Source: Chrysophaeum taylorii
Lineage: Eukaryota > Sar > Pelagophyceae > Pelagomonadales > Pelagomonadaceae
Reading direction: 5' to 3'
NCBI GenBank assembly: GCA_029834535.1
Contig: JAQMWT010000537.1
Location: 1 to 60,000 of the forward strand
DNA: 60,000 bases
The number at the start of each line of letters is the position of its first letter. Within the stretch, counting starts at the first letter, position 1. A model generated the notes under the pieces. That model worked only from the letters and a program-made list of their open reading frames with translations. It did not search any database and had not been told where the DNA came from. The translations under genes were made by a program, and so were the position numbers. Positions 1 to 60,000 of this stretch are shown piece by piece.

Positions 1-187
1 GATCCTTGATCATAAAGCAACAGCGAGTCATCAAGTTGATGAGGACCAGGAGCGGGAGTTGTGTGGTCGCGTGGCAAGGGGGGAGAACGGCCATCCTGTC
101 CAGTGATCCCACCAAGGGCACGGACGCGAGCGGCGAGCCAGGATTCGAAGGCACGCCAGGTAGCCCCAAAATTCTCCTCGCACCACA
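1..187 (+). repeat. 5' LTR of element A (3' portion only)
   Basis: Positions 1-187 match 9722-9904 over nearly the whole length with small indels, ending CCACA in both places. The missing left part (about 150 bp by comparison with the 3' LTR) lies outside the window. Confidence 0.9.
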
Positions 188-189
188 GG

Positions 190-207
190 TGGTGGAGGAT
201 ATGAGAT
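190..207 (+). other. Candidate primer binding site of element A
   Basis: Two bases after the LTR end a stretch begins TGGTGGA and contains GAGAT; element B has TGGTGGAACACACGAGAT at the same distance from its LTR (39622-39639). A TGG start fits pairing with the CCA end of a tRNA. I cannot say which tRNA, and the middle of the site differs between the copies. Confidence 0.4.
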
Positions 208-3200
208 TCGAGCGACTATATCGGTCGACAACGAACTAGTGCATCTTGCATTCTCTACACGGTCCTTTCCCGGACAAGCCGTGCGCGCCCTGATCAAGCG
301 CGCCGACAAGGAATTCCAGAAGGACCATTGCCGTGGGAAAGTTCCCCGGCCGGATACGTTTAGTCGTCGGAAGTGACGACGCGCGATTCGGTGCTAACCG
401 ACGCGCAACCGGGCACGCTGCCGCAGGCGCCGGAGTGAGATCGCAACTCACGGATAAGGCATTGTTTGCGGGCAGAGACGAGTGCTGAACGCCGCCCACC
501 GTGCGGATAGAGTTGCCGGTGGAAGACGCACGCAACGACGATATTACGCGTGGTCGTGGACGATAGAAGTTCCAGAGTCGAAGGAGCTCGAGAACGACGA
601 TGATTCAACCATTTTGGACCCGCTCTGTTCTCGGCCGCCTAGAACGAGCCAGAGCCGATATGGAAGACGATGATGCTGCCGTCGAGCAGACTACGATATG
701 CGAACCGCCAGCCGTCAGGATGAGACGAGCGAGGGGACGATGACGATGATAATGATTATGATGATGAGGAGAAGAGCTGGAACTACTAGGCGATGAACGC
801 CGAGGGGCGCCGCCGACGAGACAAACGGCCGCCATCCAGACGTACGCGAGGTGATGAACACCGAATGCTGCAAAGATTTACAAAGCCCAGTTACGCGAGA
901 TACGCCGAGAAAATAACGTGCGCACAAGAAAATCCTCCTCACCCAGTGATAGTAGAAGAGATACGGCGTGAATCGATACAACGGAATGAGATAAAAAATA
1001 ATGCAAGAGCAACTGCGTAGGGCCAACGCTCGAGCAGACCTTTCCAAGATCAAGTAAGCTCGTTGACGCGTGAAAGAGCGAATTGCGTATGCGAGTCGCC
1101 CGAGGCGAGCGAGCAGTCTCGAGGGAGAATTCCGACCCTCGGAGGTACCGCCAGCCCACGCGAAACGCGAGGCGAAAGTTAGGAAGCCGCGCGACGACGA
1201 CGACGAGTCGTCCGAGATGACCGAACACGTCGTTAAAACTACGATCAAGAGCAATTTCCAAGTCGAAGGAGCTCACCCAAACCAAAATCCCCACAGAATC
1301 GAGAATTTGACGAAACGTCGTAAAATACGGGTCCTCGAAGCCGACAACCGCTTCTAACCCGGTGGTCCCGTTGGTGGCACGATATGATGTGTCGTCAGCT
1401 TGACAGAACCCTCAGTTTTGACGACGCGCCGGAGTTATGTGTGAATCCGATTTACGAGCCCCGTGCAGCCGATGACGCGCCCACAGGAAGGGACCCGCGC
1501 TGCATCGCTCAGATGCTACTATGAGTTTACGAACGACATTCAAGTGGATGGCCTTCGTCTCCACGATCGATCGACGATGCGTCCCCGCAGAGATACTCGA
1601 ATGAAAGCGCGCACCTGAGTACACACCCATCGAAGTCACGTGCCCTTTGGGGCCATTTTTTGACAGATATGAGTCGGGGACGACGCCTTTTCTTTTTGCA
1701 GCCCCCCCCGCGAAACCCGACTAGCAGACGTTTTTTTGCAGAGATGCTTATCCCTTTGACGATGGCAGCCAGTTCGTGTGCCGACATTTTTAGTGACGAG
1801 GCGATTGCCGATATTCGACGCGATCGAATACCCGATCCACGTGGATGATAGCCGAGGCAACGGCCGAGAAAATGAATTACGAAAGCGGAAGAGATGAGAA
1901 TCTTATCACGCATGAACTGCCTTTTGGAGCTCAGTGAAAGCCCTGGCGTATTACTCACAACGAAAGTTCAAAGATTTTCAGCCTGCATATGATGATGGCT
2001 ACGTGATAAAGAAAAGATGCCCGAACAGGACTATGAGGATGAGTATAGCTGCGCCCGGAACCGAATTTGGATGGGACGATCGCATTGGATAATAGGAAGA
2101 TGAGCGTACCGACGATAAGGATACGAGCTCAACGTTTCCTGAGGAAGAAACCGCCAGAGCGGGAAAGAAGTGCAATTCCGACCCGAGGCACGGAATTTAT
2201 TCGCCCAACCGAGATTTAAGTTACGTTTGGTCGGAGAGTTTGGCAAGAAGACGACGAATTTGCGTCGTGTTCGATAGACAAGACGACTGAGACAGTTCGG
2301 ATAGACTTGGGAGCACCAGTCGCCTACAAGGACGATCCAGAGGTACTAGGACCTGCCGAAACTGACGCCAGAGAGAGAACAAAGATTAACAAGAGCCCAG
2401 TCGAAGTTCGCGCCGGCTCAGACGACGCCGATCGCGCGACGACGAATACGACGGAGGCCGACACAATATAATTTGGGTTTTGAGCGCAACACTCACGTTT
2501 ACGACCCTGCGGTCAACAGTTACCATTAGGAGTGACGGTGACCCGAACACGGACACCCGCACCCGACGACGCAGCCGAGCCCGCTTGCCGCGGCCGCATT
2601 CAGAGATGTTGCTCGCCACCGATGGACGAGCCACCCAACGACGTGCTGACCAATCGTCGGTCTTTGGCACGATTTATGCAGATGTCGAGCGATGAGCTCG
2701 AAGATGCGATCGAGGGCGAGCTCCACGATACTGGGAAGGCGATTCAGATTCGGAAGATGAAGAAGCTACACACGAGCCAGTCCGCGATAACGTTATTTGA
2801 CGAGGTCGTCTACGGACGACCCACCGCATTTTGATGAGGAAGCCCTCGATGCCATCGGCTTATCGTTGACCCTCAGAGATGACCGCCGGCGACCGAACTG
2901 GCTGTGAGCCAGACATGAATTTGTGCAGTGATAGGCTCCGTGCGCGCATTCGAATGACGGACGATGACCAGCGCGAGTATTGCGACGACGATTTACGATA
3001 GAGTTGACGTCGGGGACGACGCCATCTTTCCTACGGACCCCGAAACGGTTTCGGTTTACTACGGATCGAGACACGGATACGCCGCCGGAAGAAAAGGATA
3101 GATTATGAAGAGATTAGCAGCGTTCTCAAGTGGGACGAAGACGAGCCGACGTGGAACCTGCAGGATTGGTGGACGAAAGCTCGGAATTTCTTGCTAAAGA

Positions 3201-3451
3201 AGCCACCAGAACAACCGCGCAGCTGCAGACTCAAAGCCGCAGCTGACACGGAACCGATCGCCGATGTTGATGAGGATCAGCAGGCGACGAATGAATTCAC
3301 AGATGCATTCTGGAACGACGAAATGAATGATTTATGGGAGGGGCGTTTGCTTCCAAGGATACGAAGACCAGGATCCCTACCAGCGTTTATTCCTCCGAAT
3401 TGTCTTGGAGGAAGAGCGGAAGCCGCCAGATAAAGGGCTGCCGCGAGCGTT
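208..3451 (+). pseudogene. Leader and decayed gag region of element A
   Basis: By position this corresponds to the leader and Gag of element B (39620-42800). No frame stays open for more than about 100 codons and stops occur in all three frames. Short stretches rich in Asp, Glu and Arg recall the charged coiled-coil start of B Gag, but I cannot align a Gag core with confidence. The piece at 3191-3450 leads into the protease-like region. It is most likely a heavily mutated gag. Confidence 0.6.
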
Positions 3452-3960
3452 ATGGCGAAGACGCCAACAACAGATAATACGAAAGCTCAAGCCGCGGTAT
3501 CGATGCCCAACCCCGGAGATGAGCAGTCGGAGCCGATGTGCTCACACTTCGTTGACGCCGCGAGACGCAAGACGATCGAAGATGATTTGATTACCTTCAG
3601 TTGTTTAGATACGGGTACTCTAACGTTTATAGCCTGTCACATCTACAGGAATCGTGACGGACCGAAATTCGACGACCGTCGGTGTCGATGGAATGGCAGA
3701 TGTTCTTATATTTGCCGAGAAATGGTCACAAAGTTGACCAAAGATCAGTTGATTTTCGATGAAGGCGAACTTCCGATTAAGCGCAAGCTGTACGGATCAG
3801 GTTAAATACGACGACGATCTCATCGTTGGATCGCCATTCGGGTCGCCTTCGCCGACGACTTCGCTGCCCCCATTGTCGCTATTGTAGCCGATACAGAACT
3901 ATCTGTTCCTGTTGGGAGGGCGCGATATACGAGTTTGAGGAGCCGTCTTGGATTATCCCC
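3452..3960 (+). pseudogene. Protease-like domain of element A (frameshifted)
   Basis: The ORF at 3452-3805 aligns with B at about 42790-43070: shared features are DLIT.., CLDxGTLTFI, HIYR.RDGP and YICR.MV.KL. The DNA around 3680-3705 encodes GVDGMAD, matching GVDGMAG in B and LDGMAD in C, but in another frame than the flanks, so an indel lies here. In retroviral-type aspartic proteases the catalytic motif is D[ST]GA; all three copies have DGMA instead. After 3805 the frame changes again, and a segment resembling the protease C-terminal strand (LLGARDIRVLGA in B) is only partly readable. Confidence 0.6.
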
Positions 3961-4689
3961 CGATCGGATCTGTTTTTGTCGAACCCAAGTCGTACGTCGG
4001 NAGATCCGATAACCGTACCGATTTACAATCATCANCNNGNTNCCTTTNGGCNGAGTCTCGACCTAATCAAGACTCGAGTTTACGCTCGTTGCGCACGATT
4101 AAAGATACCGAAGCCCGCCGCCGGAACGTACGGTAGCCTTGGCTACGCGGGGACATGCTACGACCAAATTCGCCCCAGCTCCGGGAGAAGACGCGCGAGA
4201 AGTAGTAGCTTACGCTGCGCGCACGCTTCAAATCGAGCCCAGTCGAACAAAGTATACCGGTTATTTGTAAAATCGAAACCTGGAAAGAGGACAGGTTTCG
4301 TCGCTACGTTTGCTGAGAACGAGCAGTTGGGATGTCGAAGGAATGTGTTCTTCTTGCGAAGAGCGCGACCGGTCCGTGCTCGGGTGGCGGTTACTGCCAC
4401 GGAAGAAGTACCGACGGTCGTCACTCAAGGCGAAGTCCTTGCGATTGGCGATATCGTTAGGTACGAGGATGAGTTAAACGTCTCTACGATCAACGAACTT
4501 ACGAAAGAATGTGAAGAAGGATACGACAAGGGGGACCTTTCTTTCACCGTTTCTGTCGCTAGTCACTTGACGCGATGCGACGTCTCCCCGCCGATGCTGC
4601 TGAGCACGGTACAGAAGGACGCTACGACCGCTATGGCGGACAAGTCCACCCTCAAACGACCAGAAGGCAGCGACGATTTCGCTCGAAGG
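3961..4689 (+). pseudogene. Conserved spacer between protease and methyltransferase-like domain (element A)
   Basis: The frame open from 3826 to 4959 holds segments shared with element B (43390-43850 plus 44221-44400): TRVYAR.., VPTV.TQGEVLA.GDIVR, and LSFTVSVASHLT. The function is unknown. The N bases at about 4001-4047 blur part of it. B carries a SINE insertion inside the same spacer, and C has a diverged version at 53540-54400 on the other strand. The conserved VPTVVTQGEVLAIGDIV block suggests a folded domain rather than filler. Confidence 0.6.
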
Positions 4690-5998
4690 TCGGAAGAAGA
4701 TGAAAAGAAATGCCGCGAGATCACCGAAGCGGAGATCCGCCGCCGATATGAAAAGGTTCGATGGCTTCCAATCACTTATCGCAAGGTGGTGATGCTGTTC
4801 AGTGGAGCCGGAGGCAGTACTTTCCTGTGGTGCAGCACACACGTGTGGTCGCTATGTTACAACCTTACGGTTGATCGAATCTTATTTACCCTACGCGGAA
4901 TGGTCGTCGTCGATGTGTCGCGTCGCCACCCTGCGTACACTCCGCTCTGTGCAACTTGACCCCAGAGAGATGTGGGAAAGGAGTTACCGCTACCCACTGG
5001 ACGATGAAATTATGCAAGATGGCTGGTTTCTTCATGTGGTTGATAGAGCAGGAGGCTTCGATTATTTCTTACGTTGCACGTTTGCACCCTTACGTACGTC
5101 GTCAATTTTACGACATAACCCAGTTTGATGAGCTGTCGCGTGCGATTGTTGGTTTCAGCCATCCGCTCCATTTGCGCGCAGTTCCAAGACTTGCAAGAAT
5201 ATGCAGCAAGAGTTCGCCGCAGCACTTGGCTACGCCGACGAACGACATTTACTTCAGATGAACAATTTAGGATCATCACGAGCCGCGACAGACGCAGCTT
5301 ACACCGTTACGCGTGTCCCGCTTCGCGTAGGACCGCACCGTTCCGATTACAGATCTCTGAATCTGAAAATGACTTCGGAGTTGCTGACGATGCCCCCTGG
5401 TTTTGATTGGGCCGGCTTCTCCAGGACGACCTTGTTGAAACACTTGGCGTTCGTCGTGCCACCTGACACGATAGCCTTATTAGTGCTCGATCTGCACAAC
5501 TATGTGACCAAGGAATTTCACCTGAGCGGCGAAGCTTTGCCGTCAGCGTTGAGTCCTGCAGACCGACCGTTTGATTATTATTTACAAATTGATGAAACCA
5601 CCCTTCGTCACGTACAAGTTCCGCTGTTAAACACGCGCACACGTGTCGTAAGATGGGTGTCGAATGATGATCTCCAAGATCTCACCAAATGGAAACCTCC
5701 AGAGGTACCGTTGATTCCGCCTGCAACAGATGAGCCGGGGACGTCTCATGCTTCTTCTGCTGGCACCCCCCGACAACCAAATTTAGACGTTCCGCCAGAT
5801 CCTGAGCGAGATCGGGAACCGAAGATTAAGAGCGAGCCGAGTGTTCGTGTCAAAGGCGAGAGGATCAACAAAAGCCACCCGGAAGTGAAACGAAAATACG
5901 AGAAGAGTTCGATGTGCCATGGAAAGATGCGCCGCGCGATGCCGAGGGTGCACCACTGCCGCAGACTCCTGAGCATGTCAAGGACAACGAAGCAATGA
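4690..5998 (+). pseudogene. C5 cytosine methyltransferase-like domain of element A (broken)
   Basis: C5 methyltransferases bind AdoMet through a FxGxGG motif I and use the Cys of a PC motif IV for catalysis. Here FSGAGGST lies at 4798-4821 and SPPC at 4923-4934. A motif IX/X-like end follows (LNLKMTSELLTMP, then GFDWAGF, then HLAFVVPPDT; VVPP at 5453-5464). Compared with B, about 38 codons after GGST are missing, which shifts the frame, and another frame change lies near 5200. The GN of the usual GNAVPP is absent. The last frame (5201-5998, frame 2) runs on through a proline-rich tail and overlaps the RT frame. Confidence 0.75.
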
Positions 5999-8900
5999 AA
6001 GTTAAAATTCCCACGAAGGAAGAAGATGACAAGGTTGTGCAGGAGGTGGGAATTCCTGACAATCCGCACTTAGATGACGAGGCGAAATTGATGCTCCGTC
6101 ACTGTGTGCAATATTCTTGGGCCTTTTTCGACCCGACTATGAGACCTGTGGACTCGCCTCCTGTGTCTCTACGATTCAAAGACGCGAATCCGCGACCGAT
6201 TAAGATGACGCCCTACCGATTGACGCCTGCGAAACTCGATTGTCTCCGCAAGCAGATCAGCGAGTGGTGCCGGGATGGAGTCATTCGTCCGGCCAACTCA
6301 CCTTGGGGCTTTCCTGTGTTGATGCTTCCGAAGAAAGGAGCTGAGATTGGAACGTCAAACGCGTTCCGTGCTGCAGTTGACTTACGTCAGCTCAACGATC
6401 AATTGGTCAATGACAGTTGGCCGAACATTCGACAAGATGATGCTTTAGCCTTTCTCGCGATGAGACGATGGCGGACATGCATTGATATTATATGGGGATA
6501 CCACAACCTTCGTCTGGATCCGGCAGCGCGGGACGCTGTCACGATGGTTAGCCCACTTGGCGCTCATAGTTTCTTGCGATTACCTCTACGTGTGAAGACG
6601 GCCGGAGCTCTATTCTGCAAGCAAATGGCGAGCGACCTTTCGAAATGGATGTATCAAGACTTGGTTGCGTTTGTTGACGATATTATGATGGGATCCGACG
6701 ATCTTCATCGACATTTACAAGTTTTGATCGAAGTGATGTGTCATTTGGCACAGAGAGGGTACAGCGGTCGAACCGCGAAGTTCCACCTTCTCAAGGATGA
6801 TATAGAATTTCTGGGACACATTTCTACCCCAGAAGGCTTGAAGCCGAATCCGAAGACGCTGGAAGCACTGCAGAAGATGCCGATTCCAGGTACTTTACCG
6901 AATACTTCCCCGAAGACCCAGATACGCTCTTTCATCGGCATGAGTAATTATTGCCGGCGATATGTGAAGGGCTACTCGAAGATTGTGGAACCGTTGAGAC
7001 GATTATGCCTCGAAGGTGTAAAGTTCGAGTGGACGCCCGAGTGTCAGAAAGCTTGGGATACGATTATTGAAGCTTTGGTTGATTCCCGTGGAGTCTACCA
7101 CGCCGATTGTGATCTGCCTTTTCAGATCCGATCCGATGCTTCCAAGGATGGACTTGGAGCATATCTCTTCCAGATTGTCGAAGTCAAGGACGATGCCGGA
7201 AGAGTGACTCGAGAAGAACGAGTAATTGAATACTGGAGCCGAGCTGTGCCGAAGGAGATGCGGAATTATGAGCCTCGTCGGCTAGAGCTGCTGGCAGTTA
7301 TACTTTCTCTAGAGCACTTTCGAGCCTACATCGAAGGGCACCGGACTGTTTTGGAGACCGATCACCGAAATTTGACGTTTTTACGTAAGGCGACGCACTC
7401 GCCCGGGCAGCTTGCTCGTTGGGCGATGCGCCTCGCCAATTTCGACCCTGAACTTGGTTACAAGCCGGGAAAGTCACCGGGAATGAGTATCCCTGACTGT
7501 CTCTCCCGCGACCCGATAGATCATGTCATCGAGACTGACGAGTTTGGAGAACCTTTGAACCACGCGTATTTAGTGTTCCAAGAGCTTTCCCGACCTGTTG
7601 ATGACCGAGGAGTTCCCGTCTCCGGCTGCCACTTCATAATGTCGTTTATTACGACCGAACTGCCGGAAGACGAAGACCCTGAAAAGGATCCGATGAAATT
7701 GGCTACGTCTCACGCTACGAGACAACGTCGGAAGAACCGTGCGCGTGATGAGCCACAGATCTTCAAGGACGCAGCCGCTTACAAAGATTACATCGATAAG
7801 ATACCCGATAATATAACGCTCGCTGAGATCGCACGTGAGCAAGAATCTGATGCTACTTGCGAGGATATTCGCTACCGAATGGCCCAAGGTCAGACGCCGC
7901 GACGTTCCCGAGCGAACGAACGATTCGAAGTCGTTAAAGATGTTTTTTACCGCATTTCTGCTGATTTGCACCCGATGATTGTTGCACCTGCTACGTTGCG
8001 CAAGCGCATTATTCGACTCTACCATGACACTCCGGTTAACGGTAGTCATATGGGACGTCACAGTACTGTCCAGGCTATCCAAGAACGATTTTGGTGGCCT
8101 CACATGTCGAACGAAGTTGGAGTCTTCATTGCTGAATGCTTAGTTTGCCAGAAAGCTCGTACGCCTGAGCCGAAACGAGCTGGACTCTTGCAGCAGCCCG
8201 TCTACGACGGTGATGGTGCTGTTCTTTGCATGGATTTATTTGGACCCTTGCCCAGCGCTGGTCCCGAGACGTATCTTCTAGTATTTTTTGATCCGTTCTC
8301 GCATTTCTTGATTCTGGATGTTTTGAACGATAAGACTGCTGAGTCTGTCCTCGAGTCTTTTGTCATCAACATCCTCCTCAAGGGCTACTTGCCCCAGATG
8401 ATTCGTACCGACAACGGTAAAGAGTTCGTGAACAAGTTGATGCGCGAGTTTTGCCATCTCTTTAACACACGATACCAAACTACGATTCCTTATCATGCCC
8501 AGTCGAACCCGGCTGAGCGTGTCAACCGATTTATCAAGGCCTTCCTCCGTGCTTGCCTTCAAGGCCGGAACATCACGGATTGGCCCGACTTTGCTCATTA
8601 TATTGCGTTTTGCTACAACCGCAAGTTTATTCCAGGCACGCAGATTTCTCCCTTTATGCTGCGCCTGAACCGTCAGCCGATGCTACCGACTGACTACACT
8701 CTCATGGATTTTGATACACGATTATTGCCGAAGACTCGCTCTGATGCAGTCGCCGAGACTCGCGAACGATTGAAATATTATACAAAGATCGTCCGCGAGG
8801 CTCGTGATGACGCTTTGAAGAAACAGCGATTGGCGTACAATGCTGATCATGTTGATGTTGAATACAAGGAAGGATCGCACGTTTTGCTCTACATTCCTTT

Positions 8901-9525
8901 CCTTCAGAACAAACTTCGACCGGAATGGCGAGGGCCGTTTATTATCAAGGAGCGCCTCTCGCCGGTCACCTATAGGATTGAGTCTCTCGACTCTCCGCCC
9001 GAAAAGCGACGTGTTCATGTTAGTCAGATCACGCCGGTGATGGTACCTCCGATCGTCGATCAAACCATCCGCAAACCCGAAGAAACCTTCCGTGATGATT
9101 ATCAGCACGGCAAGTTTGTTGTTTTCCGGATTCCTGACCGGAAGCGCTCTGATTGGCGCAAGAAGATTTATGTTGCTGAAGTTTACGAGCCTTACGATTA
9201 TCAGAATGATCGTGTTGCTCTACATTTCTATTCCGATTTGGGTCCGAACGATGATGTCGCTTATTTCAAGCCGACCTCTCACCTTTCGCATCGCAAGCTC
9301 AAGCCCGAATTCAAGGACGTTGAAGGTCGAAGTTTCACCGACAAGTCCCGAATTTCCTCCAACACAACTCCTTGTGTCACGGATTTCGCTCCACACGAGA
9401 TTGATGTGTTGATACCCAAGTTTACTTTACGCAGTGGTCGAGTTCCTGAACCGATCATCACCCGCGTTTACCAGAAGATTCGTTCACGAGATGCTCGTAA
9501 GGCGAAGCCGCGCTCCTCGCGCTAG
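5914..9525 (+). CDS. pol: Ty3/gypsy Pol: reverse transcriptase, RNase H, integrase (intact, 1203 codons)
   Basis: The frame is open from 5830 with no convincing ATG; residue 1 here is a GTG codon. The upstream methyltransferase ORF overlaps in the +1 position, so expression by -1 frameshift is plausible. RT: Asp190 in the CIDIIWGYH block and FVDD at 253-256. RNase H: Asp408, Glu458, Asp483. Integrase: His704, His712, Cys742, Cys745 zinc site, then Asp774, Asp833 and Glu868, the D,D35E triad with its usual spacing. The last about 150 residues form a conserved domain (FVVFRIPDRK, YVAEVYEPYD, VALHFY) also found in B and C; it faintly resembles a chromodomain-type module, but I do not assign it. 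No internal stop was found, so the catalytic part could still be active. Confidence 0.95.
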   Translation: MPWKDAPRDAEGAPLPQTPEHVKDNEAMKVKIPTKEEDDKVVQEVGIPDNPHLDDEAKLMLRHCVQYSWAFFDPTMRPVDSPPVSLRFKDANPRPIKMTPYRLTPAKLDCLRKQISEWCRDGVIRPANSPWGFPVLMLPKKGAEIGTSNAFRAAVDLRQLNDQLVNDSWPNIRQDDALAFLAMRRWRTCIDIIWGYHNLRLDPAARDAVTMVSPLGAHSFLRLPLRVKTAGALFCKQMASDLSKWMYQDLVAFVDDIMMGSDDLHRHLQVLIEVMCHLAQRGYSGRTAKFHLLKDDIEFLGHISTPEGLKPNPKTLEALQKMPIPGTLPNTSPKTQIRSFIGMSNYCRRYVKGYSKIVEPLRRLCLEGVKFEWTPECQKAWDTIIEALVDSRGVYHADCDLPFQIRSDASKDGLGAYLFQIVEVKDDAGRVTREERVIEYWSRAVPKEMRNYEPRRLELLAVILSLEHFRAYIEGHRTVLETDHRNLTFLRKATHSPGQLARWAMRLANFDPELGYKPGKSPGMSIPDCLSRDPIDHVIETDEFGEPLNHAYLVFQELSRPVDDRGVPVSGCHFIMSFITTELPEDEDPEKDPMKLATSHATRQRRKNRARDEPQIFKDAAAYKDYIDKIPDNITLAEIAREQESDATCEDIRYRMAQGQTPRRSRANERFEVVKDVFYRISADLHPMIVAPATLRKRIIRLYHDTPVNGSHMGRHSTVQAIQERFWWPHMSNEVGVFIAECLVCQKARTPEPKRAGLLQQPVYDGDGAVLCMDLFGPLPSAGPETYLLVFFDPFSHFLILDVLNDKTAESVLESFVINILLKGYLPQMIRTDNGKEFVNKLMREFCHLFNTRYQTTIPYHAQSNPAERVNRFIKAFLRACLQGRNITDWPDFAHYIAFCYNRKFIPGTQISPFMLRLNRQPMLPTDYTLMDFDTRLLPKTRSDAVAETRERLKYYTKIVREARDDALKKQRLAYNADHVDVEYKEGSHVLLYIPFLQNKLRPEWRGPFIIKERLSPVTYRIESLDSPPEKRRVHVSQITPVMVPPIVDQTIRKPEETFRDDYQHGKFVVFRIPDRKRSDWRKKIYVAEVYEPYDYQNDRVALHFYSDLGPNDDVAYFKPTSHLSHRKLKPEFKDVEGRSFTDKSRISSNTTPCVTDFAPHEIDVLIPKFTLRSGRVPEPIITRVYQKIRSRDARKAKPRSSR

Positions 9526-9565
9526 CACCTCGCTAGGGCAGCTCGAATTCTTACCAGGGGAGTCC

Positions 9566-9904
9566 TGTGGCGGCAACTCCCGCCTCCTAAGGCTTACCCC
9601 TCTTCTAGCCCCCCCCCCTTATCAGGGGCACCCTACTCCGTTCCGATGATGTCAGTGTTCTCTATGACATCATCTTCCTTTTCCGTGACGCATGTCACCC
9701 TGATTTCCGATTTTCGATATATCCTTGATCATAAAGCAACAGCCGGTCCTCAAGTTGAGAGGACCAGGCGCGGGAGTTGTTTGTGGTCGCGTGGCGGGAG
9801 AACGGCCATCCTCGTCCAGTGATCCCACCAAGGGCACGGACGCGAGCGGCGAGCCAGGATTCGAAGGCACGCCAGGTAGCCCCTAAAATTCTCCTTACGC
9901 CACA
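9566..9904 (+). repeat. 3' LTR of element A (339 bp)
   Basis: It starts TGTGGCGGCAACTCC, as the LTR of B does, and ends CCACA. It is preceded by a short purine run AGGGGAG (9556-9562), a possible polypurine tract. Its second half repeats 1-187. Directly after it the non-LTR sequence resumes with GTCGACGCTCAGG, against GTTGACGCTCAGG in the other non-LTR copy. Confidence 0.9.
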
Positions 9905-9916
9905 GTCGACGCTCAG

Positions 9917-11707
9917 GTGAGCTCCATGAGCACCATTCGCACCAATCTCCAGAACGTCTCCCTCCACTGCATGTACTTGTTGGGCCGCTACTGCATCGCC
10001 CCGCGCATGGATTACCTCGCGCAACACTGCTACCCCGCCAATGCCTTGAGCGCGCTCCGCCGCTTCGACGTTGCCGTCCTCAGCTTCGTCGCCACAGCAC
10101 TTGGCGCAGAGCCGCGTCAGGTTTTTGACTCCACCGGCATCGTCCTCCAACGCCTCCGTCTTCCTGCTCGAAGTGGGGGTGGCGGCATTCGCTCCTGCGC
10201 CGACATCAGCCCCGCCGCCTTTGTTGGCACGGCGGCCCAGGCCCTCCCACACCTCGTCGACCTTCGCGATCCTACGGGTGCCTTGGAGGTCCCTGGCTAC
10301 CTCCCCCGCCTCGCCTCGGTCCTGGGTGCCACTTCTTTTCGCACAGGTAACGAGTTGCACCGTCGGCACCACCTCCTCGCATCCGGTTGCCGCCTGGGGC
10401 GAGCACTCGAGACTGCGTGGGATGGACTTCGGGCTGATCTCCGTACCACGCTGGTTTCCCACGGCGGCGCTGGTTCCGGCGACCCCGCCAACGTTCATCT
10501 CGTCGACGGTCCTCTCTCCCACGAATTCGTCTCCATGGGCGTCCTCGTCGACCCCACCATCTCGACACCCGTGCTCATACCCCAACTCCAGCGTGCTCTA
10601 ACCTCCCAGAGCGAGACAGCTCGGGCCACTGCAGTCCAGCGCCTTGCGGCCACCCTTCCCATCACCGATGCACTTCGAGTAGCGGCGTCCTCATGGGATC
10701 GCTTCTCGACCACGTTCATCAGCTCGTGGCCCAGCTCCGCCCTTCAAATCCCCAACCGCTGCTGGGCTGAGATGTGTGCCCAGTACTTTGGCTACCCCTC
10801 TCCAGCTTGTTCGGGCCTCGTGGGCACTCGCATTCTGGGCACTGACGTCGTTCTCGACGCGCACGGCAAGGTGCTTCTCACGCAGGCCAACCTTGTCAAC
10901 CGCGGAGGAGCGCGGACCACCTGGCATGACGGCCAGCTCGAGTGCGTCCTCTGCAGCGTCAAAGAGGCCGGCATCCCGGCCCTGTCCGAGGTTTTCGGCA
11001 TCTTTGCTGACGTCGTCGCCCCTACCATACGCACGCGCCTCTACGGCCGGTACCGAGGCAATCTCGCCCGTCGCCACGTCGTCCCAGACATCCTCACCAC
11101 GCTCGACAACAAGGAGCAACTCTACGACATCAAAACCCTCGCTTGGGGTTCGTTATACACCGCCCACGCCCTCCATCCCTCCCACCCGTCGCCTGTCGAT
11201 CGGCGCGCAGCGCAAGTCCACACCGAATACATCGCTCACGCCCGCGGCATCGACGCCATCATCCCCCAGCCGGGTACAGCACCACCGCCGGGCTTCTTGG
11301 GCCCTGTCGAACAGCGGCTACGTAGCTACGGCACCGTCGCCGGCCTCGTCTTTGGTGCCTTCGGTGAGGCCAGCGCGGCGTGCCACGCTCTCGCCCAAAC
11401 ATGCGCAGAGCGCATCGCTGCGCGAACCTGGGTGACAAGCGGCTGCGCCAACTTCACAGAGGCAAAGGCGGCCCAAACTCGCCGCATCTACCGTGAGTGG
11501 GGGATCGCCAACGCATTAGGCCGGGCTCGCTGTGCCCTCACCGCCCTCACCCATGTCGCCGCCTCGGGGAACCCCGCCCAGGCCGCCCGATCCCAGCAGG
11601 ACGTCACCCTTCGTCGCACATACGTCCGGCGGCAGCATGCGTACGACCTACGGGCGGGGCCCGTCCTCTCTTCGCCTGCCCCACGCCTCGGCGATGACCC
11701 CGACTAG
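9917..11707 (+). CDS. Non-LTR retrotransposon protein, C-terminal 596 residues
   Basis: This corresponds to residues about 285-879 of the D2 protein, downstream of the RT catalytic core. A pair CVLC and then HVVPDIL...YDIKTL fit a PD-(D/E)XK restriction-like endonuclease, the kind some non-LTR elements use to nick their target. No RT motif is left in this copy. The apparent start is only the point where the LTR of element A ends, so it is not a real start codon. The frame is clean to its TAG, which suggests a recent origin. Confidence 0.8.
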   Translation: MSSMSTIRTNLQNVSLHCMYLLGRYCIAPRMDYLAQHCYPANALSALRRFDVAVLSFVATALGAEPRQVFDSTGIVLQRLRLPARSGGGGIRSCADISPAAFVGTAAQALPHLVDLRDPTGALEVPGYLPRLASVLGATSFRTGNELHRRHHLLASGCRLGRALETAWDGLRADLRTTLVSHGGAGSGDPANVHLVDGPLSHEFVSMGVLVDPTISTPVLIPQLQRALTSQSETARATAVQRLAATLPITDALRVAASSWDRFSTTFISSWPSSALQIPNRCWAEMCAQYFGYPSPACSGLVGTRILGTDVVLDAHGKVLLTQANLVNRGGARTTWHDGQLECVLCSVKEAGIPALSEVFGIFADVVAPTIRTRLYGRYRGNLARRHVVPDILTTLDNKEQLYDIKTLAWGSLYTAHALHPSHPSPVDRRAAQVHTEYIAHARGIDAIIPQPGTAPPPGFLGPVEQRLRSYGTVAGLVFGAFGEASAACHALAQTCAERIAARTWVTSGCANFTEAKAAQTRRIYREWGIANALGRARCALTALTHVAASGNPAQAARSQQDVTLRRTYVRRQHAYDLRAGPVLSSPAPRLGDDPD

Positions 11708-11844
11708 GTCCCGCGTACTTATCTCCGCCCGTCAGGCACATCCCTCCTGCCCCACAAACCCACCCACATCCTTCATGCCCCCCACACACACCCCCCTCTT
11801 AGCAGTCGACATTTAAAGACAAACAAACAAACAGACAGACAGAC

Positions 11845-11881
<37 letters not shown>

Positions 11882-11896
11882 TCGGTCGATTAGTAG
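11708..11896 (+). repeat. 3' UTR and tetranucleotide tail of the non-LTR element
   Basis: The UTR contains CCCACAAACCCACCCACATC and CACACACACCCCCCTCTTAG, which recur in 5'-truncated pieces at 20338-20390 (-), 26498-26550 (+), 26811-26850 (-), 26890-26960 (-) and 36305-36375 (-). From 11816 it runs ACAAACAAAC then repeated ACAG units. It closes with a one-mismatch version (11880-11896) of CATCTGTCGATTAGTAG. Confidence 0.8.
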
Positions 11897-12410
11897 TAAG
11901 GATGGCGATTAGTTGGGGCAACGTCGATGGCATAGTTTGATTCAAATGATATCAAACTAAGCCCACGTGGTTCAAATTAAGCTGGAGCGTTGGGACGTGC
12001 ACCAAAATAACCCGCACGCCAGTTTCCGTGCCGTGCCACACGTCACATCCGCGCGGCATGGCGAAACCGTGCCGCCCCGGAAGCTGCATGGCGCGGTCAC
12101 AAAAGTTATGTACTAAAATCGCTTGGCCGCCCACGCGCGCTTGTTATAGGTCTTCGGGTGGCCCTCCGTTCGGTTCCGAGGGGATCTCCGACGTTTTCTT
12201 GAGGCGCCCGCGCAGGAGATGTCCGTACTGCGCGCGGGCTTATTCGATGGACTCGCGATTCATGCGGGATACGACGAGAATGTCGTGTTCTTCGCATAGT
12301 CTTCGGACGCGACGATGAGCGGCACCGCGCACTAACCCTGGATTGTGCACCGCACGCGACAACGGTAGCCTGTTCGCGAGGCTGACAGGTCAGGTAGGTG
12401 TGGGAGCGCC

Positions 12411-13105
12411 ATGGAGGCACGGCGGGAGTCCCTCGGGTCTACGATGGAGTTCGGGGACAGCGACGAAGATGACATTCAGTTGGCGTTCGAGAAGGCTGTG
12501 AATGAAAACCGAAGGAAAAGGCCCATAGGAGGACAGCCAAGTCTCGCGACTGCACCGACACTTACGAAGGCCGCGAGCCGCGGAAATTGGCTCATCTGAG
12601 GGAGATCGACCACGAGGTGACCGTGGGGAAAGGCTTCAAATCAAACTGGGACTTTCAGTTAAACGTCCTGGAGGAAGCCGAGAAAGACGGCTCCCTTCTC
12701 GAGAATTCCAGGTCCACAAAGCGGCGGATGGACATTGTCTGAAAGTCCAAAGACTGCGAGTTCTTACGCGTCTTCCAGGTGCCACGCGGGTGTGACGGCC
12801 CTGCCGGCACGTGCACGGCCGCCGTACCTCACACCTGCATTTTTGGGGATTTCAAGCCAACGGCCACCCAGGCCAAGTCCAACTATTCGGCCAGGCACCT
12901 TGAAAATATCCCCAAGGACGCCGTCCTAGCATCCATCGACGGCCAACAAGGCGGCAACCACGAGAAAAAGACCGATATCGACGTCACGAACAAGGTGCTC
13001 GCCGCGATTCTCAAGCCACATTTGTACTGCGAAGTATGTCCGAAGCGTGCTCAAAACATCAAAGAATTAGTGTACAAGAACTGGGTCGGGGATGCGGAGT
13101 ACTGA
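12411..13105 (+). pseudogene. MULE 1 transposase, N-terminal part (frame-broken)
   Basis: The first ATG at 12411 opens 62 codons rich in acidic residues (FGDSDEDDIQLAFEKA). Coding then continues in other frames: EVTVGKGFKSNW, FQVPRGCDGPAGTC, and HTCIFGDFKPTATQAKSNY up to KNWVGDAEY at 13104. The CxH-type start followed by a helical SARHLENIPKD...LKPHLY segment resembles the N-terminal DNA-binding region of MuDR transposases. At least two frame changes and one stop are present. Undetected introns could explain some of these. Confidence 0.5.
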
Positions 13106-13809
13106 GCCGCAACAATCCAGTGTTCATTCTTTTCAGCCATGTTAGCCGGTTTCAGCCGTCAAACTACGTCAATTTCGACCTATCGAATATTATGTTGAAA
13201 CATCGCCATGCTGTACCATTCATGAATGTATACGTGGTGTTTGCGCAGGGTCGGATCTTCGTCCTCAAGGATCTCGCCGAGAATCAAGGTTTCCGCGTCA
13301 AGATCCTCCTCTCGACACAGCAGGAACTCAAGGCCCGCTTCATTAATCGGTGCAAGAAGGACTTCGCGAAGGTTGAAAACCAGGCTTCGAACTTCGACGA
13401 AAAGCAAATGGACTTTCCCGAGCAGCTCATTGACCCCGAGTTCGAAGACGTCAAGTTTGTGTCAGGCTGGCTAATAACTGTGCCGCACGCGGATCGATTC
13501 ACCAAAGCAGGCCTTTGGAGCCTGCGGACGGAAGTAAACGCGGCGCACACCCTGCTAGACGACACGCTCTTCTCCCGGGTCACCGCCGACGCCAATGATC
13601 GTTTCGTCACGCTTGGAATGGCACTGTTCAACGACACTGAAAATGCCACGACGGCGACTATGTTCAACAAGTTCTGCGCCAACCTGATGCCGGAGCTCAA
13701 GAGACGTCGCCACATCTCCGTCGCCGATGCTGCAAGGGCGGCATCACTGCGCATGCAAAGGTACGATGGGATACAACCTTCAGCATCCTCAGCTTCGCGC
13801 GCGCCGTAG
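13106..13809 (+). pseudogene. MULE 1 transposase, catalytic-region remnant
   Basis: The open frame 13036-13809 encodes 257 residues. The block GWLITVPHADRF, LWSLRTEVNAAHTLLDDTLF, ANDRFVTLGMALFNDTE looks like the start of a Mutator DDE core, where the transposase normally has an Asp in a DATxxT-like strand. Here the first candidate residue is Glu in RTEV. After about 13755 the similarity fades. A GTACG..CGTAG stretch (13760-13808) could be an intron, but I could not prove it by frame. Confidence 0.45.
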
Positions 13810-14017
13810 GTCATGCCGGCGGCCGAGCTTCTTGGCTGCAGTATGCCCTAGACCGAAAGGCGGCGCCATTTGACAGTGCTCTTGTGCAGGTAACCACGGC
13901 GGAGAGAACTGCTCCAAGTCAGGTGACGGCGAGAACTACCACGAGTGGGCGACGGCAAGGACAATCCACGAGATAGATCGGGCTCGTGGCCAGATGTCAA
14001 GACTGGCAAAGGAATGG

Positions 14018-14057
14018 GTAAGTATCAACCAGAGTGCTGCTCACTCCGCTTCTACAG
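14018..14057 (+). other. Predicted 40-bp spliceosomal intron
   Basis: It starts GTAAGT and ends TTCTACAG. Removing it joins frame 2 (ending AAG GAA TGG) to frame 3 (CTC GCA CAC) with no lost codon. The intron itself contains in-frame interruptions. The length is very short, which says something about the host's splicing if correct. Confidence 0.6.
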
Positions 14058-14168
14058 CTCGCACACCGCCTGAAAACCGCCAACGACACCGCCTCGAAGC
14101 ACCGAGCCAAGATCACCTTCAGCGCTCTAAACGCGGGGAAGAACCTCATGAGCAAGACGACGACAAAC

Positions 14169-14218
14169 ATGGCCGAGTCGCACAACAACATGAATGGCCG
14201 AGTCGCACAACAACATGA
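14169..14218 (+). repeat. Tandem duplication of 25 bp inside the transposase
   Basis: ATGGCCGAGTCGCACAACAA plus CATGA occurs at 14169-14193 and again at 14194-14218. One extra copy of 25 bp shifts the reading frame by one base, which exactly accounts for the change from frame 3 to frame 1. Confidence 0.95.
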
Positions 14219-14342
14219 ACATAAATGCCCGGCTGACCAACATGCCGCGGTCGCTGTTCGTCGCCATCAAGGAAACAAGCCAGCGATTCAAACAACTTCT
14301 CGCTGCCGCGGCTGAGGCGAAGAATAGCTCGATGCGTCTGAC

Positions 14343-14556
14343 GTAAGTGCTATGAAGTGTAACTGTATCAAACTAAGTTTTATTGTATCAAAGTAAGTTG
14401 TTTTGTATCAAACAAAATTGCATTTGAATCAAACAAAGTTACATTTGAATCAAAAATGTCGCAGCCAGGACATCTATCTGAGCTTATTTTGATCGAATAA
14501 ACACTTTTTCTGTGACTGGACTTAGCCACGTGACACTTCCGCGTGGAACTTCGCAG
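14343..14556 (+). other. Predicted 214-bp intron rich in TATCAAACTAAG repeats
   Basis: The donor GTAAGT (14343) and acceptor TTCGCAG (14550-14556) join ...CGT CTG AC to G ACG GCA GCC in frame. Inside, the word TATCAAA(C/G)(T/A)AAGTT and variants recur about five times at 14366-14455; the same words occur at both ends of the transposon. Confidence 0.65.
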
Positions 14557-15253
14557 GACGGCAGCCTACGAGGATCTGGTGACACAGCGCGCAGCCGCGT
14601 CGCGCGCCACTGTGCGTATGGTCAGCGAAGACGAAGGTCATTTTGCTATTAAATGGCCCTTGGCCGACAATGCTCGCGAGAAGATTTACTCGGTCCTCAT
14701 TGGCCCCCGAGACTTAATTAACGAAGCTGACTATGGATGCCAGGCATCTGTGAATTTCAGCTGCGCTTGCGGCCGCTTCTCAACTACGGGACTGCCATGT
14801 GGGTGCATGATCATCGCCCAGGAATCGCGAGCTGAGGATCCCGCCAGCCTCTATCCGAGGTGGTGCACCAACGTTTACCACAGTTTGCAGTACGAAGGCC
14901 TGGAGCCAATTCGAATTCTGGACAAAGATGACGTCGAAGCCGCATATCAGGGGCGACTCGAAAGTGGCGACTTGCAGGACTCTGTCTTGCCACCCTGTAT
15001 CAAGCCGAAGCAATCAGGGCGGCCTGAGAAGCATCAGCGTTTCGAGGACCCTGCTCGAGCGCAGATTGTCAAGACCAAGCGTGGACGAGGCCAGGACTCT
15101 AAACAGATGCAGCGCAAAACGCAGAAAGCAAAGAAGGGCATAATCAGCGGACTTGCTGGTGTCCCGTCGCAGCAGAAAGGCTCAGGTGCACAGCTAAGTC
15201 TGGAACATCTATTGCTGTTTCCACAGGCGTGGAGGACGAGGAGGACGAGGTAG
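14557..15253 (+). CDS. MULE 1 transposase C-terminal part with SWIM-like zinc finger
   Basis: The frame opens with TAAYEDLVTQRAAASRATVR and has a Cys-rich motif FSCACGRFSTTGLPCGCMI (about 14753-14812). SWIM fingers read CxC...CxH and close Mutator transposases; here the final His is Cys (CxC...CxC). A proline and basic tail follows (LPPCIKPKQSGRPEKHQRF), also typical of MULE C-termini. No lesion was seen in this exon. The usual start would lie far upstream, so this is an exon, not a separate gene. Confidence 0.65.
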
Positions 15254-15696
15254 ACGAAGCGGATGAGGATGAGGAAGCAGCAGCGGCGCTAGCGCAGGAT
15301 CAACTGGACCATGAGAAGGAGGACATGGAGGCCGAGCTCGCCGCCAGCTCCGTCCTGGAGGACATGGAGGCCGAGCTCGACGCCAACTCCGTCGGTGTGA
15401 TCCCGACTCTGAATATCGGCGATGCCGATGTGATCGACGACGGCGCTTCAAACAACAAGGCACGCGCGCACGCAGGCAAGCGTCCGGCTGCAGACCCTCC
15501 CGGGTCCAGCTTGCGCTTTCGGAAGAAGCCGGACGCTGGACAGCTCGGTAAAGATGGTGACCAGCCCGTTTCGATGCCCCACGTTGTTGGAGACACGCAG
15601 TGTCCTGCAGTGTCTCAAGAAGCCAGCGCTGCTTCTTCTTGGTTCCCACGACCACTTCTGCCAGGCACTCTGCCCAAGCCAAACTGCAGAATATGA
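15229..15696 (+). CDS. Acidic ORF within MULE 1, unknown function
   Basis: It has 155 codons, starting with a very acidic stretch (MEDEEDEVDEADEDEEAAAA). A duplicated segment DMEAELAASSVLE / DMEAELDANSVGV follows, then a basic, low-complexity region. It overlaps the end of the SWIM exon in another frame and may be joined to it, or to 15600-16007, by splicing. I do not recognise a family. Confidence 0.4.
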   Translation: MEDEEDEVDEADEDEEAAAALAQDQLDHEKEDMEAELAASSVLEDMEAELDANSVGVIPTLNIGDADVIDDGASNNKARAHAGKRPAADPPGSSLRFRKKPDAGQLGKDGDQPVSMPHVVGDTQCPAVSQEASAASSWFPRPLLPGTLPKPNCRI

Positions 15697-16007
15697 TCGA
15701 CGAACTCATCAACGAGCAGCGCGATTCCGTCCGAGTCATGGCCACCGATAAGAACTTCATGGAGCACAAGTCCCCAAGCGACTATGTCGCAGGTACTGCG
15801 AAGGTCGAACACCGCCAGTCAAATACGTACGTCGTCGTCGAGTATGACGGCGGCTCCACTGCCGACTCCCACGAATGGGAGGGCGACCGTTGCATCACCA
15901 GCGAGATTGCCATGGGCAACTACCTACCAGCCAATGTGCGTCTCAGGCAATATGTCGTTTGGGTAAAACCATATTGCAGGACCAGCCGACGGCTATTGGA
16001 TCCGTGA
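15600..16007 (+). CDS. Unknown transposon protein segment (VVVEYDGG..EWEGD)
   Basis: From about residue 27 (AKLQNMIDELINEQRDSVRV) the text reads like real protein: VEHRQSNTYVVVEYDGGSTA, HEWEGDRCITSEIAMGNYLP and LRQYVVWVKPYC. The first residues are probably out-of-frame readthrough of an intron. It precedes the conserved domain at 16225-16742, to which it is probably joined by a 56-bp intron and perhaps others. The family is unknown to me. Confidence 0.4.
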   Translation: MSCSVSRSQRCFFLVPTTTSARHSAQAKLQNMIDELINEQRDSVRVMATDKNFMEHKSPSDYVAGTAKVEHRQSNTYVVVEYDGGSTADSHEWEGDRCITSEIAMGNYLPANVRLRQYVVWVKPYCRTSRRLLDP

Positions 16008-16168
16008 GTCGACTGTCATCGAATTCTCCACAACCTCGCAGCTCACTAGGCCGCCGGACGCACACGCTCGCTTCGCGCCGCCGCCGAGAAATCGCGTGCA
16101 ACTTGGCTGTCTGCCAAGCCGTCTGCCAAGCCGTCTGCCAATCCTTCTAGGAAGCGCCGGTAGAAAAG

Positions 16169-16224
16169 GTAAGCCCAGGATGACGATTGACCGTCAGCCG
16201 ATGCTTACTAACTGACTCCTGCAG
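16169..16224 (+). other. Predicted 56-bp intron with TACTAAC branch site
   Basis: GTAAGC donor, CTTACTAACTGAC branch-point context and CCTGCAG acceptor. The perfect TACTAAC box 13 bases or so before the acceptor is strong support. The exact frame across it is uncertain because the upstream exon has a stop in one frame. Confidence 0.6.
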
Positions 16225-16742
16225 GTCCACTACCCCTTCGGCAAATCCGTGCTCATGGCACAGCCACCGTCGGTGGCCCCTTCGACTTCTCGCCGCAGCC
16301 TCCGCCGCGAAAAGCCCGATGCAAATTGCTCGACTACGCCGAGCCCCCTCCTGTATACATGCTACTTCGAGAACTAGACCCCCAAGCCCCACGCAAGGAC
16401 GCTCTTCCTTTGAATTACTGGGACTTGCGCTGGGGCTGCCCGTCCGACTCCATCCACCGACTTATGCCCGCCGACGGCCCGTTAGCGACCAAGAACGGCG
16501 GGCGACCCCGACAACAACATCACGGCGAATCGCGCTACGGCCTGGAGCTTCGCTGGCGGGTACGCAGCTGGGCAGAGTTAAACCACATCCGTCCCAGTGA
16601 AACCATCGCAATGGCTGCTCGTCGCGCTCCCGACTACGACGAGCTCACCGCGTACCGGCGCGTCGTAACGTCAACGACCTCTATGGCCATTACTGGCGGC
16701 TGCCCCTACCGCCTATGCCGGCCGTCGACGCCTAGACCCTAG
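16225..16742 (+). CDS. Conserved transposon-associated protein of unknown function, copy 1
   Basis: The best frame reads DYAEPPPVYMLLRELDPQAP, KDALPLNYWDLRWGCPS, KNGGRPRQQHHGESRYG, ELTAYRRVV and a final GGCPYRLC. The minus-strand ORF at 21654-22535 shares LDP....KDALPL..WD..WG.PS, KNG.RPRQ.HH.ES..G, L.AYRR and G.CP.R.C. Two unrelated flanks carrying the same protein means it belongs to the transposon family. The conserved His, Arg and Cys suggest a metal or nucleic-acid binding fold, but I assign no function. Confidence 0.5.
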
Positions 16743-16941
16743 GTTCTCGCGCCCGCTTTCCCTGATCGCCTTGTGGACCCCCGACTAACGATTTAACGAG
16801 AGGCCAGCGCAGTGCATGCGGCGTAGAATAGATTTAACGATAGGCCAGCGCAGTGCATGAGGCGTAGAATAATCCCAACGCCGAAGCTTGCGGGATCAGA
16901 ATCGCCAGGGATTTTTTTCAGCCGATAGGCGCTGAAAGGAG

Positions 16942-17410
16942 CGTCGGGAGAGAGTTGACGCCTGTCGCCATGCGACACGGAGACCACGATTTGGCTGACA
17001 ACCATCGCGTCGATAACTTTTTCATAGGCGTCCCCCGGCCATAACCCGTCCCATTGCTAACGTTCCGGCTTCCAACCGGCCCGCTCAGGAGGCGAACAGG
17101 TGCCAACCTGCGCCGGAAGGACTGGTACCTGCGCAAGGTGTACGTCCACTATCTCCCGAGAGACGAACGGGTTCCAACCTACGCCGGGAGGACTGGTACC
17201 TGCGCAAGGTGTAGGTCCACCATCGCCCGAGAGGCGAACAGGTGCCAACCTACGCCTGAGGCTCCGATGCCAGCTCAAGGCGTAGGTGCACCATCGCCCT
17301 TGAAGCGAACAGGTGACAACCTACGCCGAGGGGACAGATGCCTGCGCAAGGCACACGTCCACAACAGCAACCTTGCCGATAGCCACCAGGGCAAGGGAGC
17401 CAGCTACACC
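16942..17410 (-). repeat. Degenerate SINE relic with four tandem ~65-bp units
   Basis: 16942-17110 matches the SINE-like family at 53094-53290, including TCGCCATGCGAC, GACAACCA..CGTCGATAAC, CCCGGCCATA and CGTTCCGGCT.CCAACCGGC. From about 17085 to 17360 a unit with GCGAACAGGTGCCAACCTAC and TGCGCAAGG repeats four times with substitutions. The tandem expansion is not seen in the other copies. Confidence 0.7.
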
Positions 17411-17718
17411 GTGCTGACAACAACGACTTAAGTGTGACCTATTTAGCTTAATTTGATGCATCACAAAACTAAGTTAGAATCAACTTAAGGGTTAGTATCA
17501 TGCACCAACTAAATGGCTCTAACTAAGCACAAAAAATCGATGTAACTAAGTCATTATTGCTCTATCTCAGACAAAAAGTTGCTCCACTTAAGTCACATCT
17601 AACTAAGTTTCTGAATTAAGCCCCTATGAATCAAATTAAGCTAAACCCATTTAAGTCAATGTCGTTGCTCTAATTGCGACGACCCCTTTTTTTTAACCAA
17701 AGCCTGCCGCGCCGGCCC
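17411..17718. repeat. AT-rich AACTAAG / CTTAAG repeat tract, right end of MULE 1
   Basis: There is no coding potential. Words such as ACTTAAGT, AACTAAGT, CAAATTAAGC and ATCAACTTAAG recur. The same words lie at 11937-11990 and in the intron at 14343-14556, so the tract probably marks a subterminal region. Confidence 0.5.
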
Positions 17719-17826
17719 TACAGGCGGCTGGTCACCAAAAATTACTGTTCACCAAAAATTACCCCCTCAGTGGGGCGACACGACTAACGGGCAACACCCG
17801 GCCGCCGTCCGCCGGCTCGAGGCGCG

Positions 17827-18174
17827 ATGGCGAAAAAACGGGGCCCCAAACCTAAGTCGGCGCGGGAGAAGCGCCGGGCGCCGAAGGACGCACCCAAAAA
17901 GCGGCGGTCATACGACAAGGCGACGGCGGGCGCCGTTGCTGCCAAGAAGCGGAATCAGCAACTGACTTTTTTGAAGGCCTTGAAATACTGTCGGGAGGAA
18001 AGCGTCGGAGCGAGAAAGTGCTCGTCGAAGAACTCTGAGTGGAATGAATGGATCTCGTGGCGGCAGCTCGATGATCGGCTCAGAGGGGAAGTGTCGTTCG
18101 ACGAGGACATCGAGCTGCACGTGCGCCGGGACCAGTCGCTGCTGACGGAGGTTGAGGAGAACTCAAGTTCGTGA
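17827..18174 (+). CDS. Basic N-terminal protein of the pogo-like element
   Basis: 115 codons from an ATG, with a Lys/Arg/Pro-rich start (MAKKRGPKPKSAREKRRAPK) and then a predicted helical part (TFLKALKYCREES, NEWISWRQLDDRLRG). Pogo-type transposases begin with a helix-turn-helix DNA-binding domain, and this could be its remains. A histone-like reading is less likely, given the TIR context. Confidence 0.5.
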   Translation: MAKKRGPKPKSAREKRRAPKDAPKKRRSYDKATAGAVAAKKRNQQLTFLKALKYCREESVGARKCSSKNSEWNEWISWRQLDDRLRGEVSFDEDIELHVRRDQSLLTEVEENSSS

Positions 18175-18804
18175 TGCATTCGCCGCCACCGGTCGGCAAG
18201 AAGCCCGAGTTCGACCTGACCATCATGTCCCCCGCGGGCGTTGCGAAGGTCTCTGTCGACTACTTCAAAGCCCAAGCTCGAGCAAGCCCAGGCCATCATC
18301 GAGTGCCAGTCCTCGCGCGAAGTCGACCCCAAGGAGGCCCGTATCCTGCCAGTGAAGAAGCCGAGTCGCAAGACCGACGTGTCCAGGATCAAGGTCACCG
18401 ACGGCCACGGTTCGGCTAAGCTGTCGAACATTCTGGGGAAGCGCAAAGCCCACAAGGCTGCCCGAGCTCAGGAGACCGAGGCCAAGCGCCAGCGCGCGGA
18501 GGAGCGCTCCCGAAAGCGAGCTGCGAGGGACCAACTCTACGCGCGTCTCCTCGCCGCCTGGTATCGATGCAAGGATGGCTGTGTCTGCGGGGACCTTCCG
18601 ATCGGCGTCGAGGCTTGCGATGCCAGCCGCCTCATCCGGTGCGACACTTGCGGCGACCTGAAGAAGCGACCCTGCAAGAAGAAGAAATGCGTGAAGGAGC
18701 GCGAGGCGACCGCTGCAGATGGTGCCGCTGCTGATGATAACGATGGTGCTGCTGCTGATGATGACGATGACGGCGGCGACGACGGGCCCACTGGTGCCGA
18801 TTAG
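18171..18804 (+). pseudogene. C-terminal transposase remnant with Cys cluster (frameshifted)
   Basis: It begins in frame 3 (KPEFDLTIMSPAGVAKVSVD) and passes to frame 1 near 18265 by an indel. A charged helix (KAARAQETEAKRQRAEERSR) leads to a Cys-rich tail with CKDGCVCG, CDTCGDLKKRPCKKKKC, and then acidic Asp repeats. DDE_1/pogo transposases of some fungi and protists end in such a Cys tail, which agrees with the TA target site. The middle DDE portion is missing. Confidence 0.45.
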
Positions 18805-19143
18805 GTCGAGCACCTCGATTTTCGCGCTGCTCCTGTCGACTTCCTTACTCCCACCGGACCTCTCTCGACCTAGTGGCGCGTCCGCCGTGCTCTAATTGCG
18901 TCTCCTTCTCATTTTTCGCATGTACATGGCCATTCACATGCCGCGTAATTTTTGGGGTTTCGGACCCAGGCTGTCAAGACACAGTCCGTCGAAACTCTTA
19001 CAGACCAGAGCATTTGCTGCCTCGGGAGGGTCGGGGGGACTGTTGGGGCCATCTTTGGTCGCGTCGGCGGCGTCGCTGGTGTCGAGGGCTGCGCGCTACG
19101 TCCCACACAAAAAAGGGTAATTTTTGGTGACCAGCCGCCTGTA

Positions 19144-19729
19144 ATTAATACTGTGGACTAATAAAGGTTAAGGTCCGAGTTCCTACATTCTTGGACGTAG
19201 GAGCCGTCGTAGAGACTCGTAAGACGGGACCGTGCTCCCGCTCCTGGCCTCTCACAATGCCGCGGCCGCGATCTTTTGCCCTGGAGAGATGTACGTGATA
19301 GCTCTCGCCGGAAAAGAGGTCTCGTAGCAAAAGACTTAGGCAACGACCGATCTACGCGCGTCGATTGCTGTTGCTTTTGGGCGTCAACGCGCTCTAGTCC
19401 TCCAGGCTGGCAACGTCACCATCAATAATCCAACTGTGCATCGCGACGGAGCTGGTCTTTGGGCCAAGCGGCTAGAGTTTAAGGCGAAGATAATAGCGTT
19501 TGGCTTCCTTTCTGGAACAAACAACTGGACCCTGGCGAACAGCTCCCATCGGGGAGGCAGCTCGAGGATGATCATGCAGAGCACAGACTCCACCCCACAA
19601 AATAACAGTCCTCTTACCACCACGCCCTCCATTTTTTGGTGCATACTACCGACTGCAGTCCTCCTGCAAAGTGCATCTACCTCCGACACACCACACCGTA
19701 ATGTCCCTCCTTTCTAGTGATGCTACGTT
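19144..19729. other. No recognisable gene
   Basis: No frame longer than about 100 codons looks like protein. A small inverted repeat TCCTAC..GTAGGA lies near 19185-19205. I see nothing else. Confidence 0.5.
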
Positions 19730-20176
19730 ACGGTCTTTTACTTGAGTCACTGACCGGCAGCCGGGAGCGCAGCGATAGCTCCGCAGCGCTCCTGATGAAC
19801 TTGACGAACAAGCTCCAGCGCTCGATTCAGGTCGCCGAACTGATCGGGGATCACCGTCGCCTCGCCAGCCGTGCTCTGGTCGAAGATCTCGTACGCGCTG
19901 AGCCTCCACTTCTCCGTCTAGCCGCCGCGTTTGACGCGAACCTGGTTGGTCGCGATCCCCTTGCCGTCGAGCGGCCCGCATCCGTGTCCACGATACCGCC
20001 GTGAAGTCCGAGCGACGCTCTGTCCTCCGGGCCTTGAAAGGTCGGTGATGAGGCGACGGCGGCCCCTCCGAAGCCGAGTCGTCATCATCGCCGCCATTGC
20101 ACAACAGTTCGAACAACGCTTTGCACTCCTTGAGGTGCTGGGCGTGCGTCGCCGCAGCCAAGGTCACGAAGTCCAT
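19730..20176 (-). pseudogene. Relic ORF of unknown family
   Basis: Read on the minus strand, two frames join near 19920: DFVTLAAATHAQHLKECKAL from the first, then KWRLSAYEIFDQSTAGEATV followed by FGDLNRALELVRQVHQER from another. The second part has normal protein composition and helices. An in-frame stop and a frameshift show decay. I do not recognise it; it may be the tail of another transposon ORF. Confidence 0.4.
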
Positions 20177-20210
20177 CGTGTAGCTGGTGGGGGGAATGGA
20201 GTCGGGGTCC

Positions 20211-20281
20211 TATAGTTTTTCTCTCTCTCTCCAAAACTAAAGACACCCTCTTTAGCCGAGGGAGAGAGAGAGAAAACTATA
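20211..20281. repeat. 71-bp hairpin with CT/GA arms
   Basis: TATAGTTTTTCTCTCTCTCT plus CC at the left pairs with GGAGAGAGAGAGAAAACTAT plus A at the right, with one T unpaired. The loop is about 28 bases. It could be a tiny MITE or a cruciform-forming remnant. Confidence 0.8.
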
Positions 20282-20287
20282 TCTTAA

Positions 20288-20395
20288 CTACTAATCGACA
20301 GATGTTTGTTTGTCTGTTTGTCTGTCTTTAAATGTCGACTGCTAAGAGGGGGGTGTGTGTGGGGAGCATGAAGAATGTGGGTTGTCTGTCCCTCG
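20288..20395 (-). repeat. 5'-truncated 3' end of the non-LTR element
   Basis: On the plus strand: CTACTAATCGACAGATG, then GTTT/GTCT tetranucleotides, GTCTTTAAATGTCGACTGCT, AAGAGGGGGGTGTGTGTGGG and GCATGAAGAATGTGGGT. This is the reverse of the D1 3' end at 11745-11896. Confidence 0.75.
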
Positions 20396-20439
20396 ATTTA
20401 GGGTAAGGATCAGGTAGGCCCGAGAGTAAGGATCAGGTA

Positions 20440-21030
20440 GGCGCGAGAGCCAGACGGTGATCCTCCAAGCCGTCTACGGCGACCTCGCAGACTATTTCCA
20501 CGAGCCGCGGCGGCTCTTTCAGCGCGCCATTCTCACGCCCCGTCGAAACGATGTTGTCGATGCTGACAACGCGCGCATGACCGCGGCCTTTTTTTCCCGG
20601 AGACGAGGCGTCGGATTTCTTTTCGGCCGACTAGGCTGGGTCGGAAGACGACGCCTCGCTCTTTACAGTAGAGTTTCCAACTCCCTGACAACCAACGGGA
20701 TGCTGACTTTGAGCGCGAGCTTAGGGTCTTCGAAACCTCGACCCGCCGCACGGCCACTGCAACGGTACCAGATACATGATCGATCGTGTCGTTGTCACCG
20801 AGGCTCCTCCACCGAGGCTCCTCCAACCTGTATCCCTTAAGGCCCGCCTACGCCAAACGATCAACAAGAGCCAGGGCCAGACGCCCCGCGAGGTCGGCGT
20901 CCTCTTGGCGAAGCCCGTCTTCTGCCACGTCCAGCTCTACGTGGCTCTCTGTCTATCGGCAACCCCGAGGATATCCTCTTATTGGTCGACGACTCCACCC
21001 TACTCCACACGTGCTGCGCAATACCGATAA
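20440..21030 (+). pseudogene. PIF1/Helitron-type helicase, C-terminal end (frameshifted)
   Basis: PIF1-family helicases unwind DNA and form the helicase half of Helitron Rep-Hel proteins. Visible pieces are ILQAVYGDLADYF, AILTPRRNDVVDADNARMT (the ILTPxNxxVDxxN block), then in another frame TATGTRYMIDRVVVTE and QTINKSQGQTPREVGVLL...VFCHVQLYVALC. The last is the motif V-VI signature INKSQGQT...QLYVALSR. At least two frame changes separate them. The ATPase Walker A/B part is missing, so this is a tail fragment only. Confidence 0.75.
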
Positions 21031-21054
21031 GCCCCCTCCCGGCGTCTACACGCG

Positions 21055-21385
21055 CACTATAGGTTAACTTACTGGGACCAGGTGAACTTACTGGGGTTTG
21101 AGATTGGGACTAGGTGAACTGAGTGACCAGGTGAAGCTGGGACCAGGTGAACATACTGGGGTTTTTAGAGTAAAGTTTTTAGAGTAAACTCAAAGGTTGG
21201 CGGCGCGTGCGGATCAAGGCAGCTTAGATTGGCGGAGGCGAGAGCGACGAGCTCAAAGGAGTTGGTGTGAGCTAGGTGAACTTACTGACCAGGTGAACTT
21301 ATACGAAACTTTCTGGGACCAGGTGAACTTACTGGGGTTAGAGATTGGGAGTAGGTGAACTTACTGGCCTGCACTTGTTTTTCAA
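21055..21385 (+). repeat. AGGTGAACTTACTG word array (unit 1)
   Basis: The word AGGTGAACTTACTG or a near copy recurs about eight times at irregular 20-50 base spacing, with linkers GGGACC, GGGGTTTGAGATTGGGACT and GAGTGACC. The same array follows every helicase fragment in the window. Confidence 0.85.
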
Positions 21386-21653
21386 AATCGAGTCTTTAAA
21401 ACGGGTCACGAGACTACCAATTATAGGTTAACGGCATTCCTTTAATTTAGAGATCGGTCAAGTTGGTCAATTTCTTTCAAGTTTGCTCGATTTGATGTAT
21501 GTTTAAGGAAAAATTCACAAGTTTGATCACATTCAATAGAAGTTTGATCAGTTAAGTTTGGTCACTCCGAAGTTGCATTAAGTTTGATCAACCAGCCCTT
21601 CAAGTTTGATTAATAACCTTGTAAGTTTGGTCAACAAGTCTGATCACTACTCC

Positions 21654-22535
21654 TTAAACTTCCGCGGTATTGACAAAACTTTGGCTTTTAAAATCAAACT
21701 TGAGGAGGCTTTTTAAGGGGGCGCGTGAGCGCTTTTGGAGCGAAAATGCTTTTAAAACGAGAGCTATGTCGTGCAGCTCCGCAGAATCTACCGTGGCGTT
21801 ACACGCGCGGCATGGGCACCTCCCCATGACCGCCTTAGAAGGAGATCCGAAGACACCGCGGCGATACGCAAGGAGAGCGGGCAGCGACGCGCGGCCTCGA
21901 GAGCAGATTCCCACGGCTTGGCGTACTAAAGCTGGGCCCATTCTCGTACCTTCCATCGTTCGTAGAAGCCACCCAAACCACGACTCACTACGGTGGTGTT
22001 GCCGTGGTCGTACGCCATTCTTCAGCAAGAAGCGGACATCGGCCACCTGACGTACATGGTCTGCGTGAGACGGATCACCCCATTCTGCATCCCAAAATCC
22101 GAGAGGGAGAGCGTCTTTGATAATCGACTCTGGGTCGAGAACGCGAAACTCGACGACCTCAAGAAACTGTGCGAGCAACGCCCCTGGCGCACCCGAAGAT
22201 TGTAGTCCCACACTTGTGCGGGACCGTACAGGACCACGCTCAGGAGTTCCTCGCCGTCGCGTACCCGATCCGGAGTTGGCCGTCCAGCTTGGACATGGGA
22301 CGGCAACGCGAACACGTGCCGTTACGCCTGCATAAACAACTCGCACGACCGTAAGTGAACACCTCCTTGTCCTTCTCCTCCTCGAGCATCTCGACAACCC
22401 CGCCCCGCCGCAAGATCTCCCGCTGCTGCTGCACCGTCGAGCACCGTACGAGAAAGTCGGCAAATACAAGCTGCGGCGCGAAGGGATGTCAAGACGTCGA
22501 CAGCCTCGCTCCGGAAGATCGCTGACACCACCCAT
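21654..22535 (-). pseudogene. Conserved transposon-associated protein of unknown function, copy 2
   Basis: The last 150 residues (FRVLDPESIIKDALPLGFWD onward) match copy 1 at 16225-16742 through the RPRQ.HH.ES block, L.AYRR and GRCPCRAC, and then extend further with ALVLKAFSLQKRSRAPLKSL-like text. The upstream half reads as low-complexity Arg/Ser and is probably out of frame; an alternate frame gives AFALPSHVQAGR... with little sense. It is therefore a decayed 3' portion. Confidence 0.5.
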
Positions 22536-22619
22536 GCAATTCTAACCCAGTCATCAGTCCGAGTCTCAAATATGACAAGTTTGATGTGATTGTTCCAATT
22601 TGATCACACCAAATAGAAT

Positions 22620-22672
22620 CAGCCTGGCTCCCATGCCCGGGAGAGGTCCGAAGTTAGTTAGTTAGTTAGTTA
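22620..22672 (+). repeat. SINE-like retroposon, 5'-truncated 53-bp copy with 18-bp target duplication
   Basis: Contains GCCTGGCTCCCATGCCCGGG, AGAGGTCCGAAG and a (TTAG)n tail, as in the full copies. It is flanked by GATCACACCAAATAGAAT at 22602-22619 and again at 22673-22690, a perfect 18-bp duplication. Confidence 0.9.
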
Positions 22673-22770
22673 GATCACACCAAATAGAATGCCTCCAAGT
22701 TTGACCACACACGCGCATCAACATGCGAATACTCGCAGAACAACATCCACAAACAAGGCCTGCGTAAGAC

Positions 22771-23540
22771 AACGCTGATACCACGCTGTTTCGTCGCCCA
22801 AGATTATTCGGATGCGCCTTATTAGTTCGATGTTCATGACAGACTACAGCGAACGATCCCGGTTCGTCATCGTGCCTTTAGCGGATGACATTGTTGAAGA
22901 CGTCTATCAAACGCATATGCCGAGAAGAGCCGCCTGACTTGCCCTCCATAAAGCCCTTGATGAGGACCGACACAGCCTCGCAGAAGTGCTTCGCGCGATA
23001 GCTGGATCTTTGTCGGCAGGAAGGTTCGGAGCAGGTGTGCCTTTTAGCACACGTGACGGTATTGTCTACTTGCACATCACAACGAGCAGCACGCACATCA
23101 AAGCTGCATCTTGCATATAGCACTTGAACGACAGCGCTGTCGCGCTGTAGACCATGTTGTACACGCCGTCAACTTGCCGCCCGTGTCAAACATCATCTGC
23201 TGCAAGTCGGCCTCGAGAACACACATGCTGAACTTGGCATCTTGGTTAGATCGAGAAAAGTGGAGCATCGTATTTGCGCGCTCTGAGCTGCGACAGCGTA
23301 CTCGGCGATCTCTCATAGTCGTTTACCTTCGTCTGGGCACGCGACTTCTTGTTTTCTTTCTCGGCGTCGTGGTCAACCGACGTCGGCGTGTTACCACCAC
23401 GCGACCTGAGCGACGAAACCCGCATCGATACCGAGCTCCTCGTCGTTCGTTTCGAAGTCGAAGGACGCTCCGGAGTCACAGCGCGACATGCAGAAGCGCT
23501 GAAAGCTTGATCACGGCGGCCCTAATAATTGTCTTTAAAG
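22771..23540 (-). other. Unassigned sequence with weak minus-strand coding look
   Basis: On the minus strand 22878-23123 reads VLYARCSFDVRAARCDVQVD, YRAKHFCEAVSVLIKGFMEG, and 23400-23480 reads FDFETNDEELGIDAGFVAQV. These look like protein but have stops and frame changes between them. The family is unknown; it may be the front part of the MULE 2 relic or of another transposon. Confidence 0.3.
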
Positions 23541-23544
23541 GTCG

Positions 23545-24314
23545 ACAAGTGCAGGCCAGTAAGTTCACCCCAATCTCAAACCCCAGTAAGTTCACGTGGT
23601 CCCAGTAAGTTCACCTATAGTGCGTGTGTAGACGCCGGAAAGGGGGCTTATCGGTATTGCGCAGCACGTGTGGGGTAGGGTGGAGTCGTCGACCCAGATG
23701 AGTATATCTCCTCGGGGATGCCGATCGACAGAGAGCCACGTAGAGCTGGACGTGGCAGAAGACGGGCTTCGCCAAGAGGACGCCGACCTCGCGGGGCGTC
23801 TGGCCCTGGCTCTTGGTGATCGTTTGGCGTCGGCGGGCCTTACGAGATACAGGTTGGAGGAGCCTCGGTGACAACGACACGATCGATCATGTATCTGGTA
23901 CCGTTGCAGTGGCCGTGCGACGGGTCGAGGTTGCGAAGACTTTAAGCTCGCGATCAAAGTCAGCATGCCGTTGGTTGTCAGGGAGTTGAAAACTCTACTG
24001 TAAAGAGCGAGGCGTCGGCTTCCGACCCAGCCTAGTCAGCCGAAAAGAACTCCGACGCCTCGTCTCCGGGAAAAAAAGGCCGCGGTCATGCGCGCGTTGT
24101 CAGCATCGACAACATCGTTTCGACGGGGCGTGAGAATGGCGCGCTGAAAGAGCCGCCGCGGGTCGTGGAAATAGTCTGCGAGGTCGCCGTAGACGGCTTG
24201 GAGGATCACTGTCTGGCTCTCGCGCCTACCTGATCCTTACTCTCGCGCCTACCTGATCCTTACCCTAAATCGAGGGACAGACAGACAGACAAACAAACAT
24301 CTGTCGATTAGTAG
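23545..24314 (-). mobile_element. PIF1-helicase repeat unit 2 (tandem array)
   Basis: Left edge ACAAGTGCAGGCCAGTAAGT, a short AAGTTCACC word cluster, then the helicase tail on the minus strand (about 23640-24215: INKSQGQT-like ITKSQGQT, QLYVAL, AILTPRRNDVVDADNAR). It closes with CCCTAAATCGAGGGACAGAC, tetranucleotides, and CATCTGTCGATTAGTAG at 24298-24314. The next unit starts 6 bases later. Confidence 0.75.
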
Positions 24315-24320
24315 TTAAGA

Positions 24321-25340
24321 CAAGTGCAGGCCAGTAAGTTCGCCAGTAAGTTCACCTAGTCCCAATCTCTAACCCCAGTAAGTTCACCTGGTCCCAGTAA
24401 GTTCACCTGGTCAGTAAGTTCACCTAGTCCAAATCTCTAACCCCAGTAAGTTCGGCGTAATCCCACTGTGCTCACACCACTCCTTCGAGCTCGTCGCTGT
24501 CGCCTCCGCCAATCTAAGCTGCTTCGATCCGCACACGCCGCTAACCTTTCAGTTTACTCTAAAACCCTCAGTAAGCTCACCTGGTCCCAAGTTCACCTGG
24601 TCACTATATTCACCTAGTCCCAATCTCAAACCCCGTAAGTTCACGTGGTCCCAGTAAGTTCACCTACAGTGCGCGTGTAGACGCCGGGAGGGGGCTTATC
24701 GGTATTGCGCAGCACGTGTGGGGTAGGGTGGAGTCGTCGACTCAGAAGAGCATATCCTCGGGGTTGCCGATCGACAGAGAGCCACGTAGAGCTGTGGCAG
24801 AAGACGGGCTTGGGAAAGAGGACGCCGACCTCGCGGGGCGTCTGGTCCTGGCTCTTGTTGATCGTTTGGCGTAGGCGGGCCTTAAGGGATACAGGTTGGA
24901 GGAGCCTCGGTGACAACGACACGATCGATCATGTATCTGGTACCGTTGCAGTGACCGTGCGACGGGTCAAGGTTGCGAAGACTTTAAGCTCGCGATCAAT
25001 GTCAGCATGCCGTTGGTTGTCAGGGAGTTGAAAACTCGACTCTCGAGAGCGAGGCGTCGTCTTCCGACCCAACCTAGTCGGCCGAAAAGAACTCCGACGC
25101 CTCGTCTCCGGGAAAAAAAGGCCGCGGTCATGCGCGCGTTGTCAGCATCGACAACATCGTTTCGACGGGGCGTGAGAATGGCGCGCTGAAAGAGCCGCCG
25201 CGGGTCGTGGAAATAGTCTGCGAGGTCGCCGTAGACGGCTTGGAGGATCACTGTCTGGCTCGCGGGCCAACCTGTCTGGCTCTCGCGCCTACCTGATCCT
25301 TACCCTAAATCGAGGGACAAACAAACAAACAAACAAACAA

Positions 25341-25372
<32 letters not shown>

Positions 25373-25390
25373 CCATCTGTCGATTAGTAG
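24321..25390 (-). mobile_element. PIF1-helicase repeat unit 3 (tandem array)
   Basis: Same layout as unit 2 with a longer AAGTTCACC array (24325-24665). The helicase tail lies at 24660-25251, where INKSQDQT replaces INKSQGQT, with the ILTPRRNDVVDADNAR block near 25150. A (CAAA)n(CAGA)n tract follows at 25318-25373 and the 17-mer at 25374-25390. Confidence 0.75.
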
Positions 25391-25429
25391 TTAAGACTGC
25401 TAAGAGGGGGGTTTTGTCTTTAAATGTCG

Positions 25430-26497
25430 ACAAGTGCAGGCCAGTAAGTTCACCTAGTCCCAATCTCTAGCCCCAGTAAGTTCACCTGGTCAGTAAGTTC
25501 ACCTAGTCCCAATATCTAACCCAAGTAAGTTCACCTGGCCCCAGTAAGTTCACCTGGTAGTAAGTTCACCTAGTCCAAATCTCTAACCCCAGTAAGTTCG
25601 GCGTAAACCCACTCGTGCTCACACCACTCCTTCGAGCTCGTCGCTCTCGCCTCCGCCAATCTAAGCTGCTTTGATCCGCACACGCCGCTAATCTTTGAGT
25701 TTACTCTAAAACCCCCAGTAAGTTCACCTGGCCCCAGTATTAGGCAGTAAGTTCACCTGGTCACTATATTCACCTAGTCCCAATCTCAAACCCCAGTAAG
25801 TTCACCTGGTCCCAGTAAGTTCACCTACAGTGCGCGTGTAGACGCCGGGAGGGGGCTTATCGGTATTGCGGAGCACGTGTGGGGTAGGGTGGAGTCGTCG
25901 ACTCAGAAGAGCACATTCTCGTGTCGTCGACTCAGAAGAGCATATTCTCGTGGTTGCCGATCGACAGAGAGCCACGTAGAGCTGGACGTGACAGAAGACG
26001 GGCTTGTGGGCAAGAGGACGCCGACCTCGCGGGGCGTCTGGCCCTGGCTCTTGTTGATCGTTTGGCGTAGGCGGGCCTTAAGGGATACAGGTTGGAGGAG
26101 CCTCGGTGACAACGACACGATCGATCATGTATCTGGTACCGTTGCAGTGGCCGTGCGACGGGTCGAGGTTGCGAAGACTTTAAGCTCGCGATCAAAGTCA
26201 GCATGCCGTTGGTTGTCAGGGAGTTGAAAACTCGACTGTAAAGAGCGAGGCGTCGTCTTCCGACCCAACCTAGTCGGCCGAAAAGAACTCCGACGCCTCG
26301 TCTCCGGGAAAAAAAGGCCGCGGTCATGCGCGCGTTGTCAGCATCGACAACATCGTTTCGACGGGGCGTGAGAATGGCGCGCTGAAAGAGCCGCCGCGGG
26401 TCGTGGAAATAGTCTGCGAGGTCGCCGTAGACGGCTTGGAGGATCACTGTCTGGCTCGCGGGCCTACATGATCCTTACCCTAAATAGGGGGACAAAC
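25430..26497 (-). mobile_element. PIF1-helicase repeat unit 4 (tandem array)
   Basis: Begins ACAAGTGCAGGCCAGTAAGT again; the word array is at 25435-25830 and the helicase tail at 25870-26447. A 30-bp segment with GTCGTCGACTCAGAAGAGCA is duplicated at 25895-25950. It ends in CCCTAAATAGGGGGACAAAC, joined to a plus-strand non-LTR 3' end at 26498. Confidence 0.75.
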
Positions 26498-26793
<296 letters not shown>

Positions 26794-26960
26794 CATCTGT
26801 CGATTAGTAGTTAGGACTGCTAAGAGGGGGGCGTGTGTGGGGAGCATGAACACAAACAAACAAACAAACAAACATCTGTCGATTAGTAGTTAGGACTGCT
26901 AAGAGGGGGGTGTGTGTGGGGAGCATGAAGGATGTGGGTGGGTTTGTGGGGCAGGAGTTT
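26794..26960 (-). repeat. Two nested 3' ends of the non-LTR element
   Basis: CATCTGTCGATTAGTAG (26794-26810) is followed by GGACTGCTAAGAGGGGGGCG and GTGTGGGGAGCATGAACACA. A (CAAA)n run and a second 17-mer (26873-26889) follow, with the same UTR again to 26960, now extended by GAAGGATGTGGGTGGG. Confidence 0.75.
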
Positions 26961-27103
26961 TGTCAGTGAACCCTTATGTTTTGCTCTCTATCAGGACAAG
27001 TTTAGTCAACCAAGATACGGATTGACCAAACTTAAGTGACCAAACTTGTTGAGGGTTTACGGTGACCAAACCTATATGGTGGTTGGAAACTTGACTTCTC
27101 TTT
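26961..27103. repeat. AAGTTTAGTCA / GACCAAACTT word tract
   Basis: Words ACAAGTTTAGTCAACC, GACCAAACTTAAGTGACC and GTGACCAAACC match the tracts around MULE-like relic 2. There is no coding potential. Confidence 0.5.
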
Positions 27104-27393
27104 ACTACTAATCGACAGATGTTTGTCTGGCTTGGCGGGCGTTTCCGGACGGTCCGTTAAAAGTCTTTGCGAAGACGCGGAAGACCAGAGGGGAGGGAGC
27201 GGGGGAAGAGCCGCGAAGCCCAACGTTCGCGGCATTTTCAAACCAAAGTATAGGGTGGGGATACGTGCGACGACAAAGCCAAAGCCGAGCCAAACGCCCG
27301 ACGACCCAAAGTCGTAGGACACGACCAAGTCGTGGACGACCAAGTCGAGGAGGTCGCCAAGTCGAACGCGGGGTGAGTCGACGGACGTAGTCT

Positions 27394-28728
27394 ATGTACG
27401 CGGATCGACGAAACACGAGCGGCGCCGCGGTTCCCAGCGGAACCATCGGGAGCGCAGGAATGTCTGGAGACCGCGACCGAGCTCGAACGAACGCGATTCG
27501 CCACTTCAATGCTTTCGCCAACGGCAAAGGCGACCGGCCCCGGGGCCCCTTCAGCGATGTGGACGTTGCGGTCTTGGCGGCGCCCAGGGTTTGGGAACGC
27601 TTCGCCTTCTATCTCGTCGAGGAAACGAGCCTCGGAACGACGAGCATCCTCGACATTTTGGGCATCGTCCTCCGGGCCGCCAAGACCAGGTTCGACGTTC
27701 GGGGAGCGGCGGCGGACGTCAAAGACTTCTTCGTGTGTCTCAACTCGGATTCGCGCTCGGAATGGGCCGTCTGGTATCGTGGTATACGCCACAACATCCA
27801 GCGCATCAAGTCTCAACGCTCGATGGCGGCGGGCGAAGATGAGGACCACACGGCTCCAGCTATCTACCCTTGCCAAATTGACCGCATTGTCCGGGCCTAC
27901 GCTCGGAAGGGCAGCCAGGAATCCGCCAAGCCCATCCACACGATCCACGGCCTCTGGATGGCAGGGGCTCGATCGAGCGAGCCCAGGTGGATGGCGCTAG
28001 GAAACGTGGGACGCTTCGACGTCCAGTTCAACGCGTGGTTCATCACGGTGCCGCAGTCCAAGGTCTCGAAGACCAAGCTCACTGCCTGGATCGCGGGGAA
28101 CGGGTGGGAACGCTGCATTCTTACGTCATTTGCCGACAACCTGGTCCTCAATCGCCTCGAAGTCCAGGAGGACGACGGCACTCGCTGGCTCTTCCCCGAC
28201 CTCGTCAACACCGACAGCTCCGCGAATAGGATCGGGCGATACGTCAAAGACCTGTTGCCGCGTTCCTCAACGGCGGCCCGAGGCTCGCGTACTCGCAGCT
28301 TCGAAACCGTCGAAATTACTGGCGGCGACGACAAGCCTCCCGACAACGCCTCCGCGGCTAGCTTCCGCCACGGTGTCTGCGAGTATCTTGCCGGCTCGTT
28401 GGCCCTCGAGCATTGCGCAATGGTGACGGGACACGAGCTTCGCTCTGTCTCAGCATTCTTCGAATACTTCCGGAAGTTGAACTGCCAAGTCATGCCGGGC
28501 GCAATCATCCTCGCGGGCTGGCGCAAGCCGGCTTGGGGCCAAATACCCCACGGTCCAGTGCCGGCGTCCATCGACGTCATCCTCGCCCTCGGCGTTGACC
28601 CCGACAAGCTCGTCGATGTCATAAAAGTCGTGCTTCAGATCGACACCCAGTACCCCGAAGAATATCAACACGACGGGAAGCTGTGGAGCCTCATCACGGC
28701 GGCCTTCGCCAGCATCGTCATATACTAG
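27394..28728 (+). CDS. Tyrosine recombinase (Crypton-like), 444 residues
   Basis: Tyrosine recombinases cut and rejoin DNA through a covalent Tyr-DNA link. The catalytic set can be placed as Arg193 (MAGARSSEP, box I), a Lys around 223-228 (PQSKVSKTK), Arg325-His326 (ASFRHGVCEYLAG), His347 (VTGHELRSV) and Tyr358 (FFEYFRK). The spacing Arg325-His347-Tyr358 fits the family. The usual first His of HxxR is replaced. The ATG at 27394 is the first in frame after the direct repeat; a second Met at residue 23 is also possible. The ORF ends at TAG 28726-28728, after which the same frame stays open. Confidence 0.65.
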   Translation: MYADRRNTSGAAVPSGTIGSAGMSGDRDRARTNAIRHFNAFANGKGDRPRGPFSDVDVAVLAAPRVWERFAFYLVEETSLGTTSILDILGIVLRAAKTRFDVRGAAADVKDFFVCLNSDSRSEWAVWYRGIRHNIQRIKSQRSMAAGEDEDHTAPAIYPCQIDRIVRAYARKGSQESAKPIHTIHGLWMAGARSSEPRWMALGNVGRFDVQFNAWFITVPQSKVSKTKLTAWIAGNGWERCILTSFADNLVLNRLEVQEDDGTRWLFPDLVNTDSSANRIGRYVKDLLPRSSTAARGSRTRSFETVEITGGDDKPPDNASAASFRHGVCEYLAGSLALEHCAMVTGHELRSVSAFFEYFRKLNCQVMPGAIILAGWRKPAWGQIPHGPVPASIDVILALGVDPDKLVDVIKVVLQIDTQYPEEYQHDGKLWSLITAAFASIVIY

Positions 28729-29916
28729 CCCGAGCGGCAGGACGGCAATTATTTCCTGTTCGTTAACCTTGAGCTTCGAGACGCCGTCAATCATATCTTT
28801 GGTACGCAGTACGGCGGGCCCGACGCCGTCCTTCGCCAATGGAGCCGCAAAATTCGCTCTGCGTTCGACGAGGCCAATCTTCACCTCACAGGCCGCTGGA
28901 TCTCAGGCTATGAGGATCGTGAGATGGCTCGCCAGCGCAACGAAAACCGCGAGCTCCACGGAAAGGTCGATCAACTCCACGGAAAGTTTGATCAGCTGCA
29001 GATGATGGTTGGATGCCTGCTCGATAACTTTGGAGTCGCGCAGCCAGCCCAACCACCGCAACTGCAGCCAATCGAGCCACCGGAGCAGCCACTCCTGCCG
29101 CCTCCACCGGCGCTGCCGCCTCCAGCAGCGCACAACCCCGTCGCTCCGCTTCCACCACCGCCGCCGCCTCCCGCGATGGCATCGGCGTCGATCCCGGCCT
29201 TGGCCCCGGCCCCTGTCGTGCCTCAGCCCGAGCGGATCGTGAACGCACCAATCCCCGCACCGGCGCCCACAGATGTTGTCGTGCCCCCGCCCACGCCGGC
29301 GGCAGTCATGCCGCCTTTGGTCATGCAATCTCGAGGCCCTCTCCCACCCTCCGTCTTCCCGGCCTGCACTCACGCGACCGCTCCTCCAACAGTCAACAAC
29401 ATGCTCGTGCGTTCCAGCGCAGCACCCTCATTCGACCTCGACAAACTCAGTGGCGTCGCCGCCGTGGATGTCGCTGTCGGGTGGTTAGGACATAAATTGC
29501 CTCCCACCATGACACGCCAGGACAAGAGACGCTGCGAGAATCTGCTCAAGTATGCCAGGTTTATGGGAACCGACGCCGAAATCAAGGGATTGGCATCGTC
29601 GAACATGGAAATTGGCAAAAAGCGCGCACTTGCCACCAAACTCCTCGGCTTCGTACGCCGCTACCTTGCGATGTTGTACGTGAAGCACAAGAACCCATCG
29701 GATCCGATGCCCAAGGCCTTCGAAACGAAGGGCGGCATGAAGGCAAACTACATCGACGACCGAGTCAGTCAGATCTCCAAACTCCCCGGAATCTCCCGCC
29801 GGAATTTCCCAATCACAAGAGCAAACTTCCACAATTTCCGAAAGGAGATCGACGACACGTTCGACCCCGATTTCGCCCCCGCTGCCGAACGGCCGCGCAT
29901 CGCGAGCAGCAACTAA
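28729..29916 (+). CDS. In-frame continuation of the recombinase ORF: coiled coil and proline-rich tail
   Basis: The frame of the recombinase continues without another stop for 395 codons after the TAG. It starts PERQDGNYFLFVNLELRDAV, passes a coiled coil (ENRELHGKVDQLHGKFDQLQ), a Pro/Ala-rich stretch at about 29045-29400, and a basic helical end (QDKRRCENLLKYARFMGT, KRALATKLLGFVRRYLAML). If translated alone, ATG 28924 gives 330 residues. The protein-like text right across 28729-28923 argues that one long protein was the ancestral state. I do not recognise the C-terminal domain; Cryptons often carry a GCR1_C-type DNA-binding domain there. Confidence 0.55.
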   Translation, partial: PERQDGNYFLFVNLELRDAVNHIFGTQYGGPDAVLRQWSRKIRSAFDEANLHLTGRWISGYEDREMARQRNENRELHGKVDQLHGKFDQLQMMVGCLLDNFGVAQPAQPPQLQPIEPPEQPLLPPPPALPPPAAHNPVAPLPPPPPPPAMASASIPALAPAPVVPQPERIVNAPIPAPAPTDVVVPPPTPAAVMPPLVMQSRGPLPPSVFPACTHATAPPTVNNMLVRSSAAPSFDLDKLSGVAAVDVAVGWLGHKLPPTMTRQDKRRCENLLKYARFMGTDAEIKGLASSNMEIGKKRALATKLLGFVRRYLAMLYVKHKNPSDPMPKAFETKGGMKANYIDDRVSQISKLPGISRRNFPITRANFHNFRKEIDDTFDPDFAPAAERPRIASSN

Positions 29917-30084
29917 TTCGAACACCGCGAGCACGCCCTGGAACCGCCCCTAAGCCGCCGGCCGTCCGCGACCGGGGAAACAAGCTGACATTAACAAGTA
30001 AGAAAAGCATCACCCATCGGTTTACAACCTCGGGCCGACCCCGTAGCATCGTGCCAGAAGGCCGCGAAAGGGTCCTTCTACGCG
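29917..30084. other. Short intergenic stretch of the recombinase element
   Basis: No coding potential is seen between the ORF stop and the satellite. Confidence 0.5.
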
Positions 30085-31030
30085 GCGCGAGCCGCCGGAG
30101 TCGAAGAAGCGGCTTTAGTGGCGCAGAGGTGCCGAGACGCCGGAGGGATCCACAAAAGCCGCCGGCGGCGCCGGAGGCGCCGCCACGGCGCTGGAGGGCG
30201 CCACTAAAGCCTTCGGCGCCGCCAAAGCCGCCGGGGCCTCCGGCGGCGGCGTCACCGGCGCTGCCAAAGCCGCTGGCGGCTTCGGCGGCTTCGGCGGCTT
30301 CGGCGAGGCTTCGGCGGCTTCGGCACCTTCGGCGCCTTCGAAGCCTTCGAAGGCGCCTTCGAAGAAGAACGCCGAAGGCGCCTTCGAAGCCTTCGAAGCC
30401 TTCGAAGGCTTCGAAGCTTCGAAGCCTTCGAAGCTTCGAAGGCGCCTTCGAATAAGAACGCCGAAGGCGCCTTCGAAGCCTTCGAAGCCTTCGAAGCCTT
30501 CGAAAGCTTCGAAGCTTCGAAGCTTAGGCCTTCGAAGCTTCGAAGCCTTCGAAGCTTCGAAGGCTTCGAAGCTTTCGAAGCCTTCGAAGGCTTCGAAGGC
30601 CTCGAAGGCTTCGAAAGCTTCGAAGGCCTTCGAAGGCTTCGAAAGCTTCGAAGGCTTCGCTTCGAAGCTTCGAAGGCTTCGAAGCTTTCGAAGCCTTCGA
30701 AGGCTTCGAAGGCTTCGAAGGCGCCTTCGGCGTTCTTATTCGAAGGCGCCTTCGAAGGCGCCTTCGAATTAAAACGCGCCTTCGAAGGCGCCTTCGAATT
30801 AACTTAAAAAAGGCGCCTTCGAAGGCGCCTTCGAAGGCGCCTTCGAACTCTAAAAGGCGCCTTCGAAGGCGCCTTCGAACTTCGGCGCCTTCGAAGGCGG
30901 CTTCGGCGCCTCCGGCGCCTTCGCTTCGGCGCTTCGGCGCTTCGGCGTCTTCGGCGCCTTCGGCGCCTCTTCGGCGCTTTCGGCGCCTTCGGCGCTTCGG
31001 CGCCTTTTCGCCACCTTTTCGGCGCCGAAG
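30085..31030. repeat. Palindromic satellite built from TTCGAA and GGCGCC
   Basis: It starts with GCC/CGG-type triplets (30085-30290), moves to TTCGGCGGC, then several hundred bases of AGCCTTCGAAGGCTTCGAAG-type text and GGCGCCTTCGAAGGCGCC palindromes, and returns to TTCGGCGCC. Both strands read the same words. The long ORFs through it on either strand (30051-30455, 30524-31048) are Arg/Ala/Phe/Glu low complexity. Confidence 0.95.
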
Positions 31031-31109
31031 TACTTTTTTTTCCGGCATGGGGCGTCCGGAAACGTCCTTTTTTCTTTCCTAACTACTAATCGACAGATGT
31101 TTGTCTGTC

Positions 31110-31184
31110 TGTGAGGAAGCTATGACACTTACCCCTGCACCACGTCCCCATTATAGTTCTCACATCTCCATTTCAGTTCTCACA
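31110..31184 (+). repeat. 5' LTR of the copia element (75 bp)
   Basis: Starts TGTGAGGAAGCTATGACACT and ends AGTTCTCACA. It is identical by eye to 35350-35424. TGTGAG and CTCACA are inverted ends. Confidence 0.95.
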
Positions 31185-31202
31185 TGGCAGCAGGTGTTCT
31201 CC
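31185..31202 (+). other. Candidate primer binding site of the copia element
   Basis: TGGCAGCAGGTGTTCTCC starts directly at the LTR end. The TGG start fits a tRNA CCA end; the tRNA is not identified. Confidence 0.5.
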
Positions 31203-34074
31203 ACGGTTGAGCCTCTGCTTGACTTCGTGGCGACACCTCCTCGGCTTCAGTTCATTGCTACGTGTTCGATTCGTTGTCGTCTATCATGTCCTCGATCGAA
31301 ATTCAAGCTAGCAAGCTTTCGCACAAACTACACACGTCGTCGCGAACATGATCATCTCTACCGGCGATCACATTATCTCGACCAACGATCCTTGGACTAG
31401 CATCTCAGCATCTCGCTCTGCAGAAGCATCTCGCTGCTCTGAAGAAGAATTTCGCGTCAAGCAACAACGTTGATATCCATGAAAACCGCGACATGAACTT
31501 CACGCGAACAACATGACGACCGCGACATGAACTTCACGCGACTTTACAAGCGCATTACCGATGTCTACATGGGCCGTGGGGATCGCGTAGCGAACTTCCT
31601 CAACAAGTTCATCATCGGAGTATACAAGTTGCTCGGCATTGTACCTATCAAAGGAGTTCAAGTTGCTCGGCATTGTACCTGATCCGACGTACCCTCGAGT
31701 GTGTCCTCGCATTTGACTACGTGCATCGTGCTTCAAGCCTTACTGGCTTTGTTTTATCGTCTCGCGTTTCGTACCGATGAATGTGGTTCTACCCTTGAGA
31801 AGTTCAACAACAACGATGAATGTGGTTCTACCCTTGAGTAGTTCAACAACAATCAATTTCGATGGCATGCACAACCACTTCCGCCGCGCTATCCGCCGCG
31901 TCGTCAACCACGACTTCAGACTCTTCCAACTGACCTACCCTAGACGCTCCCCTTTCCCAACAACCTGGCTCTACTCGATTCCGACGCACTACCCGATGTC
32001 CTTTTGGCGGCTGCAAGGATCACTTTAAGGGGGACTGCCGCAAGTTTCAAAGTTCCTAGCTATTCCACGACAACGCCCTACCCACCATCGCCGTTCTTCT
32101 CAACAGCGCAACACTTCCAATGACTCCAAAAACACCCAACAACACCAACCCAAACCCACCACCACTAACACTGCCTTTTCTGCTCCTATGCCTACTCCCA
32201 CCTTGACTGATTCTAGTTCCACTCCGCCGCTTTTCTTAATACCACCATCTATTCCACCCCCTTCACCGCTTTAAACGGCCACACCCACCGTCTCACATAC
32301 CCCTCCCGATACTCTGTCTCATGCCAATCAAGTTAATTCCAAGTCAGCGTGTGTACCGCCGAATGTCTGATGCAAGCACATCAACAACCCCATCCCACGG
32401 AAGCCCCTCGTTTTTGTTTTTAGCTCCCATTGCACAGGCGCCTCGTTCTGTATTTTCCGCTATTCGTTGCTCAGCCCCTCGTTCTGTATTTCCCCTCGTC
32501 GTTGCTCCTCTCCTCGTTCTGTCTTTTCACCTCGTCGTTGCTCCCCTCCTCGTTCTGTATTTCGCCTATTCGTTGCTCCACTCCCCGTTGTGCATTTTCA
32601 GCTATTCGTTGATCCGCCCCTCGTTGTGCTTGTCGGTTTTGGTAAAACCAGCGAATCACGTTCCATCGCGCATTTCACCTGCCACAACTAAGCTGTGCCT
32701 GTCAATTTTTCGCGTGCGCAGTTTTCGTGCTTCCTATGTGGTTGGATCGCTCATCTTCGGGATCCTGGACAGACGCTTCTTTGCTGTGTGATTTGTGGTT
32801 CTCCTTCACGCACTTTTCGCCGTTTTTCTGACCTTTAAAATTCGGTTTTGCTATCGACGTGAATTCCGTGTTCAGCACCCGCGACGCTATCTGCAAGCTA
32901 TCTGCAACGTTCTTACGTGCCACAACTGTTTTGCCACTGTCTCCAACTTCTACCGCAGCCTATTCGAGTATGACAAGCGAAGCTCGCCGCTTGCTCCTCC
33001 AACGTTGGCCCATATGGCAATTTCGTTCTTGCGACTGCGAAAACGGGCCACTTTCTTATCTGTCACAGCAGGCTGGCATACAGCAGCCTGGTCTACCTGT
33101 GTTCGTTCCTTACACCGCTGGCGCGTCCGAAGTCTTCCATCTTCGCGTACAGGACGCGGTCGTGCCCATGGCAACTTGCTCGCGCCACAAAACCAAACAC
33201 CCACGTTCGCATCAAACCTGTTTACGCCTGTTTGGATTCTGTCGACTCCGACCATCGTCATACCCTGGTCACCATGCAACATATCTGCCCAAAGGCCATG
33301 TTCTCATCAGACGTCTGGTACACCGCCATCATATGTACCAGCTTGTGTTTCCGCTATCTTTGCCCCGCTGCGATCCTCAGTGGCAACAATCGTCTAACGC
33401 ACGTCATCCCAGGCACTTTTGTCGCTATCGTTCTTCAGACCTCGATTTTGCTGACAGTTTCACTTACCCGATTTCCTGCAATGTCAACCACCGAAGGAAC
33501 TTCAACGTTGTTCTGACTTTCTCGAATCACGCTTCCAAGCTCTCGTCTACTGTTGCCCCATTGTCACCTGTTCTTCCGCTGTTGCCCCCTTGTTCGCTGT
33601 TGCCCCCTTGCCCCTTGTTTGATGAGAATGCGCCGGTTTCACTGGGACTGATCACCCCATCACGTGAACCGACCATTCTACGAGCTCGAGAGAAAACAAC
33701 TGAAAGTGCAAAAGAGAGAAAACAACAGTGCAAAACAAAGTCGTGCCAAACGGGGCCGACCGCGCAAAGTCGACCAACGCGCGTTGCAACAACCAACAAA
33801 CTTTTTTTTTTACGGGCCATTCTGTTTCATCCTGTCACAATGTTGATACGGGCCATTCCAATGTTGATACGGGCCATTCTGATGTTGATACGGGCCATTC
33901 TGATGTCGATACGGGCAATTCTGTTTCCTCCTGTCACGATGTTGATTCTGTTTCCTCTGTCGCTTCTGTTTCCCCCTGTAACTCTTTGTATGTCTCTTCT
34001 GTTAGCTTTCGTTTGTTAGTTCATTAGGTCTTCCTTCCCTTTTGTTTAGCTAACACCCTTGTTGATCCTCATGC
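31203..34074 (+). pseudogene. Decayed gag-protease-integrase region of the copia element
   Basis: Few traces remain. A zinc-knuckle-like RCPFGGCKDHFKGDCRKF is encoded near 31991-32050, which marks the end of Gag. From 32100 to 34070 I see only short frames rich in Ser, Pro and Leu and a region of repeated GCTCCCCTCCTCGTTCTGT-type text (32440-32600). A further short repeat, TGATACGGGCCATTC, recurs at 33840-33920. I cannot point to an integrase HHCC or DDE. Confidence 0.55.
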
Positions 34075-34877
34075 ACACGTTTATTACTCTGCTTCCGAAG
34101 AACTGTCGCAATATTCCGACCTTGACGGATACACTATCACTTCCACCCATCTACGTGAAGCTTTAGCTCCGACCAATCCTGAGCGTCCTGGCTGGTTGCA
34201 AGCCATCGCTAAAGAATACAGCTCTCTTGGTCAGCTTGGTTGCTGGGATGTTATGCGCCTTCCTTCGACGTTTTCTGGCAACATTTGTACCCTCAAGTGG
34301 ATCCTCCGCAAGAAGTATGACTCTGGCCGCTTCAAATCGTACAAGGCTCGCCTCGTTGTCCGCGGTTACACGCAGGTTCACGGCATTGCTTACCACGACA
34401 CGTGCCGTCCTGTAGATGTCATCTCTGCTTTCATACAAGCCCCTGTCTGGCGTTGCTGTTCATGACTGGGATTTGCATAAGTTGGATGTCAACTCCGCTT
34501 TTATCAAGCTCATTGACGAAGACATCTATGTCTGGCCACCCGAAGGCTATGCTCCTCGCCAACCCACCGATGGTTCCAAAATCGTTTACAAGCTCCGTCG
34601 CTCTTGGTATGGTTGCAAACAAGCTTGTCGCAATTGGTGGCTTTATTTGGAACGCTTCCTTCTCAATGATTGTGGCTTCGTCCGCGGATCTGGTGACACT
34701 TGCCATTACAAGCTCGTGCTCAATTCTACCGTGGTCCTCCGTCTCGTTTTAGTCGTTGATGATCTTCTTGTGGCGCACCCTCGTCATTGCATTGGCCATT
34801 ACCAAGCCTTTTTCCTCCATATCCGCGCTTTCACTGACGTCAATGAACTTGATCTCACCTCTTACGTTGGCTTTTGA
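34075..34877 (+). pseudogene. Copia reverse transcriptase fragment (frameshifted, truncated)
   Basis: The first part reads LREALAPTNPERPGWLQAIA, CTLKWILRKKYDSGRFKSYK and ARLVVRGYTQVHGIAYHDT in frame 2. A one-base change near 34415 moves it to frame 3: HKLDVNSAFIKLIDEDIYVW, PPEGY, RRSWYGCKQACRNW and the catalytic VVDDLLVA (YVDDLLIA in most copia elements). After this, coding stops at 34875, and the RT thumb and connection are missing. Confidence 0.85.
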
Positions 34878-35218
34878 AGCTGAATTGCTCGCTCTTTACG
34901 CCGCTACTGCTGAGCTCTATTGGCTTCTCCAACTTTTTGATGACTTTGATCTCCCTCGTCACACGGTACCAGTGTATGTCGATAATAGCACCACCGTCAC
35001 CCAAGTCCGTCTCCAATGTCTCCCGCGGCGCACCCGCCATATTGATATTCGCTTTTACCGCCGAATATCATCGCAACCACATCATTGACCTCCAACATAG
35101 CGATATCTTCACCCGCAGTACGGAAGCTCCTTCCTTCCTCCGGCTTCGTGCTCGTTACCTCACCTCGCGACTTCGCCCTGATATCTCCTGTCTCTTTCTG
35201 CCACACTGCCTCTCCTGA
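34878..35218 (+). pseudogene. Copia RNase H fragment
   Basis: Reads FEAELLALYAATAELYWLLQ, PVYVDNSTTV, RRTRHIDIRF and, after a one-base shift, AEYHRNHIIDLQH and DIFTRS. These match the copia RNase H blocks AEYxAL, CDNxSA, RTKHIDIRxHFxR and D.FTK. Because it follows the RT catalytic motif after only about 120 bases, a deletion of several hundred bases is implied. Confidence 0.85.
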
Positions 35219-35349
35219 CGTCTTCCTTCAAGCTTCTCCTCTGTGAGCGTCTCACTTACCCCTTTTCCTTCTTCCTTTTCTTTCTTTTCCAGCACCTCTG
35301 TGAGGACCTCACTTACCCCTTTTTCCTTTTCTTTCTTTTCCAGCACCTG

Positions 35350-35424
35350 TGTGAGGAAGCTATGACACTTACCCCTGCACCACGTCCCCATTATAGTTCT
35401 CACATCTCCATTTCAGTTCTCACA
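35350..35424 (+). repeat. 3' LTR of the copia element (75 bp)
   Basis: Same sequence as 31110-31184. The stretch before it (35230-35349) is strongly pyrimidine-rich on this strand and contains a partial duplication of CTTTTCCAGCACCT(C/G)TGTGAG at 35282-35305, so no ordinary polypurine tract is obvious. Confidence 0.95.
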
Positions 35425-36304
35425 CTGTCTGTTCGTCTGTCTGTCCCTCGATTTAGGGTAAGGATCAGGTAGGCGCGAGAGTAAGGATCAGGTAGGCGCG
35501 AGAGCCAGACAGTGATCCTCCAAGCCGTCTACGGCGACCTCGCAGACTATTTCCACGACCCGCGGCGGCTCTTTCAGCGCGCCATTCTCACGCCCCGTCG
35601 AAACGATGTTGTCGATGCTGACAACGCGCGCGTGACCGCGGCCTTTTTTTCCCGGAGACGAGGCGTCGGAGTTCTTTTCGGTCGACTAGGTTGGGTCGGA
35701 AGACGACGCCTCGCTCTTTACAGTCGAGTTTTCAATTCCCTGACAGCCAACGGCATGCTGACTTTGATCGCGAGCTTAAGGTCTTCGCAACCACGACCCG
35801 TCGCACGGCCACTGCAACGGTACCAGATACCGATAAGCCCCCTCCCGGCGTCTACACGCGCACTGTAGGTGAGCTTACTGGGCCAGGTGAACTTACTGGG
35901 TTTGAGATTGGGACTAGGTGAACTGAGTGACCAGGTGAACTGGGTTTGAGATTGGGACTAGGTGAACTGAGTGACCAGGTGAACTTACTGGGACCAGGTG
36001 AACTTACTGAGGGTTTTAGAGTAAACTCAAAGGTTAGCGGCGTGTGCGGATCAAAGCAGCTTAGATTGGCGGAGGCGAGAGCGACGAGCTCGATGGAGTG
36101 GGTGTGAGCTAGGTGAACTTACTGACCAGGTGAACTTATATGAAACTTACTGGGACCAGGTGAACTTACTGGGGTTAGAGATTTGGACTAGGTGAACTTA
36201 CTGACCAGGTGAACTTATATGAAACTTATTGGGATTAGGTGAACTTGCTGGGGTTAGAGATTGGGACTAGGTGAACTTACTGGCCTGCACTTGTCTATGC
36301 TAAA
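35425..36304 (+). mobile_element. PIF1-helicase repeat unit 5
   Basis: CCCTCGATTTAGGGTAAGGA, then the helicase block VYGDLADYFHDPRRLFQRAI plus LTPRRNDVVDADNAR (35512-35660). The copy stops near 35830: the motif V-VI segment (INKSQGQT) seen in other units is deleted, since GTACCAGATAC joins straight to CGATAAGCCCCCTCCC. An AGGTGAACTTACTG array fills 35865-36290. Confidence 0.75.
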
Positions 36305-36408
36305 CGTGGACTGCTAAGAGGGGGGTGTGTGTGCGGCGCATGAAGGATGTGGGTGGTTTTGTGGGGTAGGAGGGATGTGCCTGACGGGCGGAGATAAGTA
36401 TGCGGGAC

Positions 36409-39048
36409 CTAGTCGGGGCCATCGCCGAGTCGTGGGGCAGGCGAAGAGAGGACGGGCCCCGCCCGGAGGTCGTACGCATGCTGCCGCCGGACGTATGTGC
36501 GACGAAGGGCGACGTCCTGCTGGGATCTGGCGGCCTGGGTGGGGCTCCCCGAGGCGGCGACATGGGTGAGGGCGGTGAGGGCACAGCGAGCCCGGCCTAA
36601 TGCATTTGCGATCCCCCACTCACGGTATATGCGGCGAGTTTGGGCCGCCTTTGCCTCTGTGAAGTTGGCGTAGCCGCTTGCCACCCAGGTTCGCGCAGCG
36701 ATGCGCTCTGCGCATGTTTGGGCGAGGGCGTGGCACGCCGCGCTGGCCTCACCGAAGGCACCAAAGACGAGGCCGGCGACGGTGCCGTAGCTACGTAGCC
36801 GCTGCTCGACAGGGCCCAAGAAGCCAGGCAGTGGTGCTGTACGCGGCTGGGGGATGATGGCGTCGATGCCGCGGGCGTGAGCGAGGTATTCGGAGTGGAC
36901 TTGCGCTGCGCGCCGATCGACAGGCGACGGGTGGGAGGGATGGAGGGCGTGGGCGGTGTATAACGAACCCCAAGCGAGGGTTTTGATGTCGTAGAGTTGC
37001 TCCTTGTTGTCGAGCGTGGTGAGGATGTCTGGGACGACGTGGCGACGGGCGAGATTGCCTCGGTACCGGCCGTAGAGGCGCGTGCGAATGGTAGGGGCGA
37101 CGACGTCAGCAAAGATGCCGAAAACCTCGGACAGGGCTGGGATGCCGGCCTCTTTGACGCTGCAGAGGACGCACTCGAACTGGCCGTCATGCCAGGTGGT
37201 CCGCGTTCCTCCGCGGTTGACAAGGTTGGCCTGCGTGAGAAGCACCTTGCCGTGAGCGTCGAGAACGACGTCAGTGCCCAGAATGCGAGTGCCCACGAGG
37301 CCCGAACAAGCTGGAGAGGGGTAGCCAAAGTACTGGGCACACATCTCAGCCCAGCAGCGGTTGGGGATTTGAAGGGCGGAGCTGGGCCACGAGCTGATGA
37401 ACGTGGTCGAGAAGCGATCCCATGAGGACGCAGCTACTCGAAGTGCATCGGTGACGGGAAGGGTGGCCGCAAGGCGCTGGACTGCAGTGGCCCGAGCTGT
37501 CTCGCGCTGGGAGGTTAGAGCACGCTGGAGTTGGGGTATGAGCACGGGTGTCGAGATGGTGGGGTCGATGAGGACGCCCATGGAGACGAATTCGTGGGAG
37601 AGAGGACCGTCGACGAGATGAACGTTGGCGGGGTCGCCGGAACCAGCGCCGCCGTGGGAAGCCAGCGTGGTACGGAGATCAGCCCGAAGTCCATCCCACG
37701 CAGTCTCGAGTGGTCGCCCCAGGCGGCAACCGGATGCGAGGAGGTGGTGCCAATGGTGCAACTCATTACCTGTGCGAAAAGAAGTGGCACCCAGGACCGA
37801 GGCGAGGCGGGGGAGGTAGCCAGGGACCTCCACGGCACCCGTAGGATCGCGAAGGTCGAAGAGATGTGGGAGGGCCTGGGCCGCCGTGCCAACAAAGGCG
37901 GCGGGGCTGAGGTTGGCGCAGGAGCGAATGCCACCACCCCCACTTCGAGCAGGAAGACGGAGGCGTTGGAGGACGATGCCGGTGGAGTCAAAAACCTGAC
38001 GCGGCTCTGCGCCAAGTGCTGTGGCGACGAAGCTGAGGACGGCAACGTCGAAGCGGCGGAGCGCGCTCAAGGCATTGGCGGGGTAGCAGTGTTGCGCGAG
38101 GTAATCCATGCGCGGGGCGATGCAGTAGCGGCCCAACGAGTACATGCAGTGGAGGGAGACGTTCTGGAGCTTGGTGCGAATACGGCTCATGTAGCTCACC
38201 TGAGCGTCAACCTCGCGTTGCAAGGTAGCTTCGACATAGGCATCTCCGGCGTGTCCGGGGGAACCGATGGGCCCACCGTAGATTACGAGGCCGTCGGCGA
38301 CAACGGGGATACCAGCAAGAGTGCGCGTGCCGTCCGGCGCAACTTGGACGTGGTCGTGAACATCGGGGTGATCGAGAAGACCCATGCCAAGTGCCGGACA
38401 GAACGCCACGCACTTGTCGAGGCGGAGCTCCTCGCCGCTAGCTTGGATGTCGCGGGCGTACTGCAGGAGGGCGTCGACAACCTCACGAGGGGAACCAGAG
38501 ATGACGCCGTCGTCCATGCCAAATCGGGCGTAGCCGGCACATGAACGTAAGCGGGTGTCAAGGGCCTGTGCGGCGTCATGCGTTGCCAGACAGTACGCCG
38601 GTGGATAGGCGGGGTCGCCTTGCTGGCCGCCTTCTTGAGAGTCGAAGGGGGCGCGATCGAGGCCGGTGGGGCCATGGAGGGCCACCCAGGATGCCGGCCG
38701 TAATTGCTTAAACATAAAGTGGCCAAAGGCACGCAGCTTAGCGTTGGCGTGGTTGGCGAGTTTGTCCACGATGGTCCGGCGCTTGAGCTCGTTGAAGGCG
38801 TTGCGTTTGTCCAGCTTGATGATGACCTGGTCGGGGTACTGCTCCGCGTGGGTGCGGACGCCGAAGACGAGGCGCGAGGGGCCGCCCTTGACCCCGACGG
38901 CAACGTTGATCGGGTACAGTGCCTCGGAGATCTCGGAGTGGTGGCTTCGCGCAAGGCACCGTCCAGTGGCACGGCGGCGGACGGTGCCAATGCCCATAGG
39001 TCGAACGTCAGGTGCTTGGTTAGCGTCAGCGGCGCGTCGTTTCACCAA
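36409..39048 (-). CDS. Non-LTR reverse transcriptase with C-terminal PD-(D/E)XK-like nuclease
   Basis: RT blocks: RPMGIGTVRRRATGR (residues 16-30), Asp80 in IIKLDKRNAFNEL, EGGQQGDPAYPP (139-150), and GMDDGVISG with Asp179-Asp180. The usual Tyr/Phe before xDD is Gly. Near the C-terminus, His620, Cys626 and Cys629 lie ahead of Pro673-Asp674 and Asp687-Ile-Lys689, a PD-x12-DxK spacing typical of restriction-like endonucleases that nick the target in R2-like elements. No internal stop. The ATG-equivalent at 39048 is not the true start, since RT coding continues upstream in another frame. Confidence 0.8.
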   Translation of the reverse strand: MVKRRAADANQAPDVRPMGIGTVRRRATGRCLARSHHSEISEALYPINVAVGVKGGPSRLVFGVRTHAEQYPDQVIIKLDKRNAFNELKRRTIVDKLANHANAKLRAFGHFMFKQLRPASWVALHGPTGLDRAPFDSQEGGQQGDPAYPPAYCLATHDAAQALDTRLRSCAGYARFGMDDGVISGSPREVVDALLQYARDIQASGEELRLDKCVAFCPALGMGLLDHPDVHDHVQVAPDGTRTLAGIPVVADGLVIYGGPIGSPGHAGDAYVEATLQREVDAQVSYMSRIRTKLQNVSLHCMYSLGRYCIAPRMDYLAQHCYPANALSALRRFDVAVLSFVATALGAEPRQVFDSTGIVLQRLRLPARSGGGGIRSCANLSPAAFVGTAAQALPHLFDLRDPTGAVEVPGYLPRLASVLGATSFRTGNELHHWHHLLASGCRLGRPLETAWDGLRADLRTTLASHGGAGSGDPANVHLVDGPLSHEFVSMGVLIDPTISTPVLIPQLQRALTSQRETARATAVQRLAATLPVTDALRVAASSWDRFSTTFISSWPSSALQIPNRCWAEMCAQYFGYPSPACSGLVGTRILGTDVVLDAHGKVLLTQANLVNRGGTRTTWHDGQFECVLCSVKEAGIPALSEVFGIFADVVAPTIRTRLYGRYRGNLARRHVVPDILTTLDNKEQLYDIKTLAWGSLYTAHALHPSHPSPVDRRAAQVHSEYLAHARGIDAIIPQPRTAPLPGFLGPVEQRLRSYGTVAGLVFGAFGEASAACHALAQTCAERIAARTWVASGYANFTEAKAAQTRRIYREWGIANALGRARCALTALTHVAASGSPTQAARSQQDVALRRTYVRRQHAYDLRAGPVLSSPAPRLGDGPD

Positions 39049-39296
39049 CGGAATGAGAGTTACCGTGGCGGTGATGAAGTACTACCAGTCGGGAAGAGCT
39101 CCACGAACGAACAAAAGGTCTCAAGGTTGTCGATTTCGTCCATCGCCGCGCGTGCCTTGACGTTGCTCGGGAAGGGCTGGGCGAAAACGGAGAGGAATTC
39201 ATTGCGGTACTGGTCGGGGCCCACACCAGCCTTCGGCCGGAGCATGCGGTAAGTTTCACGCAGGGCGACCGAGAGTGTGGCGAGCCCTTGCGGGGG
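39049..39296 (-). pseudogene. N-terminal RT segment of D2 in a shifted frame, cut by element B
   Basis: Minus-strand text LATLSVALRETYRMLRPK, GVGPDQYRNEFLSVFAQPF and NLETFCSFVELFPTG precedes the RPMGIG block and fits the fingers region of a non-LTR RT. It ends in frame with stops at about 39060, so one indel separates it from the main ORF. Its 5' limit is the LTR of element B. Confidence 0.65.
39292..39296. repeat. Target-site duplication GGGGG of element B (left)
   Basis: GGGGG directly precedes the 5' LTR and follows the 3' LTR at 50122-50126. The right side has seven Gs, so the exact edge could slide by up to two bases. Confidence 0.75.
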
Positions 39297-39619
39297 TGTG
39301 CCGGCAACTCCTGACCGCTAAGGCTTACCCCCCCTCTCTCGAGGCTTGATACCCGTTCAACGGGACGCCTTCCCCTATCTTCCTAGTGACATCATACCTC
39401 TCTCTTGTGAGAAGCATTCTTGCAGTATTCTTGTAGTATTCTTGCTATCATATACCATCTCTCCATCTTGTTGAGAGGCTTGGTTAGCGTGAGCAAGGTG
39501 TGTGGCGAGCATATCCGACCCCGAGTCCGTGTATTCCTCGTTCAGTGAGGTCTAGGACGAGTCGGTGAGTACCCCCTTTGTCACCCGGGGGTCGGGAGTG
39601 GTTTTTCTGTGCCGCCATA
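39297..39619 (+). repeat. 5' LTR of element B (323 bp)
   Basis: TGTGCCGGCAACTCC...GCCGCCATA. About a dozen mismatches separate it from the 3' LTR by eye. Both copies end CATA where element A has CACA, so the terminal CA has become TA in this sublineage. Confidence 0.92.
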
Positions 39620-40049
39620 CGTGGTGGAACACACGAGATCGTGCGACTACATCGGTCGCCGACGAGCGAGTGCTGCCGTACGTGTTGTATTACGCGGTCC
39701 GGATTTGTACGTGCGCCCTGATCAAGCACACGGAGTTCCAGTGGACCGGTTTGCGTTGCGAAAATACGCGAGCGTTGTTTGTGTTCGTGCGATCCCAGTG
39801 ACGGCGAACACGCGTGCGAGTTGGAATCGCAGCGCATTCTCCCGGGAATTGATTTGGTATAGCTGAACGGTGGAAACTGTTTAGCGAGTGGGATCGCTAC
39901 CCACGGGCATTTTTGATTTGCCAGCGGATTGGAATTCCGCGAGTGCTGTTTTTACAGCGACAGATAGCGTTGTTGGAATCAACGTGCATTACTTCGAGTG
40001 ATCGGATCCGGACGTATTTCGAGACTCCTGATCGATATTTTGATACAGT
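39620..40049 (+). other. Untranslated leader of element B with candidate primer site
   Basis: 39622-39639 reads TGGTGGAACACACGAGAT, the likely primer site. The remainder has short frames only. The stretch GCGACTACATCGGTCG resembles GCGACTATATCGGTCG at the same place in element A (211-226). Confidence 0.55.
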
Positions 40050-40436
40050 ATGGATATAAACGCAGACGTGCGTGAGGAAGAATCTCCTCCCGTTCTTCCC
40101 GCCGCCCCTGAGATAGACCGCGAGGAAGGTGAATTAAGAGAGGCCGAGGCAGTCGACGTTGCTGACGTGCCCCCTGACGTGCCTCCGGATACTGCCATTT
40201 TTTCGCCGTTGAGTCCAACGACCCCGGACCGTGGCGAGCGTGTTACGATTGAGCGCGGATCTGCAGCCCGAAGTCGACTTCGTGAAGACCTCGAGCGGAG
40301 ACGTCGCGAAAATGAACGATTAGCTGAGCTTTTTGCTCGTGAAAGGGCTGAAGGGACAGAGGAAGCGGCTCGACGAGAAGTTGATATGCTCAATGATGCT
40401 TTACAGCACGAGATTGAGACCTCAGACCCTACGTGA
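40050..40436 (+). CDS. gag: Start of Gag, element B (acidic then coiled coil)
   Basis: The ATG at 40050 is the first one after the leader in a good frame. It gives 128 residues: an acidic, proline-rich start (MDINADVREEESPPVLP) and a strongly charged coiled coil (LREDLERRRRENERLAELFA). The frame stops at 40434, while the next frame (from about 40425) continues the same coiled coil (LREEVERFRRERDELLAERT). A one-base indel or a frameshift therefore joins it to the main Gag ORF. Confidence 0.6.
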   Translation: MDINADVREEESPPVLPAAPEIDREEGELREAEAVDVADVPPDVPPDTAIFSPLSPTTPDRGERVTIERGSAARSRLREDLERRRRENERLAELFARERAEGTEEAARREVDMLNDALQHEIETSDPT

Positions 40437-43400
40437 AGAGGTTGAACGATTTCGTCGTGAACGAGATGAATTGTTAGCCGAACGTACGCGTCGGGAGAGT
40501 AGACGCGAACGACCCGTGAGTCGACCCGAACCGGAGACGCCCGTGAGGCCGCCTGAACCGGAAAGGAACACTGAAACGGGGAATGAACCTCCGCCCCGAG
40601 TCGATACGGAGACTGATGGTAGGGCGGAAGTTGAGAATAAAGGTACGAAAATTTTACGGGGATTATCGCGGGGAATATCGCAGACGGTTGCGGACGCCTT
40701 CGAAAAGGGCAACTTGAGCCGATCCCGTCGACCCACCTCCAGCTTGAAGCCTGACAACTTCAAGCTCGTCATCGACGGCCGAGACCAACGGCAATTCAAT
40801 TTGGATTCGGCGGCGATGATGCATACTTTAGCAGATGACCATTACTCGGCCGAGAAATTACGTTACCTACTACCTGTGCATTTACGGGACACCGTTGCAC
40901 CAATTTTTGAGGAACACTTGCAGAAATACGAGGAGCTCTGCGATGAGCTACCGCACGGTCCGTCGTTTTACTTGAAGTTGGATACTGACGATGAAGAGCA
41001 TGGGGCCTCGGTTCGTCGCATCCGTCGTCTTAACAAGACGTATTGCGATAAGATTTTGGATTATTTTAGATCGACTTGCCGACCTCCGCGCACGCAGCAG
41101 GACCTGCTCGACAAGCTGCGGGAGGTCACCCAGGCTTCAGTTCCGAAGAAGTCTGGGGAGCGGCACGTCCAGGCGTATTGTACCAGATTCCAATCGGAAG
41201 CCTTGGAGTTTTGTTCCGTGTCCAGCCGCACGATGGATGATGTCGATATCCTCGACCAGCTTATCAGTGGATTGACATCCAAGGAGTTGAGGACCCGTGT
41301 GCGGACTATGAGGAGCGGACATCCAGACAGCTACGTGACTTTTAAGTCGATGGTAGCGCTTATCACGCGACTCGAGAACGACTTACGAAAGTTGATGGAG
41401 GAAGAGAAGGACAAAGGCCCTCCTAATCCGAAATCGAATAAACCGCCGCGAGGGCGGGGAGGTCGAGCTATGGCCTCCGATCAACAAGCCAAGCAAGATG
41501 CGGATAAACCGTCTGGGAATACGGATCCGCTGATCTTACGAGATCCTTTTTCGTGGGGCAAGAGGACGTGCCCGCACTGTGGGTTCTTCTGGACCACCCA
41601 TGATGAAGATGAACACGGAAATCGCGTGATTTGCAACCGCGATCCGGATCGTTACTACTGCGCGATGTGGCAGCGTATTCGTAAGCAGAAGAAGCAGCCC
41701 ATATCACGTTCCGATTGGGCGAAGCGCGATGATGCATCTCATGCGAACGCCACGCGCGGATCGGAGCCTTCTAATGAACTTCGAACAGCCCTCACCGATC
41801 TTGGAACCACAATGGCGACCATGGTGAGCGAGGTCAGAGGCATCAAAGATACTACGTCGCTTTCTACACGACAGCGAGACGGACGATCACCTTCTAGACG
41901 ATCGTCGCGACGACATCGAAGCCAGAGTCCTGATCGAAAGGCCAATACTCCTCAAAGCAGCCCGAGTCCTCGTCGTCACCGGAGCTCTAGTCGCAATTCG
42001 CGCCGGCGCCGACGTCATCGACATTACGATGACGAGTATGACGGAGGCAGATATCAGGATAGTTCGGGACATTCGAGCGCAACTTTCGCGTTCCAATCTT
42101 TATGCGACGCGCCGCCATTGTCGGGGGTTGTCTTTTACCCGACGGCGCGCCCCGCCCGAGTCTCCGATGATGTTGCCGATGTTGCTGTGACGAGCAGCCA
42201 TCGTTTGCAACAGGAGCAAAATACCACCAACGCTCGGATCGTTCGGTGGCCTTCTACATCGTATGTGGAAGCAATGTCAGATGCTACTTGGGATTCTCCG
42301 CACTACTGGGGAGACTCAGATTCGGAGACCGACGAGCCCATGCTGCAGGTTCCAGTGTCCCCACATTCGTCAATGTGCGTGTCTTGCAGGGCAGTTCACG
42401 ATGATGACGTTAGACCTTTTGAGTTGACGTCGGGGACGACGTCTTCTTTTCCTACGCCCCCCCCCCCCGAGCCCGTTTTAGCCGATGTTTTAGCCGATGT
42501 TTTAGCCGACACCGTTTTGGTCGCAGCAGAGCAGACCACAGCGGCGCCGATGGAGGAGAAGTTGACGGGAATGTCCGATTTGATGGACGAGAAACGACGA
42601 TTGCCAGAAGAGATAAAGGAGGAAGTATATGTGCCTCCGATTGAGAAGTGTCAGAATTCGTTGTCAGCGAAACTGGGGAATGAGGAAGCGGCCGAAGCGG
42701 CGAGCGCCAATATAGATTCAGCGGCGAGATGTAGAACGCCAGATATGGCAGCGGTGACGATGCAGATGCCGGGCGATGCGAAACCGGAGATACGATGTCA
42801 TCACACTGCACTGTCGCCGAGCGATGGGGAAAAGATTGAGCAAGACCTCATCACCATCGGTTGCCTGGACCCTGGTACACTTACGTTTATAGTTGGTCAC
42901 ATTTATAGACGACGAGACGGGCCGAATTTGGCAACGACTTTAGGCGTGGATGGAATGGCCGGTGTCTCCTATATTTGTCGTCGGATGGTTGAAAAACTGG
43001 AAAAGGATAGCATCATCCTTGACCGGGGCGATCTTCCAGTCGAGCGCACCCTGTGCGGGTCAGGATTGAGCAAGACGACTATCCACAAATGGGTCGCATT
43101 GCGGATTGCGCTTGCGGTCGACGTGGCCGTTCCAGTTGTTGCTATTGTGGCCGATACTAATCATTTATTTTTGCTGGGAGCGCGCGATATTCGAGTGTTG
43201 GGAGCCATAGTGGACTACCCGCGAAATCGCTTTGCGTTTCTACGCACACAAGTCGCTTACGGGCGCAAGAAGTTGAAGGTGCAGGATCGACGAGTAGATT
43301 CTCCGATTTTGATGTTCAGAACAACTTATGACGAGAGCAATCCCGTGGTAGTTCAGGTTTATGGGCAACAGCACCATGCGATGCAGCAGAGCCTGAGCAC

Positions 43401-43865
43401 AGTTGAGAACCGAGTCTACGCTCGCTTGTGCAAGATTGAAGACTTCCAGCGTCGACCGCCGAAACGAGCGGGAGCTTCGACGACTTGGGGAGTCCCTCCA
43501 GTTACGCCTTCTCAAAATTCGAACCGCGATGCCTATGAAGTGATAGCCTATGCTGCGCGCACGATGAAGGTCGAGCCTGGGCGCACCTACTGCGTGCCGG
43601 TCGCTCTTTCAGAGCCCATGGAAACTGGGCAAGTTTTCGTTGCTACGTCTTCTGGGTACGAGCAACTCGGGGTAGTCGATGGAATGTGTTCTTCTCCTGA
43701 GGATCGTGACAAGTTCGCAGCTCGAGTGGCGATATCCTCTACCCAGGATGTACCGACCGTGATTACTCAAGGTGAAGTCCTTGCTTTGGGCGACATTGTT
43801 CGTTTTGATGACGACCTGAATGCTGAGACGGTCGACGATTTAACGAAGGATGGTGAAGCCGAATC
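40333..43865 (+). CDS. gag: Gag and protease-like polyprotein, element B
   Basis: Useful coding starts near 40425. Blocks in order: coiled coil, then a Gag core (residues about 130-340: KPDNFKLVIDGRDQRQFNL, YLLPVHLRDTVAPIFEEHL, HVQAYCTRFQSEALEF). A zinc-binding-looking cluster follows (CPHCGFFWTTHDEDEHGNRV with ICNRDP..YYC), unlike the classical CCHC knuckle, then an Arg/Ser-rich linker. A retropepsin-like fold comes last: CLDPGTLTFI, GVDGMAGVSYI and, after 70 residues, FLLGARDIRVLGAIVDY. The active-site triplet D[ST]G is DGM in all family members. The open frame runs on into the SINE and stops at 43911. Confidence 0.8.
43852..43865 (+). repeat. 14-bp target duplication of SINE-like copy 1 (left)
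   Basis: GGTGAAGCCGAATC here and again at 44221-44234. Both copies are in the same reading frame. Confidence 0.95.
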
Positions 43866-44220
43866 GCCGACCGCGTGGTTGCGATGGAGGACGGTGCCTC
43901 ATGAATCCTGAGCCTTGCGAGGGCATCCGCCCTCCCGGCGTAGGTTGGCACCTATTCGCCTCCCGGGCGGGCTGGTTGGCAGCCAGAACGTTCGCAGTGG
44001 GACGGGGTATGGCCGGGGGGCGCAGACGGAAGGTTATCGACGAGTTGGTTGTCAGTCACATCGCGGTCTCCTCGTCGCATGGCGACAAGCTTGATGATCA
44101 CTCTCCGCCGACCCACCTTTCGGCGCCCCTCGTCTACAGGCCCGTGATTCCGGACTGGCTCCTGTCGGTCCGGCCTGGCTCCCATGCTCGGGAGAGGTCT
44201 GAAGTTAGTTAGTTAAGTTA
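43866..44220 (+). repeat. SINE-like retroposon copy 1 (355 bp) with GTTA tail
   Basis: Begins GCCGACCGCGTGGTTGCGAT and ends GAAGTTAGTTAGTTAAGTTA. The full-length 5' end known from other copies (CCTTACCCTGATC) is missing a few bases. It is flanked by a perfect 14-bp duplication. Poly-frame ORFs in it (such as 43850-44212) are present in all copies but stop at different places, so I do not treat them as genes. Confidence 0.9.
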
Positions 44221-44234
44221 GGTGAAGCCGAATC

Positions 44235-45829
44235 TAACAAGGCTAACTTATCATTCACTGTTTCGGTCGCAAGCCATCTTACTCAAGGCAATGCGGCTCC
44301 CGAACCGATGCTTTTGAGCTCACTGCAGAAGGCGTCTCCTTCTGCCGATAAGAAGAAGAATTCTCGTCAAGAATCGCTCGGTAACGACGATTTCGACCGA
44401 CGAACTGACGAGGAGGAAAAGAAATGCCGAGAAGTTACATATGGCGAGATTCGCCGAAGGTTTGAAAAGGTCCACTGGGTGCCGATCACGTATCGCAAGG
44501 TTGTGATGCTCTTTAGCGGCGCCGGTGGAAGTACTTTAGGACTGCAACGAGCGAACGAGTTGTGCGGGACGTCGTTTCGAGTCGTCCTTGCTCTTGACTC
44601 TTCAACAGCTGCCAACAAGGTTCATCCGAAGAATTTTCCGAAGATACCTGTTGTTCAGCACACGCTCTGCGGACGATATGACTCGACCCTCCGGTTGATC
44701 AAGGCTTATTTGCCTGAAGCGGAATGGTCATCGTCGATGTGTATAGCGTCTCCACCCTGCGTTCATTCAGCACTTGCAACTTGACATCCAGGGATGTTGG
44801 CAGGGGTGTTACGGCCACTAACTGGACGATGAAGCTGTGCAAAATGGCTGGCTTCATGATGTGGCTGATCGAACAGGAGGCGTCCATTATTTCGTATATA
44901 GCGCGCTTGCGCCCTTACGTGTACGTCGTCATTTTCATGATATCACGCCCACTCTGATGAGCTCTCGCGTGCGATTGTTGGTTTCCAGTCACCCAGTGTA
45001 CTTGCAAGAGGCTCCGAAGACATGCGTGAACATGCAACATAATTTTACTGCAGCTTTAGGTTATGCTCATGAACGCCACCTGCCCCGGCTGAATAATCTT
45101 GGCTCGTCCCGAGAAGCAACAGATACGGCTTACACCGTTACGCGAGTTCCTCTTCGTTTGGGACCGCATCGCTCGGACACTCAGCCTTTGACTCTCGAGA
45201 TGACGGCCGAGTTGCTCACGATGCCGGTGGACCATGATTGGGCTAGCTTGTCTAAGACAGATTCGTTCAAACATTTGGCGTCTGTCGTCCCTCCAGACAC
45301 TCTTGCGATTTTAGCAGTCGATCTGCACAACTCCGTGACCAGAGGTTTCCGCCAAAGTGGCGAAGTCCTGCCGACCGCGTTGAGCCCGACAGATCGATCC
45401 TTTGAGCAGTATTTGCGAATCTCCGACACCACCTTTCGTCACGTACAGATTCCGCAGTTAAATACGCGTACTCGTGTCGTTAAGTGGGTGTCAAAAGATG
45501 ATCTCCAGGATCTCACTAAATGGGAACCGCCGGAAGTTCCTATGCTTCCGCTTCCAACAGATGCGCCGGGGACGGCTCATGCTTTTTCTGCTGGGCCCCC
45601 CCGACAATCAAAAGTTGACGTTCCGCCGGATCCTGAACCTGAACAGGAGCCGAAAGTAAGGAGCGAGCCGAATGTCCGCGTCAAAGGTGAAAAGATCAAT
45701 AAGAGCCACCCAGAGGTGAGGTTCAAATACGAAGAAAGTTCGATGTGCCATGGAAGGATACGCCGCGCGACGCGGACGGTGTACCGTTACCGCAGACTCC
45801 CGAGCACGTCAAGGACAATTGTGCGATGA
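44235..45829 (+). pseudogene. C5 cytosine methyltransferase-like domain of element B
   Basis: This is the best-preserved copy. KVVMLFSGAGGSTLGLQRAN gives motif I (44512-44535 for FSGAGGST), and VVLALDSSTAANKVHPKNFP fits motifs II-III. SPPC at 44749-44760 is motif IV with its catalytic Cys. RHLPRLNNLGSSRE is a possible motif VIII region. LTLEMTAELLTMP, DHDWASLSK and HLASVVPPDTLAILAVDLH (VVPP at 45284-45295) correspond to motifs IX-X. ENV (motif VI) and the GN of motif X are not visible. One base is lost after SPPC and another shift lies near 44940. Outside the domain a proline-rich tail leads to the RT junction. Activity would need AdoMet-binding and Cys chemistry, both recognisable before decay. 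Confidence 0.8.
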
Positions 45830-46276
45830 AAGTCGTAATGTAATTCCGACGAAGGAAGAAGTTGAAAAGGTTGTTCGAGATATGGGAATTCCCGACAACC
45901 CGCATCTGGATGATGATGCGAAGATGATGTTGAGCCATTGCGTGCAATACGCGTGGGCTTTCTTTGATCCGATTGTGAGACCCGTGGACTCGCCACCGGC
46001 TTCTCTACGATTTAAAGACGCAAACCCACGACCGATCAAGATGACGCCCTATTGGTTGACGCCAGCAAAGCTCGAGTGTCTCAGAAACCAGGTCACTGAG
46101 TGGTGTCGCGATGGAGTCATCCGACCGGCGAACTCTCCGTGGGGATTCCCTGTACTGATGCTGCCTAGGAAGGGAGCAGAGGCCGAGACGTCGAATGCTT
46201 TTCGTGCTGCAGTTGACTTGCGTCAGCTCAATGATCAGCTGGTCAATGACAGTTGGCCGAATATTCGTCAAGATGA
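45745..46276 (+). pseudogene. pol: Reverse transcriptase, N-terminal part of element B
   Basis: VPWKDTPRDADGVPLPQTPE in frame 1 matches the start of Pol in A. A 5-base insertion near 45835 adds a stop and moves the frame, after which IPTKEEVEKVVRDMGIPDNP continues through RPANSPWGFPVLMLPRKGAE to WPNIRQDD. The SINE-like insertion then splits RT just before the catalytic Asp block. Confidence 0.85.
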
Positions 46277-46667
46277 CGATCGCTAACCGTTGGTTGCGAT
46301 GGAGGACGGCGCCTAACACGCTTGCTCCCTTCGGCGGCCCCGGCCGTCCCGGAGTGAGACGGTGCCTGCTCGCCTCCCGGGCTGGCCGGTTAGCACCCGG
46401 AAAGTCCGCGCTGGGATGGGGTTCGCTCGGTTGGGCAGAACGCGGCGGACAGGTCGATTGTTCGTGGACCAACACGTTTGCGGCCTGCGACGCTTTTGCA
46501 CGACTTCGCACAAGACCGCGCGCAGTGGCGGTCCGTCATCAACGAGTCCTCGTTCCTCGCCTCAGCCCCAACTGCGTGATTTTCCTCTGTGATTCCGGAT
46601 CGGCTCCTGCCTGTCCGGCCTGGCTCCCCATGCTCGGGAGAGGTCTGAAGTTAGTTAGTTAGTTAGT
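46277..46667 (+). repeat. SINE-like retroposon copy 2 (diverged) inside RT
   Basis: It starts near GATCGCTAACCGTTGGTTGC and ends GAAGTTAGTTAGTTAGTTAG. The first 40 and last 60 bases match the other copies, while the middle (46316-46580) is largely different, so it is a distinct subfamily or a chimera. The target in A is AAGATGATGC; here AAGATGA lies left and TGATGC right, so any duplication is only about 3 bases. Confidence 0.8.
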
Positions 46668-47230
46668 GATGCTTTTGGCTTTTCTTGCCATGCGCCGTTG
46701 GCGGTCGTGCATTGATATTCGATGGGGTTATCATAACTTACGTTTGGACGCCGCTGCTCAGGACGCTGCTACGATGGTTAGTCCACTTGGAGCCCATAGT
46801 TTCTTGCGCTTGCCTCTAGGAGTAAAAACAGCAGGAGCTCTCTTTTGTAAGCAGATGGCTACCGATTTTTCCACATGGATGTATAAGGACTTGGTCGCGT
46901 TTGTCGACGATATTATGATGGAATCGGATGAACTCCATCGACATTTACAAGTTTTGATTGAAGTGTTGTGCCATTTAGCACAGCGAGGATATAGTGGACG
47001 AACTTCGAAGTTCCACCTCCTCAAGGATGAAATCGAGTTTTTGGGACATATTTCGACTCCGGAAGGCTTGAAGCCGAATCCCAAGACGTTAGAAGCGCTG
47101 CAGCAGATGCCGATTCCCGGTACGTTGCCCAATACGTCCCCGAAGACCCAGATTCGATCTTTCATTGGCATGAGCAACTATTGCCGCCGATATGTGAAGA
47201 ATTATTCGAAGATTGTGGAGCCGCTTAGCG
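46668..47230 (+). pseudogene. pol: Reverse transcriptase core of element B
   Basis: LAFLAMRRWRSCIDIRWGYH carries the first catalytic Asp; LVAFVDDIMMESD is the FVDD box. FLGHISTPEGLKPNPKTLEA and SFIGMSNYCRRYVKNYSKIV complete the thumb and connection. The frame breaks near 47230, where A reads RRLCLEGVKFEW. Confidence 0.9.
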
Positions 47231-47231
47231 A

Positions 47232-49030
47232 TTGTGTCTTGAAGGCGTTAAGTTTGAGTGGACGCCTGAGTGCCAAAAGGCATGGGACACGATCATCGAA
47301 GCTTTGGTGGACTCTCGCGGAGTTTATCATCCTGACTACGATCTTCCTTTTCAGATCCGCTCGGATGCTTCCAAGGATGGTCTGGGTGCGTATCTTTTTC
47401 AGCTCGTGGAAGTCAAGGACGAAACCGGCAAGGTGACACGAGAGGAACGAGTAATTGAGTATTGGAGCCGAGCTGTGCCGAAAGAGATGCGGAACTATGA
47501 GCCTCGCCGGCTAGAGCTACTGGCAGTTATTCTTTCTCTTGAGCATTTCCGCTCTTATATCGAAGGTCACAAGACGATCCTTGAAACAGATCATCGCAAC
47601 TTGACGTTTTTACGAAAGGCGAAGCACTCGTCTGGGCAGTTGGCTCGATGGGCGATGCGGCTCGCCAATTTTGATCCTGAATTGGGCTACAAGCCAGGGA
47701 AGTCGCCGGGAATGAGTATCCCTGACTGTCTCTCTCGCAATCCTATAGATCATGTCATCGAGACGGACGAGTTTGGTGAACCCTTGAACCACGCGTATCT
47801 AGTGTGCCAAGAACTCCCTCGCTCTGTCGATGATGAAGGAGTACCTTTACCTGGGTGCCATGTCATTCTGTCGTTTGTTACGACTGAGTTGCCTGTGGGG
47901 AAAGAGGAAGAAGACATCGATTATCCGATGCAATTGGTCACGTCTCATGCTACGAAACAACGTCAGAAGCAGCGTCTGCAGACCCAGCCTAGTATTTTCC
48001 GTGATGCCGATGATTACCAAGAGTACATCCACAAGATTCCGGATAATTTGACTTTGGAAGAGATAGCCAAAGAGCAGATCACTGATGCTACTTGCGAGGA
48101 CATTCGTTATCGCATGGCTCAGGGCCATTCTCTTCGTCGGTACGGAGCCAATTATCGCTATCAAGTGGTGAAAGGAGTTCTCTACCGTGCCGCACCCGAC
48201 TTGCACCCGATGATAGTCGCACCCCGAACTTTACGGACGCGCATCATCCGATTGTACCATGACACACCTCTCAATGGTGGTCATATGGGTCGTCAAAGTA
48301 CAGTGCAGTCGATACTTGAACGTTTTTGGTGGCCCCACATGTCTAATGAGGTGGGTGCTTACATTGCTGGTTGCATAGTGTGCAAGAAAGCTCGTACGCC
48401 TGAACCAAAGAGAGCAGGCCTGCTTCAGCATCCGGTGTATGATGGTGATTGTGTCGTCCTTTGTATGGATTTGTTTGGACCTTTGCCCAGTGCTGGTCCC
48501 GAGACATATCTCATCGTCTTTTTTGATCCATTTTCTCATTTCTTGATTCTTGACGTACTACACCATAAGACTGCTGAGTCAATCCTCGAGTCTTTTGTCG
48601 CGAATATATTACTCAAAGGTTATCTACCTCAGAGGATTCGTACCGACAATGGGAAAGAGTTCGTCAACAAGTTGATGGAAGAGTTTTGTCGTCTTTTCAA
48701 TGTTCGGTATAGTACCACGATTCCGTATCATGCTCAGGCTAATCCTGCGGAAAGGGCCAACCGCTTTATCAAGGCTTTCCTCCGTGCGTGCCTTCTAAAC
48801 CGCAAGATCACGGAATGGCCCGAATTCGCGGAGTACATTGCTTTCTGTTACAATCGTAAATTTGCTCCAGGAACTCGGATTTCACCTTTCATGCTTTGTC
48901 TTATCCGACGGCCTTTATTGCCAGCCGATTGCACGATCATGGATCTTGATGTCCGCCGCCTGCCGAAAACTCGCTCCGATGTTGTGGCAGAGACTCGCGA
49001 GAGGCTGAAGTTCTATACCGCCACGGTGAA
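47232..49030 (+). CDS. pol: RNase H and integrase of element B
   Basis: RNase H: RSDASKDGLGAYLF, RRLELLAVILSLEHF, ETDHRNLTFL. Integrase zinc site: IRLYHDTPLNGGHMG and CIVCKKA. Catalytic triad: CMDLFGP, RTDNGKEF and NPAERANRF. All catalytic residues are kept. An indel near 49030 shifts the C-terminal domain to frame 2, so the annotated open frame past this point (to 49439) is out of frame. It overlaps no start codon; it depends on upstream translation. Confidence 0.9.
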
Positions 49031-49768
49031 CAACCTCGTGAGAAGGCTCTTCGTAAACAACGTCTCGCCTATAATGCGGACCATGTTGATGTGGAGTATG
49101 AAGAAGGCTCACATGTTCTGTTCTAAATTCCTTTTCTTCAGAACAAGCTTCGACCGGAATGGCGCGGTCCATTCGTTATTTTGGAACGCTTGTCCCCGGT
49201 CACTTACAGGATCGAGTCTCTTGATTCTCCTCCCGAACGCCGCTTTGTTCATGTTAGCCAGATCATTCCTGCGATGGTTTCTCCAGTGGTCGATCGAGCT
49301 GTGCCCAAGCCCAAGGAGACCTTTCGGGATGATTACAATCATGGTAAGTTCGTTATCTTTCGGATTCCGGATAACAAACGGTTCGATTGGCGAAAGAAGA
49401 TTTACGTCGCTGAAGTTTATGAACCCTATGATTTTGTGAATGACCGAGTCGCTCTGCATTTCCATGCTGATCTTGGTCCCCATGACAAGGTTTCTTATTA
49501 CAAGCCTACATCACATCTCCCTACTCGCAAGCTTAAGCCGGAATACAAGGACGTGGACGGTCGCAGTTTCACCGACAAGACCAAGGTCAACAACAGTACC
49601 ACTCCCTGTGTCACCGACTTCGCCCCGTATGAGATCGATGTGTTGATTCCTAAGTTCACTTTGCGTGGTGGACGCGTTCTTGGGCCTGTCGTCGAACGTG
49701 TCTACAAGAAGATTCGTTCCCGAGACGCTCATTCAGCCAAGGCTCGTGCTTCTCGCCGGACTCGCTGA
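49031..49768 (+). pseudogene. pol: Integrase C-terminal domain of element B
   Basis: From 49181 the frame reads ERLSPVTYRIESLDSPPERR, KFVIFRIPDNKRFDW, YVAEVYEPYDFVNDRVALHF and FTLRGGRVLGPVVERVYKKI, about 80 percent alike to A by eye. The 49031-49180 part (PEWRGPF equivalent) is shifted. The domain is conserved in C too, despite decay elsewhere, so it mattered to the family. Confidence 0.85.
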
Positions 49769-49798
49769 GGGCAGCTCGTGTTCTCACCAAGGGAGTCC

Positions 49799-50121
49799 TG
49801 TGGCGGCAACTCCTGACCGCTAAGGCTTACCCCCCCTCTCTCGAGGCTTGATACCCGTTCAACGGGACGCCTTTCCCTATCTTCCTAGTGACATCATACC
49901 ACTCTCCTGCGAGAAGCATTCCGGCAGTCTTCTTGTAGCATTCTTGCTATCATATACCATCTCTCCATCTTGTTGAGAGGCTTGGTTAGCGTGAGCAAGG
50001 TGTGTGGCGAGCATATCCGACCCCGAGTCCGTGTTTTCCTCGTTCAGTGAGGTCTAGGACGTGTCGGTGAGTACCCCCTTTGTCACCCGGGGGTCGGGAG
50101 TGGTTTTTCTGTGCCGACATA
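49799..50121 (+). repeat. 3' LTR of element B (323 bp)
   Basis: TGTGGCGGCAACTCC...GCCGACATA, preceded by AAGGGAG as a short purine run. It is followed by the GGGGG duplication. Confidence 0.92.
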
Positions 50122-50138
50122 GGGGGGGAGTAACGGAC

Positions 50139-50468
50139 TGTCGTGGTTTTCTCAGATACCCGCCCCTCCTGGCCGGACCAGGGGCCTCAACAACCCTTTC
50201 TCCCAACCCGAACCGCGGGTGAAACCACCACACGCCCGATTTCAGCGCAATACCTCGCGCCATCTCGAAATCGGACAATCAAAAGAGGGTAATAGCAAGA
50301 AGACAGCAAGAAAGCAATACAAATGCCTGGTACATTGGGTTCAGTGGAAGCGCAGGTGAGGGTGTCAAGATGACACCCCCCCATCAGTGCAAGGTCAATA
50401 CCAGGGCAACAATCAGGGTAAGTCAGGTGGCAGGCAGGCAAGTGGGGGAAATGGGCGTTACTGCCACA
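50139..50468 (-). repeat. 3' LTR of element C (330 bp)
   Basis: Read on the minus strand it starts TGTGGCAGTAACGCCC (50468) and ends CTGAGAAAACCACGACA (50139). The purine run AGTAGGGGG and CTCC precede it. The inner end recurs at 58067-58088 as the only trace of the 5' LTR. Confidence 0.75.
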
Positions 50469-50503
50469 GGAGCCCCCTACTTGAGATGAAGTCGTCCTCG
50501 ACT

Positions 50504-51118
50504 TCAAGGGTGACGAAGGTCACGCTCACGAATGGTACGATAAGCTCGTTCAGCTACATCAGCGGGAACTTTGTTGCTGTGGAGACCGAAGTTAGTGACG
50601 AGGACATCGATTTCATCCGGGCGAAAATCAGTCACACAGGGTTCACAGCCCTCCATGTTTGGTCGTAAACGTGTGAAGCTACCTCCGTCCGCATCCTTGT
50701 ATTCTGGTCTTAAGCGTCGCTCAGCCAGAGGCTTAGTAGGATCAAAGACGCGAGGATCGTCGCGCGGTCCCAAATCGGTATAGTAGTGAAGCGCGACTGT
50801 ATCATTGTCGTGGTCATATTCTTCGTAGACTTCGGCAACATAGAGGCGCTTCTTCCACGCGTTGGATCGTCCTTTCACCCTGAAAATCACGAACTTACCA
50901 TGTTTGAACCGGTCGCGGTCCGAAGGTAAATGCAGAGGGGCGGAAGAAGTGTCGATGGTTGGCACTTTCAAAGGCACAATCTGTTGTACAGATACTACAA
51001 CCGATTCAGCATCATCGTCGTTGACGTCTTGAGTTTCGTAGACGACGGGAGAGATCTTTTTAGTAACCATGCAAGGTCCGCGCCAAATGGGACGTAGCTT
51101 GTGGCGCGTCTTAGGCAC
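50504..51118 (-). pseudogene. pol: Integrase C-terminal domain of element C
   Basis: KLRPIWRGPCMVTKKISPVV, KFVIFRVKGRSNAWKKRLYV, AEVYEEYDHDNDTVALHYYT and GCEPCVTDFRPDEIDVLVTN align with A and B over the full domain. The frame is open to its stop, but is shifted from the integrase core upstream. Confidence 0.85.
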
Positions 51119-51777
51119 GAAACGCAGAACATAATCACCGGGGGGAAACTGGATGTCAATTTGGTGGGCATCATAGTCGATTTTTGACTCTCCTGTGCTT
51201 TCTGGTGAGCTCGTGTAACGAGTCGACTATAAAATTCTAACTTGTTCTTAAAGTCCACCAAAATCTGTCGACGTGATTGCGGTAGATCACGCTGTTCACT
51301 AAAAAGATCGCAATCGGGTGGTAACAGGGGTTGCTTGCCAGTACGCATCATGAAAGGTAAAATCTTCGTTCCCGGAATGTACATCCTATTGTACATGAAT
51401 GACACATATGGGAGGAAAGTCGACCAATCTGGCTGACGCTGTTCATCGATCGCAGCTCGCAAGAAGGCTGTGATGAATCGATTGACACGCACAGTCTGAT
51501 TACTCTGAGGATGATACGGAAGGGTAGTACGATAACGTACGTTGAATTGACGAACAAACGTGCGAAATAACCTGTTCGCGAACTCATTTCTTTTATCCGT
51601 GACTATGCACCGTGGGAGACATCCCTCAAGTAAAATCTTGTCCACAAACGCGTTCAAAATCGAATAGTCATGTTTTGTGTTGATCAGAGCAAATTTCCAG
51701 AAATGCGATGCTGCATCGTACATTGCGAGTATGTACGTGTACAGGTCAGCGCCTCGCAGAGGTCCAATCAAATCCAT
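50995..51777 (-). pseudogene. pol: Integrase catalytic core of element C (triad lost)
   Basis: MDLIGPLRGADLYTYILAMY holds the first Asp; VTDKRNEFANRLFRTFVRQF keeps the second Asp but TDNG is TDKR. In HPQSNQTVRVNRF the catalytic Glu of NPAERVNRF is Val. A few bases upstream (51778-51789) a stop separates it from the zinc site. This integrase cannot be active. Confidence 0.85.
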
Positions 51778-51786
51778 ACCTACATA

Positions 51787-52347
51787 CTAGCAATCTCCGA
51801 TGCGATTCGGTTGACAGAGCAAGCCATGACGTCTAGGCATGGTGGATCGAATCTTCTGGCAAATAATGCGAGCATTGACGAACTCATTAACGGATGATGA
51901 GACGTTTGGCCACCAATACCGTTCTAAAATTTGAGTCGCTGTGGAGTCTCGTCCCACATGGCCTCCGAACAATCCTCGGTGATGCATGGCGATCACACGC
52001 TTTCGCATAGACTGAGGGACCACAATCAGACGTTGGGAATCTGAATCATCGACCTTATACAACACGTTGTCATCAACCTCATATGGTACGGATGACTGCT
52101 CGTCTTGATCTTTCTGTTCAGAGTCGAGCTTTCGTCTGATGCGCTTGCATGTTTCATCCTCAGCTTGTTCTTTCGCTATCTCATCGAGAGTAATCTCAGC
52201 CTCCGCCTGATCCGCAAAAGGGAGACGTTCGACGGAGTCAACTGGCTCAGACTCGTACGAGAATTGAGGCGGTTGTACGTTCTGTCGCGTACTAACTACT
52301 ACCATAGCTGCGGTGGGTCCGCTGTCCGTCAGCATAAGCATCGTCAC
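51787..52347 (-). pseudogene. pol: Integrase zinc-binding domain of element C
   Basis: AEITLDEIAKEQAEDETCKR and VIAMHHRGLFGGHVGRDSTA, with RYWWPNVSSSVNEF. The first Cys of the CxxC pair is lost (ARIICQKI against ECLVCQKA in A). Confidence 0.85.
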
Positions 52348-52392
52348 CGAAGAGAAGGTGAAGCAAGCTGTGCCAGGGACATCGGTGGGGAT

Positions 52393-53010
52393 TTATTGGA
52401 AAATAAAAGCTTCATTGATCGGTTCCCCGTCTTCATCTTTCTCGATGAATTTGTCGATAGGGTTGCGCGACCGACAATCCGGAATACGCATGCCAGGGGA
52501 GCTTCCAGGCTTGTATCCGAGCTCCCGGTCGAACGCAGCAAGCCGCATAGCCCATCGCGCTAACTGTCCAGACGTATGATTCGAATCCCGCAGAAACGTT
52601 AAATTACGATGATCCGTCTCTAACTTCGTCTGATGACCTTCGATGTAAAATCGGAAATTTCCGAGAGCAGAGAGTACTGCGAGGAGTTCCAGGCGCCGAG
52701 GATCGTACTTCCTCATCGACTTAGGCACGGTTCGACTCCAGTACTCGATAACTCTCCCTTCGATTCTTTCTCTTCCATCGTCGTCAACGACTGGTACTTT
52801 TTGAAATAGGTAAGCACCCAACCCATGCGCGGAAGCATCAGTTCGAATGTAAAAAGGTAACGAGTAATCAGGATGATAGACGCCCTTCGAAGTGACAATA
52901 GCCTCGATGATGGCATCCCAAGCTTCCTGACACTCTTTCGTCCACTTGAATTTCACGTTTGGCAACGTCAGTTGTATTAATGGCTCTCCGACTTTCGCAA
53001 AATTCCTTAC
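52393..53010 (-). pseudogene. pol: RT connection end and RNase H of element C
   Basis: Starts at the SINE junction with VRNFAKVGEPLIQ-type text, then VKFKWTKECQEAWDAIIEAI, RTDASAHGLGAYLFQK, RRLELLAVLSALGNFRFYIE, ETDHRNLTFL. The RNase H Asp-Glu-Asp set is present. Everything before the connection domain is missing. Confidence 0.85.
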
Positions 53011-53379
53011 ATAACTAACTAACTAACTTCGGACCTCTCCCGGGCATGGGAGCCAGGCCGGACCGACAGGAGCCAGTCCGGAATCACGGGCCTGTAGACG
53101 AGGGGCACCGAAAGGTGGGTCGGCGGAGAGTGATCATCGAGCTTGTCGCCATGCGACGAGGAGACCGTGATGTGACTGACAACCAACTCGTCGATAACCT
53201 TCCGTCTTCGCCCCCCGGCCATACCCCGTCCCACTGCGAACGTTCCGGCTGCCAACCGGCCCGCCCGAGAGGCGAATAGGTGCCAACCTACGCCGGGAGG
53301 GCGGATGCCCTCGCAAGGCTCAGGATTCATGAGGAACCGTCCTCCATAGCAACCATGCGGTCGGCGATCAGGGTAAGGG
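53011..53379 (-). repeat. SINE-like retroposon copy 3 at the deletion junction of element C
   Basis: Minus-strand text runs from CCTTACCCTGATCGCCGACC to a (GTTA)n tail at 53011-53025. It is nearly the same as copies 1 and 4. No target duplication longer than 3 bases is seen, and element C differs on the two sides (methyltransferase motif I versus RT connection). A deletion next to or through the insertion therefore seems likely. Confidence 0.85.
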
Positions 53380-54482
53380 TATAGGACAATGCGAAATGAA
53401 CTGCCATATAGCTCATTGCATCGCCGGATACCCAACGTTGATCCTCCAGCGCCAGCAAAGTAGACGACGACAAACGTGTAGGTGATGGGTATCCAAACCA
53501 AGGAGGCGTGCTTAGATAGCAGCTCCTTAGCAGTCGCCTCCATCTCCATTTCTGGTGTTTTTTTCACTTCTTCATCTGGAGGTGGCTGAGGAGGAGGTCT
53601 GTCACTCAAGACATCCTCCTCGACTTCATCGTCGTCAACAGCAGCCGTAAGAGTGGCATGACACACGTCATCCGTGGCTTCTAGCTGCATGTTGACACAT
53701 CCTTCATGCGGCATGATCTCGCCTTCGACCACCGGGACTTCGGGGTCGATACCAATGGGTTCGTCACCAATGTGCTCCACAGCCACATGAATTTCGTTGG
53801 GCTCGTCAGCGCAATACGATGAATACGAACCAGGTACAAGGCGGCGATCTTGGAGGAGTGACCGATAAGGTCGGAATACGTGACCCTTTTCCAGCGGCAC
53901 ATCGTACTCCATCTCCAATAAGTACGGTTGGCTTGGAAGAAGAAATCGAGTACTCGTCACGTACGCGAAATGAGGGATGATATCTTCCTCGTCTGCAGGG
54001 CATTTGAGTTGGTCTTCCGCTTTTTCAGCAGTCTGATCACCGGGAGGAACGTGATGGTGACTCGCTCTGATACGAATAGAGCGCAATAGACTGTCATAAC
54101 TCCACGGTTTACTAACTGGCGCCCAAGTTTGGATATTTCCGTATTGCACAGCAAGCTTAACTGTCGGGAACATCTGCACTACCTGCGGAGTCGCATCGAA
54201 TGCATCATTGTAAAGGACAATTCCATGCTGGTCTTGTGGCGAGGCGGAAGTCCGGTTCTTGTGAACTCCAATGGTCACTTCAGAACGCCGATAAATAGCT
54301 CTCTCTGTCGCATAATCCAAAATCGCACCCAAGAGACGTAATTCTCGTGCTCCTAATAGTAACTGCCCATTCGTTTGACCGACGAAGAACATGAGCAGCA
54401 TGGATGTCGTCGGCACCAAGGAGATCCGGAGAATGACCCATTCTCGAATCTCGAATAGCAGCTCCCGAACCTCCTGACCCAT
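53380..54482 (-). pseudogene. Protease end, spacer and methyltransferase motif I of element C
   Basis: LLLGARELRLLGAILDYATE is the protease C-terminal strand. The spacer holds a diverged VPVVEGEIMPHEG block and an acidic stretch (DDDEVEEDVLSD). It ends HASLVWIPITYTFVVVYF then AGAGGSTLGIRRCNELYGSS (FAGAGGST at 53436-53459), the same sequence context as motif I in A and B. After FRIVLY the SINE begins. Motif IV and the rest are absent. Confidence 0.75.
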
Positions 54483-56217
54483 TTAGAGTACGAATCGTAG
54501 GGAGTGGCTGACGATAGATGATTTTGCCGTCACGATCAAGTTTGCGATACAAGCGGTGATAGATGTGGGGGGGATCAGCCATGCCATCCAGACCGGCAGC
54601 GATTATGGAATATTTCGAACCATCTAGCGAAGAGATAACCACAGGCACATACGTCAAAGAGGCGGATCTCGTGCCATCGTACCTTACGGCTTTATTTTCA
54701 CGATGGTCGGGATCCTGAGTGGTATTCAACGCAGTCTGAGGGCATAAACTCTCGAAATCCGAAGAGATGGTAGGGTGAGCGGCATAACGCTCGGCACAGT
54801 CGTCCCTCGGTGGCACTATATCCATGGCAACCAAGGTATCTTGTCCCACACGAACAATCGTACACCCCAATTCGTCACGATTATCTTCGTCTTCCGAGCG
54901 AACTCTAGATGCAACTCCAGTCACTTCGGTACTTTGCTCCTGCTCCTCCACCCATGCATCTTCATTGATGACCAAAAAGGAAGGAGGTTCCATGGGGTCA
55001 CCAGGAGAATAGCCTTCTGCAGAGAAGCTATCATCATCGCCCCCAACCTCGTCATCGTCGTACACGTTGCCCTCCACGAGCTCAGAATACTGCACGGCGC
55101 AGTAGTCCGCTTGCTTAGTGTCATCCTGATCTTCGCCAAGCACTTCAAGCCACTGAGCGGCGACACCATCATTGCGCTGGCTAGGGTTCGCTCTCTGATA
55201 CTGCTGCCCTCTACCCGGCGGAGCCGTCTGCTGTGCCTGACGAATCAAGTTCATCGTGTTGAGAGCCGTAGTCAGATCCTCCAGGCGCACCGAGGTCTGA
55301 GCGGTCCGCTGCACTGCGGGCTGCCTTCGGACCACCTGCTGTTGAGTGCCTGCAACCAGCTGCTGTTGACCTGCACCTGGCACCTGTGCTGCTGTGTAGA
55401 CCACCTGCGGCTGTTGCACAACGCGCGGCGCTAGCTGAGTCACTGAAGCCTGTCCTGCTGCAGCTAAAAGCGTCCGTCGGTATTGCTCCTGTCCCTCTGG
55501 CGTTGCTGGAAAATCCGCATTCGTCAAAGTCGGAGCAGCACGCCTCTTCCTCGAGGGATTGTCCGGCACAGGACACACACCGTTGTCGTGGTTAAAACTA
55601 CCATGCCGGCCGCAACTGAGGCACGTCGTAATTGCTTGACGCGTATGGTTATCTATCCCCTGCGGTAGCCAGGTTCCAACTCCCGAGTCAGTAACATAAC
55701 CAGCCCGTTGGACTGGCTGCAACTGCTGCCTCTGCTGCTGCTGCTCTCTCCTCATCCGTGGTGCGCGCTCCTTTCCCTTATCCTTCTTAATCGCCTCTTC
55801 GATGTTGGCAGCAGGGTTGGCTTCCAGAATCTTGGAAATCTGGATGGTCAATTGAATGACATCGTTGAGGGTGAGAGTAGATGCTTTCATATGCGGTGAG
55901 GCCTGAGCAAGTTCGACGCTCGTCCGCAAGCGCTCAGAATTAAGACCAGCAATGAAGTGCGAACGGAACGCAGCCGGATCAGTATCGCGACCTGACATTG
56001 CTCTCCACTGGCCGAATTTCTGCACCCATCGCGCGATATACTTATTCAAAGACAAATTCCCTTGCCGTAAATTGAACCATTCACGTTCAAGCTCCTCAAC
56101 CGTAGCCCGAGGTGGACAAGGAAGCTTCGTCGCCTCTTGCATAGCATCCAGACAATCCTCATCATGCTGGCGCAACTCTTTCAGTGTGATGGTCCCATCC
56201 TTGTATTGTTTCCACAT
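54280..56217 (-). CDS. gag: Gag core and protease-like N-terminal part, element C
   Basis: 645 codons. Gag core: EEWF-type EREWFNLRQGNLSLNKYIAR, WVQKFGQWRAM, RTSVELAQASPHMKASTLTL, as in Ty3/gypsy Gag. A Gln-rich linker and a zinc knuckle-like CLSCGRHGSFNHDNGVCP follow. Later come YVPVVISSLDGSKYSIIAA and GLDGMADPPHIYHRLYRKL, the protease-like motif with DGMA. The frame is left near 54480 for 53380-54482. The start given is not a true one: coding comes from the ORF upstream by a one-base shift near 56215. Confidence 0.8.
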   Translation of the reverse strand: MWKQYKDGTITLKELRQHDEDCLDAMQEATKLPCPPRATVEELEREWFNLRQGNLSLNKYIARWVQKFGQWRAMSGRDTDPAAFRSHFIAGLNSERLRTSVELAQASPHMKASTLTLNDVIQLTIQISKILEANPAANIEEAIKKDKGKERAPRMRREQQQQRQQLQPVQRAGYVTDSGVGTWLPQGIDNHTRQAITTCLSCGRHGSFNHDNGVCPVPDNPSRKRRAAPTLTNADFPATPEGQEQYRRTLLAAAGQASVTQLAPRVVQQPQVVYTAAQVPGAGQQQLVAGTQQQVVRRQPAVQRTAQTSVRLEDLTTALNTMNLIRQAQQTAPPGRGQQYQRANPSQRNDGVAAQWLEVLGEDQDDTKQADYCAVQYSELVEGNVYDDDEVGGDDDSFSAEGYSPGDPMEPPSFLVINEDAWVEEQEQSTEVTGVASRVRSEDEDNRDELGCTIVRVGQDTLVAMDIVPPRDDCAERYAAHPTISSDFESLCPQTALNTTQDPDHRENKAVRYDGTRSASLTYVPVVISSLDGSKYSIIAAGLDGMADPPHIYHRLYRKLDRDGKIIYRQPLPTIRTLNGSGGSGAAIRDSRMGHSPDLLGADDIHAAHVLRRSNEWAVTIRSTRITSLGCDFGLCDRESYLSAF

Positions 56218-57230
56218 CTGCGCCGTTCAGCTTCCCATTTGCGATAAGCTTCCATAGGGGCGAGTTGATACTCGCCTCCAATCACATTCTTCGCTATTGA
56301 GGGTTTATCAATTTTGCCTTCCATCATACGTCGCAATTGCATCCACCACGCGCCCACCTCATCACGGTCCTTAGTAATTTGCCCCGTGATATTCGAAAAC
56401 GTGATACGTGTCATACCAGCAGCTCCCTTCTTGACATGAAGTATCTCTTCTTCGTCACGACGATGCGCCGAACCGGGATCAGTATGATGGTGCGGGGTAG
56501 GCTCCGGTCGACTTCGCGGTGGCTGATCATCGGTCAGTGCCGGTACAGCGTCATCATCGTCGGGCGTAACACGAGTAGCATCCGGAGAGGTTGGCCGTGC
56601 CTCTCGAGCATGCGCCCGCATGGATTCATCCACCATTCGTCGAAGTCTATCGTTGTCGATCCGCTGCCGCTCCACTTCTGAGCGTTGTTGTTGAGCGTCG
56701 CGGCGGGTGCTCTCAAGTTCACGTATGACTTGCTCGATCTGCGACTGGTACATCTCGAATCGCTCGGGGATGGTCTGCAGAACCTCGGGGTCGACATCCA
56801 CGCGAAAATCTGTCGCTCTCGTATTCGCAGATGGTGGCTTAGGAGGTGCACTCTCCTCTGGTCCACGCATCGCTGTAAACGGTCCGGGTTCCGCTCGAGA
56901 TGACTCCGTAGCATTCATCGCACGTTCGTAGGGTCGTGCGTACGGGAACGTCGGCTCACCCGGTCTTGAAGTTGCGTCTGGCGCAAGCGTAGCTCCCCCT
57001 TCGCCGGCGCGTGGATCCGGGAGGATGACCACGCTTGGGGGGCTGTCGAGGCTATCAGATGATCTTGCCTCTCTTCCGATGCCACTTTCCTCGGCTTCCG
57101 GCCGTTGAAAGGGCGTACTGAGCGGTGTTCTTCCAATAGACGCAAATGGAGTCCCTGCACTAAATCGATGCAGACGCTCCTGTGCGTCCCGAAACCACTG
57201 CGGTCGTTCTGTCATTGGCCTCTCTGCCAT
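56181..57230 (-). CDS. gag: Gag N-terminal part, element C
   Basis: ATG at 57230 (MAERPMTERPQWFRDAQERL) is the first Met outside the SINE. About 350 residues follow: Pro/Ser-rich region, a coiled coil (YQSQIEQVIRELESTRRDAQ, QRSEVERQRIDNDRLRRMVD), and DRDEVGAWWMQLRRMMEGKI, which starts the Gag core. A single-base change after KWEAERRR sends the frame astray; the core continues as WKQYKDGTITLKEL in the next frame. Confidence 0.75.
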   Translation of the reverse strand: MAERPMTERPQWFRDAQERLHRFSAGTPFASIGRTPLSTPFQRPEAEESGIGREARSSDSLDSPPSVVILPDPRAGEGGATLAPDATSRPGEPTFPYARPYERAMNATESSRAEPGPFTAMRGPEESAPPKPPSANTRATDFRVDVDPEVLQTIPERFEMYQSQIEQVIRELESTRRDAQQQRSEVERQRIDNDRLRRMVDESMRAHAREARPTSPDATRVTPDDDDAVPALTDDQPPRSRPEPTPHHHTDPGSAHRRDEEEILHVKKGAAGMTRITFSNITGQITKDRDEVGAWWMQLRRMMEGKIDKPSIAKNVIGGEYQLAPMEAYRKWEAERRRCGNNTRMGPSH

Positions 57231-57263
57231 GACCGCGCTTTGCCCGGATAATAGGCTTAATCC

Positions 57264-57627
57264 CAACTAACTAACTAACTTCAGACCTCTCCCGAGCATG
57301 GGAGCCAGGCCGGACCGACAGGAGCCAGTCCGGAATCACGGGCCTGTAGACGAGGAGCGCCGAAAGGTCGGTCGGCGGGGAGTGACCATCAAGCTTGTCG
57401 CAATGCGACGAGGAGACCGCGATGTGACTGACAGCCAACTCGCCGATAACCTTCCGTCTTCGCCCCCCGGCCATACCCCGTCCCACTGCGAACGTTCCGG
57501 CTGCCAACCGGCCCGCCCGGGAGGCGAATAGGTGCCAACCTACGCCGGGAGGGCGGATGCCCTCGCAAGGCTCAGGATTCATGAGGCACCGTCCTCCATC
57601 GCAACCGCAGTCGGCGATCAGGGTAAG
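57264..57627 (-). repeat. SINE-like retroposon copy 4 (364 bp), full length with 10-bp duplication
   Basis: Flanked by GGCTTAATCC at 57254-57263 and 57628-57637. Minus-strand 5' end CCTTACCCTGATCGCCGACT, 3' end GAAGTTAGTTAGTTAGTT. It lies in the leader of element C just upstream of its Gag start. Confidence 0.93.
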
Positions 57628-58047
57628 GGCTTAATCCGGACGCTCACAACTCACTTGTTGTATTCTTTTCGTCAGACGACAATTGCCGGCAGCCGTCTGA
57701 CTGCGCGCTGTACCGGTGCGCTGGACTTACGGGAGTATTTGCCTTGCGCGTGAAGACTATGGACGGCCTTCCCGGTGCTGTCGCTCGCCGTCACGGAGGT
57801 GGTCTGCCTCGCGCGAGCTAGGTTAGGACTTATAACAACGCCTTACGATATGCAAAAGTATGCAAAATGAGTCGTAGTGACTCCTGTCCCCGTTCGATCA
57901 GAATCACGTAAAATGAACCCCGCGGCGGTACCCGAATTCCCCTGGATCTTCACCCACAAATGCGTCGGCTTCGCACTCACTCGACCGTTACGAACCGACT
58001 CGCCGCCGAAAAACAGGAGATCGATAGACCGGGAGTTGGACTATCGA
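57628..58047 (-). other. Leader of element C
   Basis: No coding frame of note. It lies between the primer site and the SINE-like copy. Confidence 0.5.
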
Positions 58048-58065
58048 TTCCCGTTTCTGAGACCA
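58048..58065 (-). other. Candidate primer binding site of element C
   Basis: Minus-strand TGGTCTCAGAAACGGGAA begins one base after the LTR end. The plus strand (TTCCCGTTTCTGAGACCA) looks like the 3' end of a tRNA including CCA. The tRNA is not identified. Confidence 0.5.
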
Positions 58066-58066
58066 C

Positions 58067-58088
58067 TGTAGTGGTTTTCTCAGATACC
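58067..58088 (-). repeat. Remnant of the 5' LTR of element C
   Basis: TGTAGTGGTTTTCTCAGATA plus CC matches 50139-50160 with one mismatch. After 58088 the sequence differs entirely, so about 308 bp of the LTR are lost. Confidence 0.65.
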
Positions 58089-58976
58089 TCCAGAGAGCTA
58101 CACTATTATGTGCGCGACACTGGAACATTTCACACCTATCTCTACACGAGGGTTTTCTCTCGTAATACGGCTTTCCCTCGTTCCTCCTGTCCTTCCTTAC
58201 CCTTCCGCAATTATATATTTTCATGGCTATGAAGAACCCAGTCTGAAGCTCTTTTCCAACATGGAGTAGGCCTCCAGGTGCGTACCGTCAGGTACGGGGT
58301 TGTCTGTTTAATTAACAGAGGCTTCGTTCCTCGTTGTCAGTGTAAACGCTTCTATGGGACCTAATGTCCTTAAGGAGTTCGGGCTTAAATCCCTACCTTG
58401 TATAGTAGCATGTGACAAGCGGAATGGTCTGTACACGCCCAAGACTGCACGCAGTCTCTACCATGTACCCGGGGAGGGTCAAATCTCTCCAGGTTATGGG
58501 CCCAGATGCGTAGGTGCGTCAGCCCAACTGTGTTGTACGTCTAAATGGAGTGATCAATTTGCGCCTGATCACGAGTACAATGCGACAATGTGTTTGGCGG
58601 TGGTCTACTGTACATATTTGTTGTGTGACGGTATATGCCCATCAGTTAAATTGGTTTGTGACCGAGTTGGGTCGATCACTGGTCATATGCACTCGCATAG
58701 CTAATAAAATTAAAATTTTGTCCTATACAAGCCGCATAAACTTGTACGGGTTTTTAATTCCATTTCCCAACAAAAGACTGACTGCTCGAGAACTAATCCA
58801 TTCTTCAGTCTCAAGTCACCCTGTTTTAAATAGCATGTTGATTTGTTTGGTCTTGTCAATAAGCCTACGTTTAAAAAGTCGCGTACTGTACATAGAACCC
58901 GCACTTGAGAAACCCCTCATTCTTATGTGTCGAATCTGTCTATCAATCCTCTAACCTATTCCTTAATAGGTCACAA
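58089..58976. other. AT-rich stretch without a recognisable gene
   Basis: Composition changes here from GC-rich transposon text to clearly AT-richer DNA. The frame 58354-58704 (116 codons, Cys-rich) and 58514-58954 show no family likeness. I see no tRNA or repeat. Confidence 0.5.
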
Positions 58977-59210
58977 TCATGTCAAAACAAAAGCCAACAT
59001 CCACTACGGATATCTACAAACAAGAACAAATCCTCGTTGATAAAATTAACGCATTATGCTTTCCAAGACAACTCAACCAAGGTGAGCTTGCAAATTGAGG
59101 TGCTTCGCAGGCATATGACAAGTCCATATGTGGACGCGTTATTCTGTTTCGATTCATATGAGCTTACACCCGGAATGCTCCGGAGTATAATCAATTCTTG
59201 AACAAGAAGT
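58977..59210 (+). pseudogene. Small relic ORF in AT-rich DNA
   Basis: ATG at 58980 gives MSKQKPTSTTDIYKQEQILV and 30 or so residues. It reaches CAACCAAGGTGAGC, a possible splice donor, then a stop. A second bit reads PYVDALFCFDSYELTPGMLR. The family is unknown; it may be joined to the remnant at 59500-59876 by splicing. Confidence 0.3.
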
Positions 59211-59499
59211 TGATATCATCTTCGCTCAATGGAAACTGAACAAGTAAACGATTTAAACTCCCCTGATGAAGATGCCTGCCTGATCATTTAAAACTTGGCA
59301 TGTCAATTCATCACATCAACTAACAGTTGATGTGTCTCGTAACAATCCGAACGACTTTATTACCAAGAGTCTATAATCCTTCCCTGTCTCCCGCTCGTTC
59401 GACCGGATTAAATGAGGATGTTAAAGTGTCCTCGTCTATTAGATACCCGATCCCCCAAATCAATTGTGTATGATTCTTCTTAACTAACATATCCTTTAC

Positions 59500-59876
59500 A
59501 GGTCTCTCTAATGCCGACTGGATCAAACACTGCGAAACTTATGCTGGTTTTCTTGTACACAATTATTTACCTGGAATCCAAGACAAAACCGAACTCGCTA
59601 TGTGGCCTCAATTAAAGAAAATTTATGCACTTTACTGCACATCCTAATAAACAAACGTGCAGTAATGCTTTTAGCCTTACCATTACTATGAGACAGTGTC
59701 TTGTACAGATGTTACTGAGCTTTAAATCTCAGTTTAATCGAATGTCTTTAAATGTTAATTGGTATGCCCATGTATATTCGTCGAACAACTCCTTGCTTTC
59801 CAATCTCAGGCAAAGCAATTTAAATAATGATGAAGCATCAATCCAATTTAATAACTCCATAATACTTCCCTCTTAA
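59500..59876 (+). pseudogene. Possible CACTA/KDZ-type transposase C-terminal remnant
   Basis: After a TTTACAG acceptor-like site: LSNADWIKHCETYAGFLVHN, then YLPGIQDKTELAMWPQLKKI, then LTITMRQCLVQMLLSFKSQF. The pattern of an ADW or SxxW opening, a short helix with LP, W..L......Y, and a later helix with F...F resembles the region after the catalytic core in EnSpm/CACTA and related fungal transposases (DUF4218-like). Stops at 59644-59650 break it. This is pattern memory only. Confidence 0.3.
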
Positions 59877-60000
59877 AGCTCACGAGGGAAATCTACCGTC
59901 TATACGCTTATCCCTCGGATCCGAGCGATAGTCTCAATCTTTATTGGAATGGTGTAAACTCTAACGAGACACGCTCTGGGAAAACCCAAACTATTCGATT
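59877..60000. other. End of window, no feature seen
   Basis: AT-rich, with no readable frame or repeat. Confidence 0.4.

What the first reader, a model, noticed from the sequence alone, without database searches (positions are those of the whole stretch)
44235..45829. Ty3/gypsy retrotransposon family carrying a C5 cytosine methyltransferase-like domain between protease and RT
Element B encodes FSGAGGSTLGL (motif I), LALDSSTA.. (II-III), SPPC (IV) and a motif IX/X-like end with VVPP, placed between the protease-like domain and RT. A and C carry the same domain at the same position (A with motifs I, IV, IX/X; C with motif I only), so capture predates the split of the three copies. Retrotransposons with captured methyltransferases are, as far as I recall, known only from a few algal and dinoflagellate lineages. 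An element that could methylate its own or host DNA would change how silencing is understood in this host.
Basis: partly seen in the sequence, partly recalled or inferred. Interest (0 to 1): 0.92.

Follow-up and report, generated by a model that had tools for sequence, protein, structure and literature searches.

The report
Algal retrotransposons carrying DNA cytosine methyltransferases
Hundreds of copies of a jumping gene in a marine alga carry, fused to their copying enzyme, a conserved domain related to enzymes that put methyl marks on DNA, and a second, unrelated kind of jumping gene in the same genome carries one too, which points to repeated capture of a silencing-type enzyme by genomic parasites.

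Summary
Confirmed. Element B (39297-50121) is a Ty3/gypsy LTR retrotransposon with a C5-cytosine-methyltransferase-like domain (about 44476-45345) between a protease-like stretch and RT. B itself is broken, but the genome has many open copies. Fifteen of 15 scanned domain copies match Pfam DNA_methylase (best E 8.4e-10); a profile comparison with DNMT2-type enzymes gives 96.8%. In four of four long ORFs scanned the domain shares one frame with RT. A motif IV pattern with the catalytic Cys occurs 426 times genome-wide, against 12 with Arg or Tyr. Between lineages omega is about 0.06, near RT (0.04), below the linker (0.20-0.24): the domain is kept by selection. The host is the pelagophyte Chrysophaeum taylorii. 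A copia-type family in the same genome carries a second, dissimilar C5-methyltransferase domain. Retroelement-borne DNMTs are known from dinoflagellates and a charophyte (PMC5890265), so this is a new variant of a known kind. Activity is untested, motif VI is inferred, and B-lineage copies show no CpG decay footprint, which argues against stable CpG methylation.

The parts
39297..39619 (+). 5' LTR of element B (TGTG...CATA)
   Evidence: 311 of 323 nt identical to 49799-50121; GGGGG on both outer flanks as a possible 5-bp target duplication (low complexity)
40333..43911 (+). gag/protease part of element B: 1192-aa ORF
   Evidence: no Pfam match at E<=0.1. Protease-like motifs (VDGMA near 42.94k, LLGARDI near 43.2k, approximate) were read by eye from recalled family features; no profile supports them
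43863..44223 (.). 361-nt short insertion with a GTTA-type tail inside the element B coding region, upstream of the methyltransferase domain
   Evidence: 95-96% repeats at 53009-53368 and 57254-57629; 14-nt duplicated flank GGTGAAGCCGAATC
44476..45345 (+). C5-methyltransferase-like domain of element B, broken into three frames
   Evidence: boundaries by alignment with open copies
44512..44529 (+). motif I FSGAGG (AdoMet binding)
   Evidence: F and the three Gly in 32 of 32 open copies
44749..44760 (+). motif IV SPPC with catalytic Cys
   Evidence: 31 of 32 open copies; 426 genome-wide pattern matches
44865..44879 (+). LIEQE, inferred counterpart of motif VI ENV (in another frame than motif IV in B)
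   Evidence: Glu in 32 of 32 open copies; spacing to the Cys fits, spacing to motif VIII is about 9 shorter than in DNMT2 rows; hhalign placement not exact
44966..44974 (+). RVR, motif VIII
   Evidence: both Arg in 32 of 32 open copies
45825..47436 (+). RT-proximal and reverse transcriptase region (RVT_1), interrupted by a second insertion at about 46285-46665
   Evidence: RVT_1 E 2.6e-12 in 46666-47436; relatives align to 45825-46280 and again from 46675; ends of the insertion resemble the first one by eye but it is not among the repeats
47232..49439 (+). RNase H, integrase zinc-binding and integrase core
   Evidence: RT_RNaseH 2.8e-27, Integrase_H2C2 2.4e-17, rve 2e-12
49799..50121 (+). 3' LTR of element B
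4597..5905 (+). element A (lineage II): broken remnant of the same domain
   Evidence: LTR-like repeat 2-188 / 9721-9905, 91%
53400..53651 (-). element C: motif I end of the same domain, truncated
   Evidence: open relatives L068-L073 carry the whole domain

Best explanation
A Ty3/gypsy lineage of this pelagophyte captured a C5-cytosine methyltransferase domain into its Pol polyprotein, between protease and RT, before lineages B, II and C split, and has kept it under purifying selection since. Shown: the fusion with RT in one frame, the homology, the conserved motifs I, IV, VIII and IX/X, the copy number and the selection. Inferred: motif VI is the invariant Glu of LIEQE/TLEQE, so the domain is probably a working methyltransferase. 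Inferred further: being part of Pol it would be made with RT and integrase and reach the element's own DNA before or at integration, adding methyl groups to it (or to the host target) and so tuning silencing, copy number or site choice in favour of the element. A copia-type family of the same genome seems to have done the same independently with another C5 methyltransferase.
For: PF00145 is matched by 15 of 15 domain copies scanned, best E 8.4e-10; L068 scores 39 bits in two stretches, the one shown covering the IX/X region. hhalign of the domain alignment against 20 C5 methyltransferases (19 found with host DNMT2 as query, plus host L002): probability 96.8, E 2.5e-10. One continuous frame holds the methyltransferase and RVT_1 in four of four long ORFs scanned, with RNase H too in L049 and L053. 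Motif residues are invariant or nearly so in 32 distinct open copies. B against II: dN 0.112, dS 1.90, omega median 0.059 over 144 pairs, one with undefined dS. One B copy against two II copies by region: methyltransferase 0.053 and 0.066, RT start 0.038 and 0.041, linker behind the domain 0.204 and 0.240. 426 genome matches to the pattern for A-(S or T, mainly)-P-P-C-(V/I)-(H/Y), 11 with Arg and 1 with Tyr in place of Cys, reversed-pattern controls 0.
Against: The middle of the domain (motifs V-VII) is not covered by the Pfam stretches shown. ENV reads EQE; its placement rests on spacing (Cys to Glu 38 against 40-47, but Glu to Arg 32 against 41-42 in the scorable DNMT2 rows) and on an hhalign that puts ENV in a gap or, by my count, misses by one column. 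The family alignment is shallow (Neff 1.65). No fold support: the one model made (three window pieces) had mean pLDDT 40. PDB profile matches are weak, best E 0.37, and NCBIfam dcm matches are far under cut-off (19.5-23.1 against 100.65). No CpG depletion in B and II loci (o/e 1.18, 1.30), and no excess of single C>T changes at CpG among 30 B copies (18/6386 at CG against 15/5529, 11/3984 and 13/5274 at CA, CC, CT; A>G is higher, 87/20448). No expression or methylation data were examined. The 32 copies were chosen for an open domain, which favours conserved residues.
Confidence: 0.72

Rival explanations
1. The domain is a C5-methyltransferase relative that is no longer an enzyme: it binds AdoMet or nucleic acid and serves as a structural, targeting or regulatory part of Pol, as DNMT3L does for DNMT3 (DNMT3L recalled).
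For: The likely ENV reads EQE, the residue after the Cys is V or I instead of Q, and there is no mutational trace of DNA methylation in B copies.
Against: Cys (31 of 32), the candidate Glu (32 of 32) and both Arg of motif VIII (32 of 32) are kept, and 426 of 438 motif IV pattern matches keep the Cys; a scaffold would not need the Cys.
Confidence: 0.17
2. It methylates RNA (for example the element's own RNA or its tRNA primer).
For: The hhalign partner set is DNMT2-type, two of the four weak PDB matches are DNMT2-type, and no DNA footprint is seen.
Against: The comparison set was DNMT2-type by construction; the other two weak PDB matches are named cytosine-specific methyltransferase, and NCBIfam gives dcm, under cut-off. 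No tree was made.
Confidence: 0.08
3. The resemblance is accidental: another Rossmann domain with a chance FxGxGG and SPPC.
For: For element B alone the Pfam score is below cut-off, as it is for three long ORFs.
Against: 15 of 15 genomic domain copies match PF00145 and no other family at E<=0.1; in L068 and L069 Pfam matches two stretches, one in the IX/X region; hhalign E 2.5e-10.
Confidence: 0.03

Closest known systems
KnitGypsy-Dnmt3 of Klebsormidium nitens (de Mendoza et al. 2018, PMC5890265; passages and section 10 read)
   Same: C5 methyltransferase inside the Pol ORF of a Gypsy-type element, several copies, purifying selection on the domain (the paper gives Ka/Ks < 0.2)
   Different: That domain is Dnmt3-class and its element has a DIRS-like repeat structure (figure legend); here there are ordinary LTRs, the domain lies between protease-like part and RT, its weak profile neighbours are DNMT2- and dcm-type (no tree made), and the host is a stramenopile
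SymbioDIRS-Dnmt3 and SymbioLINE-Dnmt of Symbiodinium (PMC5890265)
   Same: Retrotransposon-borne DNMTs; the DIRS ones methylated CG de novo in yeast in that paper (section 10)
   Different: DIRS and LINE elements; no activity is known for the present ones
ParB-methyltransferase accessory gene in a Sola1 DNA transposon of Ectocarpus (PMC12477816; passages read)
   Same: DNA methyltransferase carried by a stramenopile transposon
   Different: DNA transposon, separate gene, predicted N4-cytosine or N6-adenine type
Copia-type family of the same genome (L003-L008, L062-L067)
   Same: C5-methyltransferase-like domain behind a protease-like DGGAS motif, purifying selection
   Different: RVT_2 polymerase, canonical PCQ and ENV but altered motif I; no detectable similarity to the gypsy domain

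Membership tests
C5-cytosine methyltransferase (PF00145) | Profile match above the curated cut-off of 22 bits | tested here: met
   Single gypsy domains whose scores were shown: 27, 28.7, 38.6, 39; longer ORFs 22.7-24.4 and 22.9. Not met by element B (20.3) and by three longer ORFs (20.3-21.7)
C5-cytosine methyltransferase (PF00145) | Motif I FxGxGG and motif IV PC with catalytic Cys | tested here: met
   32 of 32 and 31 of 32 distinct open copies
C5-cytosine methyltransferase (PF00145) | Motif VI ENV | tested here: inconclusive
   Candidate Glu invariant (32 of 32) but followed by Q-E. Cys to Glu 38 against 40-47, Glu to Arg 32 against 41-42 in DNMT2 rows that the search expression scored sensibly (it failed or misplaced a motif in 8 of 20 rows for these two distances)
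C5-cytosine methyltransferase (PF00145) | Motif VIII RxR and motif IX/X | tested here: met
   R.R 32 of 32; IX/X stretch matched by Pfam in L068 and L069
C5-cytosine methyltransferase (PF00145) | Methyl transfer to C5 of cytosine | not testable with these tools
   Needs an assay
Ty3/gypsy LTR retrotransposon | LTRs | tested here: met
   323 nt, 96% identical
Ty3/gypsy LTR retrotransposon | RT-RNase H before integrase | tested here: met
Ty3/gypsy LTR retrotransposon | Aspartic protease domain | tested here: inconclusive
   Motifs by eye only; no Pfam match
KnitGypsy-Dnmt3 type | Methyltransferase of the Dnmt3 class | not tested
   No tree with all DNMT classes was made; no Dnmt3 among the four PDB profile matches at E<=1
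Ty1/copia (second family) | Integrase before an RVT_2 polymerase, between LTRs | tested here: inconclusive
   RVT_2 E 1.6e-38 and 9.1e-40; integrase core before it only 17.2 bits, under the cut-off of 32.6; no LTRs within the six 9-9.5-kb stretches

The most novel reading that the evidence does not exclude
Two unrelated LTR retrotransposon superfamilies in one alga have convergently fused different C5 methyltransferases directly behind their protease, so that the enzyme is packaged with RT and integrase and methylates the cDNA before integration: new copies arrive already marked, a self-imposed and transient mark that leaves no CpG decay in the genome.
Probability: 0.2. Interest if true: 0.85.

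Novelty: new variant of a known kind. Interest (0 to 1): 0.62.

Why it matters
It extends captured DNMTs in retrotransposons to a stramenopile and, by profile, to a copia-type element, and gives a case with hundreds of copies and strong purifying selection, where the benefit to the element should be real. A compact (70.8 Mb) host with deposited PacBio and RNA-seq runs makes the old question, why a parasite would carry the enzyme of its own silencing, directly testable.

Tried and rejected
Loss of motif VI: I first read YVVNF as the ENV position, which would mean a missing Glu. Profile alignment puts that stretch just before motif VIII, and LIEQE is the better candidate by spacing to the Cys, so the idea of a dead enzyme on that ground was dropped.

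Relatives elsewhere: two searches of about 5.8 billion proteins gave nothing for the gypsy domain (none of 4706 candidates at E<=1e-3, lengths about 550-1760 aa only; none of the 7994 scored candidates at 0.01, lengths about 160-510 aa only). Two scans of viral contigs gave no confirmed relative, one for each family. The third protein search, with host DNMT2, did find the host's own annotated protein, so the host's proteins are at least partly in that database.

Structure: a model from three window pieces had mean pLDDT 40 and was not searched. CpG footprint: none in B copies; lineage II gave only 7 usable sequences and was not scored. The 6 C-lineage and 12 copia loci have lower CpG o/e (1.01, 1.03) and higher TpG/CpA (1.21, 1.14) than 5 host loci (1.32, 0.86), which may be mild decay or codon use. 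LTRs of the copia-type family were not found. Rfam found nothing in the window. A search for RVT_2 in the own genome (150 of 1670 candidates scored) was not used to say what share of copia elements carries the domain.

Rows dropped: of 57 gypsy loci put to the script, 36 had an open domain with both ends recognised; 4 of these were the same places as others, leaving 32; 19 were printed as partial (three of them the window's own A and B copies) and 2 gave no match. Of the 32, alignment A1 used 15. Among 12 copia-family loci, 10 gave the domain start (whose script then stopped with an error) and 7 were aligned.

Full report
What is there. Element B of the window is a full-length but broken LTR retrotransposon, 39297-50121, with 323-nt LTRs that are 96% identical and RVT_1, RNase H, integrase zinc-finger and integrase core matches in that order, hence Ty3/gypsy. 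In B it runs over three frames. A 361-nt repeat sits just upstream of it, and a second insertion of about 380 nt, with similar ends by eye, interrupts the RT part. B alone scores under Pfam's cut-off (20.3 against 22 bits).

Host. The window is contig 537 of a 70.8-Mb genome in 697 contigs with 84 light-harvesting protein matches, some of them single exons. A DNMT2-type protein read from contig C634, which is 102313 bases long, is identical over 360 aa to a Chrysophaeum taylorii protein whose longest contig has that same length. The published assembly has 71 Mbp on 702 contigs (PMC10366177, passages), and the species is a pelagophyte.

The family. B's domain recovers 150 matches, all that were scored of 744 candidates, from 71 to 100% identity, in two main groups: one near B and one near 73%. 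Element A belongs to the second (lineage II). Element C belongs to a third lineage, with 150 matches scored of 587 candidates, whose open copies carry the whole domain at 40-42% identity to a B copy. A motif IV pattern, A-x-P-P-C-(V/I)-(H/Y) with x mostly S or T, has 426 exact matches (208 forward, 218 reverse); with Arg in place of Cys there are 11 and with Tyr 1; the reversed-pattern controls have none. Other changes of the Cys were not counted. The domain is in one uninterrupted frame with RVT_1 in four long ORFs scanned of four, with RNase H matches in two of them.

Homology. Fifteen of 15 domains match PF00145 and nothing else at E<=0.1, best E 8.4e-10. In L068 and L069 (C lineage) Pfam matches two stretches; the one shown is 223-286 on profile 260-321 for L068, the IX/X region. 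NCBIfam gives dcm at 19.5-23.1 bits for three gypsy domains, far under its cut-off of 100.65. hhalign with 20 C5 methyltransferases, 19 of them relatives of the host DNMT2, gives probability 96.8, E 2.5e-10 over 151 columns, although the family alignment is shallow (Neff 1.65). A PDB profile search gives only C5 methyltransferases, but at E 0.37-1.

Catalytic residues. In 32 distinct open copies (of 57 loci examined; 19 partial, 2 without a match, 4 duplicates) the motif I Phe and glycines, both motif IV prolines, the motif VIII arginines and the motif IX Glu are invariant, and Cys is 31 of 32. Motif VI is the weak point. The first E of LIEQE/TLEQE is 32 of 32, 38 residues after the Cys and 32 before the first motif VIII Arg. 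The DNMT2 rows that the search expression scored sensibly have 40-47 and 41-42, so the first distance fits and the second is about 9 short. hhalign puts the ENV in a gap beside it or, in one setting and by my count, misses by one column. I take it as motif VI, as an inference.

Selection. Nei-Gojobori (own script): B against II, 144 pairs, median dN 0.112, dS 1.90, omega 0.059; C against C2, 9 pairs, omega 0.066; within-lineage medians 0.136 (B), 0.169 (II), 0.190 (C) and 0.782 (C2, three pairs at dS near 0.019) (within-lineage pairs are counted in both orders there). B against C and II against C have saturated dS in all 54 and 24 pairs. By region for one B copy against two II copies the domain (0.053, 0.066) lies near the RT start (0.038, 0.041) and under the protease-side part (0.140, 0.156) and the linker behind it (0.204, 0.240). 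dS near 2 is close to saturation, so omega is approximate.

Second family. Of the 57 PF00145 matches of the genome (123 of 474 candidates scored), the best two are host genes (L001 DNMT2-type; L002, 65 bits). The next ones that I opened are ORFs with a domain bearing FTLPCQ and ENVPPN. In L067 one 1952-aa frame holds a DGGAS protease-like motif, this domain, a weak integrase match and RVT_2, that is a copia-type order. Seven of seven aligned copies keep P, C, Q, E, N, V and R; omega is 0.094-0.170 in 17 of 21 pairs and 0.219-0.271 in the other four. Spacing Cys to Glu is 40 and Glu to Arg 44. The two retroelement domains show no mutual similarity (BLAST 13.5 bits; hhalign probability 0.1), so two captures are the simplest reading. 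I did not check each of the 57 matches for its element type.

Function. A retroelement-borne DNMT that methylates CG has been shown in yeast for SymbioDIRS-Dnmt3, while the Gypsy one of Klebsormidium gave an inconclusive result (PMC5890265, section 10). Here I infer methylation of the element's own cDNA or of the integration target. The mutational record does not support stable CpG methylation: B and II loci have CpG o/e 1.18 and 1.30, and single C>T changes in 30 B copies are about equally frequent at CA, CC, CG and CT (0.0027, 0.0028, 0.0028, 0.0025; 57 events), below the A>G rate (0.0043). This fits a transient mark, another substrate, efficient repair, or no activity.

Novelty. Searches of the paper library listed no paper that I could recognise, by title, abstract start or passages, as a report of DNMT-bearing retrotransposons in pelagophytes or other stramenopiles. 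The opinion paper PMC6338049 names stramenopiles in passing (passages). [quoted passage not shown] PMC9998398 was seen in passages and PMC3145265, on stramenopile epigenetics, only in listings. Most subscription journals and preprints are not held. I rate it a new variant of a known kind.

Noticed in passing
43863-44223, 53009-53368, 57254-57629, 16920-17138: A repeat of about 360 nt with a GTTA-type tail (95-96% copies; the fourth is a 78-79% partial match), inserted in element B and at the break of element C; the copy in B has a 14-nt duplicated flank, as a SINE would. A second insertion in B (about 46285-46665) has similar ends by eye only.
   Followed up: partly
G000, loci L062-L067 (outside the window): A copia-type family with its own C5-methyltransferase domain between a protease-like motif and the polymerase.
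   Followed up: partly
36301-38211 and 9905-11815: A 1.9-kb stretch is repeated in inverted orientation at 97%; the 879-aa ORF 36409-39048 over it looks like a LINE-type reverse transcriptase by eye.
   Followed up: no
L002 (G000:C621): A host gene with a strong DNA_methylase match (65 bits) within a long acidic protein, no other Pfam domain at E<=0.1; class not determined.
   Followed up: no
L067:957-1390: Two identical 217-nt tandem copies just upstream of the copia-type ORFs.
   Followed up: no
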